The notes under the pieces: generated by a model
The model's database searches: none
Told to the model about the DNA's origin: nothing
What the model saw: the letters and a program-made list of their open reading frames with translations, nothing else
Translations under genes and position numbers: made by a program
Source of the DNA: Streptomyces sp. SW4
GTDB lineage: Bacteria > Actinomycetota > Actinomycetes > Streptomycetales > Streptomycetaceae
NCBI GenBank assembly: GCA_003248315.1
Contig: QKWM01000001.1
Coordinates: forward strand, 558,001 to 622,000
Direction of reading: 5' to 3'
Length of the DNA stretch: 64,000 nucleotides
In this document: positions 1 to 64,000 of the stretch, piece by piece
Numbering within the stretch: position 1 is the first letter of the stretch
Layout of the letters: every line of letters starts with the position of its first letter

Positions 1-2
1 GG

Positions 3-1032
3 GTCATCGGCGCCTACGACGTGCCCGCCGTGTGGACCCGCAGCGACGACCCCGGCCTCGCACGGCGGATCGTCGCCGCCGCCGAACGCACCCTCGCCGC
101 CCTCCGGCCGGCCCGGCGGCCGACGCGGCCCGCTGCCGGCTGCTGGCCACCGTCGCCGTGGAGTCGCGCGGCGTACGCTCCCCCGCGGCCCGCAGGCCGC
201 GGCCGAGGCCGAACGGATCGCGCGCCGCCTCGACGACCCGGCGCTGCTCGCCTTCGCCCTCGACGGCGCCTTCATGCAGTCCTGCACCCGCGCCGGACTC
301 GCCCCGCGCCGCGACGCGATCGGCGCCGAGCTGACCGCCCTCGCCGCCCGCCACCAACTGGTCACCTACGAGGTGCTGGGCCACCTGATCCGCGTCCAGG
401 CCCGTGCCGCCCTCGCCGACTTCACCACCGCCGAGGAGCACGCCCGGGCCGCCGACCGCCTGGCCGCACGCCACGAACTGCCGCTGGTGGCCGTGTTCAC
501 CGACGGGCACCGCGCACTGCGCCTGGCCGCCGAAGGCCCGCCCGACCGGGCCGCGGAGGCCTACCGGAGGACCGCCGCCCTGCTGGACGGCGCGGGCATG
601 CCCGGGGTGCGGCACGGCCTGCTGCCCCTCGCCCTGCTCGGCCTCGACCTGGCCCACGGGCGGCGACCGGACGTCGACCCCGACGCCGACTGGGGGCCCT
701 ACCTGCCCTGGGCCCGGCCGTTCGCCCTGCTCCGCCGCGGCCGCGACGCGGAGGCCCGCAGCGCCCTGCGATCCCTTCCGGAACCCCCGCCCGACCTGAT
801 GTACGAGGCGCTGTGCTGCGCCGAGGCCGCCCTCGCGCTGGAACTGGGCGAGCGGGACGCGCTGGAGCGCACCCACCGGCGGCTGCTGCCGGCCGCCGGC
901 CAACTCGCCGGAGCCGGCAGCGGATTCCTCACCTTCGGACCCGTCGACGGCTGGCTCGCCGCGCTCGCCCGGGCCCTGCACGACGACGCCGCCCCGGCCG
1001 GCCGGGGCGGGGAGGGCCGGCGGTTGCCGTGA
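3..1032 (+). CDS. C-terminal part of a SARP/AfsR-like regulator (5' truncated)
   Basis: Only the end of the gene lies in the window. The frame runs from base 3, changes near 105-120 and again near 165-185, then stays open to a TGA at 1030. The last 250 residues are an all-helical, Ala/Arg/Leu-rich solenoid with TPR-like spacing (for example around AEEHARAADRLAARHELP). This is typical of the C-terminal TPR/BTAD-like arm of large actinobacterial SARP or LuxR-type regulators. No DNA-binding or ATPase motif is inside the window, so the family is inferred from the C-terminal arm only. It could be another TPR-repeat regulator. Confidence 0.5.
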   Translation, partial: SSAPTTCPPCGPAATTPASHGGSSPPPNAPSPPSGRPGGRRGPLPAAGHRRRGVARRTLPRGPQAAAEAERIARRLDDPALLAFALDGAFMQSCTRAGLAPRRDAIGAELTALAARHQLVTYEVLGHLIRVQARAALADFTTAEEHARAADRLAARHELPLVAVFTDGHRALRLAAEGPPDRAAEAYRRTAALLDGAGMPGVRHGLLPLALLGLDLAHGRRPDVDPDADWGPYLPWARPFALLRRGRDAEARSALRSLPEPPPDLMYEALCCAEAALALELGERDALERTHRRLLPAAGQLAGAGSGFLTFGPVDGWLAALARALHDDAAPAGRGGEGRRLP

Positions 1033-1055
1033 CCGGCGCCGGGTACCCGGCGCGC

Positions 1056-1489
1056 ATGAAGTGGCGACAGGTGCAGGACGGCCCGTCCGCGGTGTACGTA
1101 CTCGTGCTCGACCCGGGGAGGAGCCCGTCGGCCGGATCACGGCCTTCGCCCGCGAGCACTCCCTCGGCGCCTCGCAGGTGACCGCCGTGGGCGCGTTCTC
1201 CGAGGCGGTGGTCGGCTGGTTCGACCGCGGGGCCAGGGACTACCGGCACATCCCGGTGGACGAGCAGTGCGAGGTGCTCTCGCTGCTCGGCGACATCGCC
1301 GTCGGCGACGACGGCCCGGTCCCGCACCTGCACGCCGTCCTCGGCCTGTCCGACGGCACCACCCGCGGCGGCCATCTGCTCTCCGGCCGGGTGTGGCCGA
1401 CCCTGGAGGTCGTGATCCGGGACAGCCCGGCAGAACTCGCCCGGACCCACCGGCCCGAGTTCGGCCTCGCGCTGATCGACCCGGGCTGA
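1056..1489 (+). CDS. PPC/DUF296 domain DNA-binding protein
   Basis: About 144 residues once one G is restored in the G-run near 1116. The start is ATG (MKWRQVQDG). The whole protein is a PPC (plant and prokaryote conserved, DUF296) domain. It carries the family's histidine clusters PHLHAVLG and GGHLL and an N-terminal GE-E/P turn (LDPGEEPVGRI). Bacterial PPC proteins form trimers; their cellular role is poorly defined and some bind DNA. It sits 24 bases after the SARP-like gene and is probably cotranscribed with it. Confidence 0.8.
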
Positions 1490-1600
1490 TCCGGAGCCGT
1501 CCGGCGCGCACGTTCGGGCGGAGGCGCCCCGGGTACCCGAAGCCCTCTGGCACGAGGACCGCAGGCCCTTTGGCACGAGGAGGGGACGGAGGAACACGAG

Positions 1601-2613
1601 ATGTCTGCGCCGGCAGGAACACCCACCGCGCACCAGGACCGCCGCGCCCCCGCCCGCACCGCGCGGCTGCGCACCCGCATCCCCGAACCCGACGAGGAAC
1701 CCGACCTGCTCGGCCAGTACCTGGCGCAGATCGGCGCCACCCCCCTGCTGACCGCCGAGGACGAGGTACGGCTCGCCCAGCGCATGGAGGCCGGCATCGC
1801 CGCCCAGGAGGAACTGGAACGGGCCGACGCCGGGGAGCCCCCGCCGTCCCCCGGGGAACGCCGCGCACTGGCCGAGGCCGTCCGCGACGGGCAGGCCGCC
1901 AAGGACCACATGGTGCGCGCCAACCTCCGGCTCGTGGTGTCCATGGCCAAGCGGCACGCGCACCGGGGCCTGCCCCTGCTGGACGTCATCCAGGAGGGCA
2001 ACCTCGGCCTGATCCGGGCGGTCGAGAAGTTCGACCACACCAAGGGCTTCAAGTTCTCCACGTACGCCACCTGGTGGATCCGGCAGGCCATCGAACGGGG
2101 CCTGGCGACGCACGCCCGGACCGTGCGGCTGCCGATGCACGTCGTGGAGCAGCTCCAGAAGCTCGCCAAGGTCGAGCGGAAGCTGCGCGCGAGCCTGGAC
2201 CGCGAACCGACGGCCGAGGAGGTGGCCGAGGCGAGCGGCGTCCCCGCCGACAAGGTGGACTGGCTGCGCCGGGTCGGGCGGGACGCGGTCAGCCTGGACA
2301 CCCCGGTGGACGAGACCGGGGAGACCGTGGTCGGCGACCTGATCGCCGACACGGAGGTCCTCCAGGCCCCCGAGGTCGCCGAGTACCAGGCACTGGCGGA
2401 GGAACTGCGGGAGGCCGTCGGGACGCTTCCGCCCCGCGAGTCCCTGATCCTCAGCCTCCGCTACGGTCTGCACGACGGGCACCCCCGCACCCTCCAGCAG
2501 GTCGCCGCCCACGTCGGCCTCACCCGGGAACGCGTCCGCCAGCTGGAGAAGGCCTCGCTCGCCCATCTCCGCGCCCCGAGAACCGGGAGCGCCTGCTCGA
2601 CTGGGCGAGCTGA
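1601..2613 (+). CDS. Group 2 sigma-70 factor, HrdA/C/D-like
   Basis: Primary-like RNA polymerase sigma factor of about 337 residues. Region 1.2 is at about 30-60 (LLGQYLAQIG). Region 2 is at about 105-170, with the core-binding and -10 recognition helix KFSTYATWWIRQAIERG. Region 3 follows, and region 4 (RERVRQLEKASL) is near the end. The long region 1.1 extension of HrdB is absent, which points to a non-essential group 2 factor. The frame changes near 2575; one C restored in the CCCC run gives the normal ending ENRERLLDWAS. About 110 bases of untranslated sequence with an AGGAGGGGACGG-like purine stretch precede the start. Confidence 0.9.
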
Positions 2614-2700
2614 CCCGCCCCCTGCCGCCCCGGACCGCGGGGCCACCGGTGTCAGGGGCCAGGGCCGCCGGTGTCAGGGGCCGGGAGGGGACGCGGTCCG

Positions 2701-4146
2701 TCAGGGGCGGGACGCGGTGCCGATGCGCAGCCGGGCGCCCTGCCGCAGCAGTTCGCGCTGCACCAGCCGGTAGGGGACGCCCCGCGGCCCGTGGCCGTGC
2801 CGCACGGTCATCGCCGCGGCCACGCCCGCCGCCTGCCCGGTCGCCATCGCGATCGGCATCACCCGGTACGACGAGTGCGCCACGTGCGTCCCCGAGATGC
2901 ACCGGCCGGCGACCAGCAGCCGGTCGGTGCCGCGCGGGACGAGGCACCGCATCGGGATGTCGTAGAAGCTGCCGGTCGGCACCCGCTTCAGGACGGTGCC
3001 GCTGCCGCGCGGGTTGTGGATGTCGATCGGGTAGGCGCCGTGCGCGACGACGTCCGGGAAGGTGCGCGCGGCGAGGATGTCGTGGCCGGTGAGCTGGTAG
3101 TCGCCGAGCACCCGCCGGGTCTCGCGCACCCCGATGTGGGTGCCGCTCTGCACCACGTAGGACTCCTCGAAGCCGGGGACCCGGGTGCGCAGGAACCGGT
3201 CGATCTGCGCCAGCTGGCGGCGGGCCGTGTACTCGGCCCGGGTCAGGTCCCACACGCTGGTGCCGAGCACCCGGTTCACCCGGGTGCTGTTGACGGCGAC
3301 CTCGCGCGGATGCGGCGTGGCGAAGAACAGGATGTCCTCGCGCGGCAGCCGCAGATCGCCGTCCGCGCGGGCCTCCTCGATCAGGTCCCACAGGCCGTGC
3401 ACGCCCCGCCATTGGTCGGGGTGGGCGCGCACGTAGTCGGCGAAGTCCGGCCGGGCGAAGTCCGCGACGCGGAACATCAGCGTCATCGGCTGCACCAGCC
3501 CGTCCTCCTTGCGGCCGATCTCGTACGACGCCCCGCACGCCGCCGCCACGTCGCCGTCGCCGGTGCCGTCCACGACCACACCGGCGTCGATCACCACCGG
3601 ACCGGACTTGGTCTCGAAGACCACCCGCCAGCCGGAGCCGTCGTCCAGCGGCAGCGCGCCGGAGGCGAAGGAGTGGAACAGCATCCGCACACCGGCCTCG
3701 TCCAGCATGTCCAGCAGCACCAGCTTGAACAGCTCCGGATCGAAGGGCACCGTGTACCCGGTCTTCGGCGACGGCGGCAGGCAGCCGCCGCGTCCGGTGA
3801 GCCGGTCCAGCAGCCGCCACAGCACCCCCGCGACCACCGGCTCGCCCTCGCCGTGGTCGGTGGGCAGCAGCCGGGAGTCCTCGCCGGTCTCGGTGAAGGT
3901 GGCCTGCTTGTGCTCGTTGTGGAACGACATCAGCGGCATCACCAGCGCCACCGTCGCGTTGCCGCCGAGGAAGCCGTAGCGCTCGACGAGCACCACGTCG
4001 GCGCCCGCCTCGGCGGCGCCGACCGCGGCGGCGAACCCGGCCGGGCCGCCGCCCACCACCAGCACGTCGCAGCTGCCCCCGTGCCGGGCGTCGCGCGGCG
4101 GCAGTGTGACCGTGCGGGTCTCGCGGGGCTCCTTCAGGATCGGCAT
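2701..4146 (-). CDS. FAD-dependent oxidoreductase (FAD_oxidored family)
   Basis: Intact, 481 residues. The N-terminal Rossmann dinucleotide-binding motif VVGGGPAGFAAAVGAAEAG (about 29-47) is followed by an FLGGNATV turn. A C-terminal FAD contact region (LLVAGRCISGTHVAHSSYR, about 425) matches the FAD_oxidored/GidA-like fold used by many tricarballylate- or fumarate-reductase-like proteins of unknown substrate. It is downstream of the pyruvyl-transferase gene with about 100 bases between, so the two probably share an operon. The substrate cannot be told from sequence. Confidence 0.8.
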   Translation of the reverse strand: MPILKEPRETRTVTLPPRDARHGGSCDVLVVGGGPAGFAAAVGAAEAGADVVLVERYGFLGGNATVALVMPLMSFHNEHKQATFTETGEDSRLLPTDHGEGEPVVAGVLWRLLDRLTGRGGCLPPSPKTGYTVPFDPELFKLVLLDMLDEAGVRMLFHSFASGALPLDDGSGWRVVFETKSGPVVIDAGVVVDGTGDGDVAAACGASYEIGRKEDGLVQPMTLMFRVADFARPDFADYVRAHPDQWRGVHGLWDLIEEARADGDLRLPREDILFFATPHPREVAVNSTRVNRVLGTSVWDLTRAEYTARRQLAQIDRFLRTRVPGFEESYVVQSGTHIGVRETRRVLGDYQLTGHDILAARTFPDVVAHGAYPIDIHNPRGSGTVLKRVPTGSFYDIPMRCLVPRGTDRLLVAGRCISGTHVAHSSYRVMPIAMATGQAAGVAAAMTVRHGHGPRGVPYRLVQRELLRQGARLRIGTASRP

Positions 4147-4251
4147 CGGATCCCCCTCCCGGCCGCGGCCCGCCTCGGGCTCCCGGCCGCGGTCCGCTTC
4201 CGGCCGCCGGCTGCGGCACGCCTCGGCTGCTCGGCATCGGTCCCCCTCGCG

Positions 4252-5467
4252 TCAGGCGTGCAGCGGCCGCGGCTCGGCGGCGTACGGCAGGTCCCGCCCG
4301 TGCTCCTGCGCCCTCCGGCCGCCGCCGATCTCGTCCAGCAGGGAGCCGCAGCGCGCACAGGTCTCCCGCGCGGTCTCCGTCAGCTCCCGCATCCGCGTGC
4401 GCAGATCGTCGCGGCGCTGCGGGTACTCGTCCCAGAGCCGGTCCACCTCCGCCAGCAGCAGCCCCGCCTGCTCCCGGGCGACACCCACCAGGGCCGGGGC
4501 GCCGAGCCGACGCGCGAAGTCGAAGACCTTCCCGGAGTACGGCAGCGGCAGCACCGGCACGCCCGTCAGCGCCGCGAAGATCACGAAGTGCAGCCGCATG
4601 CCGACGGCCAGCTCCAGATGGCGCATCAGCCCGAGGACCTGACCGGGGCTGTAGTCGCCGTGCAGGATCCGCCCCTTGTCCGGCGCGGTCATGTGGGACA
4701 GCACGGCGTGCGCGTGCCGGACGTCGTGCCGCTCCATCGGCAGGAACACCACGTGCGCGTCCAGGCGCCGCACCAGGAAGTCGGCGACGTCGGCGAGGAG
4801 CGCGTGGTAGTCGCCCTCGTCCAGCTTCTCGGCCGCCCGGCCCGGCTCCCGCACCGACATGCCCACCAGCCGGGCCTCCGTCGGCACGCCCTCGTCGCGC
4901 ATCATCGCCTCGGTGAACGGCTCCGGCCGCAGCAGCAGCGCCGGGTCGGCGGTCACCGTGACCTCGCGTTCCAGACCGACCTCCTCGAGGACCAGCTTGG
5001 ACTCCTCGTCGCGCACCGCCACGTCGTCCATGTCGGCCAGCACGGTGCGCACCGCCTCCCGGTCCTCCGCCTCCCGCAGCGGGCCGGCGCCGACCGCGTA
5101 GGCGAACGTCGGGACGTCCCGGTCCTGCGCGGCCCGCACGAGCCGCAGATAGCGCCGTGCCTCCCCGTCGTAGAGGATGCCGCCGCCGCCCAGCACCAGC
5201 AGGTCGAGGCCGGGCAGCACGTCCAGGACCCGGTTGCGGCTCACGCCCTCCCAGTCCACCACCTCGTCGGCCTCGGCGTGATGGGCGCGGGTGTGCTCGG
5301 CGTTGCGGCTGAACACGACCAGGTGGGCGTCCGGCCGGTGGACCCGCAGACAGGCCAGGACACAGGTCAGGATCGCCTCGTCGCCGATGTTGAAACCGCC
5401 GTACGAGCCGAGCACGCCGATGCGCGGGCCCGGCCGGGCGGGCCGCGGATGGAAGGGCAGTGGTCAT
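4252..5467 (-). CDS. Polysaccharide pyruvyl transferase family protein
   Basis: About 390 residues. The N-terminal LGSYGGFNIGDEAIL is the hallmark nucleotide/PEP-binding turn of CsaB/WcaK-type pyruvyl transferases. GGGGILYDGE (about 75) and VGMRLHFVIFAALTGVPVLPLPYSGK (about 270-300) are the other family blocks. The enzyme is expected to add ketal pyruvate to a cell-surface glycan. The start is uncertain: ATG 5467 has a GGGAG stretch upstream but needs a frame change. GTG 5415 begins directly at LGSYGG. A short direct-repeat spacer (4150-4240) separates it from the FAD oxidoreductase. Confidence 0.8.
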
Positions 5468-5688
5468 CCGGGAACTCCCGTCACGTTCACGGCCGGCAGG
5501 GCGCCGGGGGTCGGCGCGGAACGAGCGGCCCCGCGCTGGGTGCCGGGTTGCCTGCGGCGCCCGTCCGGAAACACCGGTTGCTCCCTTCGGGTGAGACGGC
5601 CGCGGCGGGCCGGGCCCGGCATCGGAACGCGGCGGGGAGGGTACGCGGGCGGCGCGGGGGACGCGCGGCACGAAGGAGGCGCGCCATC

Positions 5689-6342
5689 ATGCGGTACCAC
5701 GACCGCCGGCAGGCCGGACGGGCGCTGGCCGGGGAGCTGCGGGCGCTGCGGGAGGCCGGCGGTCTGCCGGACCCCGTGCTGGTCCTGGCCCTGCCCCGGG
5801 GCGGCGTCGCCGTGGCCCGGGAGGTCGCCGGCGCACTCGGCGCCCCGCTCGACGTGCTCGTCGTACGGAAGATCGGCGCGCCGTTCCAGGAGGAGTACGG
5901 CGTCGGCGCCATCGCCGGGACGACGAGCCGGTCTACGACGCGCGCGCCGTGGCCGGACTGGGGCTGGACGAGGCCGGCCTCGCGCCCGTCGTCGACCGCG
6001 AGCGGGCGGAGCTCAGGCGCCGGGAACGCCGCTACCGCCAGGCCGTCCCGCCCCGAGGTGCGCGGCCGGACCGTGGTGGTCGTCGACGACGGCCTGGCCA
6101 CCGGCTCCACGGCCCGGGCGGCCCTGCGCTCCCTGCGACGCCGGGAGCCCGGCCGTCTGGTCCTCGCCGTACCGGTGGGCGCGCCGGAGACGGTGGCCGC
6201 GATGCGGACGGAGGCGGACGAGGTGGTCTGCCCCCACACCCCCGACGCCTTCACGGCCGTCGGCCTCTGGTACGAGAACTTCGACCAGCTGACCGACGAG
6301 GACGTCCTGCGGGCCCTCCCGTCACCGAACACCCCGGACTGA
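5689..6342 (+). CDS. Phosphoribosyltransferase-domain protein
   Basis: About 217 residues. A strong ribosome site (GAAGGAGGC, 5672-5680) fixes the ATG at 5689. The PRPP-binding loop VVVVDDGLATGSTARAAL (about 125-143) and the N-terminal LALPRGGVAVAREVA block define a type I PRTase fold. This stand-alone family is annotated as phosphoribosyltransferase or putative hydrolase and its reaction is unknown. The segment between about 5930 and 6050 is read in another frame (…GLGLDEAGLAPVVDRERAEL…), so two frame changes flank it. The first is explained by one lost G in a GGG run. Confidence 0.8.
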   Translation: MRYHDRRQAGRALAGELRALREAGGLPDPVLVLALPRGGVAVAREVAGALGAPLDVLVVRKIGAPFQEEYGVGAIAGTTSRSTTRAPWPDWGWTRPASRPSSTASGRSSGAGNAATARPSRPEVRGRTVVVVDDGLATGSTARAALRSLRRREPGRLVLAVPVGAPETVAAMRTEADEVVCPHTPDAFTAVGLWYENFDQLTDEDVLRALPSPNTPD

Positions 6343-6823
6343 ACACCCGAAACCCCGGCACCCTGAAAAGGACCCGGCGGCGACAAGGCGCGCGGCGAAC
6401 TGCGCGCCCAGCCACGCCTGACCCGCAGCCGGCCGGCCCACCGCAGCCCCTTCCTCCCCGGCGTGCACCGAAAACGGGCCCGGCCGGAACGCCCCGAAGG
6501 GGGCGCGGGGAACTGCGCGCCCAGCCACCCCCGACCCGCAGCGGCCGGAACAACCGCACCCCTTTCCCTGCCCGGCGTGCACCGAGAACGGGGCCCGGCC
6601 GGAACGCCGACAAGGGGCGCGGGGAACTGCGCGCCCAGCCACCCCCGCCCCGCACCGGCCGGAACAACCGCACCCCTTTCCCTGCCCGGCGTGCACCGAG
6701 AACGGGGCCCGGCCGGAACGCCGACAAGGGGCGCGGGGAACTGCGCGACCAGCCACCCCCGACCCGCAGCCGGCCGGCCCACCGCAACCCACCCCACCCC
6801 GGGCCGCCCTCCGCAGACCCGTC
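6343..6823. repeat. Tandem repeat block, about 113-114-bp period, four copies
   Basis: A core GGGGCGCGGGGAACTGCGCG recurs with its GAAC at 6397, 6510, 6624 and 6738 (spacings 113, 114, 114). Each core is followed by a conserved CAGCCAC tract, a CGACCCGCAGCCGGCC tract and a CCGGCGTGCACCGA(G/A)AACGGG tract. Copies 2 and 3 are nearly identical; copy 1 is diverged and copy 4 is cut short. The block fills the space between two convergent genes. Very similar GGGAACTGCGCG elements are widespread between Streptomyces genes, often at gene ends. I see no coding potential in it. Confidence 0.9.
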
Positions 6824-8009
6824 TCAGACCACCCCGTCCGCCCGCAGCACCGCGACATCGGCCGCCGACCACCCCAGGTCGGCAAGAATCGCATCGGTGT
6901 GCTCCCCGACATCCGGCACGGCGTCCATCCGCACCGGCACACCCACCAGGTCGGCCGGCGGCAGCAGCGCCTCCACCGTCGCACCGCCCGGCACGCCCAC
7001 CTCCCGCCAGCGCCCCGGGCGGCCAGCACCGGGTGGTCCAGGAACGCGGCGACGTCGTTGACCCGGCGCAGGCGACCCCGATGCGCCGCAGCTCCTCCAG
7101 GAGCTCCGCGCTGCCGGACCGGGCACAGCGCGCGGCGACCAGCGCGTCCAGTTCCTCCCGGTGGGCGACCCGGTCCGCCCCCGTGGCGAACCGCGGATCA
7201 CCGGTCAGCTCCGGCCGCCCGAGGAACTCCGCGCACAGCGCCGCCCACTCCCGTTCGTTCTGGACCGAGAACAGCACCTCCTTGCCGTCGGCGGCCCGGA
7301 ACGCGCCGTAGGGCGCGATGGTGGCGTGCCGGGTGCCCAGCCGCGGGGGCTGTCCGCCGCCGTAGCGGGTGTAGTAGGCGGGCTGGCCCATCCACTCCGC
7401 GAGCGCCTCGAAGAGCGAGACCTCCACGGGGTGGGCCTCGCCGGTCGTCGCCCGCGTGTACAGCGCGGTGAGGATGCCGCTGTAGGCGTACATCCCGGCG
7501 GCGATGTCGGCGACGGAGATCCCGACGCGGGCGGTCTCCTCGGGCGTCCCGGTGAGCGACACCAGCCCCGTCTGGCACTGCACCAGCAGGTCGTACGCCT
7601 TGCGGTCGGCCCATGGACCGCTGGTGCCGTACCCGGAGATGGTGCAGGGGACGAGCCGCGGCAGCCGCCCGGTCAGCTCGGCGGCGCCGAGCCCGAGCCG
7701 GTCGGCGGCGCCCGGCGCGAGGTTCTGGACGAAGACGTCGGCGCGTTCCAGGAGCCGGTCCAGGATCTCCCTGCCCCGCGGGTCCTTCAGATCCAGGGTG
7801 AGGGACTCCTTGGACCGGTTCAGCCACACGAAGTAGCTGGACTGCCCGTGCACGGCCCGGTCGTAGCGGCGGGCGAAGTCGCCGTCGCCCGGGCGTTCCA
7901 CCTTGATGACGCGCGCCCCGAGGTCGGCGAGCTGCCGGGTGGCGTAGGGCGCAGCCACCGCCTGCTCGAGACTGACCACCGTGACCCCGGACAGGGGAAG
8001 CCGCTGCAC
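6824..8009 (-). CDS. CaiB/BaiF (class III) CoA-transferase
   Basis: About 395 residues after restoring two bases. GTG start at 8009 with an AGGAG site. The N-terminal LSGVTVVSLEQAVAAPYATRQLADLGARVIKVERPGDGDFAR block carries the family's CoA-binding start. LNRSKESLTLDLK and the catalytic-Asp region SYDLLVQ-like AYDLLVQCQTGL (about 150) follow. It would move CoA between carboxylic acids. Frame changes at about 7075 and 7015 lie in C and G runs; the corrected tail reads VNDVAAFLDHPVLAARGRW and ends in LRADGVV. The acyl substrate is unknown. Confidence 0.88.
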
Positions 8010-8159
8010 GCTCGTGTCTCCTGCCGCCGGGCCGGGCGCCCGCCGCCGGGTTCGGCCGGGCGGCCTTGCGCTCAGCTTTCTACGGCCCCGTCCCGGCCCT
8101 GTCAACGGCCGCCCCGCCCTCACCTGCGCGTTCGCGGCCGTTCCCGGCCCGCCCGGCGG

Positions 8160-9130
8160 TCAGCGGACGAGCAGCCTGCGCAGCCAGTCCAGCCGGGCGG
8201 CGCGGGCCGCCCGGGTGAGGGCGGCGCCGGGGGCGAGACCGTCGAAGCCGTGGAACCCCCGGGCCAGACGTGGAGTTCTGCGACGCCGCCGGCCTGCCAG
8301 ATCCGTGTGGCGTAGCCGACGACCTCGTCGCGGAAGGTCTCCGCCGAACCGACGTCGAGGAAGGCCGGCGGCAGCCCGGACAGGTCCTCCGCCCGGGCCG
8401 GAGCCGCGTAGGCGGGCACGTCGGACCGCCCCGCAGGTCGCCGAGGAACGCGGTCCAGGCGGTCTCGTTGGCCGAGCGGTCCCACAGCCCCCGGCCGGAC
8501 ATCTGCCGCGCCGACGGCGAGTCGTTGCGGTCGTCGAGCATCGGGACAGCAGCACCTGGGCGAAGGGCCGGGGACCTCGCCGGTCCCGGGCGAGCAGGGC
8601 CAGCGCGGCGCACAGCCCGCCGCCCGCGCTGCTGCCCGCGGCGACGATCCGGCCGGGGTCGGCGCCGATCTGCGCCGCGTGCCCGGCGAGCCACAGCAGC
8701 CCGGCGTACACGTCGTCCACCGCCGCCGGGTACGGATGCTCCGGCGCCAGCCGGTACTCGACCGACACGACGACCGCGTCCAGCTCCGACGCCCACTCCA
8801 GCGGCACCTCGACCCCGGTCCGGCGGGTGCCGAGGACCATGCCGCCGCCGTGCGCGTAGTAGAGGACGGGGAGCGGGCCCGGTGTACGCGGAGCGGCCGG
8901 CCGGCAGATCAGCAGGGTGACGTCCGGTCCGCCCGGCGGGCCGGGCACGCGCCGGTCCTCCACCGTGAACCTTCCGCCGAGTGTCAGGTCCTGGCCGGCG
9001 AGGAGGTCCAGACCGGGATGCCGGCGCGCCTCGGCGATGTCCCGGGCGGTGAGGCCGGGGCGGCGTCGGGGCCCAGCGACTCCAGCGCGGCGGCCAGTTC
9101 CGGGTCGAACGGGGGCGGGACCTGCGGCAT
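8160..9130 (-). CDS. Alpha/beta hydrolase, HSL-type esterase/lipase
   Basis: About 324 residues after about four one-base corrections (near 9060, 8545, 8430 and 8270). ATG 9130 follows a GGAGGAGAAG site. It has the oxyanion-hole motif HGGGMVLG (about 85), the nucleophile elbow GSSAGGG (about 165) and the C-terminal catalytic His in GGFHGFD. The Asp is in the DVGSAETFRDE region. This is the hormone-sensitive-lipase family (Abhydrolase_3), acting on short acyl esters. It is read in the same direction as the CoA-transferase, with 150 bases between. Confidence 0.82.
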
Positions 9131-9216
9131 CGCTTCTCCTCCACACGGGCCGCGGCGGTGTCCGCGGCCCGTCCATGATCGCTCCGCCGGCGGCTTCGGC
9201 GCCGCCGTACGCCGGC

Positions 9217-9426
9217 TCACCGCACGGGGTGCGCCGGGGCGGGGCGGCTGCGGGAGACCACGCGGGCGCCGCGGCCGTCGTCGACCCGCATCTGCAGCGA
9301 GCCGCAGGCGCAGCGGGCCCAGACCGTGTGTCCCGTCGCGGTGGCGTGCCGCGACACCACCTGGAAGGGATCGGCACCGTCCGGCCATCCGCAGTGCGGG
9401 CACGCGGCACCGGTCGTGCTGGTCAT
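9217..9426 (-). CDS. Small zinc-ribbon protein, 69 aa
   Basis: An intact short gene with a GAGGAG ribosome site 7 bases before ATG 9426. Two cysteine knuckles, CPHCGW (about residues 9-14) and CACG (about 39-42), frame a compact zinc-ribbon fold. The tail is basic and Pro-rich. It is divergent from the LysR gene across about 160 bases, a usual arrangement for a LysR target. The function is unknown. Confidence 0.65.
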   Translation of the reverse strand: MTSTTGAACPHCGWPDGADPFQVVSRHATATGHTVWARCACGSLQMRVDDGRGARVVSRSRPAPAHPVR

Positions 9427-9588
9427 GGCGACTCCTCGTACGTCGTGGATGCTGGTCGTCGGCGTGGTGCGACCGGCCCGGCGCCGTACGGCGTGGCGGG
9501 CGGCCGCCGCGACACGACCAAGGGTGCGATGCCGGGTCCGTGCACGTCCAGGTTGACTTTGTGGACGGCACCGTGAAGCGTGGACTTC

Positions 9589-10491
9589 ATGATTGACCTC
9601 CGCCGGCTCCACGTCCTGCGGGCGGTCGCCCACTACGGCACGGTCACCGCCGCCGCCCGCGCCCTGCACTTCACCCCGTCCGCCGCCTCGCAGCAGATCC
9701 GGCAGCTCGCCCGCGACCTGGGCGTGGACCTGCTGGAGCCGCAGGGCCGGGGCGTCCGGCTGACCCCGGCCGCCGAGAGCCTGCTGGCGCACGCCGACGC
9801 CATCGAGGCCCGCTGGGCCGAGGCCGAGCTCGACCTGCGCGCCGGTCAGGGAACTCCGGCCGGGCCGCTGCACGTCACCGGTTTCCCGGTGGCCGTCTCG
9901 GTGCTGCTCGCGCCGATGGCCGCCCGGCTGCGCGAACGGCACCCGCGGCTGTCCGTCCGCATCCGGGAGGCGGGCGTACCGGAGAGCTTCGACCTGTTGT
10001 TCGAGGGGTGACGGAGCTGGCGGTGGTGGAGGCGACCCCGGGCAACCCGCCGCTGGGCGACGCCCGGTTCGACCAGCGGCCGCTGCTCGACGACCCGTTC
10101 GACCTGGTCGTCGCCGACGGCCATCCGCTCGCGGGACGGGACCGCGTGGACCTGGCGGACGCGGCGCACGAGCCGTGGATCGCCCCGTGCCGGAGAGCCC
10201 GTGCCGGCCGCACGTGATGTCGGCGTGCGGCGCCGCCGGTTTCACCCCCGACGTGGTCCATCACGCCCTGGACTGGAACGTCACCGCGCATCTCGTCGCC
10301 CAGCGGCTGGGTGTCGCCCTGATCCCGCGGCTGGCCCACATCCCCCGCACCTGCCCGTCACCCGGGTGCGGTGCACGCGTCGTCCCCACCGCAAGCTGCT
10401 CACCTGCACGCGCCGCGGCGGCCACCGGCGTCCCGCGGTCGCCGCCGCCCTGGAGGAACTGCGCACGCTGGCGCCGACGGCGGTGGCCTAG
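9589..10491 (+). CDS. LysR-family transcriptional regulator
   Basis: The N-terminal winged helix is clear: MIDLRRLHVLRAVAHYGTVT then ALHFTPSAASQQIRQLARDLGV (residues 1-60). The effector-binding half is split over three frames, changing near 10005, 10190 and 10360. The restored pieces (VVEATPG…DPFDLVVADGHPLAG…ALDWNVTAHLVAQRLGVALIPRLA) are a standard LysR substrate domain. An in-frame ATG at 9580 is also possible. It is divergent from the zinc-ribbon gene. Confidence 0.8.
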
Positions 10492-10623
10492 GGGTCTCGC
10501 CGATCGTGCCGGGCCCGCGACGCCTGGCACCGCGCCCGCCGTCCCACGGCGTCCCGCGCCGGCCGCGGGCACGGCGAAGGGGCCGGAGCCTTGTCGGCCT
10601 CCGGCCCTTGGGGACCGTACGGG

Positions 10624-11185
10624 TCAGGCGGCCGCGGCCGAGCCCGCGTCGGCGTGCAGCCGCGCCACGATCTCGGTCAGCTGGGCGGCGACCTCGGCGT
10701 CGTCGGCCGGGTGGGTCTCGCCGAAGCGGCTCGCCGAGCCGGGGATGGACAGCTTGATGTCCTCGATCACCTTGCCGCCGGCGATGCCACGGACTTGCGG
10801 GTCTCGTCGTGCGCCCACACGCCGCCGTACTGGCCGAGGGCGGTGCCGGCGACGGCGACCGGCTTGCCGCTGATGGCGCCGGCGCCGTACGGGCGGGACA
10901 GCCAGTCGATGGCGTTCTTCAGGACGGCCGGGATGGTGCCGTTGTACTCGGGCGTGAAGATCAGCAGGGCGTCGGCGGCGGCCGCCGCCTCGCGCAGGCG
11001 CTCGGCCTGGGCCGGGACGGTGCCCTCGACGTCGATGTCCTCGTTGTAGAACGGGATCTCGGCCAGGCCCTCGAACAGCTCCACCTCCGCTCCCTCGGGG
11101 CGAGCCGGACGGCCGCCTCGGCGAGCTGACGGTTGTGCGAACCGGCGCGGACGCTGCCGACGAGGGCGAGGATGCGAACAGACAT
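10624..11185 (-). CDS. NAD(P)H-dependent FMN reductase (flavodoxin-like)
   Basis: About 187 residues. AGGAG site and ATG at 11185. It has the flavin-phosphate loop GSVRAGSHNRQLAEAA (about 9-24), the PEYNGTIPAVLKNAIDWLSRP block (about 75-95) and GALGQYGGVW-like GTALGQYGG. These are the SsuE/ArsH/ChrR-type FMN reductase signature, reducing quinones, azo dyes or metals. Two one-base frame changes occur near 11100 and 10795. It is divergent from a TetR gene over two matching palindromes, so the TetR probably represses it. Confidence 0.88.
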
Positions 11186-11227
11186 GCGGAACTCCTGGGG
11201 GAACGGTGCAACACTGCCGTAAAGAAC

Positions 11228-11277
11228 CGGACCGAGGTCCGTTTAAAGTTGTAGCACCTTAAGCGGACCGCGGTCCA
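11228..11277. promoter_or_regulatory. Twin palindromic operators between FMN reductase and tetR
   Basis: Two copies of CGGACC-N2-GGTCC(G/A) lie at 11228-11241 and 11264-11277, with centres 36 bases apart. The first has perfect 6-base arms. The second contains a perfect 12-base palindrome. Both sit in AT-richer sequence between the divergent starts (11185 and 11308). They fit TetR dimer sites controlling both genes. Confidence 0.7.
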
Positions 11278-11307
11278 GTTTCATTCCCGATGCTTTACGC
11301 TGACGTC

Positions 11308-11974
11308 ATGTCCGCCGTCCCGCCGCCCGTCCCGGAGCCCGAGGAGACCGCCGGCGCGCCCGAGCTGCTGCAACTCGGCCCCGCGCCCGGCCAGGACGAG
11401 CCGTGCCTGCGCGCCGACGCCGCGCGGAACCGGGCCAGGCTGCTGGAGGCGGCCGCCCGCCTGGTGGCCGAGCAGGGAGCGGCCTGCGTCACGATGGAGG
11501 CGGTGGCCGCCGCGGCCTCGGTGGGCAAGGGCACGGTCTTCCGCCGCTTCGGCGACCGCACCGGCCTGCTGGCGGCGCTGCTGGACCACTCCGAGAAGAA
11601 GTTCCAGGCCGCGGTGCTCGGCGGGCCCCGCCGCTGGGCCCGGGAGCGCCTCCCGTGGAGCGGCTGCACGCCTTCGGCCGCACCCTGCTGCGCCGCACGC
11701 ACGACGAACTCGACCTGCAACTGGCCGCCGATCCCCGCCCGAACGCCGTTTCACCCTGCCGCCCCGCCAGTTCCACCGCGGGCACGTCGCCCTGCTGCTG
11801 CGCCAGGCGCTCCCGGGCGAGGACGCCGACCTGCTGTCCTACCCGCTGATGGCCTACCTCGACCCGGCGCAGATCCACCATCTGACCCGCCAGCGCGGCA
11901 TGCCGCCGGCCCGCCTGGAGGCGGGCTGGAGCGACCTGGTCGCCCGGGTCACCCGCACGGACCCGCCGGAGTAG
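11308..11974 (+). CDS. TetR/AcrR-family regulator
   Basis: About 222 residues. The helix-turn-helix at about 40-85 has ARNRARLLEAAARLVAEQG then TMEAVAAAASVGKGTVFRRFGDR, the classic TetR_N block. It is preceded by a 35-residue Pro/Glu-rich tail. The C-terminal ligand domain is split by two one-base losses near 11635 and 11740 and ends VARVTRTDPPE. It is the likely repressor of the divergent FMN reductase through the twin operators. Confidence 0.85.
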
Positions 11975-12155
11975 CCCCACACCGCACACCCGGCCGGGGC
12001 GGATCTCCCCGGGCCCCTCTTCCCGGTCCACGCCCGGCCCGGCATGCGGATTTCCTCCCGGCCACACCCGCCCCGGCGGACGGATTTTCGTCCGGTCCGG
12101 ACGACCGCGCCCCACGGACGGACGGCCTCCGGCTTCTGCCAAGATGCCGTACGTC

Positions 12156-13185
12156 ATGGTGCAGATACCCAACACGCCCGCCTCCGCGTCCCCTCCGCAC
12201 CGCGCTCCGTCCCACGAGCGCCGATGTGGCCCGCCTCGCCGGCGTCTCGCGCGCGACCGTCTCCTACGTCCTCAACAACACCAGCGCCGTCCGGATCAGC
12301 GAACCCACCCGCCGCCGCGTCCACGCCGCCGCCGAGGAACTCGGCTACGTACCGCACGCCGCCGCCCGCAGTCTGCGCGCCGGGCACAGCCGCCTGGTCC
12401 TGATGCCCGCCCCCACCTTCCCGTCGGCCCGCTCTACAGCCGGTTCCTCGACGAACTCCAGTGGGCGCTGGGCCGCCTCGACTACACGGTCGTGCAGTAC
12501 GGCACCGTCGGCCTGCGGGGCGACGAGGCCGCCCGGGCCTGGGCCGAGCTGCGGCCGGTGGCCGTGCTGGTGCCCGGACCGGGCCTGACCCGGCGGCGTC
12601 CAGGTGCTCGAGCGCTCCGGAGCCCGCGCCGTCGTCACCCTCGGCACCGAGCCCGTCGAGGGCGCCCACGCCCTGCTGATGGACCACGAGGCCGTCGGCG
12701 CCTGCGCCGGCCGCCACCTGTACGACCGGGGCCGCCGCCGGATCGGTGTCGTCGTGCCCGAGGAACCCGGGCTGGAGCTGTTCTCCGGGCCCCGCCTGCG
12801 CGGAGTGCGGCGCGCCCTGCGCGACACCGGGGCCACCGTCACCGAACTGCCCCTCGCCCACGACGAGGACTCCGCCGCCCGCCTCGCCGAACGCTGGGAC
12901 GCCCTCGGCCTGGACGCGGTGTTCACGTACAACGACGAGTACGGGATGCTGCTGTGCCGCGCCCTCCAGGACGCCGGCGTGGACATCCCGGCCGGACGGC
13001 CGTGATCGGCGCCGACGACCTCATGCTCGGCCGGCTGCTGCGCCCACGGCTGAGCACCGTGCACATCGAGCTGCCCTCGGACGCGCCCTCGCGGAACTGG
13101 TCGACGGCGCGGTACGCGACCCCGGCGCCCGCCCCAGCGGCACAAGGTGCTGGGCGCGACGGTGGTGCACCGGGAGTCGAGCTGA
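12156..13185 (+). CDS. LacI-family regulator
   Basis: About 344 residues with about five one-base corrections (near 12215, 12425, 12595, 13005 and 13100). The N-terminal HTH and hinge read DVARLAGVSRATVSYVLNN then RRRVHAAAEELGYVPHAAARSLR. The periplasmic-binding-protein-like effector domain follows (RRRIGVVVPEE, GLDAVFTYNDEYGMLLCRAL, VIGADDLMLGRLLRPRLSTV). A second in-frame ATG lies at 12144. No sugar gene is adjacent, so its target is unknown. Confidence 0.82.
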
Positions 13186-13207
13186 CCGGCGCGGCCACCC
13201 GTCGCGT

Positions 13208-13291
13208 CGCCTGTTCCGCCGCTCCGCGCGTCAGTCGCCCGTTCCGCCGCTCCGCGCGTCAGTCGCCCGTTCCGCCGCTCCGCGTGTCATC
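13208..13291. repeat. 28-bp tandem repeat, three copies
   Basis: The unit CGCCCGTTCCGCCGCTCCGC followed by GCGTCAGT is repeated head to tail at 13208, 13236 and 13264. Only a few bases differ. It lies between the convergent LacI and thioredoxin genes and is not coding. Confidence 0.9.
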
Positions 13292-13353
13292 CGGCCCGCG
13301 GGCCGGCCGGCTTCCCTTCCCGTCACCGGCCGTCCGGGCCGCTGACGGCGCGG

Positions 13354-13740
13354 TCACTGGCCTTCCTGGGCCTGCTTCGCCTGCTGCTCGGCGACCGCCT
13401 TGCGGACCTCGTCCATGTCCAGCTTCCGCGCCTGCCCGATGACGTCCGCCAGCGCGGCCTCCGGCAGCGCGCCGGGCTGCGCGAACACGGCCACCTGGTC
13501 GCGGACGATCATCAGCGTCGGGATCGACTGGATGCCGAAGGCCGCCGCCAGCTCGGGCTGCGCCTCCGTGTCGACCTTGCCGAACACCAGGTCGGGGTTG
13601 TCCTCGGCCGCCTTCTCGTACACGGGGGCGAACTGGCGGCACGGCCCGCACCACTCGGCCCAGAAGTCGATCAGGACGAACTCGTTGTCCGTGACCGTCT
13701 GGTCGAAGTTCTCCTTGGTGAGCTCCACGGTGCTGCTCAT
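13354..13740 (-). CDS. trxA: Thioredoxin
   Basis: Intact, 128 residues. The active site WAEWCGPCRQFAP is at about 28-40, with the cis-Pro loop SIPTLMIVRDG-like SIPTLMIVRDQVAV at about 73. It reduces protein disulfides in the cytoplasm. A 20-residue charged C-terminal extension (AVAEQQAKQAQEGQ) is longer than in the E. coli protein but common in actinobacteria. It is divergent from the disulfide-oxidoreductase gene at 13894, so a redox-linked pair is plausible. Confidence 0.93.
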   Translation of the reverse strand: MSSTVELTKENFDQTVTDNEFVLIDFWAEWCGPCRQFAPVYEKAAEDNPDLVFGKVDTEAQPELAAAFGIQSIPTLMIVRDQVAVFAQPGALPEAALADVIGQARKLDMDEVRKAVAEQQAKQAQEGQ

Positions 13741-13893
13741 CGGGTGTTCCCTGCTTCCTGGTGTCGGGGCGGAGGCCTCGGCACAACACGGTCCGCCGGG
13801 CGGGTATTCCCAGGACGTACCCGGCGCGTACCGGTGCCGTGGGCGCGTGTACCCATGTGGCGGGCGCCGCACACCACCCACCAGACTGACCCC

Positions 13894-15322
13894 ATGACGG
13901 AATCGGAAACCCTCGCGTACGACGTCGTGGTGATCGGCGCCGGCCCCGTCGGCGAGAACGTCGCCGACCGCACCCGCGCCGCCGGCCTGACCACCGCGAT
14001 CGTGGAGAGCGAACTGGTCGGCGGCGAATGCTCCTACTGGGCGTGCATGCCCAGCAAGGCCCTGCTGCGGCCCGTCATCACCCGCGCGGACGCGCGCAGG
14101 GTCCCCGGTGTCCGGCAGGCGGTGCAGGGCCCGCTCGACGCGGCCGCCGTCCTCGCCCACCGGGACGAGTACGCCTCCCATTGGAAGGACGACGGCCAGG
14201 TCCGGTGGGTGGAGGGCATCGGCGCCGACCTCCACCGGGGACACGGCCGGCTCGCCGGGCCGCGCACCGTGGAGGTGACCGGGCCCGACGGGCGGCGGCG
14301 GACCCTGGCCGCCCGGCACGCCGTCGCCGTCTGCACCGGCAGTCGCGCCGCCCTGCCGGACCTTCCCGGCCTCGCCGGCGTCCGCCCGTGGACCAGCCGC
14401 GAGGCCACCGCCGCCCAGGAGGTGCCGGGCCGGCTGATCGTGGTCGGCGGGGAGTGGTGGCCGTGGAGATGGCCACCGCCTGGCAGGCCCTCGGCGCCCG
14501 GGTCACCCTCCTGGTCCGCGGCAAGGGCCTGCTGAACCGCATGGAGCCGTTCGCCGGCGAACTGGTCGCCGAGGCGCTCACCGAGGCCGGCGCCGACGTC
14601 CGCACCGGCGTCTCCGTCACGTCGGTCACCCGCGAGAACGGCACCGTCGTGGCCGTCACCGACGCGGGCGACCGCGTCGAGGCCGACGAGATCCTCTTCG
14701 CCACCGGCCGCGCCCCGCGCACCGACGACCTCGGACTGGAGACCGTCGGCCTGGAACCCGGCTCCTGGCTCCCGGTCGACGACAGCCTCCGGGTCGACGG
14801 CCACGACTGGCTGTACGCCGTCGGCGACGTCAACCACCGCGCCCTCCTCACCCACCAGGGCAAGTACCAGGCCCGTATCGCCGGCGCCGCCATCGCCACC
14901 CGGGCCGCGGGCGAGCCCCTGCTCACCGAGGCGTGGGCGCACACGCCGCGACCGCCGACCACGGCGCCGTTCCCCAGGTGGTCTTCACCGACCCGGAGGC
15001 GGCGTCCGTGGGCCTGTCGCTGGCCGAGGCCGAACAGGCCGGGCACCGGGTCCGCGCCGTCGACGTGGACCTGTCGACGGTGGCCGGCGCCGGCCTGTAC
15101 GCCGACGGCTACAAGGGCCGCGCCCGCATGGTCGTCGACCTGGAGGACGAGATCCTGCGCGGCGTCACCCTCGTCGGTCCGGGCGTCGGGGAACTGATCC
15201 ACTCGGCGACGATCGCCGTCGCCGGCCAGGTCCCGGTCAGCCGCCTGTGGCACGCGGTGCCGTCCTACCCGACCGTCAGCGAGGTCTGGCTGCGGCTGCT
15301 GGAGGCGTACCGCGACAGCTGA
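13894..15322 (+). CDS. Pyridine nucleotide-disulfide oxidoreductase (Lpd/MerA-like)
   Basis: About 476 residues. It has an FAD motif VVIGAGPVGENVADRTRAAG, a redox-active pair in GGECSYWACMPSKALLRP (Cys about 46 and 51), a NAD(P) Rossmann motif VVGGGVVAVEMA, an FAD-ribityl ATGRAP and AVGDV, and a C-terminal dimer domain with FTDPEAASVGLS. This is the dihydrolipoamide dehydrogenase/mercuric reductase fold. The His-Glu pair of true Lpd near the C-terminus is not obvious (SRLWHAVPSYPTVSE gives one His), so the substrate is open. One G restored at about 14450 and one at about 14930 make it continuous. Confidence 0.85.
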
Positions 15323-15356
15323 CCCGCCGCCCGGGGCGACGGGGCCCGCCCGCGCC

Positions 15357-16938
15357 TCAGGCGGACGGGACCAGTTCCAGGTAGTCCTCGCTCCACAGGT
15401 CCTCCTCCGCCTCCGGCAGCAGCAGCACCCGGTCCGGGCGCAGCGCCTCGATCGCGCCCGGTCGTGGGTGACCATCACGATCGCGCCCGGATACGTGCCG
15501 ACCGCGGCCAGCACCTCGGCGCGCGAGGCCGGGTCGAGGTTGTTCGTGGGCTCGTCCAGGAGCAGGACGTTGGCGCCGGAGTGCACCAGCCCGCCAGGGC
15601 CAGCCGGGTCTTCTCCCCGCCGGAGAGCACCCCGACGGGCTTGCCGGCGTCGTCCCGCCGAACAGGAACGAGCCCAGCACGTGCCGCACCTCGCCGTCGG
15701 TGAGATGCGGTGCGACGGCGGACAGCTGCCGGCGCACCGTCAGCTCCGGGTCCAGCGTGTCGTGTTCCTGCGCGAAGTAGCCGAGCCGCAGTCCGTGGCC
15801 GTGGACGACCCGGCCGCCGTCGGGCGCGTCGTGCCCGGCGAGCAGCCGCAGCAGGGTGGTCTTGCCGGCGCCGTTGGGCCCGAGCACCACCAGCCTGCTG
15901 CCCCGGTCCACGGCCAGGTCGACGCCGTCGAGGACGCGCCGGCCGCCGTACGACCGGGTCAGCGACACCGCGCCGAGCGGGATCCGCCCGCAGGGCGCCG
16001 GCTCCGGCAGCCGGATCCGGGCGGTCTTCTCGGCCCGCCGCACCGGCTCCAGGCCGGCCAGCATCCGGTCGGCCCGGCGGGCCATGTTGCGGGCGGCGAC
16101 CGCCGTCGACGCCCGCGCCCGCATCTTGCCGGCCTGCGCGTGCAGGGACGCCGCCTTGCGCTCGGCGTTGGCCCGCTCCCGCGCCCGGCGCCGCTCATCG
16201 GCCTCCAGCCGGGCGAGATGGGCGTCCCAGCCGGTGTTGTGGATGTCGAGCGACGCCCGCCGCGGATCGAGCCGGAAGACGCGGTTCACGGTGTCGGCGA
16301 GCAGCGAGGTGTCATGGCTGATCAGCACCACCGCGCCGGGCCGGTTCGCCAGGAAGGCCGCAGCCAGGCCACCGAGTCGGCGTCCAGGTGGTTCGTGGGC
16401 TCGTCCAGCAGCAGCGTGCCGTGGTCGGCGAACAGGATCCGGGCCAGCTCCACCCGGCGGCGCTGCCCGCCGGACAGGGCGGCGAGGGGGCGGTCCAGGT
16501 GCTCCGCGGTGAGCCCGAGCCCGCGGCCACCCGGGCGGCCTCCGCCTCGGCCGCCCAGCCGCCGCGGGCCTGGAACTCGGCCTCGGCCCGCGCATAGGCG
16601 TCCAGCGAACGCTGCGAGCCGTCGGCCATCGCCGCCTCGGCCCGGTGCAGCGCGCGGACCGCACGGTCCAGGCCCCGCGCGGACAGGATGCGCTCGGCGA
16701 CGGTCACCGACTGGTCGGCGGCGCGGGAGTCCTGCGGCAGGTGGCCCACGCCGCCGCTGCGGGTGATCGTGCCCGCGGCGGGCCGCAGGGTGCCCGCGAG
16801 GGTGTTCAGCAGGGTGGTCTTGCCGGCGCCGTTGCGGCCCACCAGGCCGATGCGGTCGCCGGGGGAGATGTGGAAGGAGATGCCGGACAGCAGCAGACGC
16901 GCGCCGACGCGCACGTCGACATCACGGACGGTGATCAT
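15357..16938 (-). CDS. ABC-F family ATPase (ribosome protection/translation factor type)
   Basis: About 528 residues, two ABC cassettes and no membrane segment. Walker A motifs are GRNGAGKTT (about 34) and [10 protein letters not shown] signature LSGGQ-like motif and LLLDEPTN Walker B occur in both halves. A charged inter-domain linker runs from about 235 ([34 protein letters not shown]). ABC-F proteins bind the ribosomal E site; some confer macrolide, lincosamide or pleuromutilin resistance. There are several one-base frame changes (about 16510, 16365, 15655, 15590 and 15465). A leader with a short ORF and hairpin precedes it. Confidence 0.87.
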
Positions 16939-16960
16939 TGAGAGACGCTCCGAACAAGCA

Positions 16961-17020
16961 GAAGGACACACGGGTGGCGTGGAACCGGGTCCTTCGCTAG
17001 GAAATGCGGGGCGTCGACAT
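16961..17020 (-). promoter_or_regulatory. Possible ribosome-mediated attenuator leader of the ABC-F gene
   Basis: Upstream of the ABC-F ATG, on its strand, a seven-codon ORF (ATG at 17020, TAG at 16997; MSTPRIS) is followed at once by a perfect 7-base inverted repeat. Its arms are GAAGGAC at 16961-16967 and its complement at 16989-16995. The repeat ends 22 bases before the start codon. Antibiotic-induced ABC-F and erm genes commonly use such short leader peptides. No clear Shine-Dalgarno sequence precedes the short ORF, so this is a candidate only. Confidence 0.4.
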
Positions 17021-17182
17021 GCGGTCAGGGTAACGCGGGCGCCGGGTCGGACGCCCATGATTTTCGGCCCGCGGGGAGGCGGGCCGTGCGCCGGAGGTGC
17101 GCACTCGGCCCCGGGGAGGGCCGCGGCGGACGAGCCGGGCCGTGCGGTGGCCGGAGGGCCGGACGGGTGCGGCGCGACGCGG

Positions 17183-17288
17183 TCAGGGCAGGTCGAAGCC
17201 CAAGGTGCGCGCCGCCGCGGCGGGAGTCGGCTGTATCAGGGCAGGTCGAAGCCCAGGGCGTGCGCCGCCGCGCCGGGAGTCGGCTGCG
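17183..17288 (-). repeat. 53-bp tandem duplication of the def 3' end
   Basis: Bases 17236-17288, which encode the last residues and stop of peptide deformylase, are repeated with about 6 changes at 17183-17235 just downstream. The extra copy would encode TLGFDLP plus a stop again. Because 53 is not a multiple of three, it lies in another frame and is not translated as part of the enzyme. Confidence 0.8.
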
Positions 17289-17880
17289 TCCAGCGCCGCG
17301 CCATCGCCTCGGCCGACGCCAGCGAGCGCAGCTCCGCCCGGTCCAGGTACAGCGTCCCGTCGAGATGGTCCGTCTCGTGCTGCACGATCCGTGCCGGCCA
17401 GCCGGTGAACACCTCGTCCACGGCGTTGCCGTGCTCGTCCGCGCCGGTCAGCCGTACCGTCTCGTGCCGTGCCACCACCGCCTGCCAGCCGGGCACGCTC
17501 AGGCACCCCTCGTAGAACGCGGCCCGGCCCGTGCCCACGGGCTCGTACGCCGGGTTGACCAGGACGCGGAACGGCTGCGGCACCCGTCCGCGCGCCACGC
17601 GCACCTCCTGCGGAACCTGCGCCGGGTCCTCGATCACCGCGATCCTGAGCGGGATCCCCACCTGCACCGCGGCCAGTCCGACACCCGGTGCGGCGTGCAT
17701 GGTGCGGCGCAGCGCGTCGACGAAGCGGGCGAACAGCGCCGGTTCCAGCTGCCCGTCGAACCGCTCGGCGCCCCGGCGCAGAACCGGATCACCGGCCGTG
17801 ACGATGGCCAACGGGCCGTCGCCCGCCAGCAGTTCCTCGACCTGCTCGGCAAGAGGCGCGCCCGCACGCGGAGTTCCCAT
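17236..17880 (-). CDS. def: Peptide deformylase
   Basis: Intact, 214 residues. All three metal-site motifs are present: GVGLAAVQVG (about 71), EGCLSVPG (about 132) and QHETDHLDG (about 174). It removes the formyl group from new proteins using Fe2+ or Zn2+ held by the Cys and two His. The 25-residue N-terminal extension is usual for actinobacterial secondary deformylases. Streptomyces carries several def copies. It is divergent from the PepSY gene at 18034. Confidence 0.93.
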   Translation of the reverse strand: MGTPRAGAPLAEQVEELLAGDGPLAIVTAGDPVLRRGAERFDGQLEPALFARFVDALRRTMHAAPGVGLAAVQVGIPLRIAVIEDPAQVPQEVRVARGRVPQPFRVLVNPAYEPVGTGRAAFYEGCLSVPGWQAVVARHETVRLTGADEHGNAVDEVFTGWPARIVQHETDHLDGTLYLDRAELRSLASAEAMARRWTQPTPGAAAHALGFDLP

Positions 17881-18033
17881 CGCGCCAGGATGCCACGGCG
17901 CCGGACGCCGGCCCGCCCCGGTGGGACCCTCCGCCCGCCATGTGACCCACGCCACAGATCCTGCCGGGAACCGGGCGTGCCGCCACCCCGACCACTGGAC
18001 CGCCACGCCCCCACGTCCCCGGAGAGACCGACG

Positions 18034-19454
18034 ATGACCACCGCTCCCTCGACCCCTGAGGACGAGGCCCCACCGGCCCCGGCCCGGCCGGCCCACCGAC
18101 CGGCCGCCGCTCCACGCTGCGCCCGCTCGTCCTGCGCCTGCACTTCTACGCCGGGCTGTTCGTCGCCCCTTCCTGCTGGTGGCGGCCGTCACCGGCCTGC
18201 TCTACGCCGCGTCCTTCCAGGCGGAGAAGATCGTGTACGCCGACGAGCTGACCGTCGACGTCGGCGACCGGAAGCTGCCGGTGTCCGAACAGGTGGCCGC
18301 GGCCCGCGCGGCCCACCCCGAGGGCACGGTGTCCGCGATACGCCCGTCCCCGAGGCCGACGCCACCACCAGGGTGCTGCTGTCCGGCGTCGAGGGTGTCG
18401 ACGCCGACAAGACGCTGGCGGTGTTCGTCGACCCGTACACCGGCAAGGTCGAGGGCGCCCTCGAACAGTACGGCTCGACCGGCGCCCTGCCGCTGCGCAC
18501 CTGGATCGACGAACTCCACCGGGACCTGCACCTGGGCGAACCGGGCCGCCTGTACAGCGAGTTCGCCGCGAGCTGGCTGTGGGTCATCGCCGGCGGCGGC
18601 CTGGTGCTGTGGTTCTCGCGCCGGCGCGCCCGGCGCAGGCTGCGCGGCACCAGCGGCCGGCGCCGCACCCTCGGACTGCACGGCACGGTCGGCGCCTGGG
18701 CGGCGGCCGGGTTCCTCTTCCTGTCCGCGACCGGCCTGACCTGGTCGGCGTACGCCGGGGCGAACATCGACGAACTGCGCACGTCCCTCGGCCAGTCCAC
18801 GCCGTCGGTGTCGGCGGGCGCGACCGGCGGCGAGCACGCCGGTCACGGTGCCGCGGCCGGCGCCGGGGGCGCCGCCGACCACGGCGTCGGCCTGGACAAG
18901 GTGCTGGCCGCCGCGCGCGCCGAAGGCCTGGGCGATCCGGTGGAGATCGTGCCGCCCGCGGACGCGGGGACCGCGTACGTCGTCAAGCAGGTGCAGCGCA
19001 GCTGGCCGACCAAGCAGGACTCGGTCGCGGTCGACCCGGCGACGGGCGAGGTCACGGACACCCTGCGGTTCGCCGACTACCCGGTGCTCGCGAAGCTGAC
19101 CCGCTGGGGCATCGACCTGCACACCGGCATCCTGTTCGGCCTGGCCAACCAGATCGCGCTGATGGCGCTCGCGCTCGCCCTGATCCTGCTCGTCGTGTGG
19201 GGCTACCGCATGTGGTGGCAGCGGGGACGCGGCTCCGCCTTCGGGCGCCCGGTGCCGCGCGGCGCGTGGCAGCAGGTGCCGCCGCACGTCCTGGTCCCGC
19301 TGCTGGCCGGCGTGGCCGTCGTCGGCTACTTCGTCCCCCTGCTCGGCATCCCGCTGGCGGCCTTCCTCGCCGTGGACGTCCTGCTCGGCGAGATCGCCCA
19401 CCGGCGGGCCGGCGGACGTACGGCCGCCGCACGGACGCGGCCACGCGCGGCTGA
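18034..19454 (+). CDS. PepSY-associated transmembrane protein
   Basis: About 474 residues with four one-base corrections (about 18100, 18170, 18340 and 19410). The N-terminal helix is LHFYAGLFVAPFLLVAAVTGLLYAAS. A PepSY-type extracellular domain (TLAVFVDPYTGKVEGAL) follows, then a helix pair around LWVIAGGGLVLWFSRRRARRR and GTVGAWAAAGFLFLSATGLTWS. A His/Gly-rich loop (GGEHAGHGAAAGAGGAADHG) precedes a second PepSY-like stretch and two final helices. Related PepSY-TM proteins accompany iron or copper uptake reductases. The His-rich loop suggests metal contact, by inference. Confidence 0.82.
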
Positions 19455-19548
19455 ACAGGCGCCCGTCGCGGAGGCGGCCGGTGTCCGGTCACGGAAGCGG
19501 CCGGCGGCCCGACGCGGAGGAGGCCGGTCTCCGGTCACGGAAGCGGCC

Positions 19549-19580
19549 GGTGCCCGGCTCCTGGTGCGGAACCGGGCACC
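19549..19580. terminator. Hairpin between convergent genes
   Basis: Perfect 9-base arms (GGTGCCCGG at 19549-19557, complement at 19572-19580) enclose a 14-base loop between the convergent PepSY and TPR genes. Two near-identical 29-base direct repeats ending in CACGGAAGCGGCCGG lie just before it (about 19476-19504 and 19522-19550). Confidence 0.55.
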
Positions 19581-19625
19581 GGCCCGGGGATGCCGGCCTC
19601 GCGCGGCGCGGGCCGGTCTCGTGCG

Positions 19626-19976
19626 TCAGGCGCCGTCCCCGAAGTCGCCGGCCAGCGCGGAGGCGATCCGCAGATGGGGCTCGGCCTCCGTCTGGCGGCC
19701 CTGCCGCTGGAGGGTGCGCCCCAGCATCAGCCGGGCGTAGTGCTCGACCGGGTCACGCTCCACGATGGTCCGCAGCTCGGCCTCCGCGCGCCGCAGCTGG
19801 GCGGAGTGGTAGTAGGCGCGGGCGAGCAGCAGCCGCGGTCCGGTCTGCTCCGGCACCTCCTCGACCAGCGCGCCCAGGACGCGCGCCGCGGCGGCGTAGT
19901 CCTTGGCGTCGAAGAACATCCGGGCCCGCTCCCAGCGCTCCGCCGGTGTCCCGTGGTCGTAGTACGTCGTGTTCAC
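19626..19976 (-). CDS. Tetratricopeptide-repeat protein
   Basis: Intact, 116 residues. GTG 19976 is set by a strong GGAGGT site 6 bases upstream. Two to three TPR helices are visible (AKDYAAAARVLGALVEEVPEQ, ARAYYHSAQLRRAEAELRTIVERDP, LMLGRTLQRQGRQTEAEPHLRIA). It is likely a protein-interaction scaffold; it begins MNTTYYDHGTPAERWERA. It follows the MarR pair on the same strand after about 90 bases. Confidence 0.85.
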   Translation of the reverse strand: MNTTYYDHGTPAERWERARMFFDAKDYAAAARVLGALVEEVPEQTGPRLLLARAYYHSAQLRRAEAELRTIVERDPVEHYARLMLGRTLQRQGRQTEAEPHLRIASALAGDFGDGA

Positions 19977-20066
19977 GCCTGACCTCCTTCGGCGTGCACA
20001 ACGGACCAGAGTGGTTGAACATTCCACGAACGCCGGGGCTCGTCCTCGGTCGCGGCCCGTACGGGG

Positions 20067-20508
20067 TCAGGCCGTCGGCGCCGCCAGCTCCGCGTTGGCC
20101 CGCTCGGTGATCCGGGCGAGCACCCGCCCGGCCACCGCCAGGTCCTCCGCGGGATGCCGGCGTAGACACGGGCGGACTTCTCGGCCGTCTCGGCCGTCAC
20201 CCGGCCGTACAGCTCCCGCCCGCGGGCGAGACCCGCAGGCCGTCCCGCTCGTCGACGACGAGCCCCTTCCCGATCAGCTCGTCCACGACCCCGTGGATGT
20301 CGTCCGGGTCCGCCTTCAGTGCGTGGCACACCTCGGCGACCAGCGCCTCGCGGCTCACGGGAGCGTCGGAGAGGGCGACCGGACGGAGGGTGACGGACTG
20401 CTGGAACGTGAGCCCGTGACGGCCGAGCACGCTCTCCAGGACGCCGCGGGCGGCGTAGTGGGCCAGGGCGATGAGGCGGCTGTCGGCCGGGGGCGCGGTG
20501 GTGGTCAT
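20067..20508 (-). CDS. MarR-like winged-helix regulator
   Basis: About 147 residues. It starts MTTTAPPADSRLIALAHYAARG, with a winged-helix core (SREALVAEVCHALKADPDDIHGVVDELIGKGLVVDERDGLRVSPAG). The C-terminal helices are split by two one-base losses near 20225 and 20160 and end ITERANAELAAPTA. Its ATG overlaps the stop of the upstream marR by ATGA, so the two are translationally coupled. Confidence 0.75.
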
Positions 20509-21006
20509 GACTGCTCCTTCGCGAGCGCGGACGGATCGAGGGTGCGTCGAGCAGGGCGGTGAGGTCGCGGACGAACTCCTGTGTCCGCGGCCCGTCGAGC
20601 CCGCCCAGCGGCAGCAGCAACTGCTCCAGCAGGTCCTGGACGACGTCGATCGCCCGCCGGGTGACGTCCCGGCCCTGCTCGGTCAGCTCCAGCCGCATGG
20701 CGCGGGGATCGCGGGGATCCCGGGTCCGCTCCACCAGGCCGGCGGCCTCCAGGGAGCGGGCGAGCTTGGAGACGTAGAGCGGTTCGAGCCCGGTGTGGTC
20801 GGCGAGGCGGCGCTGACTGGGCCGCTCACCGGCGCGCCCCATGCCGTACAGCGAGGCGACGAGCGAGTACTGCGCGTGCGTCAGTCCGAGCGGCGCGACC
20901 GCGCGGTCGACGGCCACACGCCACTTCATCGACAGCCGCCAGACGAGGAAGCCGGGGTGGGGCCGGGGATGCGGCCGGGGGTGGGACCGGGGCTGTTCGG
21001 GCTCAT
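20505..21006 (-). CDS. MarR-family regulator
   Basis: About 167 residues. The core is MKWRVAVDRAVAPLGLTHAQYSLVASLYGM, then SQRRLADHTGLEPLYVSKLARSLEAAGLVERTRDPRDPRAMRLELTEQG, the MarR HTH and wing. ATG 21006 (MSPNSPGP) needs one base restored in the C-rich stretch near 20950. A second loss near 20555 leads to the ending LDPSALAKEQS and a TGA inside the next gene's ATG. An operator-like repeat lies just upstream. Confidence 0.85.
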
Positions 21007-21018
21007 GGAAATACTGTA

Positions 21019-21046
21019 CATGGCTACTATAGCCATGGCTACTATC
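21019..21046. promoter_or_regulatory. Operator-like repeat at the marR start
   Basis: A perfect inverted repeat ATGGCTA-N3-TAGCCAT (21020-21036) overlaps two direct copies of CATGGCTACTAT, 16 bases apart. It begins 14 bases upstream of the marR ATG, in a locally AT-rich stretch. It is well placed for autorepression and could also govern the divergent pirin gene. Confidence 0.6.
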
Positions 21047-21214
21047 TGGCTCGGGCACGACCCTCGACGGTCCCTACCCGCCGATGGTCGCTGCCCCCGG
21101 TTGGTCACTGCCCGCGGCTGGTCACTGCCCCGAAGGCCCCTACCCTCCCGTCCGCCCGTCGCCGGTCGGAGCCGTGGACTGACGCGAGGACCCGCGCGGG
21201 CTAGGTTGGTCGCC

Positions 21215-22176
21215 ATGAGCAATCTCGATCGCCAGGCGGTTCCCGCGGTGTGCGGCGGCCGCGGCTTCGTGGTGGCGGAGCCGGTGCGCGAACTCCTCAG
21301 CCCCGCCGCGTGCCGCTGGGGAGTCCACCGAGGTCCGCAGGCTCCTGCCCAACCTGGGCCGCCGGATGGTGGGCGCCTGGTGCTTCGTCGACCACTACGG
21401 TCCGACGACATCGCCGACGAGCCCGGCATGCAGGTGCCGCCGCACCCGCACATGGGACTGCAGACGGTCAGCTGGCTCCACGAGGGCGAGGTGCTGCACC
21501 GCGACTCCACGGGCAGCCTGCAGACGATCCGCCCCCGCGAGCTGGGCCTGATGACCTCCGGCCGGGCGATCAGCCACTCGGAGGAGAGCCCGCGCTCGCA
21601 CGCCCGCTTCCTGCACGGAGCCCAGCTGTGGGTCGCCCTCCCCGACGCCCACCGCCACACCGCGCCGCACTTCGAGTACCACCCGGACCTGCCGTCCGTC
21701 ACGGCCCCGGGCTGACGGCCACGCTGCTCCTCGGCAGCCTCGACGGCACGACCTCGCCCGGCACGACGTACACGCCGCTGGTCGGCGCCGACCTGGCCCT
21801 CGCCCGCGGCGCGGACGTCCGTCTGCCGCTGGAGGCCGACTTCGAGTACGCGGTGCTGGCGATGTCGGGCGAGGTCCATGTGGACGGCGTTCCGGTCCTG
21901 CCCGGCTCCATGCTCTACCTCGGCTGCGGCCGCACCGAACTCCCGCTGCGCGCCGAGTCGGAGGCCGGCCTGATGCTGCTCGGCGGCGAGCCGTTCGAGG
22001 AGGAGCTGATCATGTTCTGGAACTGGATCGGCCGCACCCAGGAGGAGATCGAGCAGGCCAGCCGGGACTGGATGGAGGGGACGCGGTTCGGCGAGGTGAA
22101 GGGCTACGACGGGGACCCGCTCCCGGCGCCCGAGCTGCCCGTGACGCCGCTGAAGCCGCGAGGAAGGGTCCGTTGA
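21215..22176 (+). CDS. Pirin-family bicupin protein
   Basis: About 321 residues after four one-base corrections (about 21305, 21340, 21408 and 21713). The N-terminal cupin carries the metal-binding PHPHMGLQTVSWLHEGEVLHRDSTGS and LGLMTSGRAISHSEES (two His, one His, one Glu). The C-terminal cupin ends with the pirin GGEPFEEELIMFWNWIGRTQEEI block. Pirins bind Fe and some act as quercetinases. It is divergent from the marR operon, which may sense a phenolic ligand. Confidence 0.87.
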
Positions 22177-22225
22177 CCTGCGGAAGTGACTGACAGGCCA
22201 TCAGGCGAGCGCGGGGGACACGCAG

Positions 22226-22646
22226 GTGTTCAAGGGCTGCGGCTGCGGCTGCGGCGCGCTCGGCGACGCCGACCCGTGCGGGGTGTCCGGTCTACCAGCC
22301 GCTGGCGAAGGCATCGACGAAGGCCGCCACGCCAGTTGTCCGTGCTGCCAGTCCCTGATCGATCCGGGCATCGTGCTCCACGCCACTGACACCACCGGTT
22401 CCCGCCCAGCGCCACCATCGCTCTGGGGAATAAGATCACCCTGCCGGCGGCCCAGGTGATTCAGGCCGCCGAGTCGGTGTCTACGCCGAACACCTGGTCC
22501 GGCTCCGCGTACGGGACCTGGGTCCGGGGTACGACTTGTTCCGACGCCGGGAGCGGGAGGGGTCCCGGTCCGGCCAGGCGAATGTGCGCGAAGCGCGTAC
22601 CACTCGTGGCCGCTCACCGACTCGGGAGGAACTGTGCTACCCGTAA
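22226..22646 (+). CDS. Hypothetical Cys-rich small protein (reconstructed)
   Basis: Two one-base restorations (about 22420 and 22472) give about 140 codons: a Cys-rich start FKGCGCGCG, a CPCCQSL knuckle, then KITLPAAQVIQAAESVGVYAEHLVRLR and a basic tail ending TREELCYP. The stop at 22644 overlaps the ribosome site and start of the following lipoprotein, which supports an operon. The opposite strand also has an open frame here (ending AAFVDAFASGW with a stop near 22292). The assignment is tentative and I know no family. Confidence 0.33.
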
Positions 22647-23688
22647 ACGACTCGGCATCGCGCTCCTGTGCACGTTGCTGCTGACGGCTTGCACGGACAC
22701 CGGTCCCGAAGAGCGAGGACCGCTGCCTGCTGTGACCACCCAGGAGTTCGAGCAACGCCTCACCGCGCATCTGTCGCGCCTCGTGACCGGGGCGTTGGAA
22801 TCCGATGCGCAGGCCTCGAAGCCGAAAACCTCTCGGACGGAGGGCTGCGCAGAACTGCCGGATGGCGGCCCCACCTGGGGTGTCGTGCCACAAGCGGCAA
22901 TCACAGTGTCCGCCGGTGAAAAGGGGCAAAAATACCTCGCCGACATGGACACCTGGATGTCCCGCAATGGATTCCAGGCATCCGTCGACGCTTTCGGCGA
23001 GGCTGCAGACGTACATGAGGACGGTACACAGGTGCGCCTGGACCGGATCGACGTGGGCCCGGGATCATTCACTGTCACGTTGACCGGGCCGTGCACGTGG
23101 CCGTCCGATCGACCGGGCGGTCCGCCCTCGGGACGGCTCCATCGCTTCCGCCGCCTTCGGGCCCCTGGCCGGTCACCGCAGATGTCGACGCCTGCCGGTC
23201 GCCGAAGATATACGTCTACGACGACGAAGCCCGGCCGTTCGCCGGACGCGGCCCGCATCCGATGGCGCTGGTCGACTATTCCGACGAAGAGAACGTCGAG
23301 TACGACTCGTTCTTCCTGCCCGAGGGCTGGGAACCGGACGACATCCTCCAGGCTGACGACCCAGGCCGGAAGGAGGTTCAGCTCCTTGTCTGCGTGCGCA
23401 TGGAAGCGAGGGATACACGGGCGTAAAAGTCACCTGCTCCTACACGACCACGCTGTGGGGCACGGGCGGCGGCACCCCGCACACCTTCGACATGTTCGAG
23501 AGTGTCTACCGCGTGGAGGTGCGGGAGGCCCTCACCGGCAAGAAGGTTGCCGATTTCGCTGTGCCGGGGACACAAGGAGGCAAGGAGAACTGCCCATACG
23601 AGTCCGAATTGAGCCGAGGGCTGGCCCTCGGCATCGACGAGGCGGCACTGCAGAGCAAACTGCGCCCCTGTTCAAGTCGCCTCGTTGA
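22634..23688 (+). CDS. Secreted lipoprotein of unknown function
   Basis: GTG 22634 follows GGGAGGA. Restoring one C at about 22642 gives a textbook lipobox signal, MLPRKRLGIALLCTLLLTAC (lipidated Cys 20). Three further one-base losses (about 23128, 23398 and 23668) join it to VTADVDACRSPKIYVYDDEA, then TGVKVTCSYTTTLWGTGGG and a KLRPLFKSPR end. The corrected length is exactly 353 codons. Four or more extracellular Cys could form disulfides. Codon use is less GC-rich than in neighbours. An intrinsic-type hairpin follows the stop. Confidence 0.65.
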
Positions 23689-23704
23689 CGGAACCAGCCG
23701 CGTC

Positions 23705-23727
23705 AGCCGCCTGCCGGGAAGGCGGCT
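23705..23727 (+). terminator. Hairpin after the lipoprotein gene
   Basis: Perfect 8-base arms AGCCGCCT / AGGCGGCT with a 7-base loop, starting 17 bases after the stop codon at 23688. Confidence 0.6.
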
Positions 23728-24065
23728 CGCGTCCCGCGCAGCGTCGTACGACGCCAGAAACCGGCCCTGCTCGTACGGGGGCTGCCCCGCGTGGACACCT
23801 TTCTGCTGGGCATCCAGGGCCGGCGGACCGAGTCGTTCCCGTACTTCCGGTGGGTGCGGGCCGACAGCTCGGGACAGCAGGGACAGCGGGGACAGCGGGG
23901 ACAGCAGGGTGGCCTGGACGACCGCGGGCGACGTCGTCTGCCGGCTGCGGGCGTACGTCGCCGTCGATTCGACCCTATGGACCAGTTGACCGGGTGCACT
24001 TTGGCTCTGTCCGCCGGGCCATGGCCGAGGCAGGGTGGGAGGACCTTGAACTCGCGGAGGTCTCC
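23728..24065. other. Unassigned 340-bp stretch with a 9-bp microrepeat
   Basis: No supported gene was found. A + frame from 23791 (VDTFLLGIQGRRTESFPYF…) looks protein-like at first. It then runs through four perfect 9-base copies of GGGACAGC(A/G) at 23871-23906 and into a basic low-complexity tail, so it may be a gene remnant. GGAGG at about 24055 belongs to the LysE gene. Confidence 0.4.
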
Positions 24066-24669
24066 TTGAGCATCGCGTTCCTGCTGACCACCCTGGTCGT
24101 GGTGGTCACCCCCGGCACCGGAGTGGTGTACACCCTGGCTGCCGGGCTGTCCCACGGCCGCCGGGCGAGCGTGGTCGCTGCACTCGGCTGCACCCTTGGC
24201 ATCGTGCCGCATCTGGTGGCGACGATCACCGGCCTCGCCGCGCTGCTGCACACCAGCGTCGTCGCCTACGAGGTCGTGAAATACCTCGGTGTCGGCTACC
24301 TCCTGTACATGGCGTGGGCGACGCTGCGCGACAAGGAGGCGCTGTCCGTAGCGGGGAGACCGAGCCGCGGCCGGCGGCCCGTGTGATCGCTTCCGGGTAC
24401 TGATCAACCTTCTCAACCCGAAGCTGACGATGTTCTTCGTCGCGTTCCTGCCGCAGTTCGTACCCGCCGACGAGTCCGGCTCCCTTGGCGCGATGCTCCG
24501 GCTCAGCGCCGTCTTCATGGCCCTGACTTTCGTCGTCTTCGCCGCGTACGGGATGTGCGCCGCCGCCGTACGACACCGCCTGCTGGGCCGGCCGAGGGTG
24601 ATGACCGGCATCCGCCGGGGGTTCGCCGCCTGCTTCGTGGGCCTGAGCGCGTGGCTGGCGGTGGGCTGA
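24066..24669 (+). CDS. LysE-family amino-acid exporter
   Basis: About 201 residues. TTG 24066 is chosen because GGAGG lies 7 bases upstream and the protein then starts with a membrane helix, SIAFLLTTLVVVVTPGTGVVYTLAAGLSHGRRA. The TPGTGV loop is the LysE/RhtB signature. About five to six helices follow, including LGVGYLLYMAWATL and LINLLNPKLTMFFVAFLPQFV. Two bases are lost near 24350 and 24395 (G and C runs). It exports an amino acid, probably neutral, from the cytoplasm. Confidence 0.87.
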
Positions 24670-24893
24670 TATGCGCATCCCGCACGCGGACGCGGTCTGG
24701 TCCGACCACCCCGAACTCGCCGCCCGCGCACCGGCCGGCCGCCCCCGCGGCGGCCGTCCTCACTCCGTCCGCACCGGAATTCGTCTTCGGCGGGTAGGGC
24801 CCTGGTGAGCCGGCAGAGGCTGCCGTGGCGTATGACACCATCGGCCCGGTGAACGAGGGGAGACGGGCAGCGGACGGAACGGCCGCCGTACCC

Positions 24894-26403
24894 ATGACGG
24901 CGGCCACGACGGCGGACCGCGGAACCCCGGCCGCCTACGGCTCCGATTTCCTGCAACTCGACGCCGGTGAGGCACCCGCCGGCGGCAAGGCGGATTGGCT
25001 GGCCCGGCGGCTGCGGCAGGCCATAGCCGACGGCCAGTTGGCGGTGGGCAGCAGGCTGCCGCCCACCCGGGTGCTGGCCGCCGAACTGCGCGTCTCGCGC
25101 GGGGTGGTCACCGAGGCGTACCGGCGGCTGGCCGAGGACGGGCACGTCGAAGGGCGGCGGCGCGGTGGGACGGTGGTGGTCGCGGCACCTCTCTCGCAGC
25201 CGTCGGCGCCCTGCGGGACCAGGCCGTGCCGGGGCCCGGCGCCGGCCGCCGACGACCGTGCGGTGCCAGGCACGCTGTTCGCCGGCGAACCCGGAGCCGA
25301 CGTCTTCGACGAACTGCGCGGGATCCGCGCGCGTATCGACTTCACCCCGGCCGGCCCGACCTCACCGCGTTCCCCGCGCGGCCTGGCTGCGCGCCGAACG
25401 GGCCGTGCTCGCCGAGCTGTCCGCCGAGCACCTCGGCTACGGCGATCCCGCGGAGCCCCGCGACTGCGCCGCGCGGTCGCAACCTGGCTGGCGACCAGCC
25501 GCGGCATCCGGGTGGAGCCGGACGAGGTGCTGGTTGTCGCCGGCACCGCGCAGGCGCTCACGTTGCTGCCCCCGTGCTGCGGGCGGACGGCATCGACAGT
25601 GTGGCGGTCGAGGACCCCGGCTCGCTCGGCACCCGCCAGCACCTGCGGAACGGCTCCCTGGCCACCCCACCGGTGCCGGTCGACGACGGTGGCGTACGCG
25701 TCGACGCACTGCGCGCCACCGGCGCCGGCGCGGTGCTGCTCACGCCCGCCCACCAGTTCCCCACCGGCGTGGTGACGAGCGGCGAGCGCCGCCGCGAGCT
25801 GCTGCTCTGGGCGAAGGACGGTGGGATGATCATGGAGGACGACTACGACGCGGAGCACCGCTACGACCGGCCGCCGGTGGCCGCGCTCCGCGCGTTGCTG
25901 GCCGACCAGGTGTGCTACATGGGCAGCGTGTCCAAGCTGCTCGCACCCGCGCTGCGGATCGGCTGGGTGGTACCGCCGCCCCGCTACCGCGAGGCGCTGA
26001 CCGACGCGAAACGCTTCGCCGACCTGGGCAATGCCGTGCTGCCGCAGCTGGTGCTCGCCCGGCTGATGGAATCCGGCGACCTGGAGCGGCATCTGCATCT
26101 GGTGCGGGCCGGCACAGGCGGCGCCGCGACGCGATGATCGACGCCGTCGCCGATCACCTGCCGGGCGCGGTCGTGCACGGTGCAGCGGCAGGCCTGCACC
26201 TCACCGTCACGTATGCGCCGCAGGTGCCAGACACGGAGCTCGCCGCCGCCGCGCTCGCCCGGGGCGTGAAGTGCCAGCCACTGTCGTGGCACCGGCAGAC
26301 GCCCGGCCACCCCGGCCTCGTCCTCGGCTACGCCGCCACCCCGCCGGAGGCCATCGCGGAAGGGGTGGCGGCGCTCGGCGAGGCGCTGCGCGAGCTGGCC
26401 TGA
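24894..26403 (+). CDS. MocR-type regulator (GntR HTH + aminotransferase fold)
   Basis: About 504 residues with five one-base corrections (about 25365, 25380, 25455, 25575 and 26115). The N-terminal GntR winged helix is WLARRLRQAIADGQLAVGSRLPPTRVLAAELRVSRGVVTEAYRRL (about 25-75). A fold-type I PLP domain follows with HLGYGDP, EDPGSLG, LLTPAHQFPTGVV, MEDDYDAEHRYDRPPVAAL and the PLP lysine in MGSVSKLLAPALRIGWV. MocR proteins sense PLP or amino acids and do not transaminate in vivo. GTG starts at 24825 and 24852 are alternatives. The divergent-side target may be the LysE gene just upstream. Confidence 0.85.
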
Positions 26404-26478
26404 CGCCGCCGTCGAACGAGGTTCACCGACGCCGTCCAGCGGCGTGGCCGCGCCGGACGCCGGGGCGGAGGCGTCCGG

Positions 26479-27737
26479 TCACCGTCCCTCGCGGGCATGG
26501 TCACCGCGGACAGCACGGCGGGTACGGCTCCGACGAGGAGCATGACGACGGGCCAGGCCGTGGCCGCGAGGATGCCGGGGATGATGAGCGGGGTGAGGAA
26601 GGCGCCGGCGAACACCATCGTGTTCTCCAGTCCCAGGGCCGTCCCGGAGCGTTCCTTGCCCGCCATGATGGCGATCTCGGCGTAGTGCACGCCGTGCCAG
26701 CCGCACGAGAGCAGGCCGGCCACCACCATCAGCGTCGCCGCGAGCCACGCGGGCCCGGACTGGCACAGCGCGAGTCCGACGAAGCAGGCGGCGATGATCC
26801 AGCTGTAGACGATGACGATGCTACGGCGGTGCCGGCCGCCCCGGCTGTCCGTCCAGCGGCCGCTCCACACCCGGGAGACCGCGCCCAGCGCCTGGACGGC
26901 GAAGAGCAGACCGGAGATGGTGGTGATGCCGATGCCGTGCACCGTGTGCAGATAGATCGCGGCGAACGACAGGACGGTGAACTGCGGGAAGTCCAGCAGG
27001 AAGGCGCTCAGGGAGATCCGCCAGATCTTCCAGCGGCGCAGCGGGCTGACGCTGGTGTTCCGGTGTCCCGCGGGGGGCAGCGGCGGCTCGTCCAGCCAGC
27101 AGACGATGGCGGCGGTGGCGGCGAGGGCGAAGACCGTCAGGAAGCCGAAGACGCCCCGGAAGCCGAAACCCATGGCGAGGGCGGGCAGCGCGAGCGCGCC
27201 GATGGCACCGCCGAGGGGACGGCCGCGACCCGGAGGCTGATGGCGAAGCCGTGGTTGCCGGGCGGGAACCAGCCCAGGACCGCCCGGCCCGAGGCGCTGT
27301 TGACGCAGCCGCCGAGCGCACCGGCGAGCAGCAGAACGGTGGACAGCAGCCAGGGCGGCGGGGTGTGCCCCCGGCCGGGACGAGGAACGCGGTGGCGACG
27401 GCGAGGCACACGGTCATGCCGGCCAGCCCGGTGATGAGCACGGCCCGCTCGCCGAACCGGTCGGTGAGCACTCCCCAGACGATCTCGGTGACGGCCGCAC
27501 CGCAGGTCAACGCGGCCAGAACCAGGCCGAGCTGACCGGTGGAGTACTGATAGTCCGACTGGAGGACCGCACTGGCCATGGGAATGCCCTGGAAGGCCGC
27601 GCTGAACGCCGCCTGCGCCATGATGCCGATGCCGAGGATCCCCACTTGTACCGGTGGGAGTGGGTCTTGCCCGACCTGCCGACGGGGAGCGGGGCCGCCG
27701 GCTGCGCTACGGGTGCCGTCGTGATCTGTTGGGACAT
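26479..27737 (-). CDS. MFS transporter, last gene of the mutase operon
   Basis: About 420 residues and twelve predicted helices. The loop 2-3 signature is EIVWGVLTDRFGERAVLITGLAG. Later blocks are GFGFRGVFGFLTVFAL, SAFLLDFPQFTVLSFAAIYLHTV and SGRWTDSRGGRHRRS. Frame changes occur near 27650, 27360, 27225 and at the end. One restored G near 26483 gives a stop at 26479; otherwise the frame would run 76 bases into the convergent MocR gene. Position after the cupin suggests export of the operon's product or uptake of its precursor. Confidence 0.82.
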
Positions 27738-27811
27738 GGTCGTGGAGCGCTTTCTACTCAAGGGTGCTCAGATGGATCGAAGGGGCGAGGGGGTCTGCCG
27801 AGGAGGCCGGG

Positions 27812-28267
27812 TCAGGAGGTGGTGAGCGGTGCACCGTCCAGGGCAAGCCCGGTGTCCGGGAGTTCGCCGGGCAGCAGGGCCTCGGTGCGCTTCTCCCGGA
27901 TCACCAGCAGCGTGCAGCCGTCGAGGCTGCTGACCCGGTGCACGCTGCCGGGCTTCTCCAGGACGAGGCAGCCGGGGCCGTAGACGTCACCGTTGTCGTT
28001 GCGCAGTTCGCCGGCTATGACCACGATCAGTTCGTAGCCGAGGTGACGGTGGAGGTCTCCGTGTGCGCCGGCGCCGAACCGCGCGAGGTAGGCCTCGGCG
28101 CCGTCGGGGCCGGTGTCCTCGGCGGTGTAGAGCCAGTGCACGTCGACCGCCTGGCGTCCGGGCTGGACGTACGCCTGCCAGGTGAGCTGGTCGAGGTCGG
28201 TGCCGTTCAGGAGGTCGCGGACGACGAGGACGTCGCGGCGCCGGGGCGTGGAGGCGGTCACGGTCAT
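27812..28267 (-). CDS. Cupin-domain protein
   Basis: Intact, 151 residues. A single cupin barrel with metal ligands in HGDLHRHLGYELIVVIAGEL (His, His, Glu) and the late His in GSVHRVSS. It resembles ChrR-like and small dioxygenase cupins. The ATG overlaps the stop of the CoA-ligase gene (ATGA), so expression is coupled. Within the operon it could be an oxygenase or an isomerase; nothing in the sequence decides this. Confidence 0.82.
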   Translation of the reverse strand: MTVTASTPRRRDVLVVRDLLNGTDLDQLTWQAYVQPGRQAVDVHWLYTAEDTGPDGAEAYLARFGAGAHGDLHRHLGYELIVVIAGELRNDNGDVYGPGCLVLEKPGSVHRVSSLDGCTLLVIREKRTEALLPGELPDTGLALDGAPLTTS

Positions 28268-29962
28268 GGGCTGCCTTTCGGCTCGGTGCGGGGGAGGCCG
28301 GGTGCGGTGGCGCGCAGCCGCGCGGCGACTTCGGAGCGGCGGATCTTGCCCGACGTCGTGCGGGGCAGCGCGTCGGTGAAGGAGACGCTGTGGACGCGCA
28401 GGGCGCGGGTGACGTGGAGGTCGACGTGGTCGAGGAGTTCGGCCTCCGTGGCGCCGGTGCCCGGCTCGAGTTCGACCACGGCGTGCGCGGCGAGCGTCAG
28501 AGCGGCGTGCGCCACGGGCACCACGGCTGCGGCGCGGACGGCCGGGTGCGTACGCAGGATCGCTTCGAGCTCGTACGGGGAGACCCGGTGCCCGCCCGAC
28601 TTGAAGACGTCGTCGCTGCGCCCCAGGAGCCGTACGTAACCGTCGGAGGCGAGGACGGCGGAGTCGCCCGTCGCGTACCGGTCGGTGGTGAGGACCCCCG
28701 GGTGCGCTCCGGGTCGCCGTCGTAACCGGCCATCATGCCCACGGGCGCGTCGGCGAGTTCGACGTACAACTGCTCGTCGACGACGCTGAGTTGCCAGCCG
28801 GGCAGTGGCTTGCCGAGCCAGCCGGGCTTGTGGGGGAGTCCGGGCGTGGTGCCGACGAGGGCGGTCGTCTCCGTCTGGCCGTAGCCCTCGCGGACGGTCA
28901 CGCCCCATTCGGCTCCGATGATTTCGGTGACGTGCTGGGCCAGTGGTTCGCCGGCGGTGGTGGCCTCCCGCAGCCGGGGCTGGGCGGTCGAGGCCTGTGC
29001 GGCGAGGCGGGTCCACTGGGCGGGGGCGCGCACAGGCTGGTGATGTCCCGCTCGCGCAGCAGCCGTGGCAGGTGCCCGGAGTCGACGTGCTCGGTGGGCG
29101 GGACGACGAGGGTCGCCTCGGCGGTGAAGGGGACGAAGAAGCTGGACCAGGAGTGCTTGGCCCAGCCGGGCTCCGAGATGTTCACGTGCCGGTCGCCGGG
29201 GATCAGGCCGTTGAAGTACATCGACGACAGGTGTCCCACGGGGTACGAGGCGTGGGTGTGGACGACCAGCTTCGGCGCCGAGGTGGTGCCGGAGGTGAAG
29301 TAGGCGAAGGCCGTGTCCGAGGCGGGCGTCGGTCCGGTCGGCAGGTAGGAGGTGGAGACCTGGTAGGAGCCGTCGTACGGGTGCCAGCCGTCCACGTGCG
29401 CGCCGACCGCGATACGCGTCAGCGGGGTGTGCGGACCGGGGCCGCAGGAGGCGAAGAGGGGTGCGAGTTCGCTGCGGCAGATCACATGGCGGACCCGGCC
29501 GCGCCCGATCCGGTCGGAGGCTTCCGTACGGGTCAGGGAGGTGTACGTGGGGATGGCCACGGCTCCGGTCTTCAGGCAGGCCAGGAGCGTCTCCCACAGC
29601 TCGACCTGCGGACCGAGGACGATGAGCACACGGTCACCGCGCCGTACACCGACGTGGGTGAGCCAGTTGGCGAGCTGGTCGGAGCGGGTGGCGAGGTCCT
29701 GATAGGAGATGCGCTGGTCCCGGCCGTCCGGTCCGATCAGTTCCAGCGCGGTGCGCCGGTTGTCGTGGGCGATGACGTCGAACCACTCCAGGGCCCAGTT
29801 GAAGTGGGTCATCCGGGGCCAGGAGAAGGCCCGGCGGGCGGCCTCGTGGTCGGCGCGCAGGTCCAGGAGGAGGTCTCGGCCGCGCCGGAAGGCGGCGTGG
29901 GCGGGGGTACGGCGATGGATCCAGTGGTCAGAGGCGCGCGGGGCGGAGTGGGGCGTCGTCAT
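28264..29962 (-). CDS. AMP-forming acyl-CoA synthetase (benzoate-CoA-ligase-like)
   Basis: About 566 residues with two one-base corrections (near 29035 and 28705). ANL-superfamily motifs are AYFTSGTTSAPKLVVHTHASY (P-loop A3, about 205), REGYGQTETTALVG (A5), YATGDSAVLASDGYVRLLGRSDDVFKSGGHRVSP (A7-A8) and the catalytic Lys in LPRTTSGKIRRSE near the C-terminus. The GWAKHSWSSFFVPFTAEATLVV region is typical of the acetyl/benzoyl-CoA ligase branch. It activates a carboxylate as acyl-AMP then thioester, possibly for the PKS. The ATG overlaps the stop of the FAD gene. Confidence 0.87.
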
Positions 29963-31932
29963 GCTCGGGTTCCTTCCAGCGTCCGGTGGGCAGCCGGCCG
30001 GGGGAGCGCTGCGAGCGCGTCCCGCGCGATGGCGTCGGCGTCGCCGGTGAAGTCGGTCCAGGGTCCGGGCCGCGCGGACCCGACCTGCATGAACCAGCGC
30101 TGTCCCTCGGAGGGGATGCCCAGGACGTACACGCCCTCGGCGGCTGTGCCCGCCGCGGTCACGGGCCGGTAGGGGCTGGTCGTGGTGGCGACACCACCGG
30201 TGACCGGGACGCCGTCGCCCTGGCGGTTGGTCCACGGTGTCCACAGGCCGGTGGCGCGCAGCTGCCGGGTGAGCGGCGCGGTGTCGCGGTCGAGGTCCGG
30301 TGCGGGGATGCGGGCGTCGATGAGCGCCTCGCAGCGCTCCAGCGAGCCGTCCACCTGCGGGAACGGACGGTGAAGCACCGCCGTCCGCGTCGGCGGCGAA
30401 CTCGGCCGAGGGCCCGGCGACCCGCAGCACACCCGCGTCGAGCAGGGCCCGCGTCTCGCGCAGCCGCTGCGCGGGCGGTCCCGCCGCCAGGAAGGAGCTG
30501 AGCGGCGCGAACCAGCCCAGGAAGTCCGCGCGGTGCGACGCGGCGGTCAGGCCGTCGAAGTCGACCGCGCGCCTGATGCTGCCCCGTACGTCGCGCAGGA
30601 CGTCCAGGGCCGCCTTGCGGGGGCCGTGGAAGTTGCCCCGCGCGGAGTGTTCGAGGTCCTCGTCGATGAAGCGCCGCAGAGCGGTGTGGAACGCGGCGGG
30701 GCTGCGGAAGGTGCGGCCCGCGAAGGGACGTGCCAGGTCGTCGACGTCCAGGGGCGGCGCACCGTCGACGCCGAACTGTGCCGCCGTGGCGCGGACGATC
30801 TCGTCCGCCGCGTCGGCTGCCGCGCTCTCGACCAGGGCGGCGGCGCGCGCCAGGAATTCCTGTTCGGCGCGGTCGCCGAGCCGGGCGCGCACCTCGGTCG
30901 CGTAGTAGACGAGTTGCATCTCCGCGTGGAGCCAGGGCCAGACCTGCGTACGGAAGTCCAGCGGCCGGCCGGCGGCGCGCAGGGCGGCGACCCGCTGCGG
31001 GGTGAACAGCCGTGCCGGGTAACGCCACAGCGGACCCTTCTGGTTGACGCCGCGGGCCGGCAGTGGCACCCCGGACCGTGAGCCCGCCACCAGGACGGGT
31101 TCGAGGCCGCAGGGCACGTACCGCAGGGTCTTGTCCGGGCCCTCCCGGAACTCGCCGCCGCGGCCGGTGGTCAGGGCGGCGACGATGTCGTAGAACGTCA
31201 GCCCCATGCCGAGCACCGCCACGCGGGCCCCCGGCGCGATGCGCTCCAGGGGCATGTCGGCCGCGCTGTCACCGCGGATGTACTCGAGCCGCGCATCACG
31301 CGTGGCGAAGTCCGCGAAGCGGGCCTGGTCGGCGGAGAGTTCGGTCAGGGGATGGCCGGTGGCCAGGACGACCCGGTCCGCGTCGATCAGTCGGCCGTCG
31401 GCACAGCGCAACTGCCACACGGCGCCGGTACGCCGCATGGCGGTGACGTGTCCGGTGTGCCGGCGGAGCGTCGCACCGGCCGGCAGGGAGTCCTGCACCG
31501 CTCGGAGGAAGAACCGCAGATACGCGCCGTACAGCGCGCGCGGGGCGTAGGCGTTGGGGCCCGGGTAGCCGGGGTCCTCGGTGGCCGCCCACCACTGGGC
31601 CAGCGTCGGGCCCGCACCGGCCCGGGCGGGGCCGTCGTCGGCGGGCCGGAGAACATGGTCACCTCGCCGCAGGCGGTGTTCATCAGGAAGACGGGGTTCT
31701 GGTCGGTGCGCCAGACACGGCCCGCGCCGACCTCGTCCTTGTCGATCAGGACGATCTCCACGGCCCTGTCCGGTGTCTCGTCCCGCAGTCGGGCCACCAG
31801 CCGCTCCACGACGGCGAGACCGCGCGGGCCGGAGCCGACGACCGCGATCCGGTGCGGGGCGCCGACCTGAACACGGGTGCGGGCCGGCAGCGCCGCCGAC
31901 CGGTCGTGGGCGTCCGCGGTGTAGCGCAGCAT
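29959..31932 (-). CDS. FAD/NAD(P)-binding oxygenase-like module
   Basis: About 640 residues. The FAD loop is RIAVVGSGPRGLAVVERL. The following blocks VGAGRVWRTDQNPVFLMNTACGEVTMF, APRALYGAYLRFFLR and VVLATGHP are typical of the large FAD-NAD(P)-binding family (PF13454-like). From memory this includes flavin enzymes that N-oxygenate amino acids such as aspartate; this link is inference. Frame changes occur near 31640 and twice near 30380. No stop separates it from the mutase large subunit upstream, so it may be the C-terminal half of a fusion. An internal ATG at 31932 could also start it. It ends with an ATGA overlap onto the CoA ligase. Confidence 0.75.
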
Positions 31933-33225
31933 GCTCAGCAGCCGGCCGGAGGTGACGGCGTGGTGCGTGCCGCCGGGTGCGGGCAGGGGCATGGCACCGG
32001 TGTCCGCCCAGACGAGCCGCCCGTCGTCACCGATCGCACCCCGTGCCGCGCCGGCGTTGTCGCGGTGCAGGCAGAAGGGCACGTCGAGCGTGCCGGACGC
32101 GAAGGCGGCGCGCAGGCCCGAACCGATGTCGGAGCCGTGCTCCAGGACGGCGGTGATGAGCCGCAGCGCCTCGGTGTAGATCGTCTCGTAGTCGACCTGG
32201 CGGGCCCACGGCAGGGGCAGTCGTCCCGCAGTGCCTCGCGGGACACCCGGGCCGCCCGCTCCAGGGCCGCGACGTTCTCGGCGACGGTGGGAATGCGGTG
32301 CGCCTCGGCGACCGTCTTGACGATCAGCCGCTGGGCGCCGCCGCGTACGGCGAGCTGGGCCGAGGAGTCCAGGAGCAGTTCCGCCCCGGCCTCGGTGGCG
32401 GGGTAGACACCCATGTAGGTGTAGAGCACCACGTGCCGCGCGACCTGCGTCGGCAGGAAGAGCTCGGCGAGGTGGTGCAGGGCGGCCAGCGCCTCGATGT
32501 CCTGCACCGCGTTGGTCTGCTGGGCGTAGGACATCGAGACGGAGGTGATCCCGTTGCGGGCGAAGAACATCGCTTCCAGGACGCTGATCGCCACCAGCAG
32601 CGACGGCGGGCACATCTGGCCGAGCATGCAGCCGCCGAAGGTCTCCAGGTGGGCCCGCATACCGCGCTCGGCCGCCGCTTCGGCGAGCTGCTGGGTGGCG
32701 TCGGTCCAGGCGGGTACCGCCTCGGCGAGCGGGAGCCGGGAGTAGGGCAGGCAGTAGGAGACGGGACCGCCCTCGGAGGCGGACAGTTCCGCCGCGACCA
32801 TCGCCTCGAAGATGTGGCCGGGCCGGGCCGAGCCGTGCCGGACCTGGACGGGCACGCCGTCGGCGGCGCGGACGACCTCCGCGGTGAGTTGCGGCCCGTG
32901 GTTGACGAGCGGGAATCCGTTCAGCGCGCGGCCGGCCGCGAGGGCCGCCCGGGCGCCGGCGATGTCCTCGACCCGGGTGTAGGAGTCGATGGTGAGGGTG
33001 GCCAGCGTCCTGGCGCGGGCGGCCGCGACGGCCGCCAGACCGTCGGCCATGCTCCGCGGATCGGACATGCCCATACGGGCTGAACGACCAGCCGGCCGTC
33101 GTGCGCCGCCTGTTCCACGTAGGCCTGCATGTCGGGGGAGCGCCGGGGGCGTTCGGGGCCGCGCTGGGGAGGGGCGGAGTTGTCCTGAGGACGTTCGGGG
33201 TGCTCTGGGCACGTATGCCGCTCAT
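31933..33225 (-). CDS. Glutamate/methylaspartate mutase large (E) subunit
   Basis: About 430 residues. By comparison with clostridial GlmE the substrate-binding residues are all present: Arg in LVVQPRMGMS (after restoring one C at about 33075), Arg in TIDSYTR, Arg in VQVRHG, and the Glu and two Tyr of EGGPVSYCLPY. A TIM barrel is expected. It would convert L-glutamate to (2S,3S)-3-methylaspartate using adenosylcobalamin held by the small subunit. Further frame changes lie at about 33145 and 32225. The frame is open straight into the FAD module. ATG 33225 overlaps the stop of the small subunit. Confidence 0.85.
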
Positions 33226-33682
33226 GCGGCGACCCCCGCGATCCCGGGGCGGTGTCCCGTCATCCGCTGCAGCGCGGCGCCGAACTCGGCCGGGTCCGCG
33301 TCGTCCGTGAAGACCGCGTCGAAGCCCTCCGCGATCAGTTCGTCGGCCAGGTGGGGCTGGGCGGCGCCCTGGATGCCCAGCTTTCCGCCGATCATGACCG
33401 GGACCGAGGCCAGGGCCGGGTCGCTGTCCGCGCGCAGTGTCCTGATCAGCCGGCGGCCGTCGATGTGACCGTGTCCGTTCACGGAGGAGATGACGACGGC
33501 GTCGGGCCGCTGCAGCCGTACCTGCTCGACGAGTTCGGCGTCGGGCACGCACGGCCGAGGTTGATCACCTCGTAGCCGCGCTCTTCGAGCAGCAGATGGA
33601 GGAAGACCAGGTTCCAGGTGTGGGAGTCGGAGGAGACCGTCGAGAGCAGGACGCGTTTCGCTCTGGATCGGATGGGACGCAC
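33222..33682 (-). CDS. Glutamate/methylaspartate mutase small (S) subunit, B12-binding
   Basis: About 153 residues. GTG 33682 is chosen for its perfect AGGAGGT site 8 bases upstream. A longer ATG start at 33775 lacks one. The cobalamin Rossmann domain has KRVLLSTVSSDSHTWNLVFL, in which the usual DxHxxG lower-ligand motif reads DSHTWN. It continues VINLG, VVISSVNGHGHIDG and VMIGGKLGIQ, matching GlmS block for block. One G is lost near 33553. It is the first gene of the operon and sits right behind a perfect hairpin. Confidence 0.87.
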
Positions 33683-33697
33683 GAGGTAGACCTCCTG

Positions 33698-33729
33698 TCG
33701 ATGTGCCGCGGTCTGCCGCGGCACATCGA
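33698..33729 (-). promoter_or_regulatory. Perfect 14-bp inverted repeat abutting the mutS ribosome site
   Basis: Arms TCGATGTGCCGCGG (33698-33711) and its exact complement (33716-33729) enclose TCTG. The repeat ends one base from the AGGAGGT of the mutase small-subunit gene. It could be an operator, or an RNA hairpin that controls access to the ribosome site. Confidence 0.7.
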
Positions 33730-34076
33730 AGATCTCTGTTTCCGATGTCCCGGCCCAGACCGATTCGGGAGGCATGAACCGCGGTTCGCGGATGCCGTAC
33801 CGGCCCGGCCGTCCGGCCGGTCGGCGAACTAGGCTCGGTGCGCGCCCCGTCGGGGACGGCGGACCGTCCCGTCGGGGAGTGTCGTCCGCGGACGGTGACA
33901 CCGGTGATCACCAGCAGGGCGCCGAGGCACTGCGGGAACGTCAGCGCCTGGCAGCCGGAGGTCCCGGCCCGGCGGTCCCCGTGGGGCTCTCGGAGGCCCG
34001 GTTCCGCGGGCTCGGGGCCCCCGGGGCGACCGCCCGGTGCCGTACCACCGCCCGCCGGCCCGGTCCGGTCGCGGGC
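33730..34076 (-). promoter_or_regulatory. Upstream region of the mutase operon
   Basis: About 350 bases between the mutase small-subunit leader and the convergent-side end of the LysR gene. It should hold the operon promoter. I looked for cobalamin-riboswitch elements on the minus strand and found no convincing B12 box. Short GC-rich inverted repeats occur (for example CCGGCCGTCCGGCCGG near 33806). No supported gene. Confidence 0.4.
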
Positions 34077-34086
34077 TCAGCCCGCG
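34070..34086 (-). terminator. Short hairpin over the lysR stop codon
   Basis: CGCGGGC-TCA-GCCCGCG: perfect 7-base arms, with the complement of the stop codon as loop. A plausible end signal for the LysR transcript. Confidence 0.4.
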
Positions 34087-35011
34087 GTACCGCTCGTGAC
34101 GTACGAGGAACGCGGCCGGGCGGGCGCGAGGTCCCGCGGCCGGGTGGGGTGAAGGGGCTGGGGCGGGCGCAGCCGTCGCAGGTGCGGGACCACGTGGGCG
34201 GGAGTGACCTCGGGGTTCCAGACCAGTTCGGTCAGCACCGGGGACAGTGCGGGCAGCGGCAACTCGGCCAACTGCCCCGACCGGAGCTGCGGTCCGACCG
34301 CGACGGCCGGCATCGCTCCCACGCCCAGGCCGCCCAGCACGGAGGACTTGACCCCGTCCACGCTGCCCACCTGCTGGACCTGGACGCGTCCGAGGAGGGC
34401 AGCGCCTGCTGCTCGGCGATGTCGCGGTAGACACAGCCCGGCGCGGTGACCAGCAGCCGCTGCGGGCGGGCCACCTGCTCGGGCGTGCCGACCAGGACGA
34501 CCTGGTCGGTCCACAGGTGCCGACGGTTCTCCTCGCCGGCCGGTCGGTGTCCCGGCGGTACGGTCGCCGAGTTGACCAGCGCGGCGGACAGTTCGCCCCG
34601 GCCGACCTGGTCGCGCAGCTCGGCCACCGAGCCGACGAAGACCTGGGTCTCCAGTTGCGGCATGAGCCGGCGCAGGGTGCGCAGGAAGCCCGGCAGACGG
34701 TAGGTGCACAACGAGGCCGTCGCGCCGATGCTCAGGCTGCTCGGGCGGTCCTGCGCGGCAGCCGCCACCGCCGCCTGCGCCTGCGCCAGCCTGTCCAGGA
34801 TGTCGGTGGCGTATTCGAGGAACCGGGTGCCCGCCTTGGTGAGGCGGTTCATCGACGCTCCTCGCTCCAGCAGCTGGGCCCCCAGGCTGCGTTCGAGCGC
34901 CTGTACGTGACTGGTGACGGTCGAACGGGCATAGCCGAGCCGGTCCGCGGCCTCAGCCAGTGTGGTGCTCCGGGCCACGGCCACGAACGTTTCCAGCCTC
35001 TGGACGTCCAC
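34077..35011 (-). CDS. LysR-family regulator of the biosynthetic locus
   Basis: About 311 residues, one base lost near 34400. GTG 35011 with AGGAGA 9 bases upstream. The HTH is MDVQRLETFVAVARSTTLAEAADRLGYARSTVTSHVQALERSLGAQLL. The effector domain continues SLSIGATASLCTYRLPGFLRTLRRLMPQLETQVFVG. It lies between the two divergent biosynthetic transcripts and is itself divergent from the PKS gene, so it is the likely pathway-specific switch. Confidence 0.87.
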
Positions 35012-35295
35012 GTTGCGGTCTCCTTCCGGTCGGTCCCCCGAGGGGCGTTTCGCCGACCCCTCCGCCTCGAAACGAGGATCTTGAGCCAAGGTTAGATCAG
35101 ACGCCATACATGTACTCAAGTTCATGGATGCGCGGTCAACGGGGCATGGGTAAAGGTTTCTTTAACCTGCAGGCCAAGTTTGTTCCCGAGTGTATGTTTG
35201 CATCGGATTGCAGGGTGTGGGTCTACGCCAGCCGCTGCGCAGAAACGGGGGAGACGGGCTGGTCTCCTCCGTGCCCGACAAGAAGGGGGACAGCC
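35012..35295. promoter_or_regulatory. Divergent lysR/PKS promoter region
   Basis: 284 bases, clearly AT-richer than the surroundings. It contains TACATGTA (about 35107), AGGTT-N5-AACCT (35154-35168) and several T-N11-A spacings usable by LysR. A GAAGGGGG stretch before 35296 is the PKS ribosome site. Confidence 0.5.
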
Positions 35296-38200
35296 ATGCG
35301 CGCTTCGCGTGCCACCGAACGGACCGCAGTGGCCGTGGTGGGAATCGGATGCGCATTTCCGGGTGCGAGCAACCCGGGGGAGTTCTGGGAACGGCTCCTG
35401 TCCGGCACCGACAGCGTCTCCGTCGTACCGGGGGACCGGTTCGACATCGCCGAGCACTACTCCTGCGACCCGCGGGAACCGGGCAAGACCGTCTCCCGGC
35501 ACGGCGGATTCCTCACCGACGCCTACGCCTTCGACGCCGGCTTCTTCGGCATCTCACCGGCGGAGGCGGCGGAGATGGACCCCCAGCAGCGCCTCCTGCT
35601 CCAGGTCGCCTGGGAGTCGCTCGAGGACGCGGGCCTGAGACCCTCGAGCCTGGCCGGCTCGCGCACCGGTGTCTTCGTGGGCCAGGCCACGGCCGACTAC
35701 GACGAGGTCCACCGGCCCCTCGACGGGCAGACCACCGTACGAGGCGCCGCGGGCCGCAGGCTGCGGGCCGTCACCGCCGGCCGCGTCTCCTACGCCATGG
35801 ATCTCCGCGGCCCGAGCATCGTCCTGGACACCGCCTGCTCGTCCTCCCTCGTCGCCGTCCACGCCGCCCGGCAGAGCCTGCTCACCGGCGAGAGCGACCT
35901 GGCCCTCGCGGGCGGTGTCAATCTCATCCTGTCGCCGCAGGACGCCATCGTGTACTCGCAGAGCGGCATGCTCTCGGCGGACGGACGGTGCAAGTTCGCC
36001 GACGCCTCGGGAGACGGCTTCGTCCGCGGCGAGGGGGTCGGCATGGTGGTGCTCAAGCGGCTCCCCGACGCGCTGCGGGACGGCGACCCGGTGCGCGCAC
36101 TCCTGCTGGGCACCGCGGTCTGCAACGACGGCAGAGGCAGCGGACTGCTGCTGAAGCCGCCGAATCGGGTCAGGTCGCCGCGATCGAGGAGGCCTGCGCG
36201 GCGGCGGGCATCTCGCCGGGCAGGTCGACTACGTGGAGGCGCACGGCACGGGAACGCCGGTCGGTGACGGTGTCGAGTTGACCGCGCTCGCCTCGGTCAA
36301 CCGCGATGTCCGGGACGGTCGGCCGTTGCGGATCGGGTCGGTGAAGACGAACATCGGCCATCCGGAGGCCGCGGCCGGCATCGCCGGTCTGATCAAAGCG
36401 GTACTGATAGCCGAGCACGGTGTCATCCCCGCGTCCCTGCACTGCACCGAACCCCACCCGCTGCTCGCCGCGGAAACCCTTCCCCTCCGGTTGGTCACCG
36501 AGAACGAGCCGCTGGCCAAGCAGGGCGACCGTGCCTACATCGGCGTCAGCTCCCTCGGCCTGTCCGGCACCAACGCCCACGCGATCGTGGGCGAGTTCAC
36601 CGACCGGGCCGGCACGTGCGCGCCATCGCGCACCGAGGCGGGGCCCCGTCCGGAGCGACGGCCACTGCTCGTGCTGTCCGCCCGTACCTCCGCGTCCCTG
36701 CGCGGCCTGGCCCGCGCCTACGCCGCCCACCTGCGCGGCCCGGGGCGCGGCACGTCCCTGGCCGACCTGTGCGCGGCCGCCGCCCTGCGCCGGGACCACC
36801 ACCCCTTCCGCCTGTGGGTGACGGCTGCGACACATGACGACATGGCGGAGCGGTTGCTGGCCCTGGCACACGGCGACGACATCACCGACGGCGGCACCGG
36901 GGAAGCGGGCTTCGACGCCGACCGGCGCACCGCTCTGGTCTTTCCCGGCCAGGGCTCGCAGTGGCTGGGGATGGGCCGCGGCCTCATGGCCGCGTCACCC
37001 GCCTTCCGTACGACGCTGTCGCGGTGCGCGGACGCCGTGCAGACGGAACTGGGCTGGTCGCCCCTGGAGTTGCTGACGGACGACCGCGCCGAACTCCCCG
37101 ACGAGGTACAGACGGTGCAGCCCTTGCTCTGGGCCGTGCAGGTGGCCCTCGCCGCCGCGCTGCGGGAGGCAGGGCTGCGGCCCGACCTGTGCATCGGCCA
37201 CAGCATGGGAGAAGCGGCGGCGGCCCAGGTCAGCGGCGCCCTCACCCTGCGCGACGCGGCAGCGGTGATCTGCCGCCGCAGCCGGCTCATGAGCCGGGCC
37301 GCCGGACGCGGGGGCATGCTGCTGGTCGGCCTGGCCGCGGACGAGGCCCGGCAGGTCATCACCGGCGCACACCCCGGCATCACCGTGGCGGCTGAGAACG
37401 CGCCGCGAGCGACCGTCCTGGCCGGGCCCGGGGACGAACTGGACCGACTGACCCGCACACTGGAACGACAGGGTGTCATCTGCCACCCGGTCCGCGTCGA
37501 CGTCCCCTCCCACTCCCCGGTCATGGAGGAAATCCGCCAGGACCTGCTCGACTCGCTCGCCGACCTCACCCCCCGACGGCCCGAATCGGCCATGATCTCC
37601 ACCGTGGGCGGACACGACCTGGTCGGCGCCGGACTCGACGCCGCGTACTGGGCGGAGAACCTGTGCGGTCCCGTGCACTTCACGCGCGCCGTCAAGGCGG
37701 CGGCGAAGGCGGCCGACACCGTCTTCGTCGAAGTCAGCCCGCACCCGCTGCTGTCCGGCGGCATCAGGGAAACCCTCTCCGCCGCCGGGGCGAGCGGCGC
37801 CGTCGTGGCGACCCTGCGCCGCGGCCAGGACGAGCCGGACGCGCTGGCCCGGACCGTCGGGCAGGTCTACGCCGCCGGCGCGGCGGTGGACTGGACCCGC
37901 TGGTTCGACCGGGACACGACCCCCGGCGTACGACTGCCCACCTACACCTGGGACACCCGCGACTACCTCCCCGCCGTCCCGACCCCGCAACGCCAGGCAC
38001 CGGACGTCCACACGCGCACGGTCCCACTCGCCGACTGGGCTGCCGCCGACGACTGGCACGACGCCCTGACCGTGCGGGGGAGCGCCCCGGTTCCGGCCGT
38101 CGTCCATCTCCTGGCCGCGATCGACGCGGCACGGGACCTCCGCGGGCACACGGCTCCGGTCCTGCGTGACGTCCGTCTGTCCCCGCATGTGCTGGACGCA

Positions 38201-39309
38201 CGCGACGCCGCCGCCACCGCGCTCACGGTGGAGATCGGCGCGCCCGGCCGCACCGGGAGCCGCCCGGTGACCGTCACCTCCGCCCGCGCCGGCGAGACCG
38301 TCCCGCACGCCGAGGGCCAGATCGCGGCGGCCGACCACCGCGAGGACGCCGACCCGGCCGACGGCGGGCCCTGCTGGACGCGGCGCTGTCCCGGTGCACC
38401 ACGTATCTGCCGCGCCACCGCTTCGAGGCGCTGGCCCACCGGCACGGCATCACGATCGGGCCCGGCCTGGCATCGCTGGAACAACTCTGGTGCCACAAGG
38501 GCGAGTTCGTAGCGCGGGTGCGACGCCCCGCCCTGCCGGGCCCGGCGGCCTGGGAAGCGGGGCTGCTGCCGCTGCTCTCCGCATGGCCCGGAGTGTCCGG
38601 CTCCGCGTCCGCGCGCCGGATCGGTCCGGGGGACACCCGGGCCGGCGACGAAAGCCTCTACGCCCCTGAGGAGTTCGGCGAGGTCAGGGTGCTCGACGAG
38701 TTGTCCGAGAGCTTCTGGAGCGTGGGCACCTGTGCGCCCACCGGCCCGGATTCCGCCCTCGCCGATGTCCGTCTGTACGCGCCGGACGGGCGTGTACTGG
38801 CCTCCTTCACCGGCATCCGGCTGCGGCGGCTGCCCGGGGAACCGGTCCCGGCGCCCGCCGCTCTCTCCGTCGGGGCAGTGGTGGGCCGGCTCACCGAACG
38901 GCTGCTGCCGCCCGTCGTCTCCGGGGCGTTGCAGGGGATCGGCTCCGCGCTCGTGGACGCCGTGACGGCGAAGGGTGACGCCCCGGCACGGAACGGGGAA
39001 CGAACCGCGACGACGCTCGCCTCCCTGCCTGTCGCCGAGCCGCCGCAGCCAAGGGGCACGGACCGCCCCCGGAGCCGGATCGCGCCAAGTCCCCGGCAGG
39101 CACTGGTCGATCGCGCCGCCGATCTGCTCGGCATGCCCCCGTCCCAGGTGGACGTCCGCCGGCCGCTGTCCGCTCTGGGGCTGGACTCCCTGATGGCCGT
39201 GCAACTGCGGCAGCGGCTGCTCGCCGACCACGGCATCGATGTCCCTGTGGGGCGCCTCCTGGCGCAGGTGCCGGTCGCGGACCTCCTGGCCGACCTCGCC
39301 GCGGCGTAG
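35296..39309 (+). CDS. Single-module type I PKS: KS-AT-DH(degenerate)-ACP
   Basis: About 1,338 residues after three one-base corrections (about 36168, 36222 and 38370). KS (about 10-430): DTACSSSLVAVH (Cys about 179), VEAHGTGTPVGD and KTNIGHPEAAAG. AT (about 540-850): GHSMGEAAAA (Ser about 635) and VDVPSHSPVM, which matches neither the malonyl HAFH nor the methylmalonyl YASH code. DH-like hot-dog region (about 900-1190): the usual HxxxGxxxxP and the second-half Asp are missing (PAVVHLLAAID, IGPGLASLEQLW). ACP: LGLDSLMAVQ (Ser about 1298). No KR, ER, MT or thioesterase. It may act iteratively or make one extension. Confidence 0.9.
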
Positions 39310-39569
39310 CCCGTCGGCAGGGCGGCCGATACCCCGCGCAGCCTGTCGGCCGCCCTGCCCGCTCCCGGAAAGACCGACTGCAAACCATTGATGCACTGTG
39401 GTATAAGAAAACGTAGGGCCGGGGCCCGAGCGGTCGGCAACCGGTGAGTGCGAGAACCCAGAAGAGTCACCCGACGTGAACGACTGTGGACGCAGGCGCC
39501 CATCTGCTGCACTCGGCCGCGACGCACGTCTCTGTCCTGTTACTGATGTCGCGCGTGCAGGAGGAAGAG

Positions 39570-40198
39570 ATGGAAACGTCCACACCCGAGGGAAAGGTCC
39601 AGCCCCTGGGTCGCCGCGAGCGGAACAAAATCAAGATAAAGGAGCGCCTTTACGCCGCGGCGCTGGAGCTCTTCGCCGAGCGGGGGTACGAGCAGACTTC
39701 CGTCGATGAGATCGCCGAACGCGCCGATGTGGCCCGTGGAACCTTCTTCAATCACTTCCAGCGCAAAGAAGACCTCATCAGTACCTGGGGTGAACGGCGC
39801 CGGGAACGGCTGGTCGCCGTCATGGCGGATGCCCTCCCGAGCGGATCGGCGCCGCCGACCGCCTGCGCCGCTGTATCACGATCCTGGGCCGTATCAACGA
39901 GGAAGAACACGAGCGGGCCGCCGCGATGCTCACCGCCTGGGTGAAGGCCGGCCGGCCGCTCATGGAAGAACCGTACGTCGCCGAACTGTTCGCGGAGATC
40001 ATCGAGGACGGCCGGGAGAACGGCGAATTCCGCGAGGACATTCTTCCGCGACAGGTCGGCAACGTCCTCCGCGACATCTACCTGGGCGCCTTGTACCGCT
40101 GGTTCCGCGAAGCGGACACCGAGCCCAACGGCAGCCTCGAACAAGAGCTGCTGCGGGCCTTGGAGTTGCTCCTGAACGGCATCACCGCCAAGGTCTGA
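39570..40198 (+). CDS. TetR-family regulator
   Basis: About 209 residues; AGGAGGAAGAG directly precedes ATG 39570. The HTH is KERLYAAALELFAERGYEQTSVDEIAERADVARGTFFNHFQRKEDL. The ligand domain is rejoined by one base near 39845 (RINEEEHERAAAMLTAWVKAGRPLMEE…ALELLLNGITAKV). It follows the PKS by 260 bases and may control it or the convergent MFS exporter. Confidence 0.87.
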
Positions 40199-40205
40199 CG
40201 CGCGT

Positions 40206-40235
40206 CCGCGTGCGGGACGCGCGTCCCGCACGCGG
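40206..40235. terminator. 30-bp perfect palindrome between tetR and MFS
   Basis: CCGCGTGCGGGACG, CG, then its exact complement, starting 8 bases after the tetR stop. It lies between convergent genes and probably stops transcription from both sides. Confidence 0.75.
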
Positions 40236-40311
40236 AGCGTCAAAGGGAGCGCGGGCTGTGCCACCACCGACGAACGGGCAGTGGCACTCACGGTTGTGAC
40301 TCCTCCGGGAC

Positions 40312-41598
40312 TCATGCCGACCGTTCTGCCGGCTGTCGGCGGGGCTCCGTCGCCCGGCGCCGACCGGCGAGGACGACCAGCCCGCCGGTGACCGCGAGGC
40401 CCATGAGGACGGCACCGAACACCGTGGCGCCGTTGGTCAGGCCCACGGCGTCGCTGAGGTAACCGGCGGACACGGGCAGTAGCCCCGCCGGGACGTACCC
40501 GCCGACGTTGAGCGCAGCGTTGGCCTCCGCGAGGCGCTGGGGCGGGACGCTGGAGTTGAGCAGCGACAGGCCGCCGAGCTGGCCCATGCCCTGGCCGGCG
40601 CCGGCGAACAGCGCGGAGGTGATGAGGACCGGCACCGACGAGGTGTGCACGGCGACGATCAGCGTGGTCATGCTCAGGGTGGTGCCGACCGCGCCGGCCG
40701 TGAGGATGGTCCGCCGGTCGAGGCGTTGCACGGCGAACTGCACGCCGGTGGCGGCGAGGAACATGACGAAGGCCATGGCCCCGGCGACGATCCGGCTGGT
40801 GGTGCCGAGCAGGCCTGTCAGGAGCGAGGGGCCGAGCGAGAGCACGAAGGAGGTGGCCGTGATGCCGGGCGTGAACACGGCGATGCCGAGGGCCAGTTGA
40901 CGGCCGTTGCCGCGCGGCACGCGGGGCACCCGCGCCCAGGCGCCCTTCGCGGGTGCCGCGGGACGCCGCAGGGGCATACGCAGCACGGCAAGCATCGCGG
41001 TGAGGAGCAGCACGGCCTCGACGGCGAAGACGGTGACGGTCGGCCCGGGCAGCGACTCGGAGAGCACTCCGGCCAGGAGCGGGCCGAGGCCGGCCCCGAA
41101 GACCATCGCGCAGGAGGCGAACAGGGCGGCGGTCCGCTTGCGTTCGAAACCGGCCACGTCGGTCACCGCGGCCATGCCGGCCGAGACGACGGCGCCGACG
41201 GCGATTCCGGTGAACAGCCGTGCCACGATCAGCGCGGCCACGGTGGTGGCGGTCGCGAAGATCAGGCAGGCGGCCAAGGCGAGCACCAGGGCGGGCAGCA
41301 GCACGGGCTTGCGCCCGAGCCGGTCGGAGACCACTCCGGACACCAGGAGCGAGCCGATGAGCCCGAGGATGTAGAACGCGAACACCACGGTCAGGGTGCC
41401 TTTGGAGAAGCCGATGTCCCGCTGCCACAGCACGTACAACGGTGTGGCGGCGTTCGAGAGGACGAAGACGGCCGTGACCGGCCAGGCGGCCAGCCATACC
41501 CACCCCCGCGGAGCGGCGGAGCCTCCGCCGGGCTCCGCGGTGCCGCTGCGTTGCCTCCCGTCGACGGCCTGGACGGGCGCGTTCCGGGTCTCGGACAT
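40312..41598 (-). CDS. MFS drug-efflux transporter
   Basis: Intact, 428 residues and twelve helices. The loop 2-3 motif is GVVSDRLGRKPVLLPALVLAL; motif C-like sequence MVFGAGLGPLLAGVLSE is in helix 5, as in drug:H+ antiporters. The start is MSETRNAPVQAVDG. It is divergent from the ArsR-like gene across two matching 18-bp operators. It is a likely self-resistance or export gene next to the biosynthetic locus. Confidence 0.88.
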   Translation of the reverse strand: MSETRNAPVQAVDGRQRSGTAEPGGGSAAPRGWVWLAAWPVTAVFVLSNAATPLYVLWQRDIGFSKGTLTVVFAFYILGLIGSLLVSGVVSDRLGRKPVLLPALVLALAACLIFATATTVAALIVARLFTGIAVGAVVSAGMAAVTDVAGFERKRTAALFASCAMVFGAGLGPLLAGVLSESLPGPTVTVFAVEAVLLLTAMLAVLRMPLRRPAAPAKGAWARVPRVPRGNGRQLALGIAVFTPGITATSFVLSLGPSLLTGLLGTTSRIVAGAMAFVMFLAATGVQFAVQRLDRRTILTAGAVGTTLSMTTLIVAVHTSSVPVLITSALFAGAGQGMGQLGGLSLLNSSVPPQRLAEANAALNVGGYVPAGLLPVSAGYLSDAVGLTNGATVFGAVLMGLAVTGGLVVLAGRRRATEPRRQPAERSA

Positions 41599-41622
41599 GA
41601 CTGTTCCCTCCGGCTTCCTGCA

Positions 41623-41668
41623 GTACGACTCGAGTCGAACTTAGCATGCAGTACGATTGAAGTCGTAC
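41623..41668. promoter_or_regulatory. Two 18-bp operators between MFS and arsR-like gene
   Basis: GTACGACTCGAGTCGAAC (41623-41640) and GTACGATTGAAGTCGTAC (41651-41668) are near-identical imperfect palindromes 28 bases apart. A third half-like ATCGAGTCGT follows at about 41675. They fit sites for the adjacent winged-helix regulator. Confidence 0.7.
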
Positions 41669-41696
41669 AACGGAATCGAGTCGTGAGGACCTGCCC

Positions 41697-42074
41697 ATGT
41701 CGTCGACCGCGGGCACCGCACCCGCCATCAAGGTGTTCCCGGCCCCTCCCGGCCTGCCCGATCCGCTGCCGGAGCCGACGGTCGAGGAGCTGCGCCTGGA
41801 GACCGTTCTCGGGGCGCTCAGCGACCCCTTGCGGCTGACGATCGTCCGCAAACTCCTCCTGGAATCGGAGCAGTTCGACCACTCCTGCGGCTGGTTCGGC
41901 TTCGACCGGCCCAAGTCGTCGCTCACGCACCACTTCAAGGCGCTGCGAGAGGCGGGGGTCACGCGCCAGCGCCAGTACGGGCTCGAACGCCGCAGTCACG
42001 TACGCGTCGACGACCTCAACGCCCGCTTCCCCGGCCTGCTCGACCTGGTCGCGGCCTGGACCCCGGAGACATGA
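41697..42074 (+). CDS. ArsR-like winged-helix regulator
   Basis: Intact, 125 residues. The wHTH is LETVLGALSDPLRLTIVRKLLLE then PKSSLTHHFKALREAGVTRQRQYGLERRSHVRVDDLNARFPGLLDLV. The metal-box CxC of classical ArsR is absent (one Cys only), so a small organic ligand or redox signal is more likely. It is paired with the divergent MFS gene. Confidence 0.85.
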   Translation: MSSTAGTAPAIKVFPAPPGLPDPLPEPTVEELRLETVLGALSDPLRLTIVRKLLLESEQFDHSCGWFGFDRPKSSLTHHFKALREAGVTRQRQYGLERRSHVRVDDLNARFPGLLDLVAAWTPET

Positions 42075-42200
42075 CGAGGTGCCGCTCGGCGAACGAGGAG
42101 AGGCGGGCGGATCCACGGCAAGCCCCGACACCGCCGCGCCGCACGGTCGCCCCGCTCCCCGGGGCCCTGCGACGGACGCGGGCCGCATACCATGCTCGGC

Positions 42201-42939
42201 ATGGCCGACCGTGTGTACCCGCTGGCCCCGGTGAGGACCTCCCCGCCTTGGAGTCCTTCAACGCCGTCGGCACCATGCTGCTGCACAACTCCCGTGCCGA
42301 TGAGAGCGGGGGGTTCTTCGCCACCTGCTGGTTCATGGTCCTCCTGCCGGTCGTCCCGCTCGGCCGGTACTACGTGCGGCAGACCGGGTACCGCGAGGAC
42401 GGCGGGCTCCTCTTCCACCGGGCGACCACCGGCTACGAGATCGTGGGCAGGTCCCGGATCCGCTGGACCGAGGTCGTCCGGACCTATCTGGCCTGCTGGA
42501 TCGTCATGCCGGGCGCCCTCGTCGGACCCATCGTGGTCGCCCTGGGTCGAGAGGGCGACAACGCCGGACTGCACGGGGGTCTCGTCTCCGGCGGGCTCGT
42601 GATCGCCCTGCTCACCCTGTTCGTCGTCTACAGGACGTACTGGAGGCCTGTCCGCGAAGTCCACTGGGCCGACACCACGGCGGGCCGGGCTGACGGACGG
42701 AACTGGCAGGAACTCGCCACCACGCTGCAGATCGCGATTCTGATGGGGCTGCTCGGCTTTTTCGCCGGGGTCGTGATCTTCTTCACGGCGCTGGCCATGG
42801 GGAGCTCCCGACGCCCCTCGAACCCGAGCCGAACCCGTACACCGATACGCTGCTCCACCCCGTGACCCTGCTGGTCGGACTGCCCGTGCTCACGGGCGTG
42901 GTCACGATCGCCGTCCTCGCGCGCCGCCGCCGACGCTGA
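42201..42939 (+). CDS. Hypothetical membrane protein
   Basis: About 246 residues with two one-base corrections (about 42233 and 42798). About four or five hydrophobic helices are visible: FFATCWFMVLLPVVPLG, TYLACWIVMPGALVGPIVVAL, GLVIALLTLFVVY, IAILMGLLGFFAGVVIFFTAL and a last one before the RRRR tail (LLVGLPVLTGVVTIAVLA). No known family was recognised. An upstream ATG at 42192 is in frame. Confidence 0.65.
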
Positions 42940-43014
42940 GGGGCGGGGATACCGGCCCCGCCCCCCTGCTTCGGAGGGCGTCAAGTCCAGGCCTGATCTG
43001 GTGCGTTCCGGGGG

Positions 43015-44222
43015 TCAGGCGGAGTGGAGGGCGAGGGTGGGGGAGAGGCGGGAGGCGCGGATGGCGGGATAGAGGCCGGCGATGGTGCCGATGACGAGGG
43101 TGGCGCCGAAGCCTCCGGCGATCGCCCACCAGGGGATGACCCAGGGGATGTCGCTGCTGAGCGCGTACACGGCGGTGGCGGCAGCGCCCAAGGCGATGCC
43201 GGCGGCACCGCCGAGGCCGGACAGCAGGAGGGATTCGGTGACGAACTGGCCCCTGATCTGGCCCCGGGTGGCGCCGATGGAACGGCGCAGGCCGATTTCG
43301 AAACGGCGCTCCAGCACAGAAATGATCATGGTGTTGGCGACACCGACCCCGCCGACGAGGAGGGCGACGCCTCCGAGGCCCAGAAGGAGGCTGCTGAAGG
43401 CCCCTTCGGTGGCGGCCTTGGCTTTGAGATGGGCCGACGGGTCGCTGACCTCCACGTTGCGGGGTGTCCGTGGGTCGACGGCCCGAGGGATGAGATCGTG
43501 CACGGCGGTGACGGCTTGATCGGCCGAACGCTCGTAGATGGCGGTGGGGTGCCCGTCGAAGCCGAGCCGGCCGGCAGCGGCGTCCCAGCCGAGGAGGGCG
43601 GAGCGGGCGATCTCGGGTGCCAGAGGCAGTTCGTCGAGGATGCCGATCACCGTGTAGTACTGGCCGGCGATGTAGACCTGCTGGCCGGGGGTGGTGATGC
43701 CCAGACGCTGCGCCGCGACGTCGCCGAGGACGACGGCCGGGTACTTGCCGGTCGCGGCGTTGAGCCAGGTGCCGCTGCGCATGCTGCCGCGCAGGGTGGT
43801 CAGGAGGTCTTCCGTGGCGGCCTGGACCGTGATGCCGCCGGTGACGAGTTCGTCGATCTTCTCGGATCGGCGTACGGAGTGGTCGAGGGCGGCGGTGGCT
43901 CCCACGTGCTCGACGCCGTCGATGCGGGCGACACGCCCCGGCGCGTCCTTGGCGAGGGGGATCTTCTTGCCGGTGAGCAGGTCCTCGCCGGGGTGACGAC
44001 GAGCATGTTGGTGCCGAGCCGGTCGAGTTCGGCGAGGAGTTTCTCCTTGCTGGAGGCGGAGATGCCGACCACGGCGATCATCGTGGCGATGCCGATGGCG
44101 ATGCCGAGTGCGGAGAGCACGATCCGCACGGGGCGGGAGCGCATGCCGGCCGCGCCGGTGTGCAGGACGTCCCTGGGTGACAGACGGGCCGGTCGGAGAC
44201 CGCGGTCACGGCGCTTGTACAC
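43015..44222 (-). CDS. MacB/FtsX-type ABC transporter permease
   Basis: About 402 residues; one base lost near 43995. N-terminal helix PVRIVLSALGIAIGIATMIAVVGIS, a large extracytoplasmic MacB-PCD domain (about 60-270), then the FtsX core with GVGVANTMIISVLERRFEIGLRRSIGATRGQIRGQF and two final helices. It is the fourth gene of the operon and overlaps the ATPase gene by 17 bases. Confidence 0.87.
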
Positions 44223-45000
44223 CGTGGATCACCTCCCGCGGAGCGTTCCCGTGCCCGGCTCCGCTGCCGCTGCCGCTGCCGCTGCCCGGCGCGGTGTCGT
44301 GGGCGATGAGCCCGTCGCGGATGCGGACCTGGCGGGGCAGCCGGGCGGCGATGTCCATGTCGTGGGTGATGACGGCGATGGTGGCGCCCTCCTGGTTGAG
44401 GTCGTGGATGAGCTGCATGACCGCTTCTCCTGAGGCGGAGTCCAGTGCGCCGGTCGGCTCGTCGGCCAGCAGCAGGTCGGGTTCGCCGACGATGGCCCGG
44501 GCGATCGCGACACGCTGCTTCTGTCCGCCGGACAGCTCGTGCGGCTTGTGCCGTACGCGTTCGCCCAGGCCGACGCGTTCCAGTGCAGTGGCTGCGCGGC
44601 GCCGGCGTTCGGCGCGCGGCAGACCGGTGTAGAGCAGGCCCTCGGCGACGTTGTCGAGAGCACTGATGCCGGCCACGAGGTGGAAGGCCTGGAAGACGAA
44701 GCCGATGTGCTGGGCGCGCAGCGCGGACAACCGGCGGTCGGACAGGGTGGCGGTGTCGTGCCCGGCGATGGTGACGGTGCCGGTGGTGGGCTGGTCGAGG
44801 GTGCCGACGATGTGCAGCAGGGTGGACTTGCCCGATCCGGAGGGGCCGACGATGGCCAGGAGCTCGCCCGGTGCGATCGTCAGGTCGATGCCCCGCAGGG
44901 CGGCGACGCCTCCGGGGTACTCCTTGGTCACCTTCGACAGCCGCACCACCGGCTCCGCCGTCGCCGTGACCGTCCGGTCGAGGGGGGCGGTGGTGCTCAT
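44206..45000 (-). CDS. ABC transporter ATPase (MacB/LolD-type)
   Basis: Intact, 264 residues. Walker A GPSGSGKST, Q-loop FVFQAFHLVAGISALDNVAEGL, signature LSGGQKQRVAIARAI, Walker B LLADEPTGALDS and switch His in VITHDMD. The tail is a Gly/Ser run (GSGSGSGSG). It powers the adjacent permease. The stop/start overlap with the adaptor is ATGA. Confidence 0.92.
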   Translation of the reverse strand: MSTTAPLDRTVTATAEPVVRLSKVTKEYPGGVAALRGIDLTIAPGELLAIVGPSGSGKSTLLHIVGTLDQPTTGTVTIAGHDTATLSDRRLSALRAQHIGFVFQAFHLVAGISALDNVAEGLLYTGLPRAERRRRAATALERVGLGERVRHKPHELSGGQKQRVAIARAIVGEPDLLLADEPTGALDSASGEAVMQLIHDLNQEGATIAVITHDMDIAARLPRQVRIRDGLIAHDTAPGSGSGSGSGAGHGNAPREVIHGVQAP

Positions 45001-46063
45001 GTGGCGGCCACCCCGACCTTCATCCCGCTGGTCAGGCCCTTTCCGGAGATTTCGACCCGGCCCTGGGCGAACATGCCGAGCCTCACCTTCACCTCGCGGG
45101 TCCGCTCCCCCTCGACGACCTGGACCCCGAAGGACCCGTCGGGCAGGGCGAGGAGGGCCCCGACGGGCACGCTCAGCACGTTCTTGCGGGTATGCCCGGT
45201 CAGTTTGACCGTGGCGGGCGCCTTGTCGATGCCGTTGACCTTGTCGGGGTCGTCGAAGGTGACGGTCACCGCGATCCGGGGGTTTTGTCGCCCGGGTCGT
45301 CGCCCGTCCTGGCGGTGGTGCCGACGGAGGCGACGGTGCCGGGAGTGGTCGTGCCGTCGGGCAGTTCGACCTCCACCTTGGTTCCCTCCTCGGCCAGGGC
45401 GGCCTCGGACACCTTCACGTTCAGTTCCACGATGCGGTCGGAACTCGTCGTGGTCATCACGTGCTGTCCGGGGCCGATCCGGTCTCCGACGGCCGCACCC
45501 GCGGACTGCACCCGGACCGGGCCGGGGGCGAACGCGATCTGCCCGGGCCCGATGCGGCCGGTCTGTTCCAGCCCGTGCTCCTTCTGCCACCGCCTGACCG
45601 CCGCTTCCGTGCCGGCGGTGAACGCGTCGTCGTCCGCCAGCGCGGAGTTGTGACCGAGCTCGCGCAGGTTCCGCTTCAGCTGCCGCACGTCCGTGCCCTT
45701 GTCGCCGCGCTTCAGCTCCCGGTACATCGGCTCGGTCCCGTACATCAGCCGCACCTCGTGGCCGTCGACGGCGTACAGCTTCTCGCCCCGGCCGATCGTC
45801 GAGCCGCTGCCGGCGATCCAGGTCAGGGTGCCGGAGGCGCCGGCGTTCAGTTTCCGCTTCCGGGAGTACCCGAGGGTGCCGTCCACGCTGGTGCTGGACA
45901 CCAGATCGCCACGAGTGATGGTCGCCGTGGCGCGCGGCAGGGCAGCGTCCTCGGGCGTGCTCCCGCCGGCCGCTGGTGCGGTCAGTTCCGTGACGGCGAC
46001 TCCGCCGCCGGCGATTCCGACCACCGCGGCAGCGGCCCACACGAGTGCCGTACGCCGCCTCAT
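44997..46063 (-). CDS. Membrane-fusion-type adaptor with peptidoglycan-binding domain
   Basis: About 355 residues; one base lost near 45288. N-terminal anchor LVWAAAAVVGIAGGGVAV, a PG_binding_1-like repeat (DKGTDVRQLKRNLRELGHNS, AVRRWQKEHGLEQTG) and barrel-sandwich/beta-barrel segments (VELNVKVSEAALAEEGTKVEVEL, LSVPVGALLALPDG). This is the Gram-positive version of a MacA/HlyD adaptor, spanning wall to membrane. ATG 46063 overlaps the lipoprotein stop. Confidence 0.85.
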
Positions 46064-46577
46064 GCCGCACACTCGTTCAGCGCCGCGAGGAACTTCTCCG
46101 GGTCCGCTCCCTCAGGCAGCTTGAAGCCGCTGCTGGAACCCTGAGCTCCGGGCTTGGGATCGGGCATGTCGAAGCCCTTGCCCGCACGCACTCGGCGATC
46201 CTCACCTGCTGGTCGATGTTCTGCTGCTGCTCCGCGCCGCCGCCACCGGCCGCCGAGCCGGAGCCGCAGTCGGTCAGCGCCTTGTTCCACTTCTCCGCCG
46301 ACACCCCGTCCGGCTGTGTCAGCGGCTGTGCGTAGGGATTGGCGCCCGGTTCCAGGTCCGGGACGTCCAAGCCCTGCTCCCGCAGGCACTTGCGCAGCGC
46401 CTGCGCCTTGTCCATGGCCTCCGCATCCGTTCCCGAGCCGCCGGAGCCGCCCGAGCCGCCGTCGGAGTTGCCGGCCGACTCCTTCACCCCGCCGTCGTCG
46501 GACGAACAGCCGGTCGTCAGCAGCGCCAGACCCGCCAGGCCGGTGGCCAGCGCCAGAGCAAACCGGTGATCCCTCAT
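46060..46577 (-). CDS. Lipoprotein of the MacB-like exporter operon
   Basis: About 172 residues; one base lost near 46185. Lipobox ALALATGLAGLALLTTGCSS (Cys about 23), then a Gly/Ser-rich spacer. Two similar short repeats follow: ALRKCLREQGLDVPDLEPGAN and RIAECVRGKGFDMPDPKPGAQ. AAGGAGG site before ATG 46577. It is the first gene of the exporter operon and probably an extracellular sensor or substrate-binding accessory. Confidence 0.82.
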
Positions 46578-46756
46578 CGCTTCTGCCTCCTTCTTGAGGT
46601 CCCAGGCCGCCGTACACGCTCGTCCTGGGGCCGCGAGGTGCCGCGGCTCGGACAGAAGGGTCACGCACCAGGCTGTTTCGCTTCTCTTACAGATCACGCC
46701 CTCGACGCCCGGTGCTGTAACAGCGGTGAAAGGCCGGGGCGAGGTAGACAGGGGGC

Positions 46757-47443
46757 ATGCGTGTACTGGTGGTGGAGGACGAGGCGTTCCTGGCCGAGAT
46801 GATCGCCCGAGGGCTCGGCCGCGATGCGATCGCGGCCGATGTCGCCCTCGACGGGGTGAGCGCGCTGCGCAAGCTGCAGCTCGGCGACTACGACGTCCTC
46901 ATCCTCGACCGGGACCTGCCCGGCGTGCACGGCGACGAGGTCTGCCGCCGTGTGGTCGCCCAGGGCCTGCGCACCCGGATTCTGATGCTCACGGCGTCGG
47001 TCACGGTCCCCGAACGCGTCGAAGGACTGGGACTGGGCGCGGACGACTACCTGACCAAGCCCTTCGCCTACGACGAGCTTCTGGCTCGCGTCCTCGCCCT
47101 CGGCCGCCGCTCCCAGCCGGCACTGCCGCCGGTTCTCCGGCGGGCCGGCATCACCCTCGACGTCCCCCGCCGGCAGGCGAGCCGCGACGGGCACGCACTG
47201 AGCCTCAGCCGCAGGGAGTTCGCCGTTCTGGAAGCCCTCATGCGTGCCGGTGGCGCCGTCCTCAGCAGCGAGGACCTCATCGAGCAGGTCTGGGACGAGG
47301 AGGCCGGATACGACACCAACCCCGTCCGCGTCACTCTCAGTCGCCTGCGGACCAAGCTCGGCGCCCCTCCTGTGATCGAAACAGTTCCCGGTGCCGGCTA
47401 CCGCATCACCGGGGAACCCGGGAACACCCAGGCGGACCGATGA
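46757..47443 (+). CDS. OmpR-family response regulator
   Basis: Intact, 228 residues. Receiver: VVEDEAFLAEMIARGL, phospho-Asp in VLILDRDLPG, LTAS and TKPFAYDELLARV. The DNA-binding winged helix ends RVTLSRLRTKLGAPPVIETVPGAGYRI. It is divergent from the exporter operon over about 180 bases that include GCTGTAACAGC, so it probably controls that operon. Confidence 0.93.
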   Translation: MRVLVVEDEAFLAEMIARGLGRDAIAADVALDGVSALRKLQLGDYDVLILDRDLPGVHGDEVCRRVVAQGLRTRILMLTASVTVPERVEGLGLGADDYLTKPFAYDELLARVLALGRRSQPALPPVLRRAGITLDVPRRQASRDGHALSLSRREFAVLEALMRAGGAVLSSEDLIEQVWDEEAGYDTNPVRVTLSRLRTKLGAPPVIETVPGAGYRITGEPGNTQADR

Positions 47444-48609
47444 CTTTCCGGCTTCTTCCGCTGACGGAGCGGGGCCGCCTCACCGCCCTGTACGGAGGTC
47501 TGCTGCTGCTGGCGGGCCTGATCGTCGTGGGCGTCATCTACCTGTTGGTCCGGTCCGGCCTCGACCAACGCATCAGCGAGGCGGCCACCGCCGGTCACTC
47601 GCAGGGGGTCCGGCTGCCACGGCCCTCCGAGACGCAGCCCAGTCTTCCGCCTGTCATTCCGTCCGAAGAAGCGGGCGAGTTCGCCGAGACCAAAACGGTG
47701 CAGGCCATCACGGACGCCACGCTTGGCCGGCTGCTGACCGTCTCCGCCGTCACCTTCGCCGTCTTCGCCATCGGGTCCGTGGGCCTCGCCTGGTGGATGG
47801 CCGGCCGGGTTCTGCGCCCGCTCGGCCGGATCACGGCGACGGCCCGCAGACTCTCCGGCGAGAACCTCCACCAGCGCATCGCCCTCGCCGGTCCCCCCGG
47901 AGAGCTGAAAGAGCTCGCCGACACCTTCGACGCGATGCTGGAACGGCTCGAACAGCTCGTCACCGCCCAACAGCGGTTCGCAGCCAATGCCGCCCACGAA
48001 CTGCGGACTCCTCTCGCCGTCCAGCGTGCGGCCGCCGAGATCGGACTCGCCGACCCGGACCCCGCCGACATCCCGTGGATCCGGCAACGCCTCATCGAGG
48101 CCGCCCACCACAGCGAGCAGCTCATCGACTCGCTGCTGTTGCTCGCCACCACCGATCGGGGACTCGATCGCAGCGAGCCCGTACACCTGGAGCAGACCAC
48201 GGCGATCATCGTGGCGGACCTCGGCGAGGAAGCCCGTCACCGCGGCATCACCGTCACGCCCGCCATCGAGCCCACTGTCGTGCACGGCGACGCCACCCTC
48301 CTGGCCCACCTCGTCCGGAACCTGCTGAGCAACGCCCTGCGTTACAACCACCACGGCGGCAACGTCGACGTCCGCCTCGCCGACCGGACACTGACCGTCA
48401 CCAACACCGGCCCGCTCGTCCCGCCCGACACCGCCCCTCTCCTCTTCGAGCCCTTCCGGCGCATCGGCGAACGCACCCACAGCGCTGCCGAGGGCACAGG
48501 ACTCGGTCTCTCCATCGTCGCTTCCATCGCCCGTGCCCACCACGCCCGCGCCACCGCCCGGGCCAATCCCACCGGTGGTCTCACCGTCACCGTCCGCTTC
48601 CCCGACTGA
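47440..48609 (+). CDS. Sensor histidine kinase
   Basis: Intact, 389 residues. TM1 is LTALYGGLLLLAGLIVVGVIYLLV and TM2 LLTVSAVTFAVFAIGSVGLAWWMAG, with a sensor loop of about 75 residues between. HAMP follows (RVLRPLGRITATARRLSGENL). H-box AANAAHELRTPLAVQ, N-box NLLSNALRYNHHGG, G-box GTGLGLSI. It is coupled to the response regulator by ATGA overlap. Confidence 0.93.
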   Translation: MTFRLLPLTERGRLTALYGGLLLLAGLIVVGVIYLLVRSGLDQRISEAATAGHSQGVRLPRPSETQPSLPPVIPSEEAGEFAETKTVQAITDATLGRLLTVSAVTFAVFAIGSVGLAWWMAGRVLRPLGRITATARRLSGENLHQRIALAGPPGELKELADTFDAMLERLEQLVTAQQRFAANAAHELRTPLAVQRAAAEIGLADPDPADIPWIRQRLIEAAHHSEQLIDSLLLLATTDRGLDRSEPVHLEQTTAIIVADLGEEARHRGITVTPAIEPTVVHGDATLLAHLVRNLLSNALRYNHHGGNVDVRLADRTLTVTNTGPLVPPDTAPLLFEPFRRIGERTHSAAEGTGLGLSIVASIARAHHARATARANPTGGLTVTVRFPD

Positions 48610-48801
48610 CCGAGCCGGGCACGCTGCTGGGAGGAGCTGGCGCTGGCAGGTCCCCGGGGGCCGGGCTGACCGGTCGCACCCGCCCGAGCCCCGCGACCTC
48701 GGCCGTGCCTTCGGCTCAAGGCCTGCCCTCAGCGCCGCTGGTGACGGTGCCGTTGCCCGTGTGAAGCTTGGTGGTCGCGTCGGACAGCAGGAGGTGGCGT
48801 G

Positions 48802-49815
48802 GTGAGCGGGCAGGCCGAAGGCGTACGGGGGCACACCTCCCTGGAGCTGGGCCCTCTGGACGAGCTGCGGCTTTCCGTGGCCGGCCATCAGGGGGCGACG
48901 GTGCTGTCGCTGCTGGCGGACGCGTTCGGCGGACGGCCGCACGGGGTGCCCCCGCAATGGCGCCGCCTGGTCACCGGGGCCGCCCCGCCTCAGACCCCGT
49001 CCGTGCTGCGTCCGCTGTTCGCTCCCGACTACTCGGTGATCCCGGACTGCATCACGCCCACGGCGACCATGCCGGGCGGTGACGTGGCCCTGCAGTGCGA
49101 GCAACTCGGCGATCTGTCCACGGACGTCCTGCTCGGCGAGCTGGAGGCCGAGTTCCGCGAGGTGCCGCCGCAGTGGCGCGGGGTGGTCGACCGGCCCCGG
49201 CAGTGGCTGGAGGCGTACCGGAAGGTCATCCAGGCGGTCTGGCAGTCGTTCCAGCCGGTGTGGGACGCGGCCCGGCCGTTCGTCGCACGGGAGGCCGAAC
49301 GCATCGGCAGCGCCGTGGTCCGTGACTGCACGGACGCCGTGCTGCGGGACATCAACAGCAGGTTCCGGCTGACCGGCAGCCGGCTGCTGCTGCCCGATCC
49401 GCAGACGGACACCTACCGGCTCGACGGGCGGCGGCTCGTCCTCGTACCGATCGTGTCCGGCCCCGGCACCTCGATGTTCGCGCTGGACCGGCCGGACCTG
49501 GTATGGATCGGCTACCCCTGCCGGGCATGGGGCGGCTGTGGGACACCTCCCGCACCCCCGGCGGCTCCCCTCGGACGACGACGACCCTTGTCGCTGGTGA
49601 CGGGCGCGGCCCGGGCTCGCATCCTGCGCGCCGCCGCCACGCCTCGCACCATGGGTGAACTGGCCACGGCGACCGGCTGCTCGCCGGCCAACCTGACCCA
49701 TCACTGCCGCCGGCTGGAACAGTGCGGGCTCATCGTCCGCGTCCGGGAGGGCCAGTACGTCCGTCTGCACCGCACCGAACGCGGCGACCGGCTGGTCGAC
49801 CTGCTCTCTTCCTGA
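48802..49815 (+). CDS. ArsR-like winged-helix regulator with long N-terminal domain
   Basis: About 338 residues. GTG 48802 follows AGGAGG. The N-terminal 240 residues (ELGPLDELRLSVAGHQGATVLSLLADAFGG…) are the DUF5937-like region seen in many Streptomyces regulators. The C-terminal HTH is TGAARARILRAAATPRTMGELATATGCSPANLTHHCRRLEQCGLIVRVREGQYVRLHRTERG. Frame-compensating losses near 49515-49575 hide GMGRLWDTSRTPGGS. The function is unknown. Confidence 0.78.
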   Translation: MSGQAEGVRGHTSLELGPLDELRLSVAGHQGATVLSLLADAFGGRPHGVPPQWRRLVTGAAPPQTPSVLRPLFAPDYSVIPDCITPTATMPGGDVALQCEQLGDLSTDVLLGELEAEFREVPPQWRGVVDRPRQWLEAYRKVIQAVWQSFQPVWDAARPFVAREAERIGSAVVRDCTDAVLRDINSRFRLTGSRLLLPDPQTDTYRLDGRRLVLVPIVSGPGTSMFALDRPDLVWIGYPCRAWGGCGTPPAPPAAPLGRRRPLSLVTGAARARILRAAATPRTMGELATATGCSPANLTHHCRRLEQCGLIVRVREGQYVRLHRTERGDRLVDLLSS

Positions 49816-49829
49816 CCCGCCCGGGCCGG

Positions 49830-49853
49830 GCTTTTCCATGACGATGGAAAAGC
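49830..49853. terminator. Perfect 10-bp-arm hairpin
   Basis: GCTTTTCCAT-GACG-ATGGAAAAGC begins 15 bases after the regulator's stop. The T-rich and A-rich arms would allow use from either side. Confidence 0.7.
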
Positions 49854-50327
49854 TGGCCGGGGCCTGCCCGGCACGGCAGGGTGGAGCCCGGGCGGCGGGG
49901 CCGGCCGAGTCGGCCCTCGCGGCCGCCCCGATGTGCGCACCACGGGGGAGTGCACACGAGGAACGGACACGGGGGAACTGGTGGCCGCGGACAAGAAGCT
50001 GTCCCCCTCGCTCGCATCGGCGGCTGGACCGTTCGGTGCGAGCGAGGCACCGGCTGCTGCCGCACGGCACCGGACCACGGTGACGGCCTCGACGGTGTAC
50101 GGCCGCGGTCCGCGATACTGCAGCAGCGACTCCGTGCGTGACGCGTCGAGGCCGGCTGCCGTGCCACGCCCTCCGGTGACGGGGAGACCGCGGCGCGCCC
50201 GGGGCTTCGTCGGTGCGGAGAACTTCCCCGACGGGCCCGGAGACTGGTGCGTCAGCATATTCAGCTTCCTCTGAACCCGTGTCCCCTTGACAGAAGTCCG
50301 CCTACCGCAGCGAACGGAAGCAGCTCG
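49854..50327. other. 470-bp stretch without a supported gene
   Basis: Open frames exist on both strands (for example 49933-50274 plus). None has family motifs, a good ribosome site or consistent codon bias. It may be promoter sequence for the gene at 50328. Confidence 0.4.
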
Positions 50328-51011
50328 ATGCACAGCCCAGGCGAGCCCGAAGATCTCGATCCGCCCCGCGTGATGTGGGCCAGGGCGGCGACGATGGCCG
50401 TCGCCGCCGCAGCGGGCGTCGTGCCGAGTGACGAAGTCCTCCTGGACGAGGACGGCCTCCAATGGGAACGCCACGGTTCCTGGTGGTGGCGGATCACTCT
50501 CGCCCCGGGCGGGGAAGCGGTGTTCTGCGGTCAGGACGCCGACGGCAGCGACACACATCTGTGGGACGAACCCATCGACCTGCTGGCCGGACTCCCCAGC
50601 CGGTTGAACTGGCCCGGCCTGCGCGGAGAACTCCGCGACGCCATGCTGGGCTACGTCTACTGGTACACCGACGGTGCGTGGCACCGGGTCTCCTACCCCG
50701 AGGGTCTCGAGGACGACGGTTTGGAGTCGTCGTACGACTTCCTGGGTTCCGACGAAGAGGTCATCGACCGGCTGACGGAGGGGATCCCCGACGACGCTGC
50801 CGCGGCCCGGGCCGTTGCCGGCTTCCTCGCCGAGGCACGGGAGCGCCGTCTCGCACCGGGCGAGGTCAGCGCGCTGCTGTGCGCCGTCAGCCCGGAGGCC
50901 GGCCTTGATCCGGAGCGCTGTGAGGCGGCACTCGAGACCGCCGCCCGCACCGGTCTCCTGGCCGGCACCACACCGCCCTGCGTGCCCACGGACTCGGCGG
51001 AGCTGCAGTGA
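50328..51011 (+). CDS. Hypothetical acidic cytoplasmic protein
   Basis: Intact, 227 residues, with no signal peptide or membrane helix. Acidic and Trp-rich in the middle (LQWERHGSWWWRITLAPGGEAVF, AMLGYVYWYTDGAWHRVSYPEG), then helical (DEEVIDRLTEGIPDDAAAARAVAGFLAEA). No family recognised. It looks like a partner or immunity-type protein, but that is a guess. A small secreted protein follows. Confidence 0.65.
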   Translation: MHSPGEPEDLDPPRVMWARAATMAVAAAAGVVPSDEVLLDEDGLQWERHGSWWWRITLAPGGEAVFCGQDADGSDTHLWDEPIDLLAGLPSRLNWPGLRGELRDAMLGYVYWYTDGAWHRVSYPEGLEDDGLESSYDFLGSDEEVIDRLTEGIPDDAAAARAVAGFLAEARERRLAPGEVSALLCAVSPEAGLDPERCEAALETAARTGLLAGTTPPCVPTDSAELQ

Positions 51012-51103
51012 CCCGCGGCATCGCTGAGCAGGAGGCCATCGACAGACGATCACGTCCAGGTCCCACACACCGAAGTACGGTGCAGATCTCGAAGGAGCGA
51101 TCG

Positions 51104-51388
51104 ATGCGACGGTTTCGGGCAACGCTGCTGACGGCGGCCACAGCGACCACTCTCTTCCTCTCCGCAGGAGCGGCGCACGCAGGAGCGACCTGCACCGTCG
51201 TCCGGGACGACGCGCCAGTCTACGCCGGGAACAACCCGTGGACGGAGATCGTGGCCTGGCTCGACCGGGGAGCACTGGTCAACGCCACGAGCGCGGACTC
51301 CCAAGGCATGTGGCGGGTCGCGCATCCGGACACGGGCTCACACATGGGCTACATGCGCACGGGGGACGTCCACTGTGCGATGGGATGA
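51104..51388 (+). CDS. Small secreted SH3-like protein
   Basis: Intact, 94 residues. GAAGGAG then ATG 51104. Sec signal MRRFRATLLTAATATTLFLS with an AHA cleavage site. The mature part (ATCTVVRDDAPVYAGNNPWTEIVAWLDRGALVNATSADSQGMWRVAHP) has bacterial-SH3 spacing and two Cys. It overlaps the next gene by 14 bases. Confidence 0.75.
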   Translation: MRRFRATLLTAATATTLFLSAGAAHAGATCTVVRDDAPVYAGNNPWTEIVAWLDRGALVNATSADSQGMWRVAHPDTGSHMGYMRTGDVHCAMG

Positions 51389-51965
51389 GACTGACGTGGT
51401 GCACGCCTGGACCGGCGGTCCGGGAAAGCACACGCATCTCGTGGCCGCGCCGAACGCGGACCCCATGATCGTGGAGGCGGAGCAGCTCACGGACGGCACG
51501 GTGAAGGTGTCGAGCAGAACGGGCTTCCAGATCGTCGCCGACTCACTCCTGGTCTCGCACACCGCGGGGTTCACCGGACGAGCCTGGGTCCTGCCGGTAC
51601 CGGGACGTGCCACGCGCCTGCGGGTCGACGCGGACGCGCAGTGGTCGATGCGCGTGCGGACCAGCCGGGCGGCACAGCCGCTCCTCGGGTCACGCACCGG
51701 CCGTGGCCCGGACGTGCTGATCTATACGGGCCCAGACACCGATGCACAGTTCACCCACACCGAGGAGAAGGACGCCTTCGGGATCGGCGGCACGGCGTTT
51801 CTGTGGTGCCTGCCCCTGGGGTGGGGAAACAGCACGAGCAGAAAGGACGTTCACCTGCTGACCGCCGGCGACGACCTGCATGCGCCCGTCCGGTTGCCCG
51901 GCCCCTGCCTGCTCTTCGTCCAAGCGGACTTCAGCTGGACGATCACGGCAGTACCACCCCGTTGA
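51375..51965 (+). CDS. Hypothetical beta-rich protein
   Basis: Intact, 196 residues from GTG 51375; GTG 51396 is possible. It is rich in beta-strand and Thr/Ser/Val (MIVEAEQLTDGTVKVSSRTGFQIVADS, CLLFVQADFSWTITAVPP), with no signal peptide. No family recognised. Its start overlap suggests coupling with the SH3-like gene. Confidence 0.6.
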   Translation: MRWDETDVVHAWTGGPGKHTHLVAAPNADPMIVEAEQLTDGTVKVSSRTGFQIVADSLLVSHTAGFTGRAWVLPVPGRATRLRVDADAQWSMRVRTSRAAQPLLGSRTGRGPDVLIYTGPDTDAQFTHTEEKDAFGIGGTAFLWCLPLGWGNSTSRKDVHLLTAGDDLHAPVRLPGPCLLFVQADFSWTITAVPPR

Positions 51966-52053
51966 GCGCCCGAGCCGTGCCGGACGAACGAACGGCGGCG
52001 GCGCCCGGGAACCTTGCTGGTGAGTCAGGAGAGGGGCGCCGACCGGATACGGC

Positions 52054-52310
52054 TCACGTGTCGTGGCGGAGCGACCGCCAGATCGGTTCGGGCAGGATAC
52101 GCCGGGGCCTCGGCGAGGTCGGCGTCGTAGGTGCTGGACAGGAGGCGTCACGAGACCTCGGCGATCGGTCCGATGACGAGTGCTTCGATCAGTGACTCGG
52201 GGATCGGGGCCATCTCACCCGCCGCGACCCGCAGGTTCAGCCACTCCGCGATGGCCCGCCGCAACGGTTCCTTGGCATCGTGCAGATCACCGACGTCTGC
52301 GTGCGGGGGC
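52054..52310 (-). pseudogene. TetR C-terminal remnant
   Basis: A minus-strand frame reads DLHDAKEPLRRAIAEWLNLRVAAGEMAPIPESLIEALVIGPIAEVS, a TetR ligand-domain ending, then an in-frame TGA. Related sequence follows (RLLSSTYDADLAEAP, then in another frame RILPEPIWRSLRHDT). The DNA-binding half is absent because the upstream gene ends at 52355. Confidence 0.55.
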
Positions 52311-52354
52311 ACGGGACGACGCAGTGGACTTCGCGTGCCGCGCCGGGACGCGGC

Positions 52355-53831
52355 TCAGTGCGAGGTGTCGCCCTGCCGCGTGGGAATGGCGAGGACGAGG
52401 TCGGGGGTCAGGAAGTCGAGTCGTTCCAGCGGCCGGCCGTAGGACCAGTGCGGAGCACGGTGGAAACAGAGGTCGCTGGGGAGCGGCATGCCGCTCAGCA
52501 CGGCCAGATGGCTGCCCGGGGGCAGGCCGTCGAGGACGGCGGTGTCGTAACCGGACTGCTCCCACTCGACGGTGGACAGCGGACGGATCCACGGCTGTCC
52601 GGTGTTGGGGGAGAACCAGCGCGTGGCATGACGTACGGAGCGGGCGAAGTCCGGGGACCGCGCGGCCTCGCGGCCGATCCGCGCCAGGTCGAGGAGGAAG
52701 CGGGGCAGGTTGTCCGACAAGAGGGTCAGCTCCGGGTGGCGTCGCAGCCGGTCGGGGTCGGCGGGCACGGATACGACCGGCCCCAGGCGCCGGTCCGCCG
52801 GTCCACCCTGACGTGGACCAGGGCCCGTTGGCCGCGATACGTGACCTGGGCCAGCGGGTGGTACGTGCCGTCACCGCCGATCATGCGGTGGACGACCGGG
52901 TCGACGTCGGTGGAACGCGGTCCCTGGGCCAGGTCCAGGCGGGGCAGCCCGCCACGCCCAGGCCGCCGATCGCTGCGCGGAGGATTCGGATCTCCTCGGG
53001 AACCGAGGCCGTTTCCGCGGACGGGTCCGCCGGCTCGAGCCGCACGTACGCGGGGCGGCCGCCGCCAGTTCCTCGAGCTCGGCGACGGCTCGGGCCGCGG
53101 CGTCGCCGGGCAGCGAGTGGCGGCGGACGGGGAGGACGAAGTCGCCGCTCACGACGGACTCGAGCGCCAGCAGCCGCCCTCCTCCGAGGACACGGTACGA
53201 CAGCGTGCTGCCACTGGTGTCCGCGGTGCCGTCGCCGCTGGAGAAGTACGGTCTCCAGCCCGGCAGCGAGCAGGGATAGGCCGGCACGGTGCGGAGATCG
53301 ACGACGTCGGTCAGCGAGTGCCCGCGTCCGACCAGCGCCGCCAGCTCCCGGTCCTGTCCTTCGGCGACCTCGATCGAGGGCACGGCACGGGTCGTCGACC
53401 GCGGCGCCGGGCGGTCGGCGGGGTCCCCTCCGTCGGCGAGGTGCCGCGCGAGCGAGATCAGCCAGTCGCTGAACGTGGCGGCCTCGATGACGATGTCGCC
53501 GTACTCCTTGCGCAGGACGGGTCCCCAGTCGTCCCCTCGGCCTGCCCGGGCCGGTGCGGTCCCGCAGGAGCGGCTCCCACGACGATCTCCTCGTACCAGT
53601 CGAGGAGGAGGACACCGGAGTCCTCGTCGACATCACAGGGTCCGAAGGAGAAGACGTCACCGTCCGCCTCCAGCCCGCCCGCCGCACGCAACACCTGCCG
53701 CACGGTCTCCGGCACCGGCACGCCCCAGCCGTCCATCTCCTGGTCGCTGAACCCCGGCACAGCGCCAGGTCGCCGTCCCGCTCCGCCACCGCCGACCGCA
53801 GCGCCGCGAGGGCGATCGAGGCCTCGTTCAT
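52355..53831 (-). CDS. Hypothetical protein, SUKH-like N-terminus
   Basis: About 490 residues with several frame changes (about 53760, 53540, 53060, 52945 and 52790). The start is MNEASIALAALRSAVAERDG. The first 150 residues (VRQVLRAAGGLEADGDVFSFGP, SGVLLLDWYEEIVV, ATFSDWLISLARHL) resemble SMI1/KNR4 (SUKH) proteins, which often act as immunity proteins to polymorphic toxins. The C-terminal half (LSGMPLPSDLCFHRAPHWSYG, TPDLVLAIPTRQGDTSH) was not recognised. The family call is tentative. Confidence 0.45.
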
Positions 53832-53997
53832 GACCGCACCTCCGAGGCGGCGGGCTCGACGGGCGGCACGGTGCCGGGCGGCCGGTCCCGTACCTCGTCC
53901 GCCGCCGGGCGACAGCCATGGCCGCCGCCCGAACCCCGTCGGTCCGGGCAGGTCGAGGCTTCGGGGCTCATCCGGTCTGCGCACGTACGTCTCTCGT

Positions 53998-54290
53998 TCA
54001 TCGCTGCGAAAGGCAAGTCCTCTCACCCTGACGTGCGTTGCCGACCATCGGTTCCCAGGGAGGCTCTTGTGAGCCGGCCGGTGGCGCGGCACGAGATCGC
54101 CGTTGTCCTGCATCGTCACCGTGCAACCGCTGTTGCAGATCGCCCGGTTGCCTCCCAGGGTTCCGGAGAACGAACCGCCGACGCATGCCGCGGCCGCCGC
54201 GGCCGGCTGCGCCAGAGCCATGTCGCGCGCTGAGACGGAGTGCTCTGCTCACCCCTGGACCACTTGCCGGAAGGCACGTTCGCCGATGCC
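53998..54290 (-). pseudogene. Secreted lectin-like fragment
   Basis: A minus-strand frame reads AQPAAAAAACVGGSFSGTLGG, then RAICNSGCTVTMQDNGDLV. The last stretch resembles one strand unit of a bulb-type (mannose-binding) lectin after a signal peptide. The frame then shifts and ends RTCLSQR at 53998. Another frame upstream holds similar secreted-like sequence (DNAVVIASGE). The gene is broken or badly sequenced. Confidence 0.35.
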
Positions 54291-54546
54291 TCACCGCTCG
54301 CGATCACGACCGCGTTGTCGTGCGCGAGGTGCCCTTGCGCTGTACGCGCCGTCGGCGGCGCCACCCGTCCACACCGCCGACACCGGGGCCTGGTGTCGGC
54401 GCACTGGCTGAGGGACAAGGGCTCAGACCATGTTCCTGCCGCGCGGGTTCTCGCCGTTGAACTGCTCGCCGGACTCCCCGCAGGGCGGAGGGGGTCGGTC
54501 CTTGCGGAGGAGGTGGCCCGGCCGCCGCTCACTGCACGATGGACCC

Positions 54547-55032
54547 ATGCCCCCTTCGCAGAAGAAGCACCTCGCCGCATCCCTCACCGCGTGTTCCGGC
54601 GCCCTCGCCTACACCGTCAGCAAGGTGGACCTGGCGCGCGAGGGCAAGCTGGGCATGCCGGGTTTTCCTGCGCCGGCTGAGGCCTACGCCGCCGTCGCGG
54701 ACGTCGAGACCGCCCAACTGGCCAACGCGGCCCTCGGCTTGCTGATGGCCGTCGTGTCGCTGCTCCTCGTGCGCCTGCCGCGGACCCCGCTCCTGCGATG
54801 GCCGGTGCTTGTCGTCTCCTGGGCAGGCATCGCCATGGTGGGAGCGGGCGTCCTAGGCTTCGGCGCCCGCGCGGCGGGCCTGGCACCGAGCCTGGGCGCC
54901 ACCCCTCCTCATATGCTCACCGCGCTCGCCGCATTGCTCGTCGGCGCCGTGTGGGCGGCGGCCTGGACCGTCGCCACCGTCTCCGCCACGCGCAGCCACC
55001 GCGGGCAGCGTGCCGCCATCGCCCACCGGTGA
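54547..55032 (+). CDS. Small four-helix membrane protein
   Basis: Intact, 161 residues. ATG 54547 (MPPSQKKHLAASLTACSGALAYTVSKVDLA). Later helices are ANAALGLLMAVVSLLLVRL, WPVLVVSWAGIAMVGAGVLGFGARAAGL and MLTALAALLVGAVWAAAWTVATVSA. The KVDLAREGKLGMPGFPAPAEAYA loop is a recurring feature of actinobacterial membrane proteins of unknown role. Confidence 0.7.
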   Translation: MPPSQKKHLAASLTACSGALAYTVSKVDLAREGKLGMPGFPAPAEAYAAVADVETAQLANAALGLLMAVVSLLLVRLPRTPLLRWPVLVVSWAGIAMVGAGVLGFGARAAGLAPSLGATPPHMLTALAALLVGAVWAAAWTVATVSATRSHRGQRAAIAHR

Positions 55033-55104
55033 AGTGCCAAGTCCGCGGCCGGCGCACCGGGTTGACGGCAGACAAGGACACCTGCCCGGCGGCACCGCCC
55101 GCAC

Positions 55105-55818
55105 CTACGCGGAACCGGCGCTGTCTCCGAGTTCCTTGCGCGCGGCGAGTATGTCGAGCAACTCGTCGGCGCTCGCCCGCGTGTGGCGTTCGACCTCGGC
55201 CTCGATGGCGGCGTGGTCGCCGCCGAGGATGGCCTCGATGAGCCGTTCGTGGACGTGCAGCGCGCGGTCGGGGTCGGACCGTGCGCTCTCGTCGACGGTG
55301 ATGGCGACGTTGATCTGCGCTTCCACCGTGGGCCAGAGCCGCTTCAGCATGGAGTTGTCGGAGGCGTCCCAGATGGTGCGGTGCAGGGCGACGTGCGCCT
55401 GGTGGAGGCGTGCGGCGTCCTGGGACGTGTGCGCGGCGCGGTACTCCTGCCACGCGGTGTTCAGCCGCGCCTTGCGGGAGCCGTCGGGGTCATCGGCAAC
55501 CGCTCGCGCCGCGAGGGTCTCCAGGGCGACGCGGACGGCCGCGATGTCGGTGATGAACTTCTCGTCGATCACGCGGACGACGACGCCGCGGTAGGGCTGC
55601 TGCTCGAGGAGGCCCTCGTGGATCAGCTGGTAGACGGCTTCTCGGAGGGTGGGGCGGCTGACGCCGAGCCGCTGGGCGACGTGGACCTCGCGCACCCGCT
55701 CGCCGGCCCTGAGCTCGCCGGCCAGGATCGCCCGGCGGAGCTCGTCGGCCACCGCGTCCCGGCGCGTCTGGGTGGTGACCGGCCTGGGGCCGACGGCCCG
55801 GTCGCCGCGCTCGCTCAT
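55105..55818 (-). CDS. GntR/FCD-family regulator of the hydroxyproline locus
   Basis: Intact, 237 residues. wHTH: RRDAVADELRRAILAGELRAGERVREVHVAQRLGVSRPTLREAVYQLIHEGLLEQQPYRG. The FCD helical domain has metal/ligand residues (ALHRTIWDASDNSML, ALHVHERLIEAILGGDHAAIEAEVERH). A CGCAGATTGT half-site lies 9 bases upstream of its ATG. The same half-site forms a palindrome before the catabolic operon at 57572. It is probably a repressor relieved by hydroxyproline or a metabolite. Confidence 0.88.
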   Translation of the reverse strand: MSERGDRAVGPRPVTTQTRRDAVADELRRAILAGELRAGERVREVHVAQRLGVSRPTLREAVYQLIHEGLLEQQPYRGVVVRVIDEKFITDIAAVRVALETLAARAVADDPDGSRKARLNTAWQEYRAAHTSQDAARLHQAHVALHRTIWDASDNSMLKRLWPTVEAQINVAITVDESARSDPDRALHVHERLIEAILGGDHAAIEAEVERHTRASADELLDILAARKELGDSAGSA

Positions 55819-55928
55819 GGAACCTCCGCAGATTGTCAGACCGCAATTGTAGGGGACCGTCGTCGGCGCGAGCGGGTCCGGTCGCGGAGCACGGGCGGGG
55901 TGACGCCGGACCATGAGCCGGCGCCCGG

Positions 55929-56785
55929 TCAGGGCGGGTCGCCGGCCGTCATGTCCCGCAGGTGCTCCGAGAACGGGAGCGTCGCGGGGTGACCGGGGTG
56001 CGCGGCCAGGCCAGCCGGACCGTGACGGGAGGCGCGTCGGCGAGGGAAGGTACCGGACACCGGGGTGAGGGTGGCTGTGTTCCGTCCCCTCGGCCGTGAC
56101 GCCCGCGCCTCACCGGTGGCGATCACGGTGAGCCACTCGTCCACATTGGCCACTTCGAACGCTCGCGGGCGCTCGCCGTCGGGCCACAGGCCGGTCGTCG
56201 TGGCGGCGGTGGAGCACAGCACCACCGGTCGGTCGGCGAGGTCGGCCAGCCGCACGGTCGCCCGACGGGTCAGGGGATCGCCCTCCGGTACGGCGGCCAC
56301 GCGCCGTTCCCGGTACAGGGGAGGACCCGGAGGCCGGCGCCGTCGGCCGGAGCCGTGCGCAGGAGCGCGGCGTCGACGTCCCCGCGCCGTAGTGCCGCCT
56401 CCGGATCGTCGTGGCGATGTACGCGGACCGGGGTGTCCGGGTGCCGCTCACGCCAGGCGCGCAGGAGCGGCACCGTGCGGTCGCCGAGGGTGGACCAGGC
56501 GAAACCGAGGCGCAGCGGCCGCCGTACCGCGGTGGTCTCCGCCAGGGCGTCGTCCAGTTGCCGGAGGATGGCGTGGGCGCGCTCGTACAGGCGCCGGCCG
56601 GCCGCGGTGAGGTGCAGAGTGCGGGTGGTGCGGTCCACCAGGCGTACGCCGACCCGGCTCTCCAGCTGCTGCAGGGTGCGCGAGAGCGCGGGCTGGCCGA
56701 TGTGCAGGGCCGCCGCGGCGTCGGTGATGGTGCCCTCGTCGCCGATGGCGGCCAGCGCCCGAAGGTGCCGTAGCTCCACATTCAT
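55929..56785 (-). CDS. LysR-family regulator
   Basis: About 286 residues. HTH: MNVELRHLRALAAIGDEGTITDAAAALHIGQPALSRTLQQLESRVGVRLVDR. The effector half is split near 56310, 56100 and 56010 and ends LPFSEHLRDMTAGDPP. It is divergent from the SDR gene (start 56856) over 70 bases and likely controls it. Confidence 0.83.
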
Positions 56786-56855
56786 GACTGTGGAGCATAA
56801 GTCCTCCACGGCAGGCATTTCCCCGGCCTGTCGGACCGGGCCTAGCGTCGACGCC

Positions 56856-57451
56856 ATGAAGATCCTTCTCATCGGAGCCACCGGCACGCTCGGTACGGCG
56901 GTCCACGAGGCGCTGGCCTCGCGCGGGCACGAGATCGTCACCGTGGGGCGTACCGGTGGTGAACTGCGGTACGACGTGACCGACGCCGCCCAGGTGGCGG
57001 CCCTCTACGACCGCGTGGGCCAGGTCGACGCGGTGGTCGGCGCCGCGGGCGACGTGCCCTACAAGCCGGTCACCGAGATGACCCCCGAGGACTACACGCG
57101 TGCTTTCCGCGGCAAGGTGCTCAGCCAGATCGACCTCGTGCGCCAGGGTGTTTCCCGTGTCGCGGAGAGGGGTTCCTTCACGCTGATCAGCGGCGTGCTC
57201 GCCCATGAGCCGATCCCCACGAGCACTGCGGCCTCCATGGCCAACGGGGCGATCGAGGCGTTCGTCCGCGCCGCTGCCATCGAAATCGCCCCGCAGCGCA
57301 TCAACGCGGTCGGTCCCACCGTCTTCACGGAGAGCCTCGCCGCATACGGGGACTTCTTCCCGGGGTGCCGTCGGTGCCCGTCGCCGACGTGGCCCAGGCC
57401 TATGTCCGTTCCGTCGAGGGCGGCCAGACCGGCCAGGTCTATGCGCCGTAG
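56856..57451 (+). CDS. Short-chain dehydrogenase/reductase
   Basis: About 198 residues, one base lost near 57362. Cofactor motif LIGATGTLGTAVHEAL at the N-terminus, an Asn-less GAAGDVPYKPV instead of NNAG, and SGVLAHEPIPTSTAASMANGAIEAFVRAAAIE, where the usual YxxxK is replaced by a SMANGA stretch. This is the atypical (short, 200-residue) SDR group often paired with LysR. A strong terminator follows. Confidence 0.83.
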
Positions 57452-57472
57452 CGCGCGTCTGCGGTGACGCTG

Positions 57473-57502
57473 AAGGGGCCCCACAGGTCGGTGGGGCCCC
57501 TT
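57473..57502 (+). terminator. Intrinsic-type terminator after the SDR gene
   Basis: Perfect 12-base arms AAGGGGCCCCAC / GTGGGGCCCCTT with a 6-base loop and a following T, 21 bases after the stop. Confidence 0.85.
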
Positions 57503-57571
57503 TGCGTTCACGGGAAGTTCACACCCGCGTATTGACTCGCCGCTGCGGCGAGCTTAGCGTCACTTCCACGA

Positions 57572-57594
57572 CGCAGATTGTTTGACAATCTGCG
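57572..57594. promoter_or_regulatory. Operator palindrome of the hydroxyproline operon
   Basis: CGCAGATTGT-TTG-ACAATCTGCG has perfect 10-base arms and sits 68 bases before the first catabolic gene. The left arm is repeated exactly at 55827-55836 in front of the gntR gene. It is the probable GntR/FCD binding site. Confidence 0.75.
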
Positions 57595-57661
57595 GGAGGG
57601 GCGGGTTGCCGCCCGGTGCGAGAGGCGTCCCTCGGCGCCCTGTCAGGAGGTACACGACTCC

Positions 57662-58905
57662 ATGCGAATCATCGTTGTAGGCGCTGGCGCGGTCGGGCTG
57701 GCGAGTGCCTACCGGCTGGCCAGGAGCGGCTGTGACGTGGCGGTCCTGGACGCCCGTCGTGCGGGTTCCGCCGCCAGCCACGGCAACGCGGCCAAGATCG
57801 CGCTGGCGGAGAGCGGCCCCGTACCGGCTCCCGGTGTCGTACTCCAGGGACTGCGGTGGATGCTGAAGCCGGACAGCCCGTTGTACGTCAAGCCCTCCCT
57901 GGCCCCGGACTTCCTGAAGTTCATGCTGCGCATGGCCCGGCACTGCACCGCGCGTGACTTCCGGGCGGGCCTCGAGACGACGCTCCGCCTGGCCGAGGGA
58001 ACGATGGACCTCCTCGACGACTGGAACCGCGACGGGATCTCCTTCGAGATGCACAAGGCCGGCGTCCTCCTCGCCTTCGAGACCCGGGCGCGGTACCAGG
58101 AGCAGTGCGCGTCGCTCGACGTCTTCGAGCGGTTCGGCATGGTGCCCGAGCACCTGCACGGCGACGCGGTCCGGGAGAAGGAACCCGCGCTCAACGACCG
58201 CAACCGGTACGGCCTGTTCTTCCCGGACGACCGGCAGGTCGAGCCCGACTCCCTCACCGCCGGTCTCCTCAAGCGCTGCCGGGAACTGGGCGTGGAGATC
58301 CACGAGCACACCCCGGTCCGCCGGTTCCTGCGCCAGGGCGAGACCGTCACCGGCGTCCTCACCGACAAGGGCGAGATCACGGGCGAAACTCTTCTGCTGG
58401 CCGCGGGCGTGTGGACCGGCCGTATGAGCCGTGAGCTGGGAGTGCCGCTTCCCATCCGGCCCGGCAAGGGCTACAGCGTCGACTACTCCCCTGCCCCCGT
58501 TCAGCTGCGCACCTCCCTCACCCTGGAGGATGCCCGGGTGGCGGTGACCCCGCTCGACGGCTTCCTCCGGCTTGCCGGAACGATGGAGTTCGGCGGCCTG
58601 GAGGAAAGCGTCGACCCCCGCCGCGTAGGCGCCATCAAGCAGGCCGCGGCCGACGCCTTCACCGGATGGGACAACCCCCGGGCGAGGCCGGGCCATGGGC
58701 GGGCCTGCGGCCCATGACCCCGGACGGGCTGCCCGTCATCGGCCGTCTGGGCCCGCTGCCCAACGTCTACGTCGCCTCGGGCCACGGAATGCTGGGACTC
58801 ACCCTCGCTCCGGCCACCGCCGAGATCATCACGGAGGTCGTCACACAGCGGCGCGTCCCGGCCGTCGCCGAACCGGTCTCACCGTTCCGCTTCACCCGCC
58901 GGTGA
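57662..58905 (+). CDS. FAD-dependent D-amino-acid/hydroxyproline dehydrogenase (DadA-type)
   Basis: About 414 residues, one base lost near 58685. AGGAGGT before ATG 57662. FAD loop MRIIVVGAGAVGLASAYRLARSG. DAO-family C-terminal block PMTPDGLPVIGRLGPLPNVYVASGHGMLGLTLAPATAE. With the neighbouring enzymes, the likely reaction is oxidation of cis-4-hydroxy-D-proline to pyrroline-4-hydroxy-2-carboxylate. It is the first gene of the operon. Confidence 0.87.
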
Positions 58906-59051
58906 CCGTACCGGTCGCCGGCAGAACACCCCGCGGCCGGCGTCCCCTTGTGCGACCGCGTCCGCAGGAGCGGCGCACCGACGCCGAGTCCCCTTCCACC
59001 CACCGGGTGCCGAACCCCTTCCACCCACCCTCCGACCGCAGGAGACCACTG

Positions 59052-59969
59052 ATGAGCGCCCAGCAGTTCACCGGCATTCTCGCCGCCGTCGTCACCCCCT
59101 TCACCGCGGACGGCTCCGCCGTCGACGCCGACGGCGTCCGGCGCCAGGCCGAGCACATCATCGGCGGCGGCGTCCACGGCCTCGTCCCCGGCGGCAGCAC
59201 CGGCGAGTTCACCGCCCTGAGCATCGACGAGCGCAAGCAGACCACCGAGCTGTACGTGGAAGCAGCCGCCGGCCGCGTCCCGGTGATCGCCGGCACGGGC
59301 GCGCTGAGCACGGCCGAGACCATGGAGCTGAGCGTGCACGCCGAGAAGGCCGGCGCGGACGCGGTCATGATCGTGCCGCCGTTCTACGACGCCCCGTCCT
59401 TCGAGGAACTCCTCGCCTTCTACGGCGACGTCTCCGAAGCCATCGACATCCCGATCATGTACTACAACATCCCCGCCGCCACCGGAGTCCACCTCACCCC
59501 CGAGCAGCTCGCGGAGCTGGGCCGCAGGACCGGCGTGACCTCGTACAAGGACACCGGCGGCGACTTCGCCTGGTTCTCCGCCGTCAAGGAGCAGTACGCC
59601 GAGGACATCACGGCCCTCAACGGCTGGGACACGCTCACCTTCGCCGCCCTCGCGAGCGGCGCGCAGGCCGGCGTCTGGGGCACCGCGAGCGTGATCCCGC
59701 GCCTGTGCGCCGACCTGTACGAGGCGGTCGCCGTCCGCGGCGACCTGGCGGCCGGGCGTGAGCTGTGGGCGAAGATCTTCCCGATCTGCCGGTTCCTGGA
59801 GTCCCACAACTACGCCTGCGGCATCAAGACCGGTGTCGAGCTCGTCGGCGTGAGCGCAGGCCCGACCCGCCGCCCCGTCCTGCCGCTGGCGCCCGAGCAC
59901 CGCGAGGAGCTGCGGACCCTGCTCGCCGCCGCGGGCGTCGAGACCGTGGCCGGCACGGTGGCCGTGTGA
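59052..59969 (+). CDS. DapA-family lyase, pyrroline-4-hydroxy-2-carboxylate deaminase-like
   Basis: Intact, 305 residues. The DHDPS/NAL fold shows LVPGGSTGEFTALS, MYYNIPAATG (Tyr) and the Schiff-base Lys in GVTSYKDTGGDF (about 163). In hydroxyproline pathways this family deaminates the pyrroline to 2-oxoglutarate semialdehyde. Its stop overlaps the next start (TGATG). Confidence 0.87.
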   Translation: MSAQQFTGILAAVVTPFTADGSAVDADGVRRQAEHIIGGGVHGLVPGGSTGEFTALSIDERKQTTELYVEAAAGRVPVIAGTGALSTAETMELSVHAEKAGADAVMIVPPFYDAPSFEELLAFYGDVSEAIDIPIMYYNIPAATGVHLTPEQLAELGRRTGVTSYKDTGGDFAWFSAVKEQYAEDITALNGWDTLTFAALASGAQAGVWGTASVIPRLCADLYEAVAVRGDLAAGRELWAKIFPICRFLESHNYACGIKTGVELVGVSAGPTRRPVLPLAPEHREELRTLLAAAGVETVAGTVAV

Positions 59970-61060
59970 TGCCCGCGCAGCGCATCCACGCCATCGACGT
60001 CCACGCGGAGGGCGAGCCGGGCCGCGTGCTGATCGGCAGCCATCTGCACGTCAAGGGCGCCACCATGGCCGAACGACTGCAGTACTGCGAGAAGCACCTC
60101 GACGGGCTGCGCCGGCTGCTCCTGCGCGAGCCCCGCGGCTATCCCGCGCTGTGCGGTGTGCTCGTCCTGCCTCCCGCCGACCCGTCCGCCGACTTCGGCA
60201 TGGTCGTCCTGGAGCAGGGCGGGTTCCGCCCGATGTCCGGCTCCAACCTGATCTGCGCCGTCACCGCCCTCGTGGAGACGGGCGCGGTGCCGGCCGGCGA
60301 ACCGGTCACCGAACTCACCGTCGACACCGCGGTCGGACTCGTCCGGGTGCGCGCCGACGTCGAACGGGGCAAGGTCACGCGCGTCACGTTCGCCAACGTG
60401 CCGGCCTTCGTCCTCGCCCTGGACCATCTCCTGCGGCTTCCGGAGTACGGTCCGGTGCCGGTCGACATCGTCTTCGGCGGGCAGTTCTACGTCCAGGCAC
60501 GCGCCGCGGACCTGGGCATCGACAGCCTGGGCCCGGACGGGGCCAGGGAACTGGTGCGCGCCGGAGCGGTGCTGCGCACGGCGGCACAGCAGCAGTTCCC
60601 GGTCAGTCACCCGCTGAATCCCGGCATCGACGAGATCGCCCTGACCATGATCCACGGCCCCTCTCCGACCCCGGGCGTCGACGGCCGGAACGCCGTCGTG
60701 CTGCCCAACGGCGAGGTGGACCTGGCCGAACCGGCCACCTGGACGGGCACACTCGACCGCTCCCCGTGCGGCACCGGCACCAGCGCTCGGATGGCCGCCC
60801 TGCACGCCCGCGGTGATCTCGCCCTGCACACACCGTTCGTCCACGAATCGATCATCGGCACCACCTTCACCGGCACACTCCTGGACACCACCAGGATCGG
60901 CGGCCACGCGGCCGTACTGCCGACCATCAGCGGACGCGGCTGGATCACCGCCTTCAGCCAGCTCGTCCTGGACGAGACCGACCCCTTCCCGCACGGCTAC
61001 ACGCTCGGCGACCTGTGGGGCGACGCCGCCGGCCCGGCCGAGAACGAACTGGAGCACTGA
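59969..61060 (+). CDS. Proline racemase-family enzyme (hydroxyproline 2-epimerase or dehydratase)
   Basis: Intact, 363 residues. Second catalytic Cys in DRSPCGTGTSARMAALHARG. The first acid/base position reads FRPMSGSNLICAV, with Ser where racemases have Cys in MCGH. DVHAEGEPGRV is the N-terminal block. A Ser-Cys pair occurs in 4-hydroxyproline epimerases and in some 3-hydroxyproline dehydratases. The operon favours conversion of trans-4-hydroxy-L-proline to the cis-D form. Confidence 0.87.
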   Translation: MPAQRIHAIDVHAEGEPGRVLIGSHLHVKGATMAERLQYCEKHLDGLRRLLLREPRGYPALCGVLVLPPADPSADFGMVVLEQGGFRPMSGSNLICAVTALVETGAVPAGEPVTELTVDTAVGLVRVRADVERGKVTRVTFANVPAFVLALDHLLRLPEYGPVPVDIVFGGQFYVQARAADLGIDSLGPDGARELVRAGAVLRTAAQQQFPVSHPLNPGIDEIALTMIHGPSPTPGVDGRNAVVLPNGEVDLAEPATWTGTLDRSPCGTGTSARMAALHARGDLALHTPFVHESIIGTTFTGTLLDTTRIGGHAAVLPTISGRGWITAFSQLVLDETDPFPHGYTLGDLWGDAAGPAENELEH

Positions 61061-62546
61061 TGGAAACCACCGGCCTGCAGTTCATCGGCGGCAAGCGCCG
61101 CCCCGGCACGTCCGGCCGGCCGTTCTCGGTGACCAACCCGGCCACCGGCGAGGTCCTGGCCACCGACGTCCTGGCCGGCCCCGACGACGTGAACGAGGCG
61201 GTGGCGGCCGCCCGCGCCGCCTTCGCCGCATGGTCGCGCACCACCCCCGCCGAACGCTCCGACGCCCTGCTGCGCTGGGCGAACGTCCTGGAGTCCCGCG
61301 CCGGGGAACTGGCCCTCACCGAGAGCCGGATCGGCGGCAAGCCGGTCAAGCTGACCCGCGGCTTCGACATCCCCGGCTCGATCGACAACGTCCGCTTCTT
61401 CGCCGGCGCGGCCCGCAACCTGGAAGGCCGCGCCTCGGCGGAGTACTCCGGCGACCACACCTCCGCCGTCCGCCGCGAACCGATCGGCGTCATCGGCTCC
61501 GTCGCCCCTGGAACTACCCGCTCCAGATGGCCGCCTGGAAGATCCTGCCGGCCGTCGCCGCCGGCAACACCATCGTCCTGAAACCGGCCGAACTCACCCC
61601 TACCACCTCCGTGATGTTCGCCGAGGCGGCGCAGGAGGCGGGCATCCCGGACGGCGTCATCAACATCGTCACGGGCACCGGTTCCGTCGCCGGCCAGGCA
61701 CTGATCGGCCACCCCGGCGTCGACATGGTGTCCTTCACCGGCTCCACCGCGGTCGGCCGCCAGATCGCCGCGGCCGCCGCCGGGGACGTCAAACGCGTCC
61801 ACCTCGAACTCGGCGGCAAGGCCCCCTTCGTCGTCTTCGACGACGCCGACCTCGAGGCGGCGGCCCGCGGCGCGGTGGCCGGCTCCCTGATCAACAGCGG
61901 TCAGGACTGCACCGCCGCGACCCGCGCCTACGTCCAGCGCCCCCTGTACGGCCGGTTCGTGCGCCGGGTCGCCGAGCTGATGGACGGGGTACGCCTGGGA
62001 CCGGTCGACGACCCGGACACCGACATGGGGTCCCTCATCTCCGTCCGGCAGCGCGACCGGGTCGCCGCCATGGTGGACGAGGCCCGCGCGGCCGGCGCGA
62101 CGATCGTGCGCGGGGAAGGATCCCCGGGGGCCCGCTGGGCCGGGGCGCCTACTACGAACCCACCCTGATCACCGACGCGCCGCAGGACTCCGCGATCGTG
62201 CAGCAGGAGATCTTCGGCCCGGTCCTGGTCTGCCTGCCCTTCGACAGCGACGACGAGGCCGTCGCACTGGCCAACGACACCCCGTACGGCCTGGCCGCCT
62301 CCGCGTGGACCAGCAACGTCTACCGCGCGGGCGCGCCACCCGTGAGATCCGCGCGGGCTGCGTGTGGGTCAACGACCACATCCCGATCATCAGCGAGATG
62401 CCCCACGGCGGTACAAGGCGTCCGGCTTCGGCAAGGACATGTCGGCCTACTCCTTCGAGGAGTACACGAACGTCAAGCACGTCATGACCGACATCACGGG
62501 CGATCAGCACAAGCCCTGGCACGACGTGGTCTTCACCGGCCGCTGA
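61060..62546 (+). CDS. Aldehyde dehydrogenase (2-oxoglutarate semialdehyde-type)
   Basis: About 496 residues after four one-base corrections (about 61508, 62130, 62335 and 62412). NAD loop FTGSTAVGRQIAAAAAG, Glu in VHLELGGKAPFVVFDDADLE, catalytic Cys in NSGQDCTAATRAYVQ, and EIFGPVLVCLPF. A late GYKASGFGKDMSAYSFEEYTNVKHVM block is like gamma-aminobutyraldehyde dehydrogenases. Its context suggests the last step, to 2-oxoglutarate. Confidence 0.88.
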
Positions 62547-62716
62547 CCCACGGGCTCCCCACGAGGTCACGGCCGCGGCCCTGGGGCGAATCCGTGGACG
62601 ACTCCCACGATGCCGCGCCGAACGGCCCCAGGACAGCGGTCGGCGCCCTCGGGCCACTGCTCGGCCGCCCACCTCTCCGGAGACAAGGACGTCTTCCGCA
62701 CGCAAGGGAGCATCAC

Positions 62717-64000
62717 ATGGAAAGTCTCCTCAGCACGATCTACGACCTCGTCTGGAACCCGCTGGTCTACGTCACGCTGATCACCGGATGCGTCTACACC
62801 GTCGCCACGCGGGCCGTACAGGTCAGACATCTGCCAGGCATGGTCAAGTGCCTCCTCGGCCGCGCCGATTCCGACACCGGGACCTCTTCCTTCCAGGCGT
62901 TCGCCATGGCTCTGGGCGGCAGGGTCGGCGTGGGAAACATCGCGGGTGTCGCCACGGCGATCGCCGCCGGCGGACCCGGTGCCCTGTTCTGGATGATCGC
63001 CACGGCCGTCCTCACCGCTTCGAGCGCCTTCATCGAGGCCACGCTCGGCCAGATATACAAGGTCAAGTCCGAGGGGGAGTACCGCGGTGGCATCCCCTGG
63101 TACATCGAGAAGGGCCTCGGGCTGAGGTGGCTCGCGCTCGCGGCCGCCGGCGTGGCGGTGCTCTGCTACTCGCTGCTGATTCCCGGTGTGCAGTCCTCCA
63201 CCATCGTCACGTCGCTGGACGCCGCGTTCGGTGTGCCGACATGGCTGTCCGGACTGATCCTCGTCGCCCTCCTCGGGTTCGTGGTCTTCGGCGGCACGAA
63301 GCGCATCGCCACGTTCGCCGAGAAGGTCGTGCCGATGATGGCCGCCTGCTACGTGCTGCTCGCCGTCGTCGTCCTGCTGGCGAACGTCCGCGACATCCCC
63401 GAGGTCGTCCGCGTGGTGACGGCCTCGGCGTTCGGCACCGACGCCGTCTTCGGGGCCTGATCGGCGCCGCCGTGGCCTGGGGTGTTCGCCGGTCCCTCTA
63501 CTCGAATGTGGCGGGCGTCGGCGAAGGCGGCTTCGCCGGGGCGGCGGCCTCGGTCTCCCACCCGGTCAAGCAGGGCCTGGTCCAGTCGTTCTCGGTCTAC
63601 ATCGACACCCTGCTCGTCTGCACGGCGACCGGTGTCATGATCCTGTCGACCGGGGCGTACAACGTGCTGCCCGAGGGCAGGGCGCCCCTCGTCGAGAACC
63701 TGCCGGGTGTGGAGGCGGGCGCCGGCTACACGCAGGCCGCCATCGACACGGCCCTGCCGGGTCCCGACTTCGGCTCCGGCATCGTGGCCGTCGCCATCTT
63801 CTTCTTCGCCTTCACCTCGCTGATGTCGTACTTCTACTACGGCGTGACGAACACCGTGTACCTCACCGGCAGCTCGCGGGGCGTACCCGCCCGCATCGTG
63901 CAGGCCGTGGTCCTGCTGTCCGCCTACCTCGGCACGGTGCACAGCACCGAACTGGTCTGGCAGCTCGGTGACATCGGATACGGCTTCATCGCGTGGTTCA
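62717..64000 (+). CDS. AGCS sodium:amino-acid symporter (3' truncated by window)
   Basis: Starts MESLLSTIYDLVWNPLVYVTLITG. Family signature GGRVGVGNIAGVATAIAAGGPGALFWM at about 75-101 and many helices (LILVALLGFVVFGGTKRIATFAEKVVPMMAACYVLLAVVVLL). One base is lost near 63460; the frame is then open to the end of the window. It follows the aldehyde dehydrogenase by 170 bases and is the probable hydroxyproline/proline importer of the pathway. Confidence 0.87.

Follow-up and report, generated by a model that had tools for sequence, protein, structure and literature searches.

A glutamate mutase large subunit fused to an aspartate N-hydroxylase-like flavoenzyme in Streptomyces

Is the large (E) subunit of a B12-dependent glutamate mutase truly joined to a flavoenzyme in one protein, and what would such a protein make? 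The question was raised by the window, a 64,000-nucleotide stretch of contig QKWM01000001.1 of Streptomyces sp. SW4, in which the initial annotation had described a mutase reading without a stop into an FAD/NAD(P)-binding enzyme. We confirmed that the fusion is real, and that one protein contains both mutase E and a flavin N-hydroxylase-type enzyme. The features of the locus are listed below.

26481..27737, minus strand: MFS transporter (frameshifted; same position in loci L053, L054 and L056 and in Pseudomonas locus L080)
27812..28267, minus strand: ChrR-type cupin, PF12973 (profile match)
28264..29962, minus strand: AMP-forming acyl-CoA-ligase-like enzyme (PF00501, PF13193; frameshifted)
29959..33225, minus strand: fused gene, mutase E plus N-hydroxylase-type flavoenzyme (about 1090 residues; at least 5 small frameshifts in the assembly)
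29962..31851, minus strand: flavin N-hydroxylase domain, L-aspartate N-hydroxylase-like, PF13454
31852..31902, minus strand: short linker (frame common to both sides; limits estimated)
31903..33225, minus strand: glutamate (methylaspartate) mutase E domain, PF06368 (profile match; end estimated from translation)
33222..33727, minus strand: GlmS, the B12-binding S subunit of the mutase (DSHTWN motif; one frameshift; 5' end approximate)
34083..35011, minus strand: LysR-type regulator (match to the L056 gene; BLAST family of the L066 gene, HTH_1 and LysR_substrate)

The fused gene begins with an ATG at 33225 that shares bases with the stop of GlmS (ATGA), and its own stop (29959-29961) overlaps the ATG of the next gene at 29962. 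An open reading frame on the minus strand (31387-33552) carries both DDGRLVWADTGAMPLP and RIAVVGSGPRGL in a single frame, and the end of the mutase and the start of the flavoenzyme share one open frame over the junction (31645-32217). The TGA near 31935, which had been suspected of marking a hidden gene boundary, closes the frame that is in use upstream of a frameshift near 32215 (ORF 31935-33212); the frame running on through the junction is a different one. We used the Streptomyces longwoodensis gene at L056 (3273 bp) as the intact reference for the window gene, which spans 3267 bp. Relative to this reference, the frame of the window gene changes at at least five places, by one base at each of four and then by two lost or one gained, and the junction holds none of these changes. 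If every step is read as a loss, the total agrees with the earlier count of six lost bases, the last step being open to either reading. With six bases restored, the window gene would equal the L056 gene in length, and the joined length would be a multiple of three, as had been pointed out; the equality with L056 is supportive at most, since the fused gene of close relatives varies from 3210 to 3327 bp.

Codon comparison with L056 gave a dN/dS of 0.215 over the 191 codons of the junction (32217-31645; 91% amino-acid identity) and of 0.23 over 1034 codons of the fused gene. Judged from these ratios, selection against amino-acid change holds over the junction as well. The window genes beside the fused gene have similar frameshifts, and the source assembly is 83.4% complete in 4 contigs; the breaks in the fused gene therefore look like assembly indels.

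We surveyed homologous loci using a fused query, an approach that favours fused loci, and retained the best 80 of 538 candidates (named loci L053-L132). Gene positions, lengths and gaps were taken from a purpose-written gene caller, and gene families are single-link BLAST clusters. Both halves were present at 50 of these best 80 loci, in one reading frame at 36 and as adjacent separate genes at 14, all 14 being named loci, with spacings by our own gene calls that range from a 4-base overlap to a 740-base gap. A set of unnamed 20-kb regions (L033-L049), drawn largely from the same genomes and not independent of the named set, was fused in 17/17 cases, with no stop at the junction. The concern that homologues might all be encoded as two genes was thus not borne out, and the fusion that the initial annotation had proposed stands.

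The frameshift-ridden assembly, together with the separate genes of 14/50 relatives (best 80 of 538), could suggest that the halves are normally separate and were merged in the window by sequencing errors. However, the window junction is frameshift-free and 91% identical to that of an intact relative, and the fused arrangement recurs in 36/50 named loci and in every unnamed region. We rejected such an artefact as practically inconceivable, since it would need the same error in independent assemblies. The five or more frameshifts could also be those of a decaying pseudogene, but the low dN/dS, the intact flavin-side residues described below, and frameshifts in neighbouring genes of a genome of low completeness make this very improbable, and it was rejected on these grounds.

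The mutase half was matched by PF06368 on two pieces of the window (237 bits, 3e-70, and 49 bits, 3.4e-13), above the curated cut-off of 26.6. The NCBI equivalog model TIGR01503 has a cut-off of 390 bits, and intact homologues scored 178-180; one split and one mutase-only actinomycete enzyme also reached just 180 and 153 bits, respectively. Both the E and the S subunit fell under their NCBI equivalog cut-offs. A predicted model of the L053 homologue superposed on the E subunit of Clostridium cochlearium glutamate mutase (1cb7) with a Z score of 40.7 over 409 residues and an rmsd of 3.0, showing the TIM-barrel fold, and the mutase half of an intact homologue also matched 6h9e. Arg66, Arg100 and Arg149, which we take to be the substrate arginines, and Glu171, Tyr177 and Tyr181, presumably also active-site positions of glutamate mutase, were identical in the L033 homologue and invariant in 17 aligned fused rows. 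The barrel, the substrate arginines and a separate B12 subunit with a DxH motif are thus common to the clostridial enzyme, whereas the E subunit here ends in an N-hydroxylase and its sequence match begins at clostridial residue 55.

GlmS lies beside the fused or split pair in 50/50 loci (best 80 of 538 candidates), and the D.H of the B12 motif is present in the S subunit of 36/36 fused and 14/14 split loci. The usual B12-binding motif is DxHxxG, whereas the S subunit here has DxHTWN, a form that is also found in most mutase-only loci. A scan of the window with Rfam gave no match above the gathering thresholds, and therefore no cobalamin riboswitch was found there.

By sequence and modelled fold, the half labelled FAD/NAD(P)-binding is related to FzmM and CreE, which are L-aspartate N-hydroxylases (8cp2, 8cp5; PMC10404684), so that the oxidoreductase partner can be sharpened to an enzyme of the aspartate N-hydroxylase kind, which oxygenates an amino nitrogen. 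It is about 38% identical to 8cp2, its best match (E 1.7e-101), and the flavin half of the homologue model superposed on 8cp2 with a Z score of 40.1 over 581 residues, while the next flavoenzymes in the fold list reached about 18 or less; absence of a family from this list is uninformative. The model of the fused L053 homologue had a pTM of 0.58, which makes the relative placement of the two halves uncertain, and a low-confidence stretch (435-443) at the linker. The FAD/NADP core and fold of FzmM/CreE are present, and Trp51, Asn62 and arginines 13, 266, 276, 409, 412, 416 and 577 are all retained in the window, so that the FAD/NADP-side residues and most of the arginines are shared with these enzymes. 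The aspartate entry chamber (Arg13, Arg276, Asn413, Arg416, Arg577) is incomplete: the four arginines are retained and Asn413 is replaced by Gly. In addition, Val571 is changed to Phe and Arg597 to Ala. Replacement of Asn413 by Glu abolishes aspartate hydroxylation in an enzyme of this type (PMC10404684).

Among 32 fused relatives, position 413 is Gly in 13, Gln in 13, Ala in 3, Asp in 2 and another residue in 1, and Arg276 is retained in just 21; Asn413 is kept in 14/20 split rows. (L079 and the two pieces of L083 were too short to be counted; L144, L146 and L147 are included among the split rows.) Because Arg276 is variable, and Asn413 is replaced when fused yet kept in most split enzymes, sequence does not fix the substrate. 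A flavoenzyme tree, with 8cp2 as its single characterised sequence and the near-identical L144, L146 and L147 left out, placed 8cp2 and L150-L152 on one side and 63 others opposite with support of 100/100, so that the flavin half lies outside the canonical aspartate group. The window row grouped with L056 (100/96) even with its first 82 residues out of frame, and the Pseudomonas fusion had a long branch of unsure place. The nesting of stand-alone rows among the fused rows depends on branches (93/90 and 96/72) under the level starred in the tree; L143 is counted as stand-alone there, on a contig of 3812 bases that is too short to tell. Of the twelve stand-alone relatives on the fused side with genome data, which do not include L143, nine lacked a mutase gene in the vicinity of the flavoenzyme. 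Some stand-alone flavoenzymes adjoin genes for other amino-acid enzymes (homocitrate-synthase-like, aconitase, aminotransferase), so the clade can include enzymes with other substrates.

NCBI labels the relatives merely 'FAD/NAD(P)-binding protein', and in the fold list disulfide reductases, thioredoxin reductases and FMO-type enzymes share a middling Z with other N-hydroxylases, as might be expected if the flavin half were a dehydrogenase or oxidase deaminating 3-methylaspartate to a keto acid. Such a role is improbable: the aspartate N-hydroxylase is far ahead by both sequence and fold (Z 40 versus about 18 or less), and the residues on the flavin side are retained, as is most of the arginine cluster. 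We rejected the generic dehydrogenase on the 8cp2 match and these residues. It is somewhat easier to envisage, though still unlikely, that aspartate or some other amino acid is the substrate of the N-hydroxylase half, with the mutase serving another step of the cluster, in keeping with the relatives that lack a mutase and with the mostly retained arginine cluster that holds aspartate. Against this, every one of the 50 loci with both halves has them fused or adjacent and also encodes GlmS (best 80 of 538), the window protein has other residues in place of the Asn413 and Val571 of the aspartate enzyme, and the lyase of the aspartate pathway is not nearby.

We favour, with a probability of roughly 0.7, a pathway from glutamate through 3-methylaspartate to repeated N-oxidation by the two-headed enzyme, followed by ligase and cupin steps; that 3-methylaspartate may pass on to oxidation had been proposed in the initial annotation. 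The N-terminal half with the separate GlmS would rearrange L-glutamate to 3-methylaspartate. The equilibrium of glutamate mutase is unfavourable, and fusion may pull it forward. The C-terminal half, a sister of FzmM/CreE, would use FAD, NADPH and oxygen to oxidise the amino group of its predicted substrate, 3-methylaspartate, repeatedly; the predicted number of oxidations would most likely lead to 3-methyl-nitrosuccinate, or the reaction may halt at the oxime. If 3-methyl-nitrosuccinate behaves like nitrosuccinate, loss of CO2 would be expected to yield 2-methyl-3-nitropropanoate. The acyl-CoA-ligase-like enzyme could activate this small branched acid, and the cupin might next act in decarboxylation or nitrite release.

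The ligase has AMP-binding and AMP-binding_C domains, and the consensus of 46 ligases retains YFTSGTT..PK and SGK, which we take to be the core and C-terminal lysine motifs of AMP-forming ligases. The closest solved relatives of its L053 homologue are 4-hydroxybutyrate-CoA ligase (8biq), 3etc and ACSM2A; from sequence, it is acyl-CoA-ligase-like and could putatively form a CoA thioester. It was found in 46/50 loci, the other 4 stopping at contig edges (best 80 of 538 candidates). The cupin is a gene of its own in 38/50 loci, and 5 more have a long ligase of 685-763 residues (best 80 of 538 candidates). The extra length is the cupin in L080 and in L033 (contig of L053), and was deduced to be so from length and family in L054, L055 and L056. 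The ligase frame of close relatives continues into the cupin as one protein, and the window frames are broken there.

A CreD-type lyase (Lyase_1, PF00206) adjoins the flavoenzyme in 3/3 canonical aspartate-enzyme genomes. By contrast, such a gene lay within 20 kb of the flavoenzyme in 0/10 fused and 0/2 split genomes (available DNA), and none was near the fused gene in the source genome. At least one fused genome, G219, has a separate flavoenzyme-lyase pair elsewhere (G219:C165), so a lyase may act from another locus. The aspartate-nitrosuccinate (ANS) nitrous-acid pathway (CreE and CreD; PMC13411527) also N-oxidises an amino dicarboxylic acid, and its enzyme belongs to the same wider family, whereas the pathway proposed here would start from glutamate through the mutase and has a ligase and cupin in place of the Lyase_1 enzyme. 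Glutamate mutase and 3-methylaspartate also occur, as proposed here, within the biosynthetic clusters of actinomycete macrolactams (PMC5785472, PMC10662134).

Within Streptomyces, the fusion was found in at least 17/391 other genomes. When 395 other Actinomycetota genomes were searched with the intact homologue P0002 (E up to 1e-100), no further fused gene was found; on the phylum scale the fusion is therefore rare and patchily distributed. Many Streptomyces, some further actinomycetes and a single Pseudomonas carry the cassette, which is therefore a ready handle for genome mining. In the mutase tree, fused and split mutases fell in different parts with weak deep support (83/77), so that the tree does not separate a single origin of the linkage from two. 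(L144, L146 and L147, near-identical, and L080, too short, were left out of this tree; the fusion L106 is marked mutase-only in it, and L059, which is fused too and lies at a contig edge, is marked 'other'.)

The recurrent pairing with the same partner genes suggests a pathway that handles nitrogen-oxygen compounds and of which we found no description, and no report linking glutamate mutase to nitrosuccinate was found in the open-access literature. We tentatively suggest, at somewhat less than even odds, that GlmS, the fusion, the ligase and the cupin form an undescribed, self-contained and transferable pathway from glutamate to 2-methyl-3-nitropropanoate or its CoA ester, or to nitrite, with the ligase and cupin replacing the CreD lyase. 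If the proposed chemistry is correct, a B12 radical carbon-skeleton rearrangement would be physically coupled to amino-group oxygenation, and a glutamate-derived branch would be added to the nitrosuccinate chemistry from which natural products with diazo, hydrazine and nitro groups arise. The MFS transporter joins the cassette in the window type and in Pseudomonas. An HPP (PF04982) gene is absent from the source genome and its nearest kin; the fetched stretch contained one in 27/50 fused or split loci versus 0/30 mutase-only loci (best 80 of 538), the latter meaning no member of that single-link BLAST cluster in the called genes. The HPP family includes nitrite transporters (PMC8774688).

The fused gene encodes a mutase half followed by an FzmM/CreE-like flavin N-hydroxylase (the flavoenzyme), and lies in the window with the following features.

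ATG 33225 to TGA 29959, minus strand: fused gene
34960-39309, strand opposite to the cassette: KS-AT-DH-ACP polyketide synthase beside the cassette
46594-48609: sensor histidine kinase
59765-61060: proline racemase family gene

ATGA overlaps join the fused gene to both neighbours: its start codon overlaps the stop codon of GlmS (the B12 subunit gene), and its stop codon overlaps the start codon of the gene that follows. Relative to its intact counterpart in Streptomyces longwoodensis (locus L056, 1090 residues), the reading frame of the window shifts at five or more places, four by one lost base and one by two lost bases (or one gained). The stretch across the junction, 32217-31645, is free of frame steps and is 91% identical to L056 in amino-acid sequence, with a dN/dS of 0.215 (0.23 for the whole gene, 1034 codons compared). 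The mutase C-terminal block and the start of the flavoenzyme also lie together within the open frame 31387-33552, and the unbroken passage from mutase into flavoenzyme proposed in the initial annotation is thus borne out. The six base losses proposed with it are obtained if the steps are read as losses, and fit a gene of 3267 bases against 3273 in L056, but length alone is weak proof, since three other close relatives measure 3210, 3234 and 3327 bases. The frameshifts look like assembly errors, because frameshifts also occur in the window's genes for the B12 subunit, the ligase, the transporter and the regulator, and the SW4 assembly, of four contigs, has a completeness of 83.4%.

The central part of the flavoenzyme served as query against 392 genomes of the genus, including that of SW4. 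Relatives were found in 326, and among the 30 loci retained from these (L003-L032), a mutase lay directly upstream of the flavoenzyme at 17 of the 29 loci from other genomes. In the sequence retrieved around each of these 17 (L033-L049, 20 kb at most), mutase and flavoenzyme shared one unbroken frame in every case, and the proteins (1061-1124 residues) aligned end to end. Named genomes were then scanned with this protein alignment, and both halves were present in 50 of the best 80 of 538 candidate loci, fused in 36 and encoded by adjacent genes in 14. Hosts of fused loci were Streptomyces, Kitasatospora, Saccharothrix, Solihabitans, Geodermatophilus, Microbispora, Frankia, an actinomycete metagenome bin and Pseudomonas frederiksbergensis; four fused loci (L057, L059, L079 and L082) are cut off where their contig ends, and in Frankia (L083) the gene is broken within the flavoenzyme, past the junction. 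A phylum-wide sample of 395 other genomes yielded no further fused gene. Called genes at split loci range from a 4-base overlap to 740 bases apart, and such pairs are an obvious source for a fusion. For one split locus, on a plasmid of Streptomyces xanthii, the NCBI product names are 'methylaspartate mutase' and 'FAD/NAD(P)-binding protein'. In a tree of mutases, those of L102, L103 and L105 group with the fused ones, yet the stretches fetched contain no N-hydroxylase.

The N-terminal half matches PF06368, and positions that we take to be substrate-binding or catalytic in glutamate mutase are conserved in it. In a predicted structure of the L053 protein, from a near relative (mean pLDDT 81.7, pTM 0.58), this half resembled clostridial glutamate mutase in fold (Z 40.7, 409 residues). 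The C-terminal half matched the aspartate N-hydroxylase 8cp2 both in sequence (E 1.7e-101) and in the model (Z 40.1 over 581 residues). According to published work on that enzyme, which also identifies the substrate-chamber residues, aspartate is converted to nitrosuccinate by three successive NADPH-dependent oxidations, nitrosuccinate loses CO2 to give 3-nitropropionate, N413E abolishes aspartate hydroxylation and V571F increases Km (PMC10404684). In aspartate-enzyme numbering, the window retains Trp51, Asn62 and Arg13, 266, 276, 409, 412, 416, 577 and 593, but differs at Asn413 (Gly), Val571 (Phe) and Arg597 (Ala). Residue 413 is Gly in 13, Gln in 13, Ala in 3, Asp in 2 and another residue in 1 of 32 fused relatives, and Asn in 14 of 20 split rows (three of the 20 being near-duplicates). 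As judged from sequence, the altered chamber fits an altered substrate, whose identity it leaves unproven.

Most likely, glutamate would be rearranged to 3-methylaspartate, the amino group of which would then be oxidised by the fused flavoenzyme domain. Because the mutase equilibrium favours glutamate, joining the mutase in one polypeptide to an irreversible oxidation would pull the reaction forward. By analogy with nitrosuccinate, 3-methyl-nitrosuccinate would lose CO2 to give 2-methyl-3-nitropropanoate, and the ligase and cupin steps would come after this compound. The analysis shows how the gene is built and to which families its halves belong, and the chemistry at each step is inferred from this. 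Each half is of a known kind; the linkage of the halves and the cassette appear to be new. In the open-access literature searched, 'glutamate mutase' and 'nitrosuccinate' were not found together, none of the papers listed for related terms mentioned glutamate mutase, and the names of the proposed products matched a single paper, on synthetic chemistry as judged from title and abstract.

GlmS was present at all 50 loci with both halves, and an AMP-forming ligase at 46, the remaining four stopping at contig edges. Among known enzymes, 4-hydroxybutyrate-CoA ligase and the medium-chain acyl-CoA synthetases resemble the ligase most in sequence, in keeping with a role in activating a small acid. A ChrR-type cupin gene was found at 38 of the 50 loci, and at five more the ligase is long enough to contain a cupin, as demonstrated for L080 (Pseudomonas) and L033 (same contig as L053). 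Both motifs that we take to form the cupin metal site occur in 37 of 39 cupins.

The cupin family was absent from 30 mutase-only loci, as were a PF04982 (HPP) membrane protein and a vanadium-haloperoxidase-like protein, found in 27 and 25 of the 50 two-half loci, respectively. HPP proteins include nitrite transporters (PMC8774688), which hints that nitrite is a product or by-product at HPP-bearing loci. HPP, vanadium-haloperoxidase-like, rhodanese and CMD-family proteins recur around the cassette at L066 (4813-21368) and other HPP loci, where a system of nitrite and haloperoxidase is conceivable. No HPP gene was found in the SW4 genome or in the fetched stretches of its nearest kin (L053-L059); at L054, L056 and L059 a polyketide synthase of one family, to which that of the window belongs, adjoins the cassette instead (KS-AT-DH-ACP in L056).

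In the aspartate pathway, nitrite is removed by CreD, of the aspartase/fumarase superfamily (PMC13411527). Each of the three canonical aspartate-enzyme genomes of the tree has a Lyase_1 gene no more than about 1.2 kb from the matched stretch, whereas none was found within 20 kb in any of 10 fused, 2 split and 12 stand-alone genomes (some contigs end inside 20 kb), or near the fused gene in SW4. The nearest in a fused genome is 25 kb away (G155), and another fused genome (G219) carries a separate flavoenzyme with an adjoining Lyase_1 gene on a different contig. Since no Lyase_1 was found close to the fused genes, what the fusion makes is probably handled otherwise than in the aspartate pathway, although a lyase from another locus may serve.

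In a flavoenzyme tree of 67 rows, one side (100/100) consists of the characterised aspartate enzyme together with three near relatives, and the other side has 63 rows: 33 fused (window included), 17 split and 13 stand-alone. One group (100/99) comprises 16 split rows and a contig-end row, and another (100/99) 32 fused and 11 stand-alone rows; ten stand-alone rows form a clade (100/98) nested among fused rows with moderate support. PF06368 was searched for in 15 genomes, and a mutase gene was found in 5 of 12 with a stand-alone gene of the non-canonical side, no further than about 11 kb from the flavoenzyme in three (G013, G081 and G226), and in 1 of 3 with a canonical enzyme. Among the other stand-alone flavoenzymes, that of L052 adjoins homocitrate-synthase-like, aconitase and aminotransferase genes, and that of L133 homocitrate-synthase-like and aminotransferase genes; at L149, the stretch 7004-11958 pairs a flavoenzyme of the non-canonical side with an AMP ligase and an enzyme dependent on PLP, in a genome where no PF06368 gene was found. 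Given these differing neighbours, members of the non-canonical side seem coupled to different amino-acid makers, the mutase as maker giving 3-methylaspartate. The L052 and L133 enzymes, which group among the fused ones, perhaps N-oxidise a chain-extended acidic amino acid.

Two further observations concern the surroundings of GlmS. At L053, the gene at 4266-6155, about 3.4 kb upstream of GlmS, encodes a fusion of an MFS transporter with a hemerythrin domain. In L056, an EamA transporter of 300 residues sits between LysR and GlmS; only its last 43 residues match the window (33795-33950, 57.7% identical), a fragment that is perhaps the remnant of a deleted gene.
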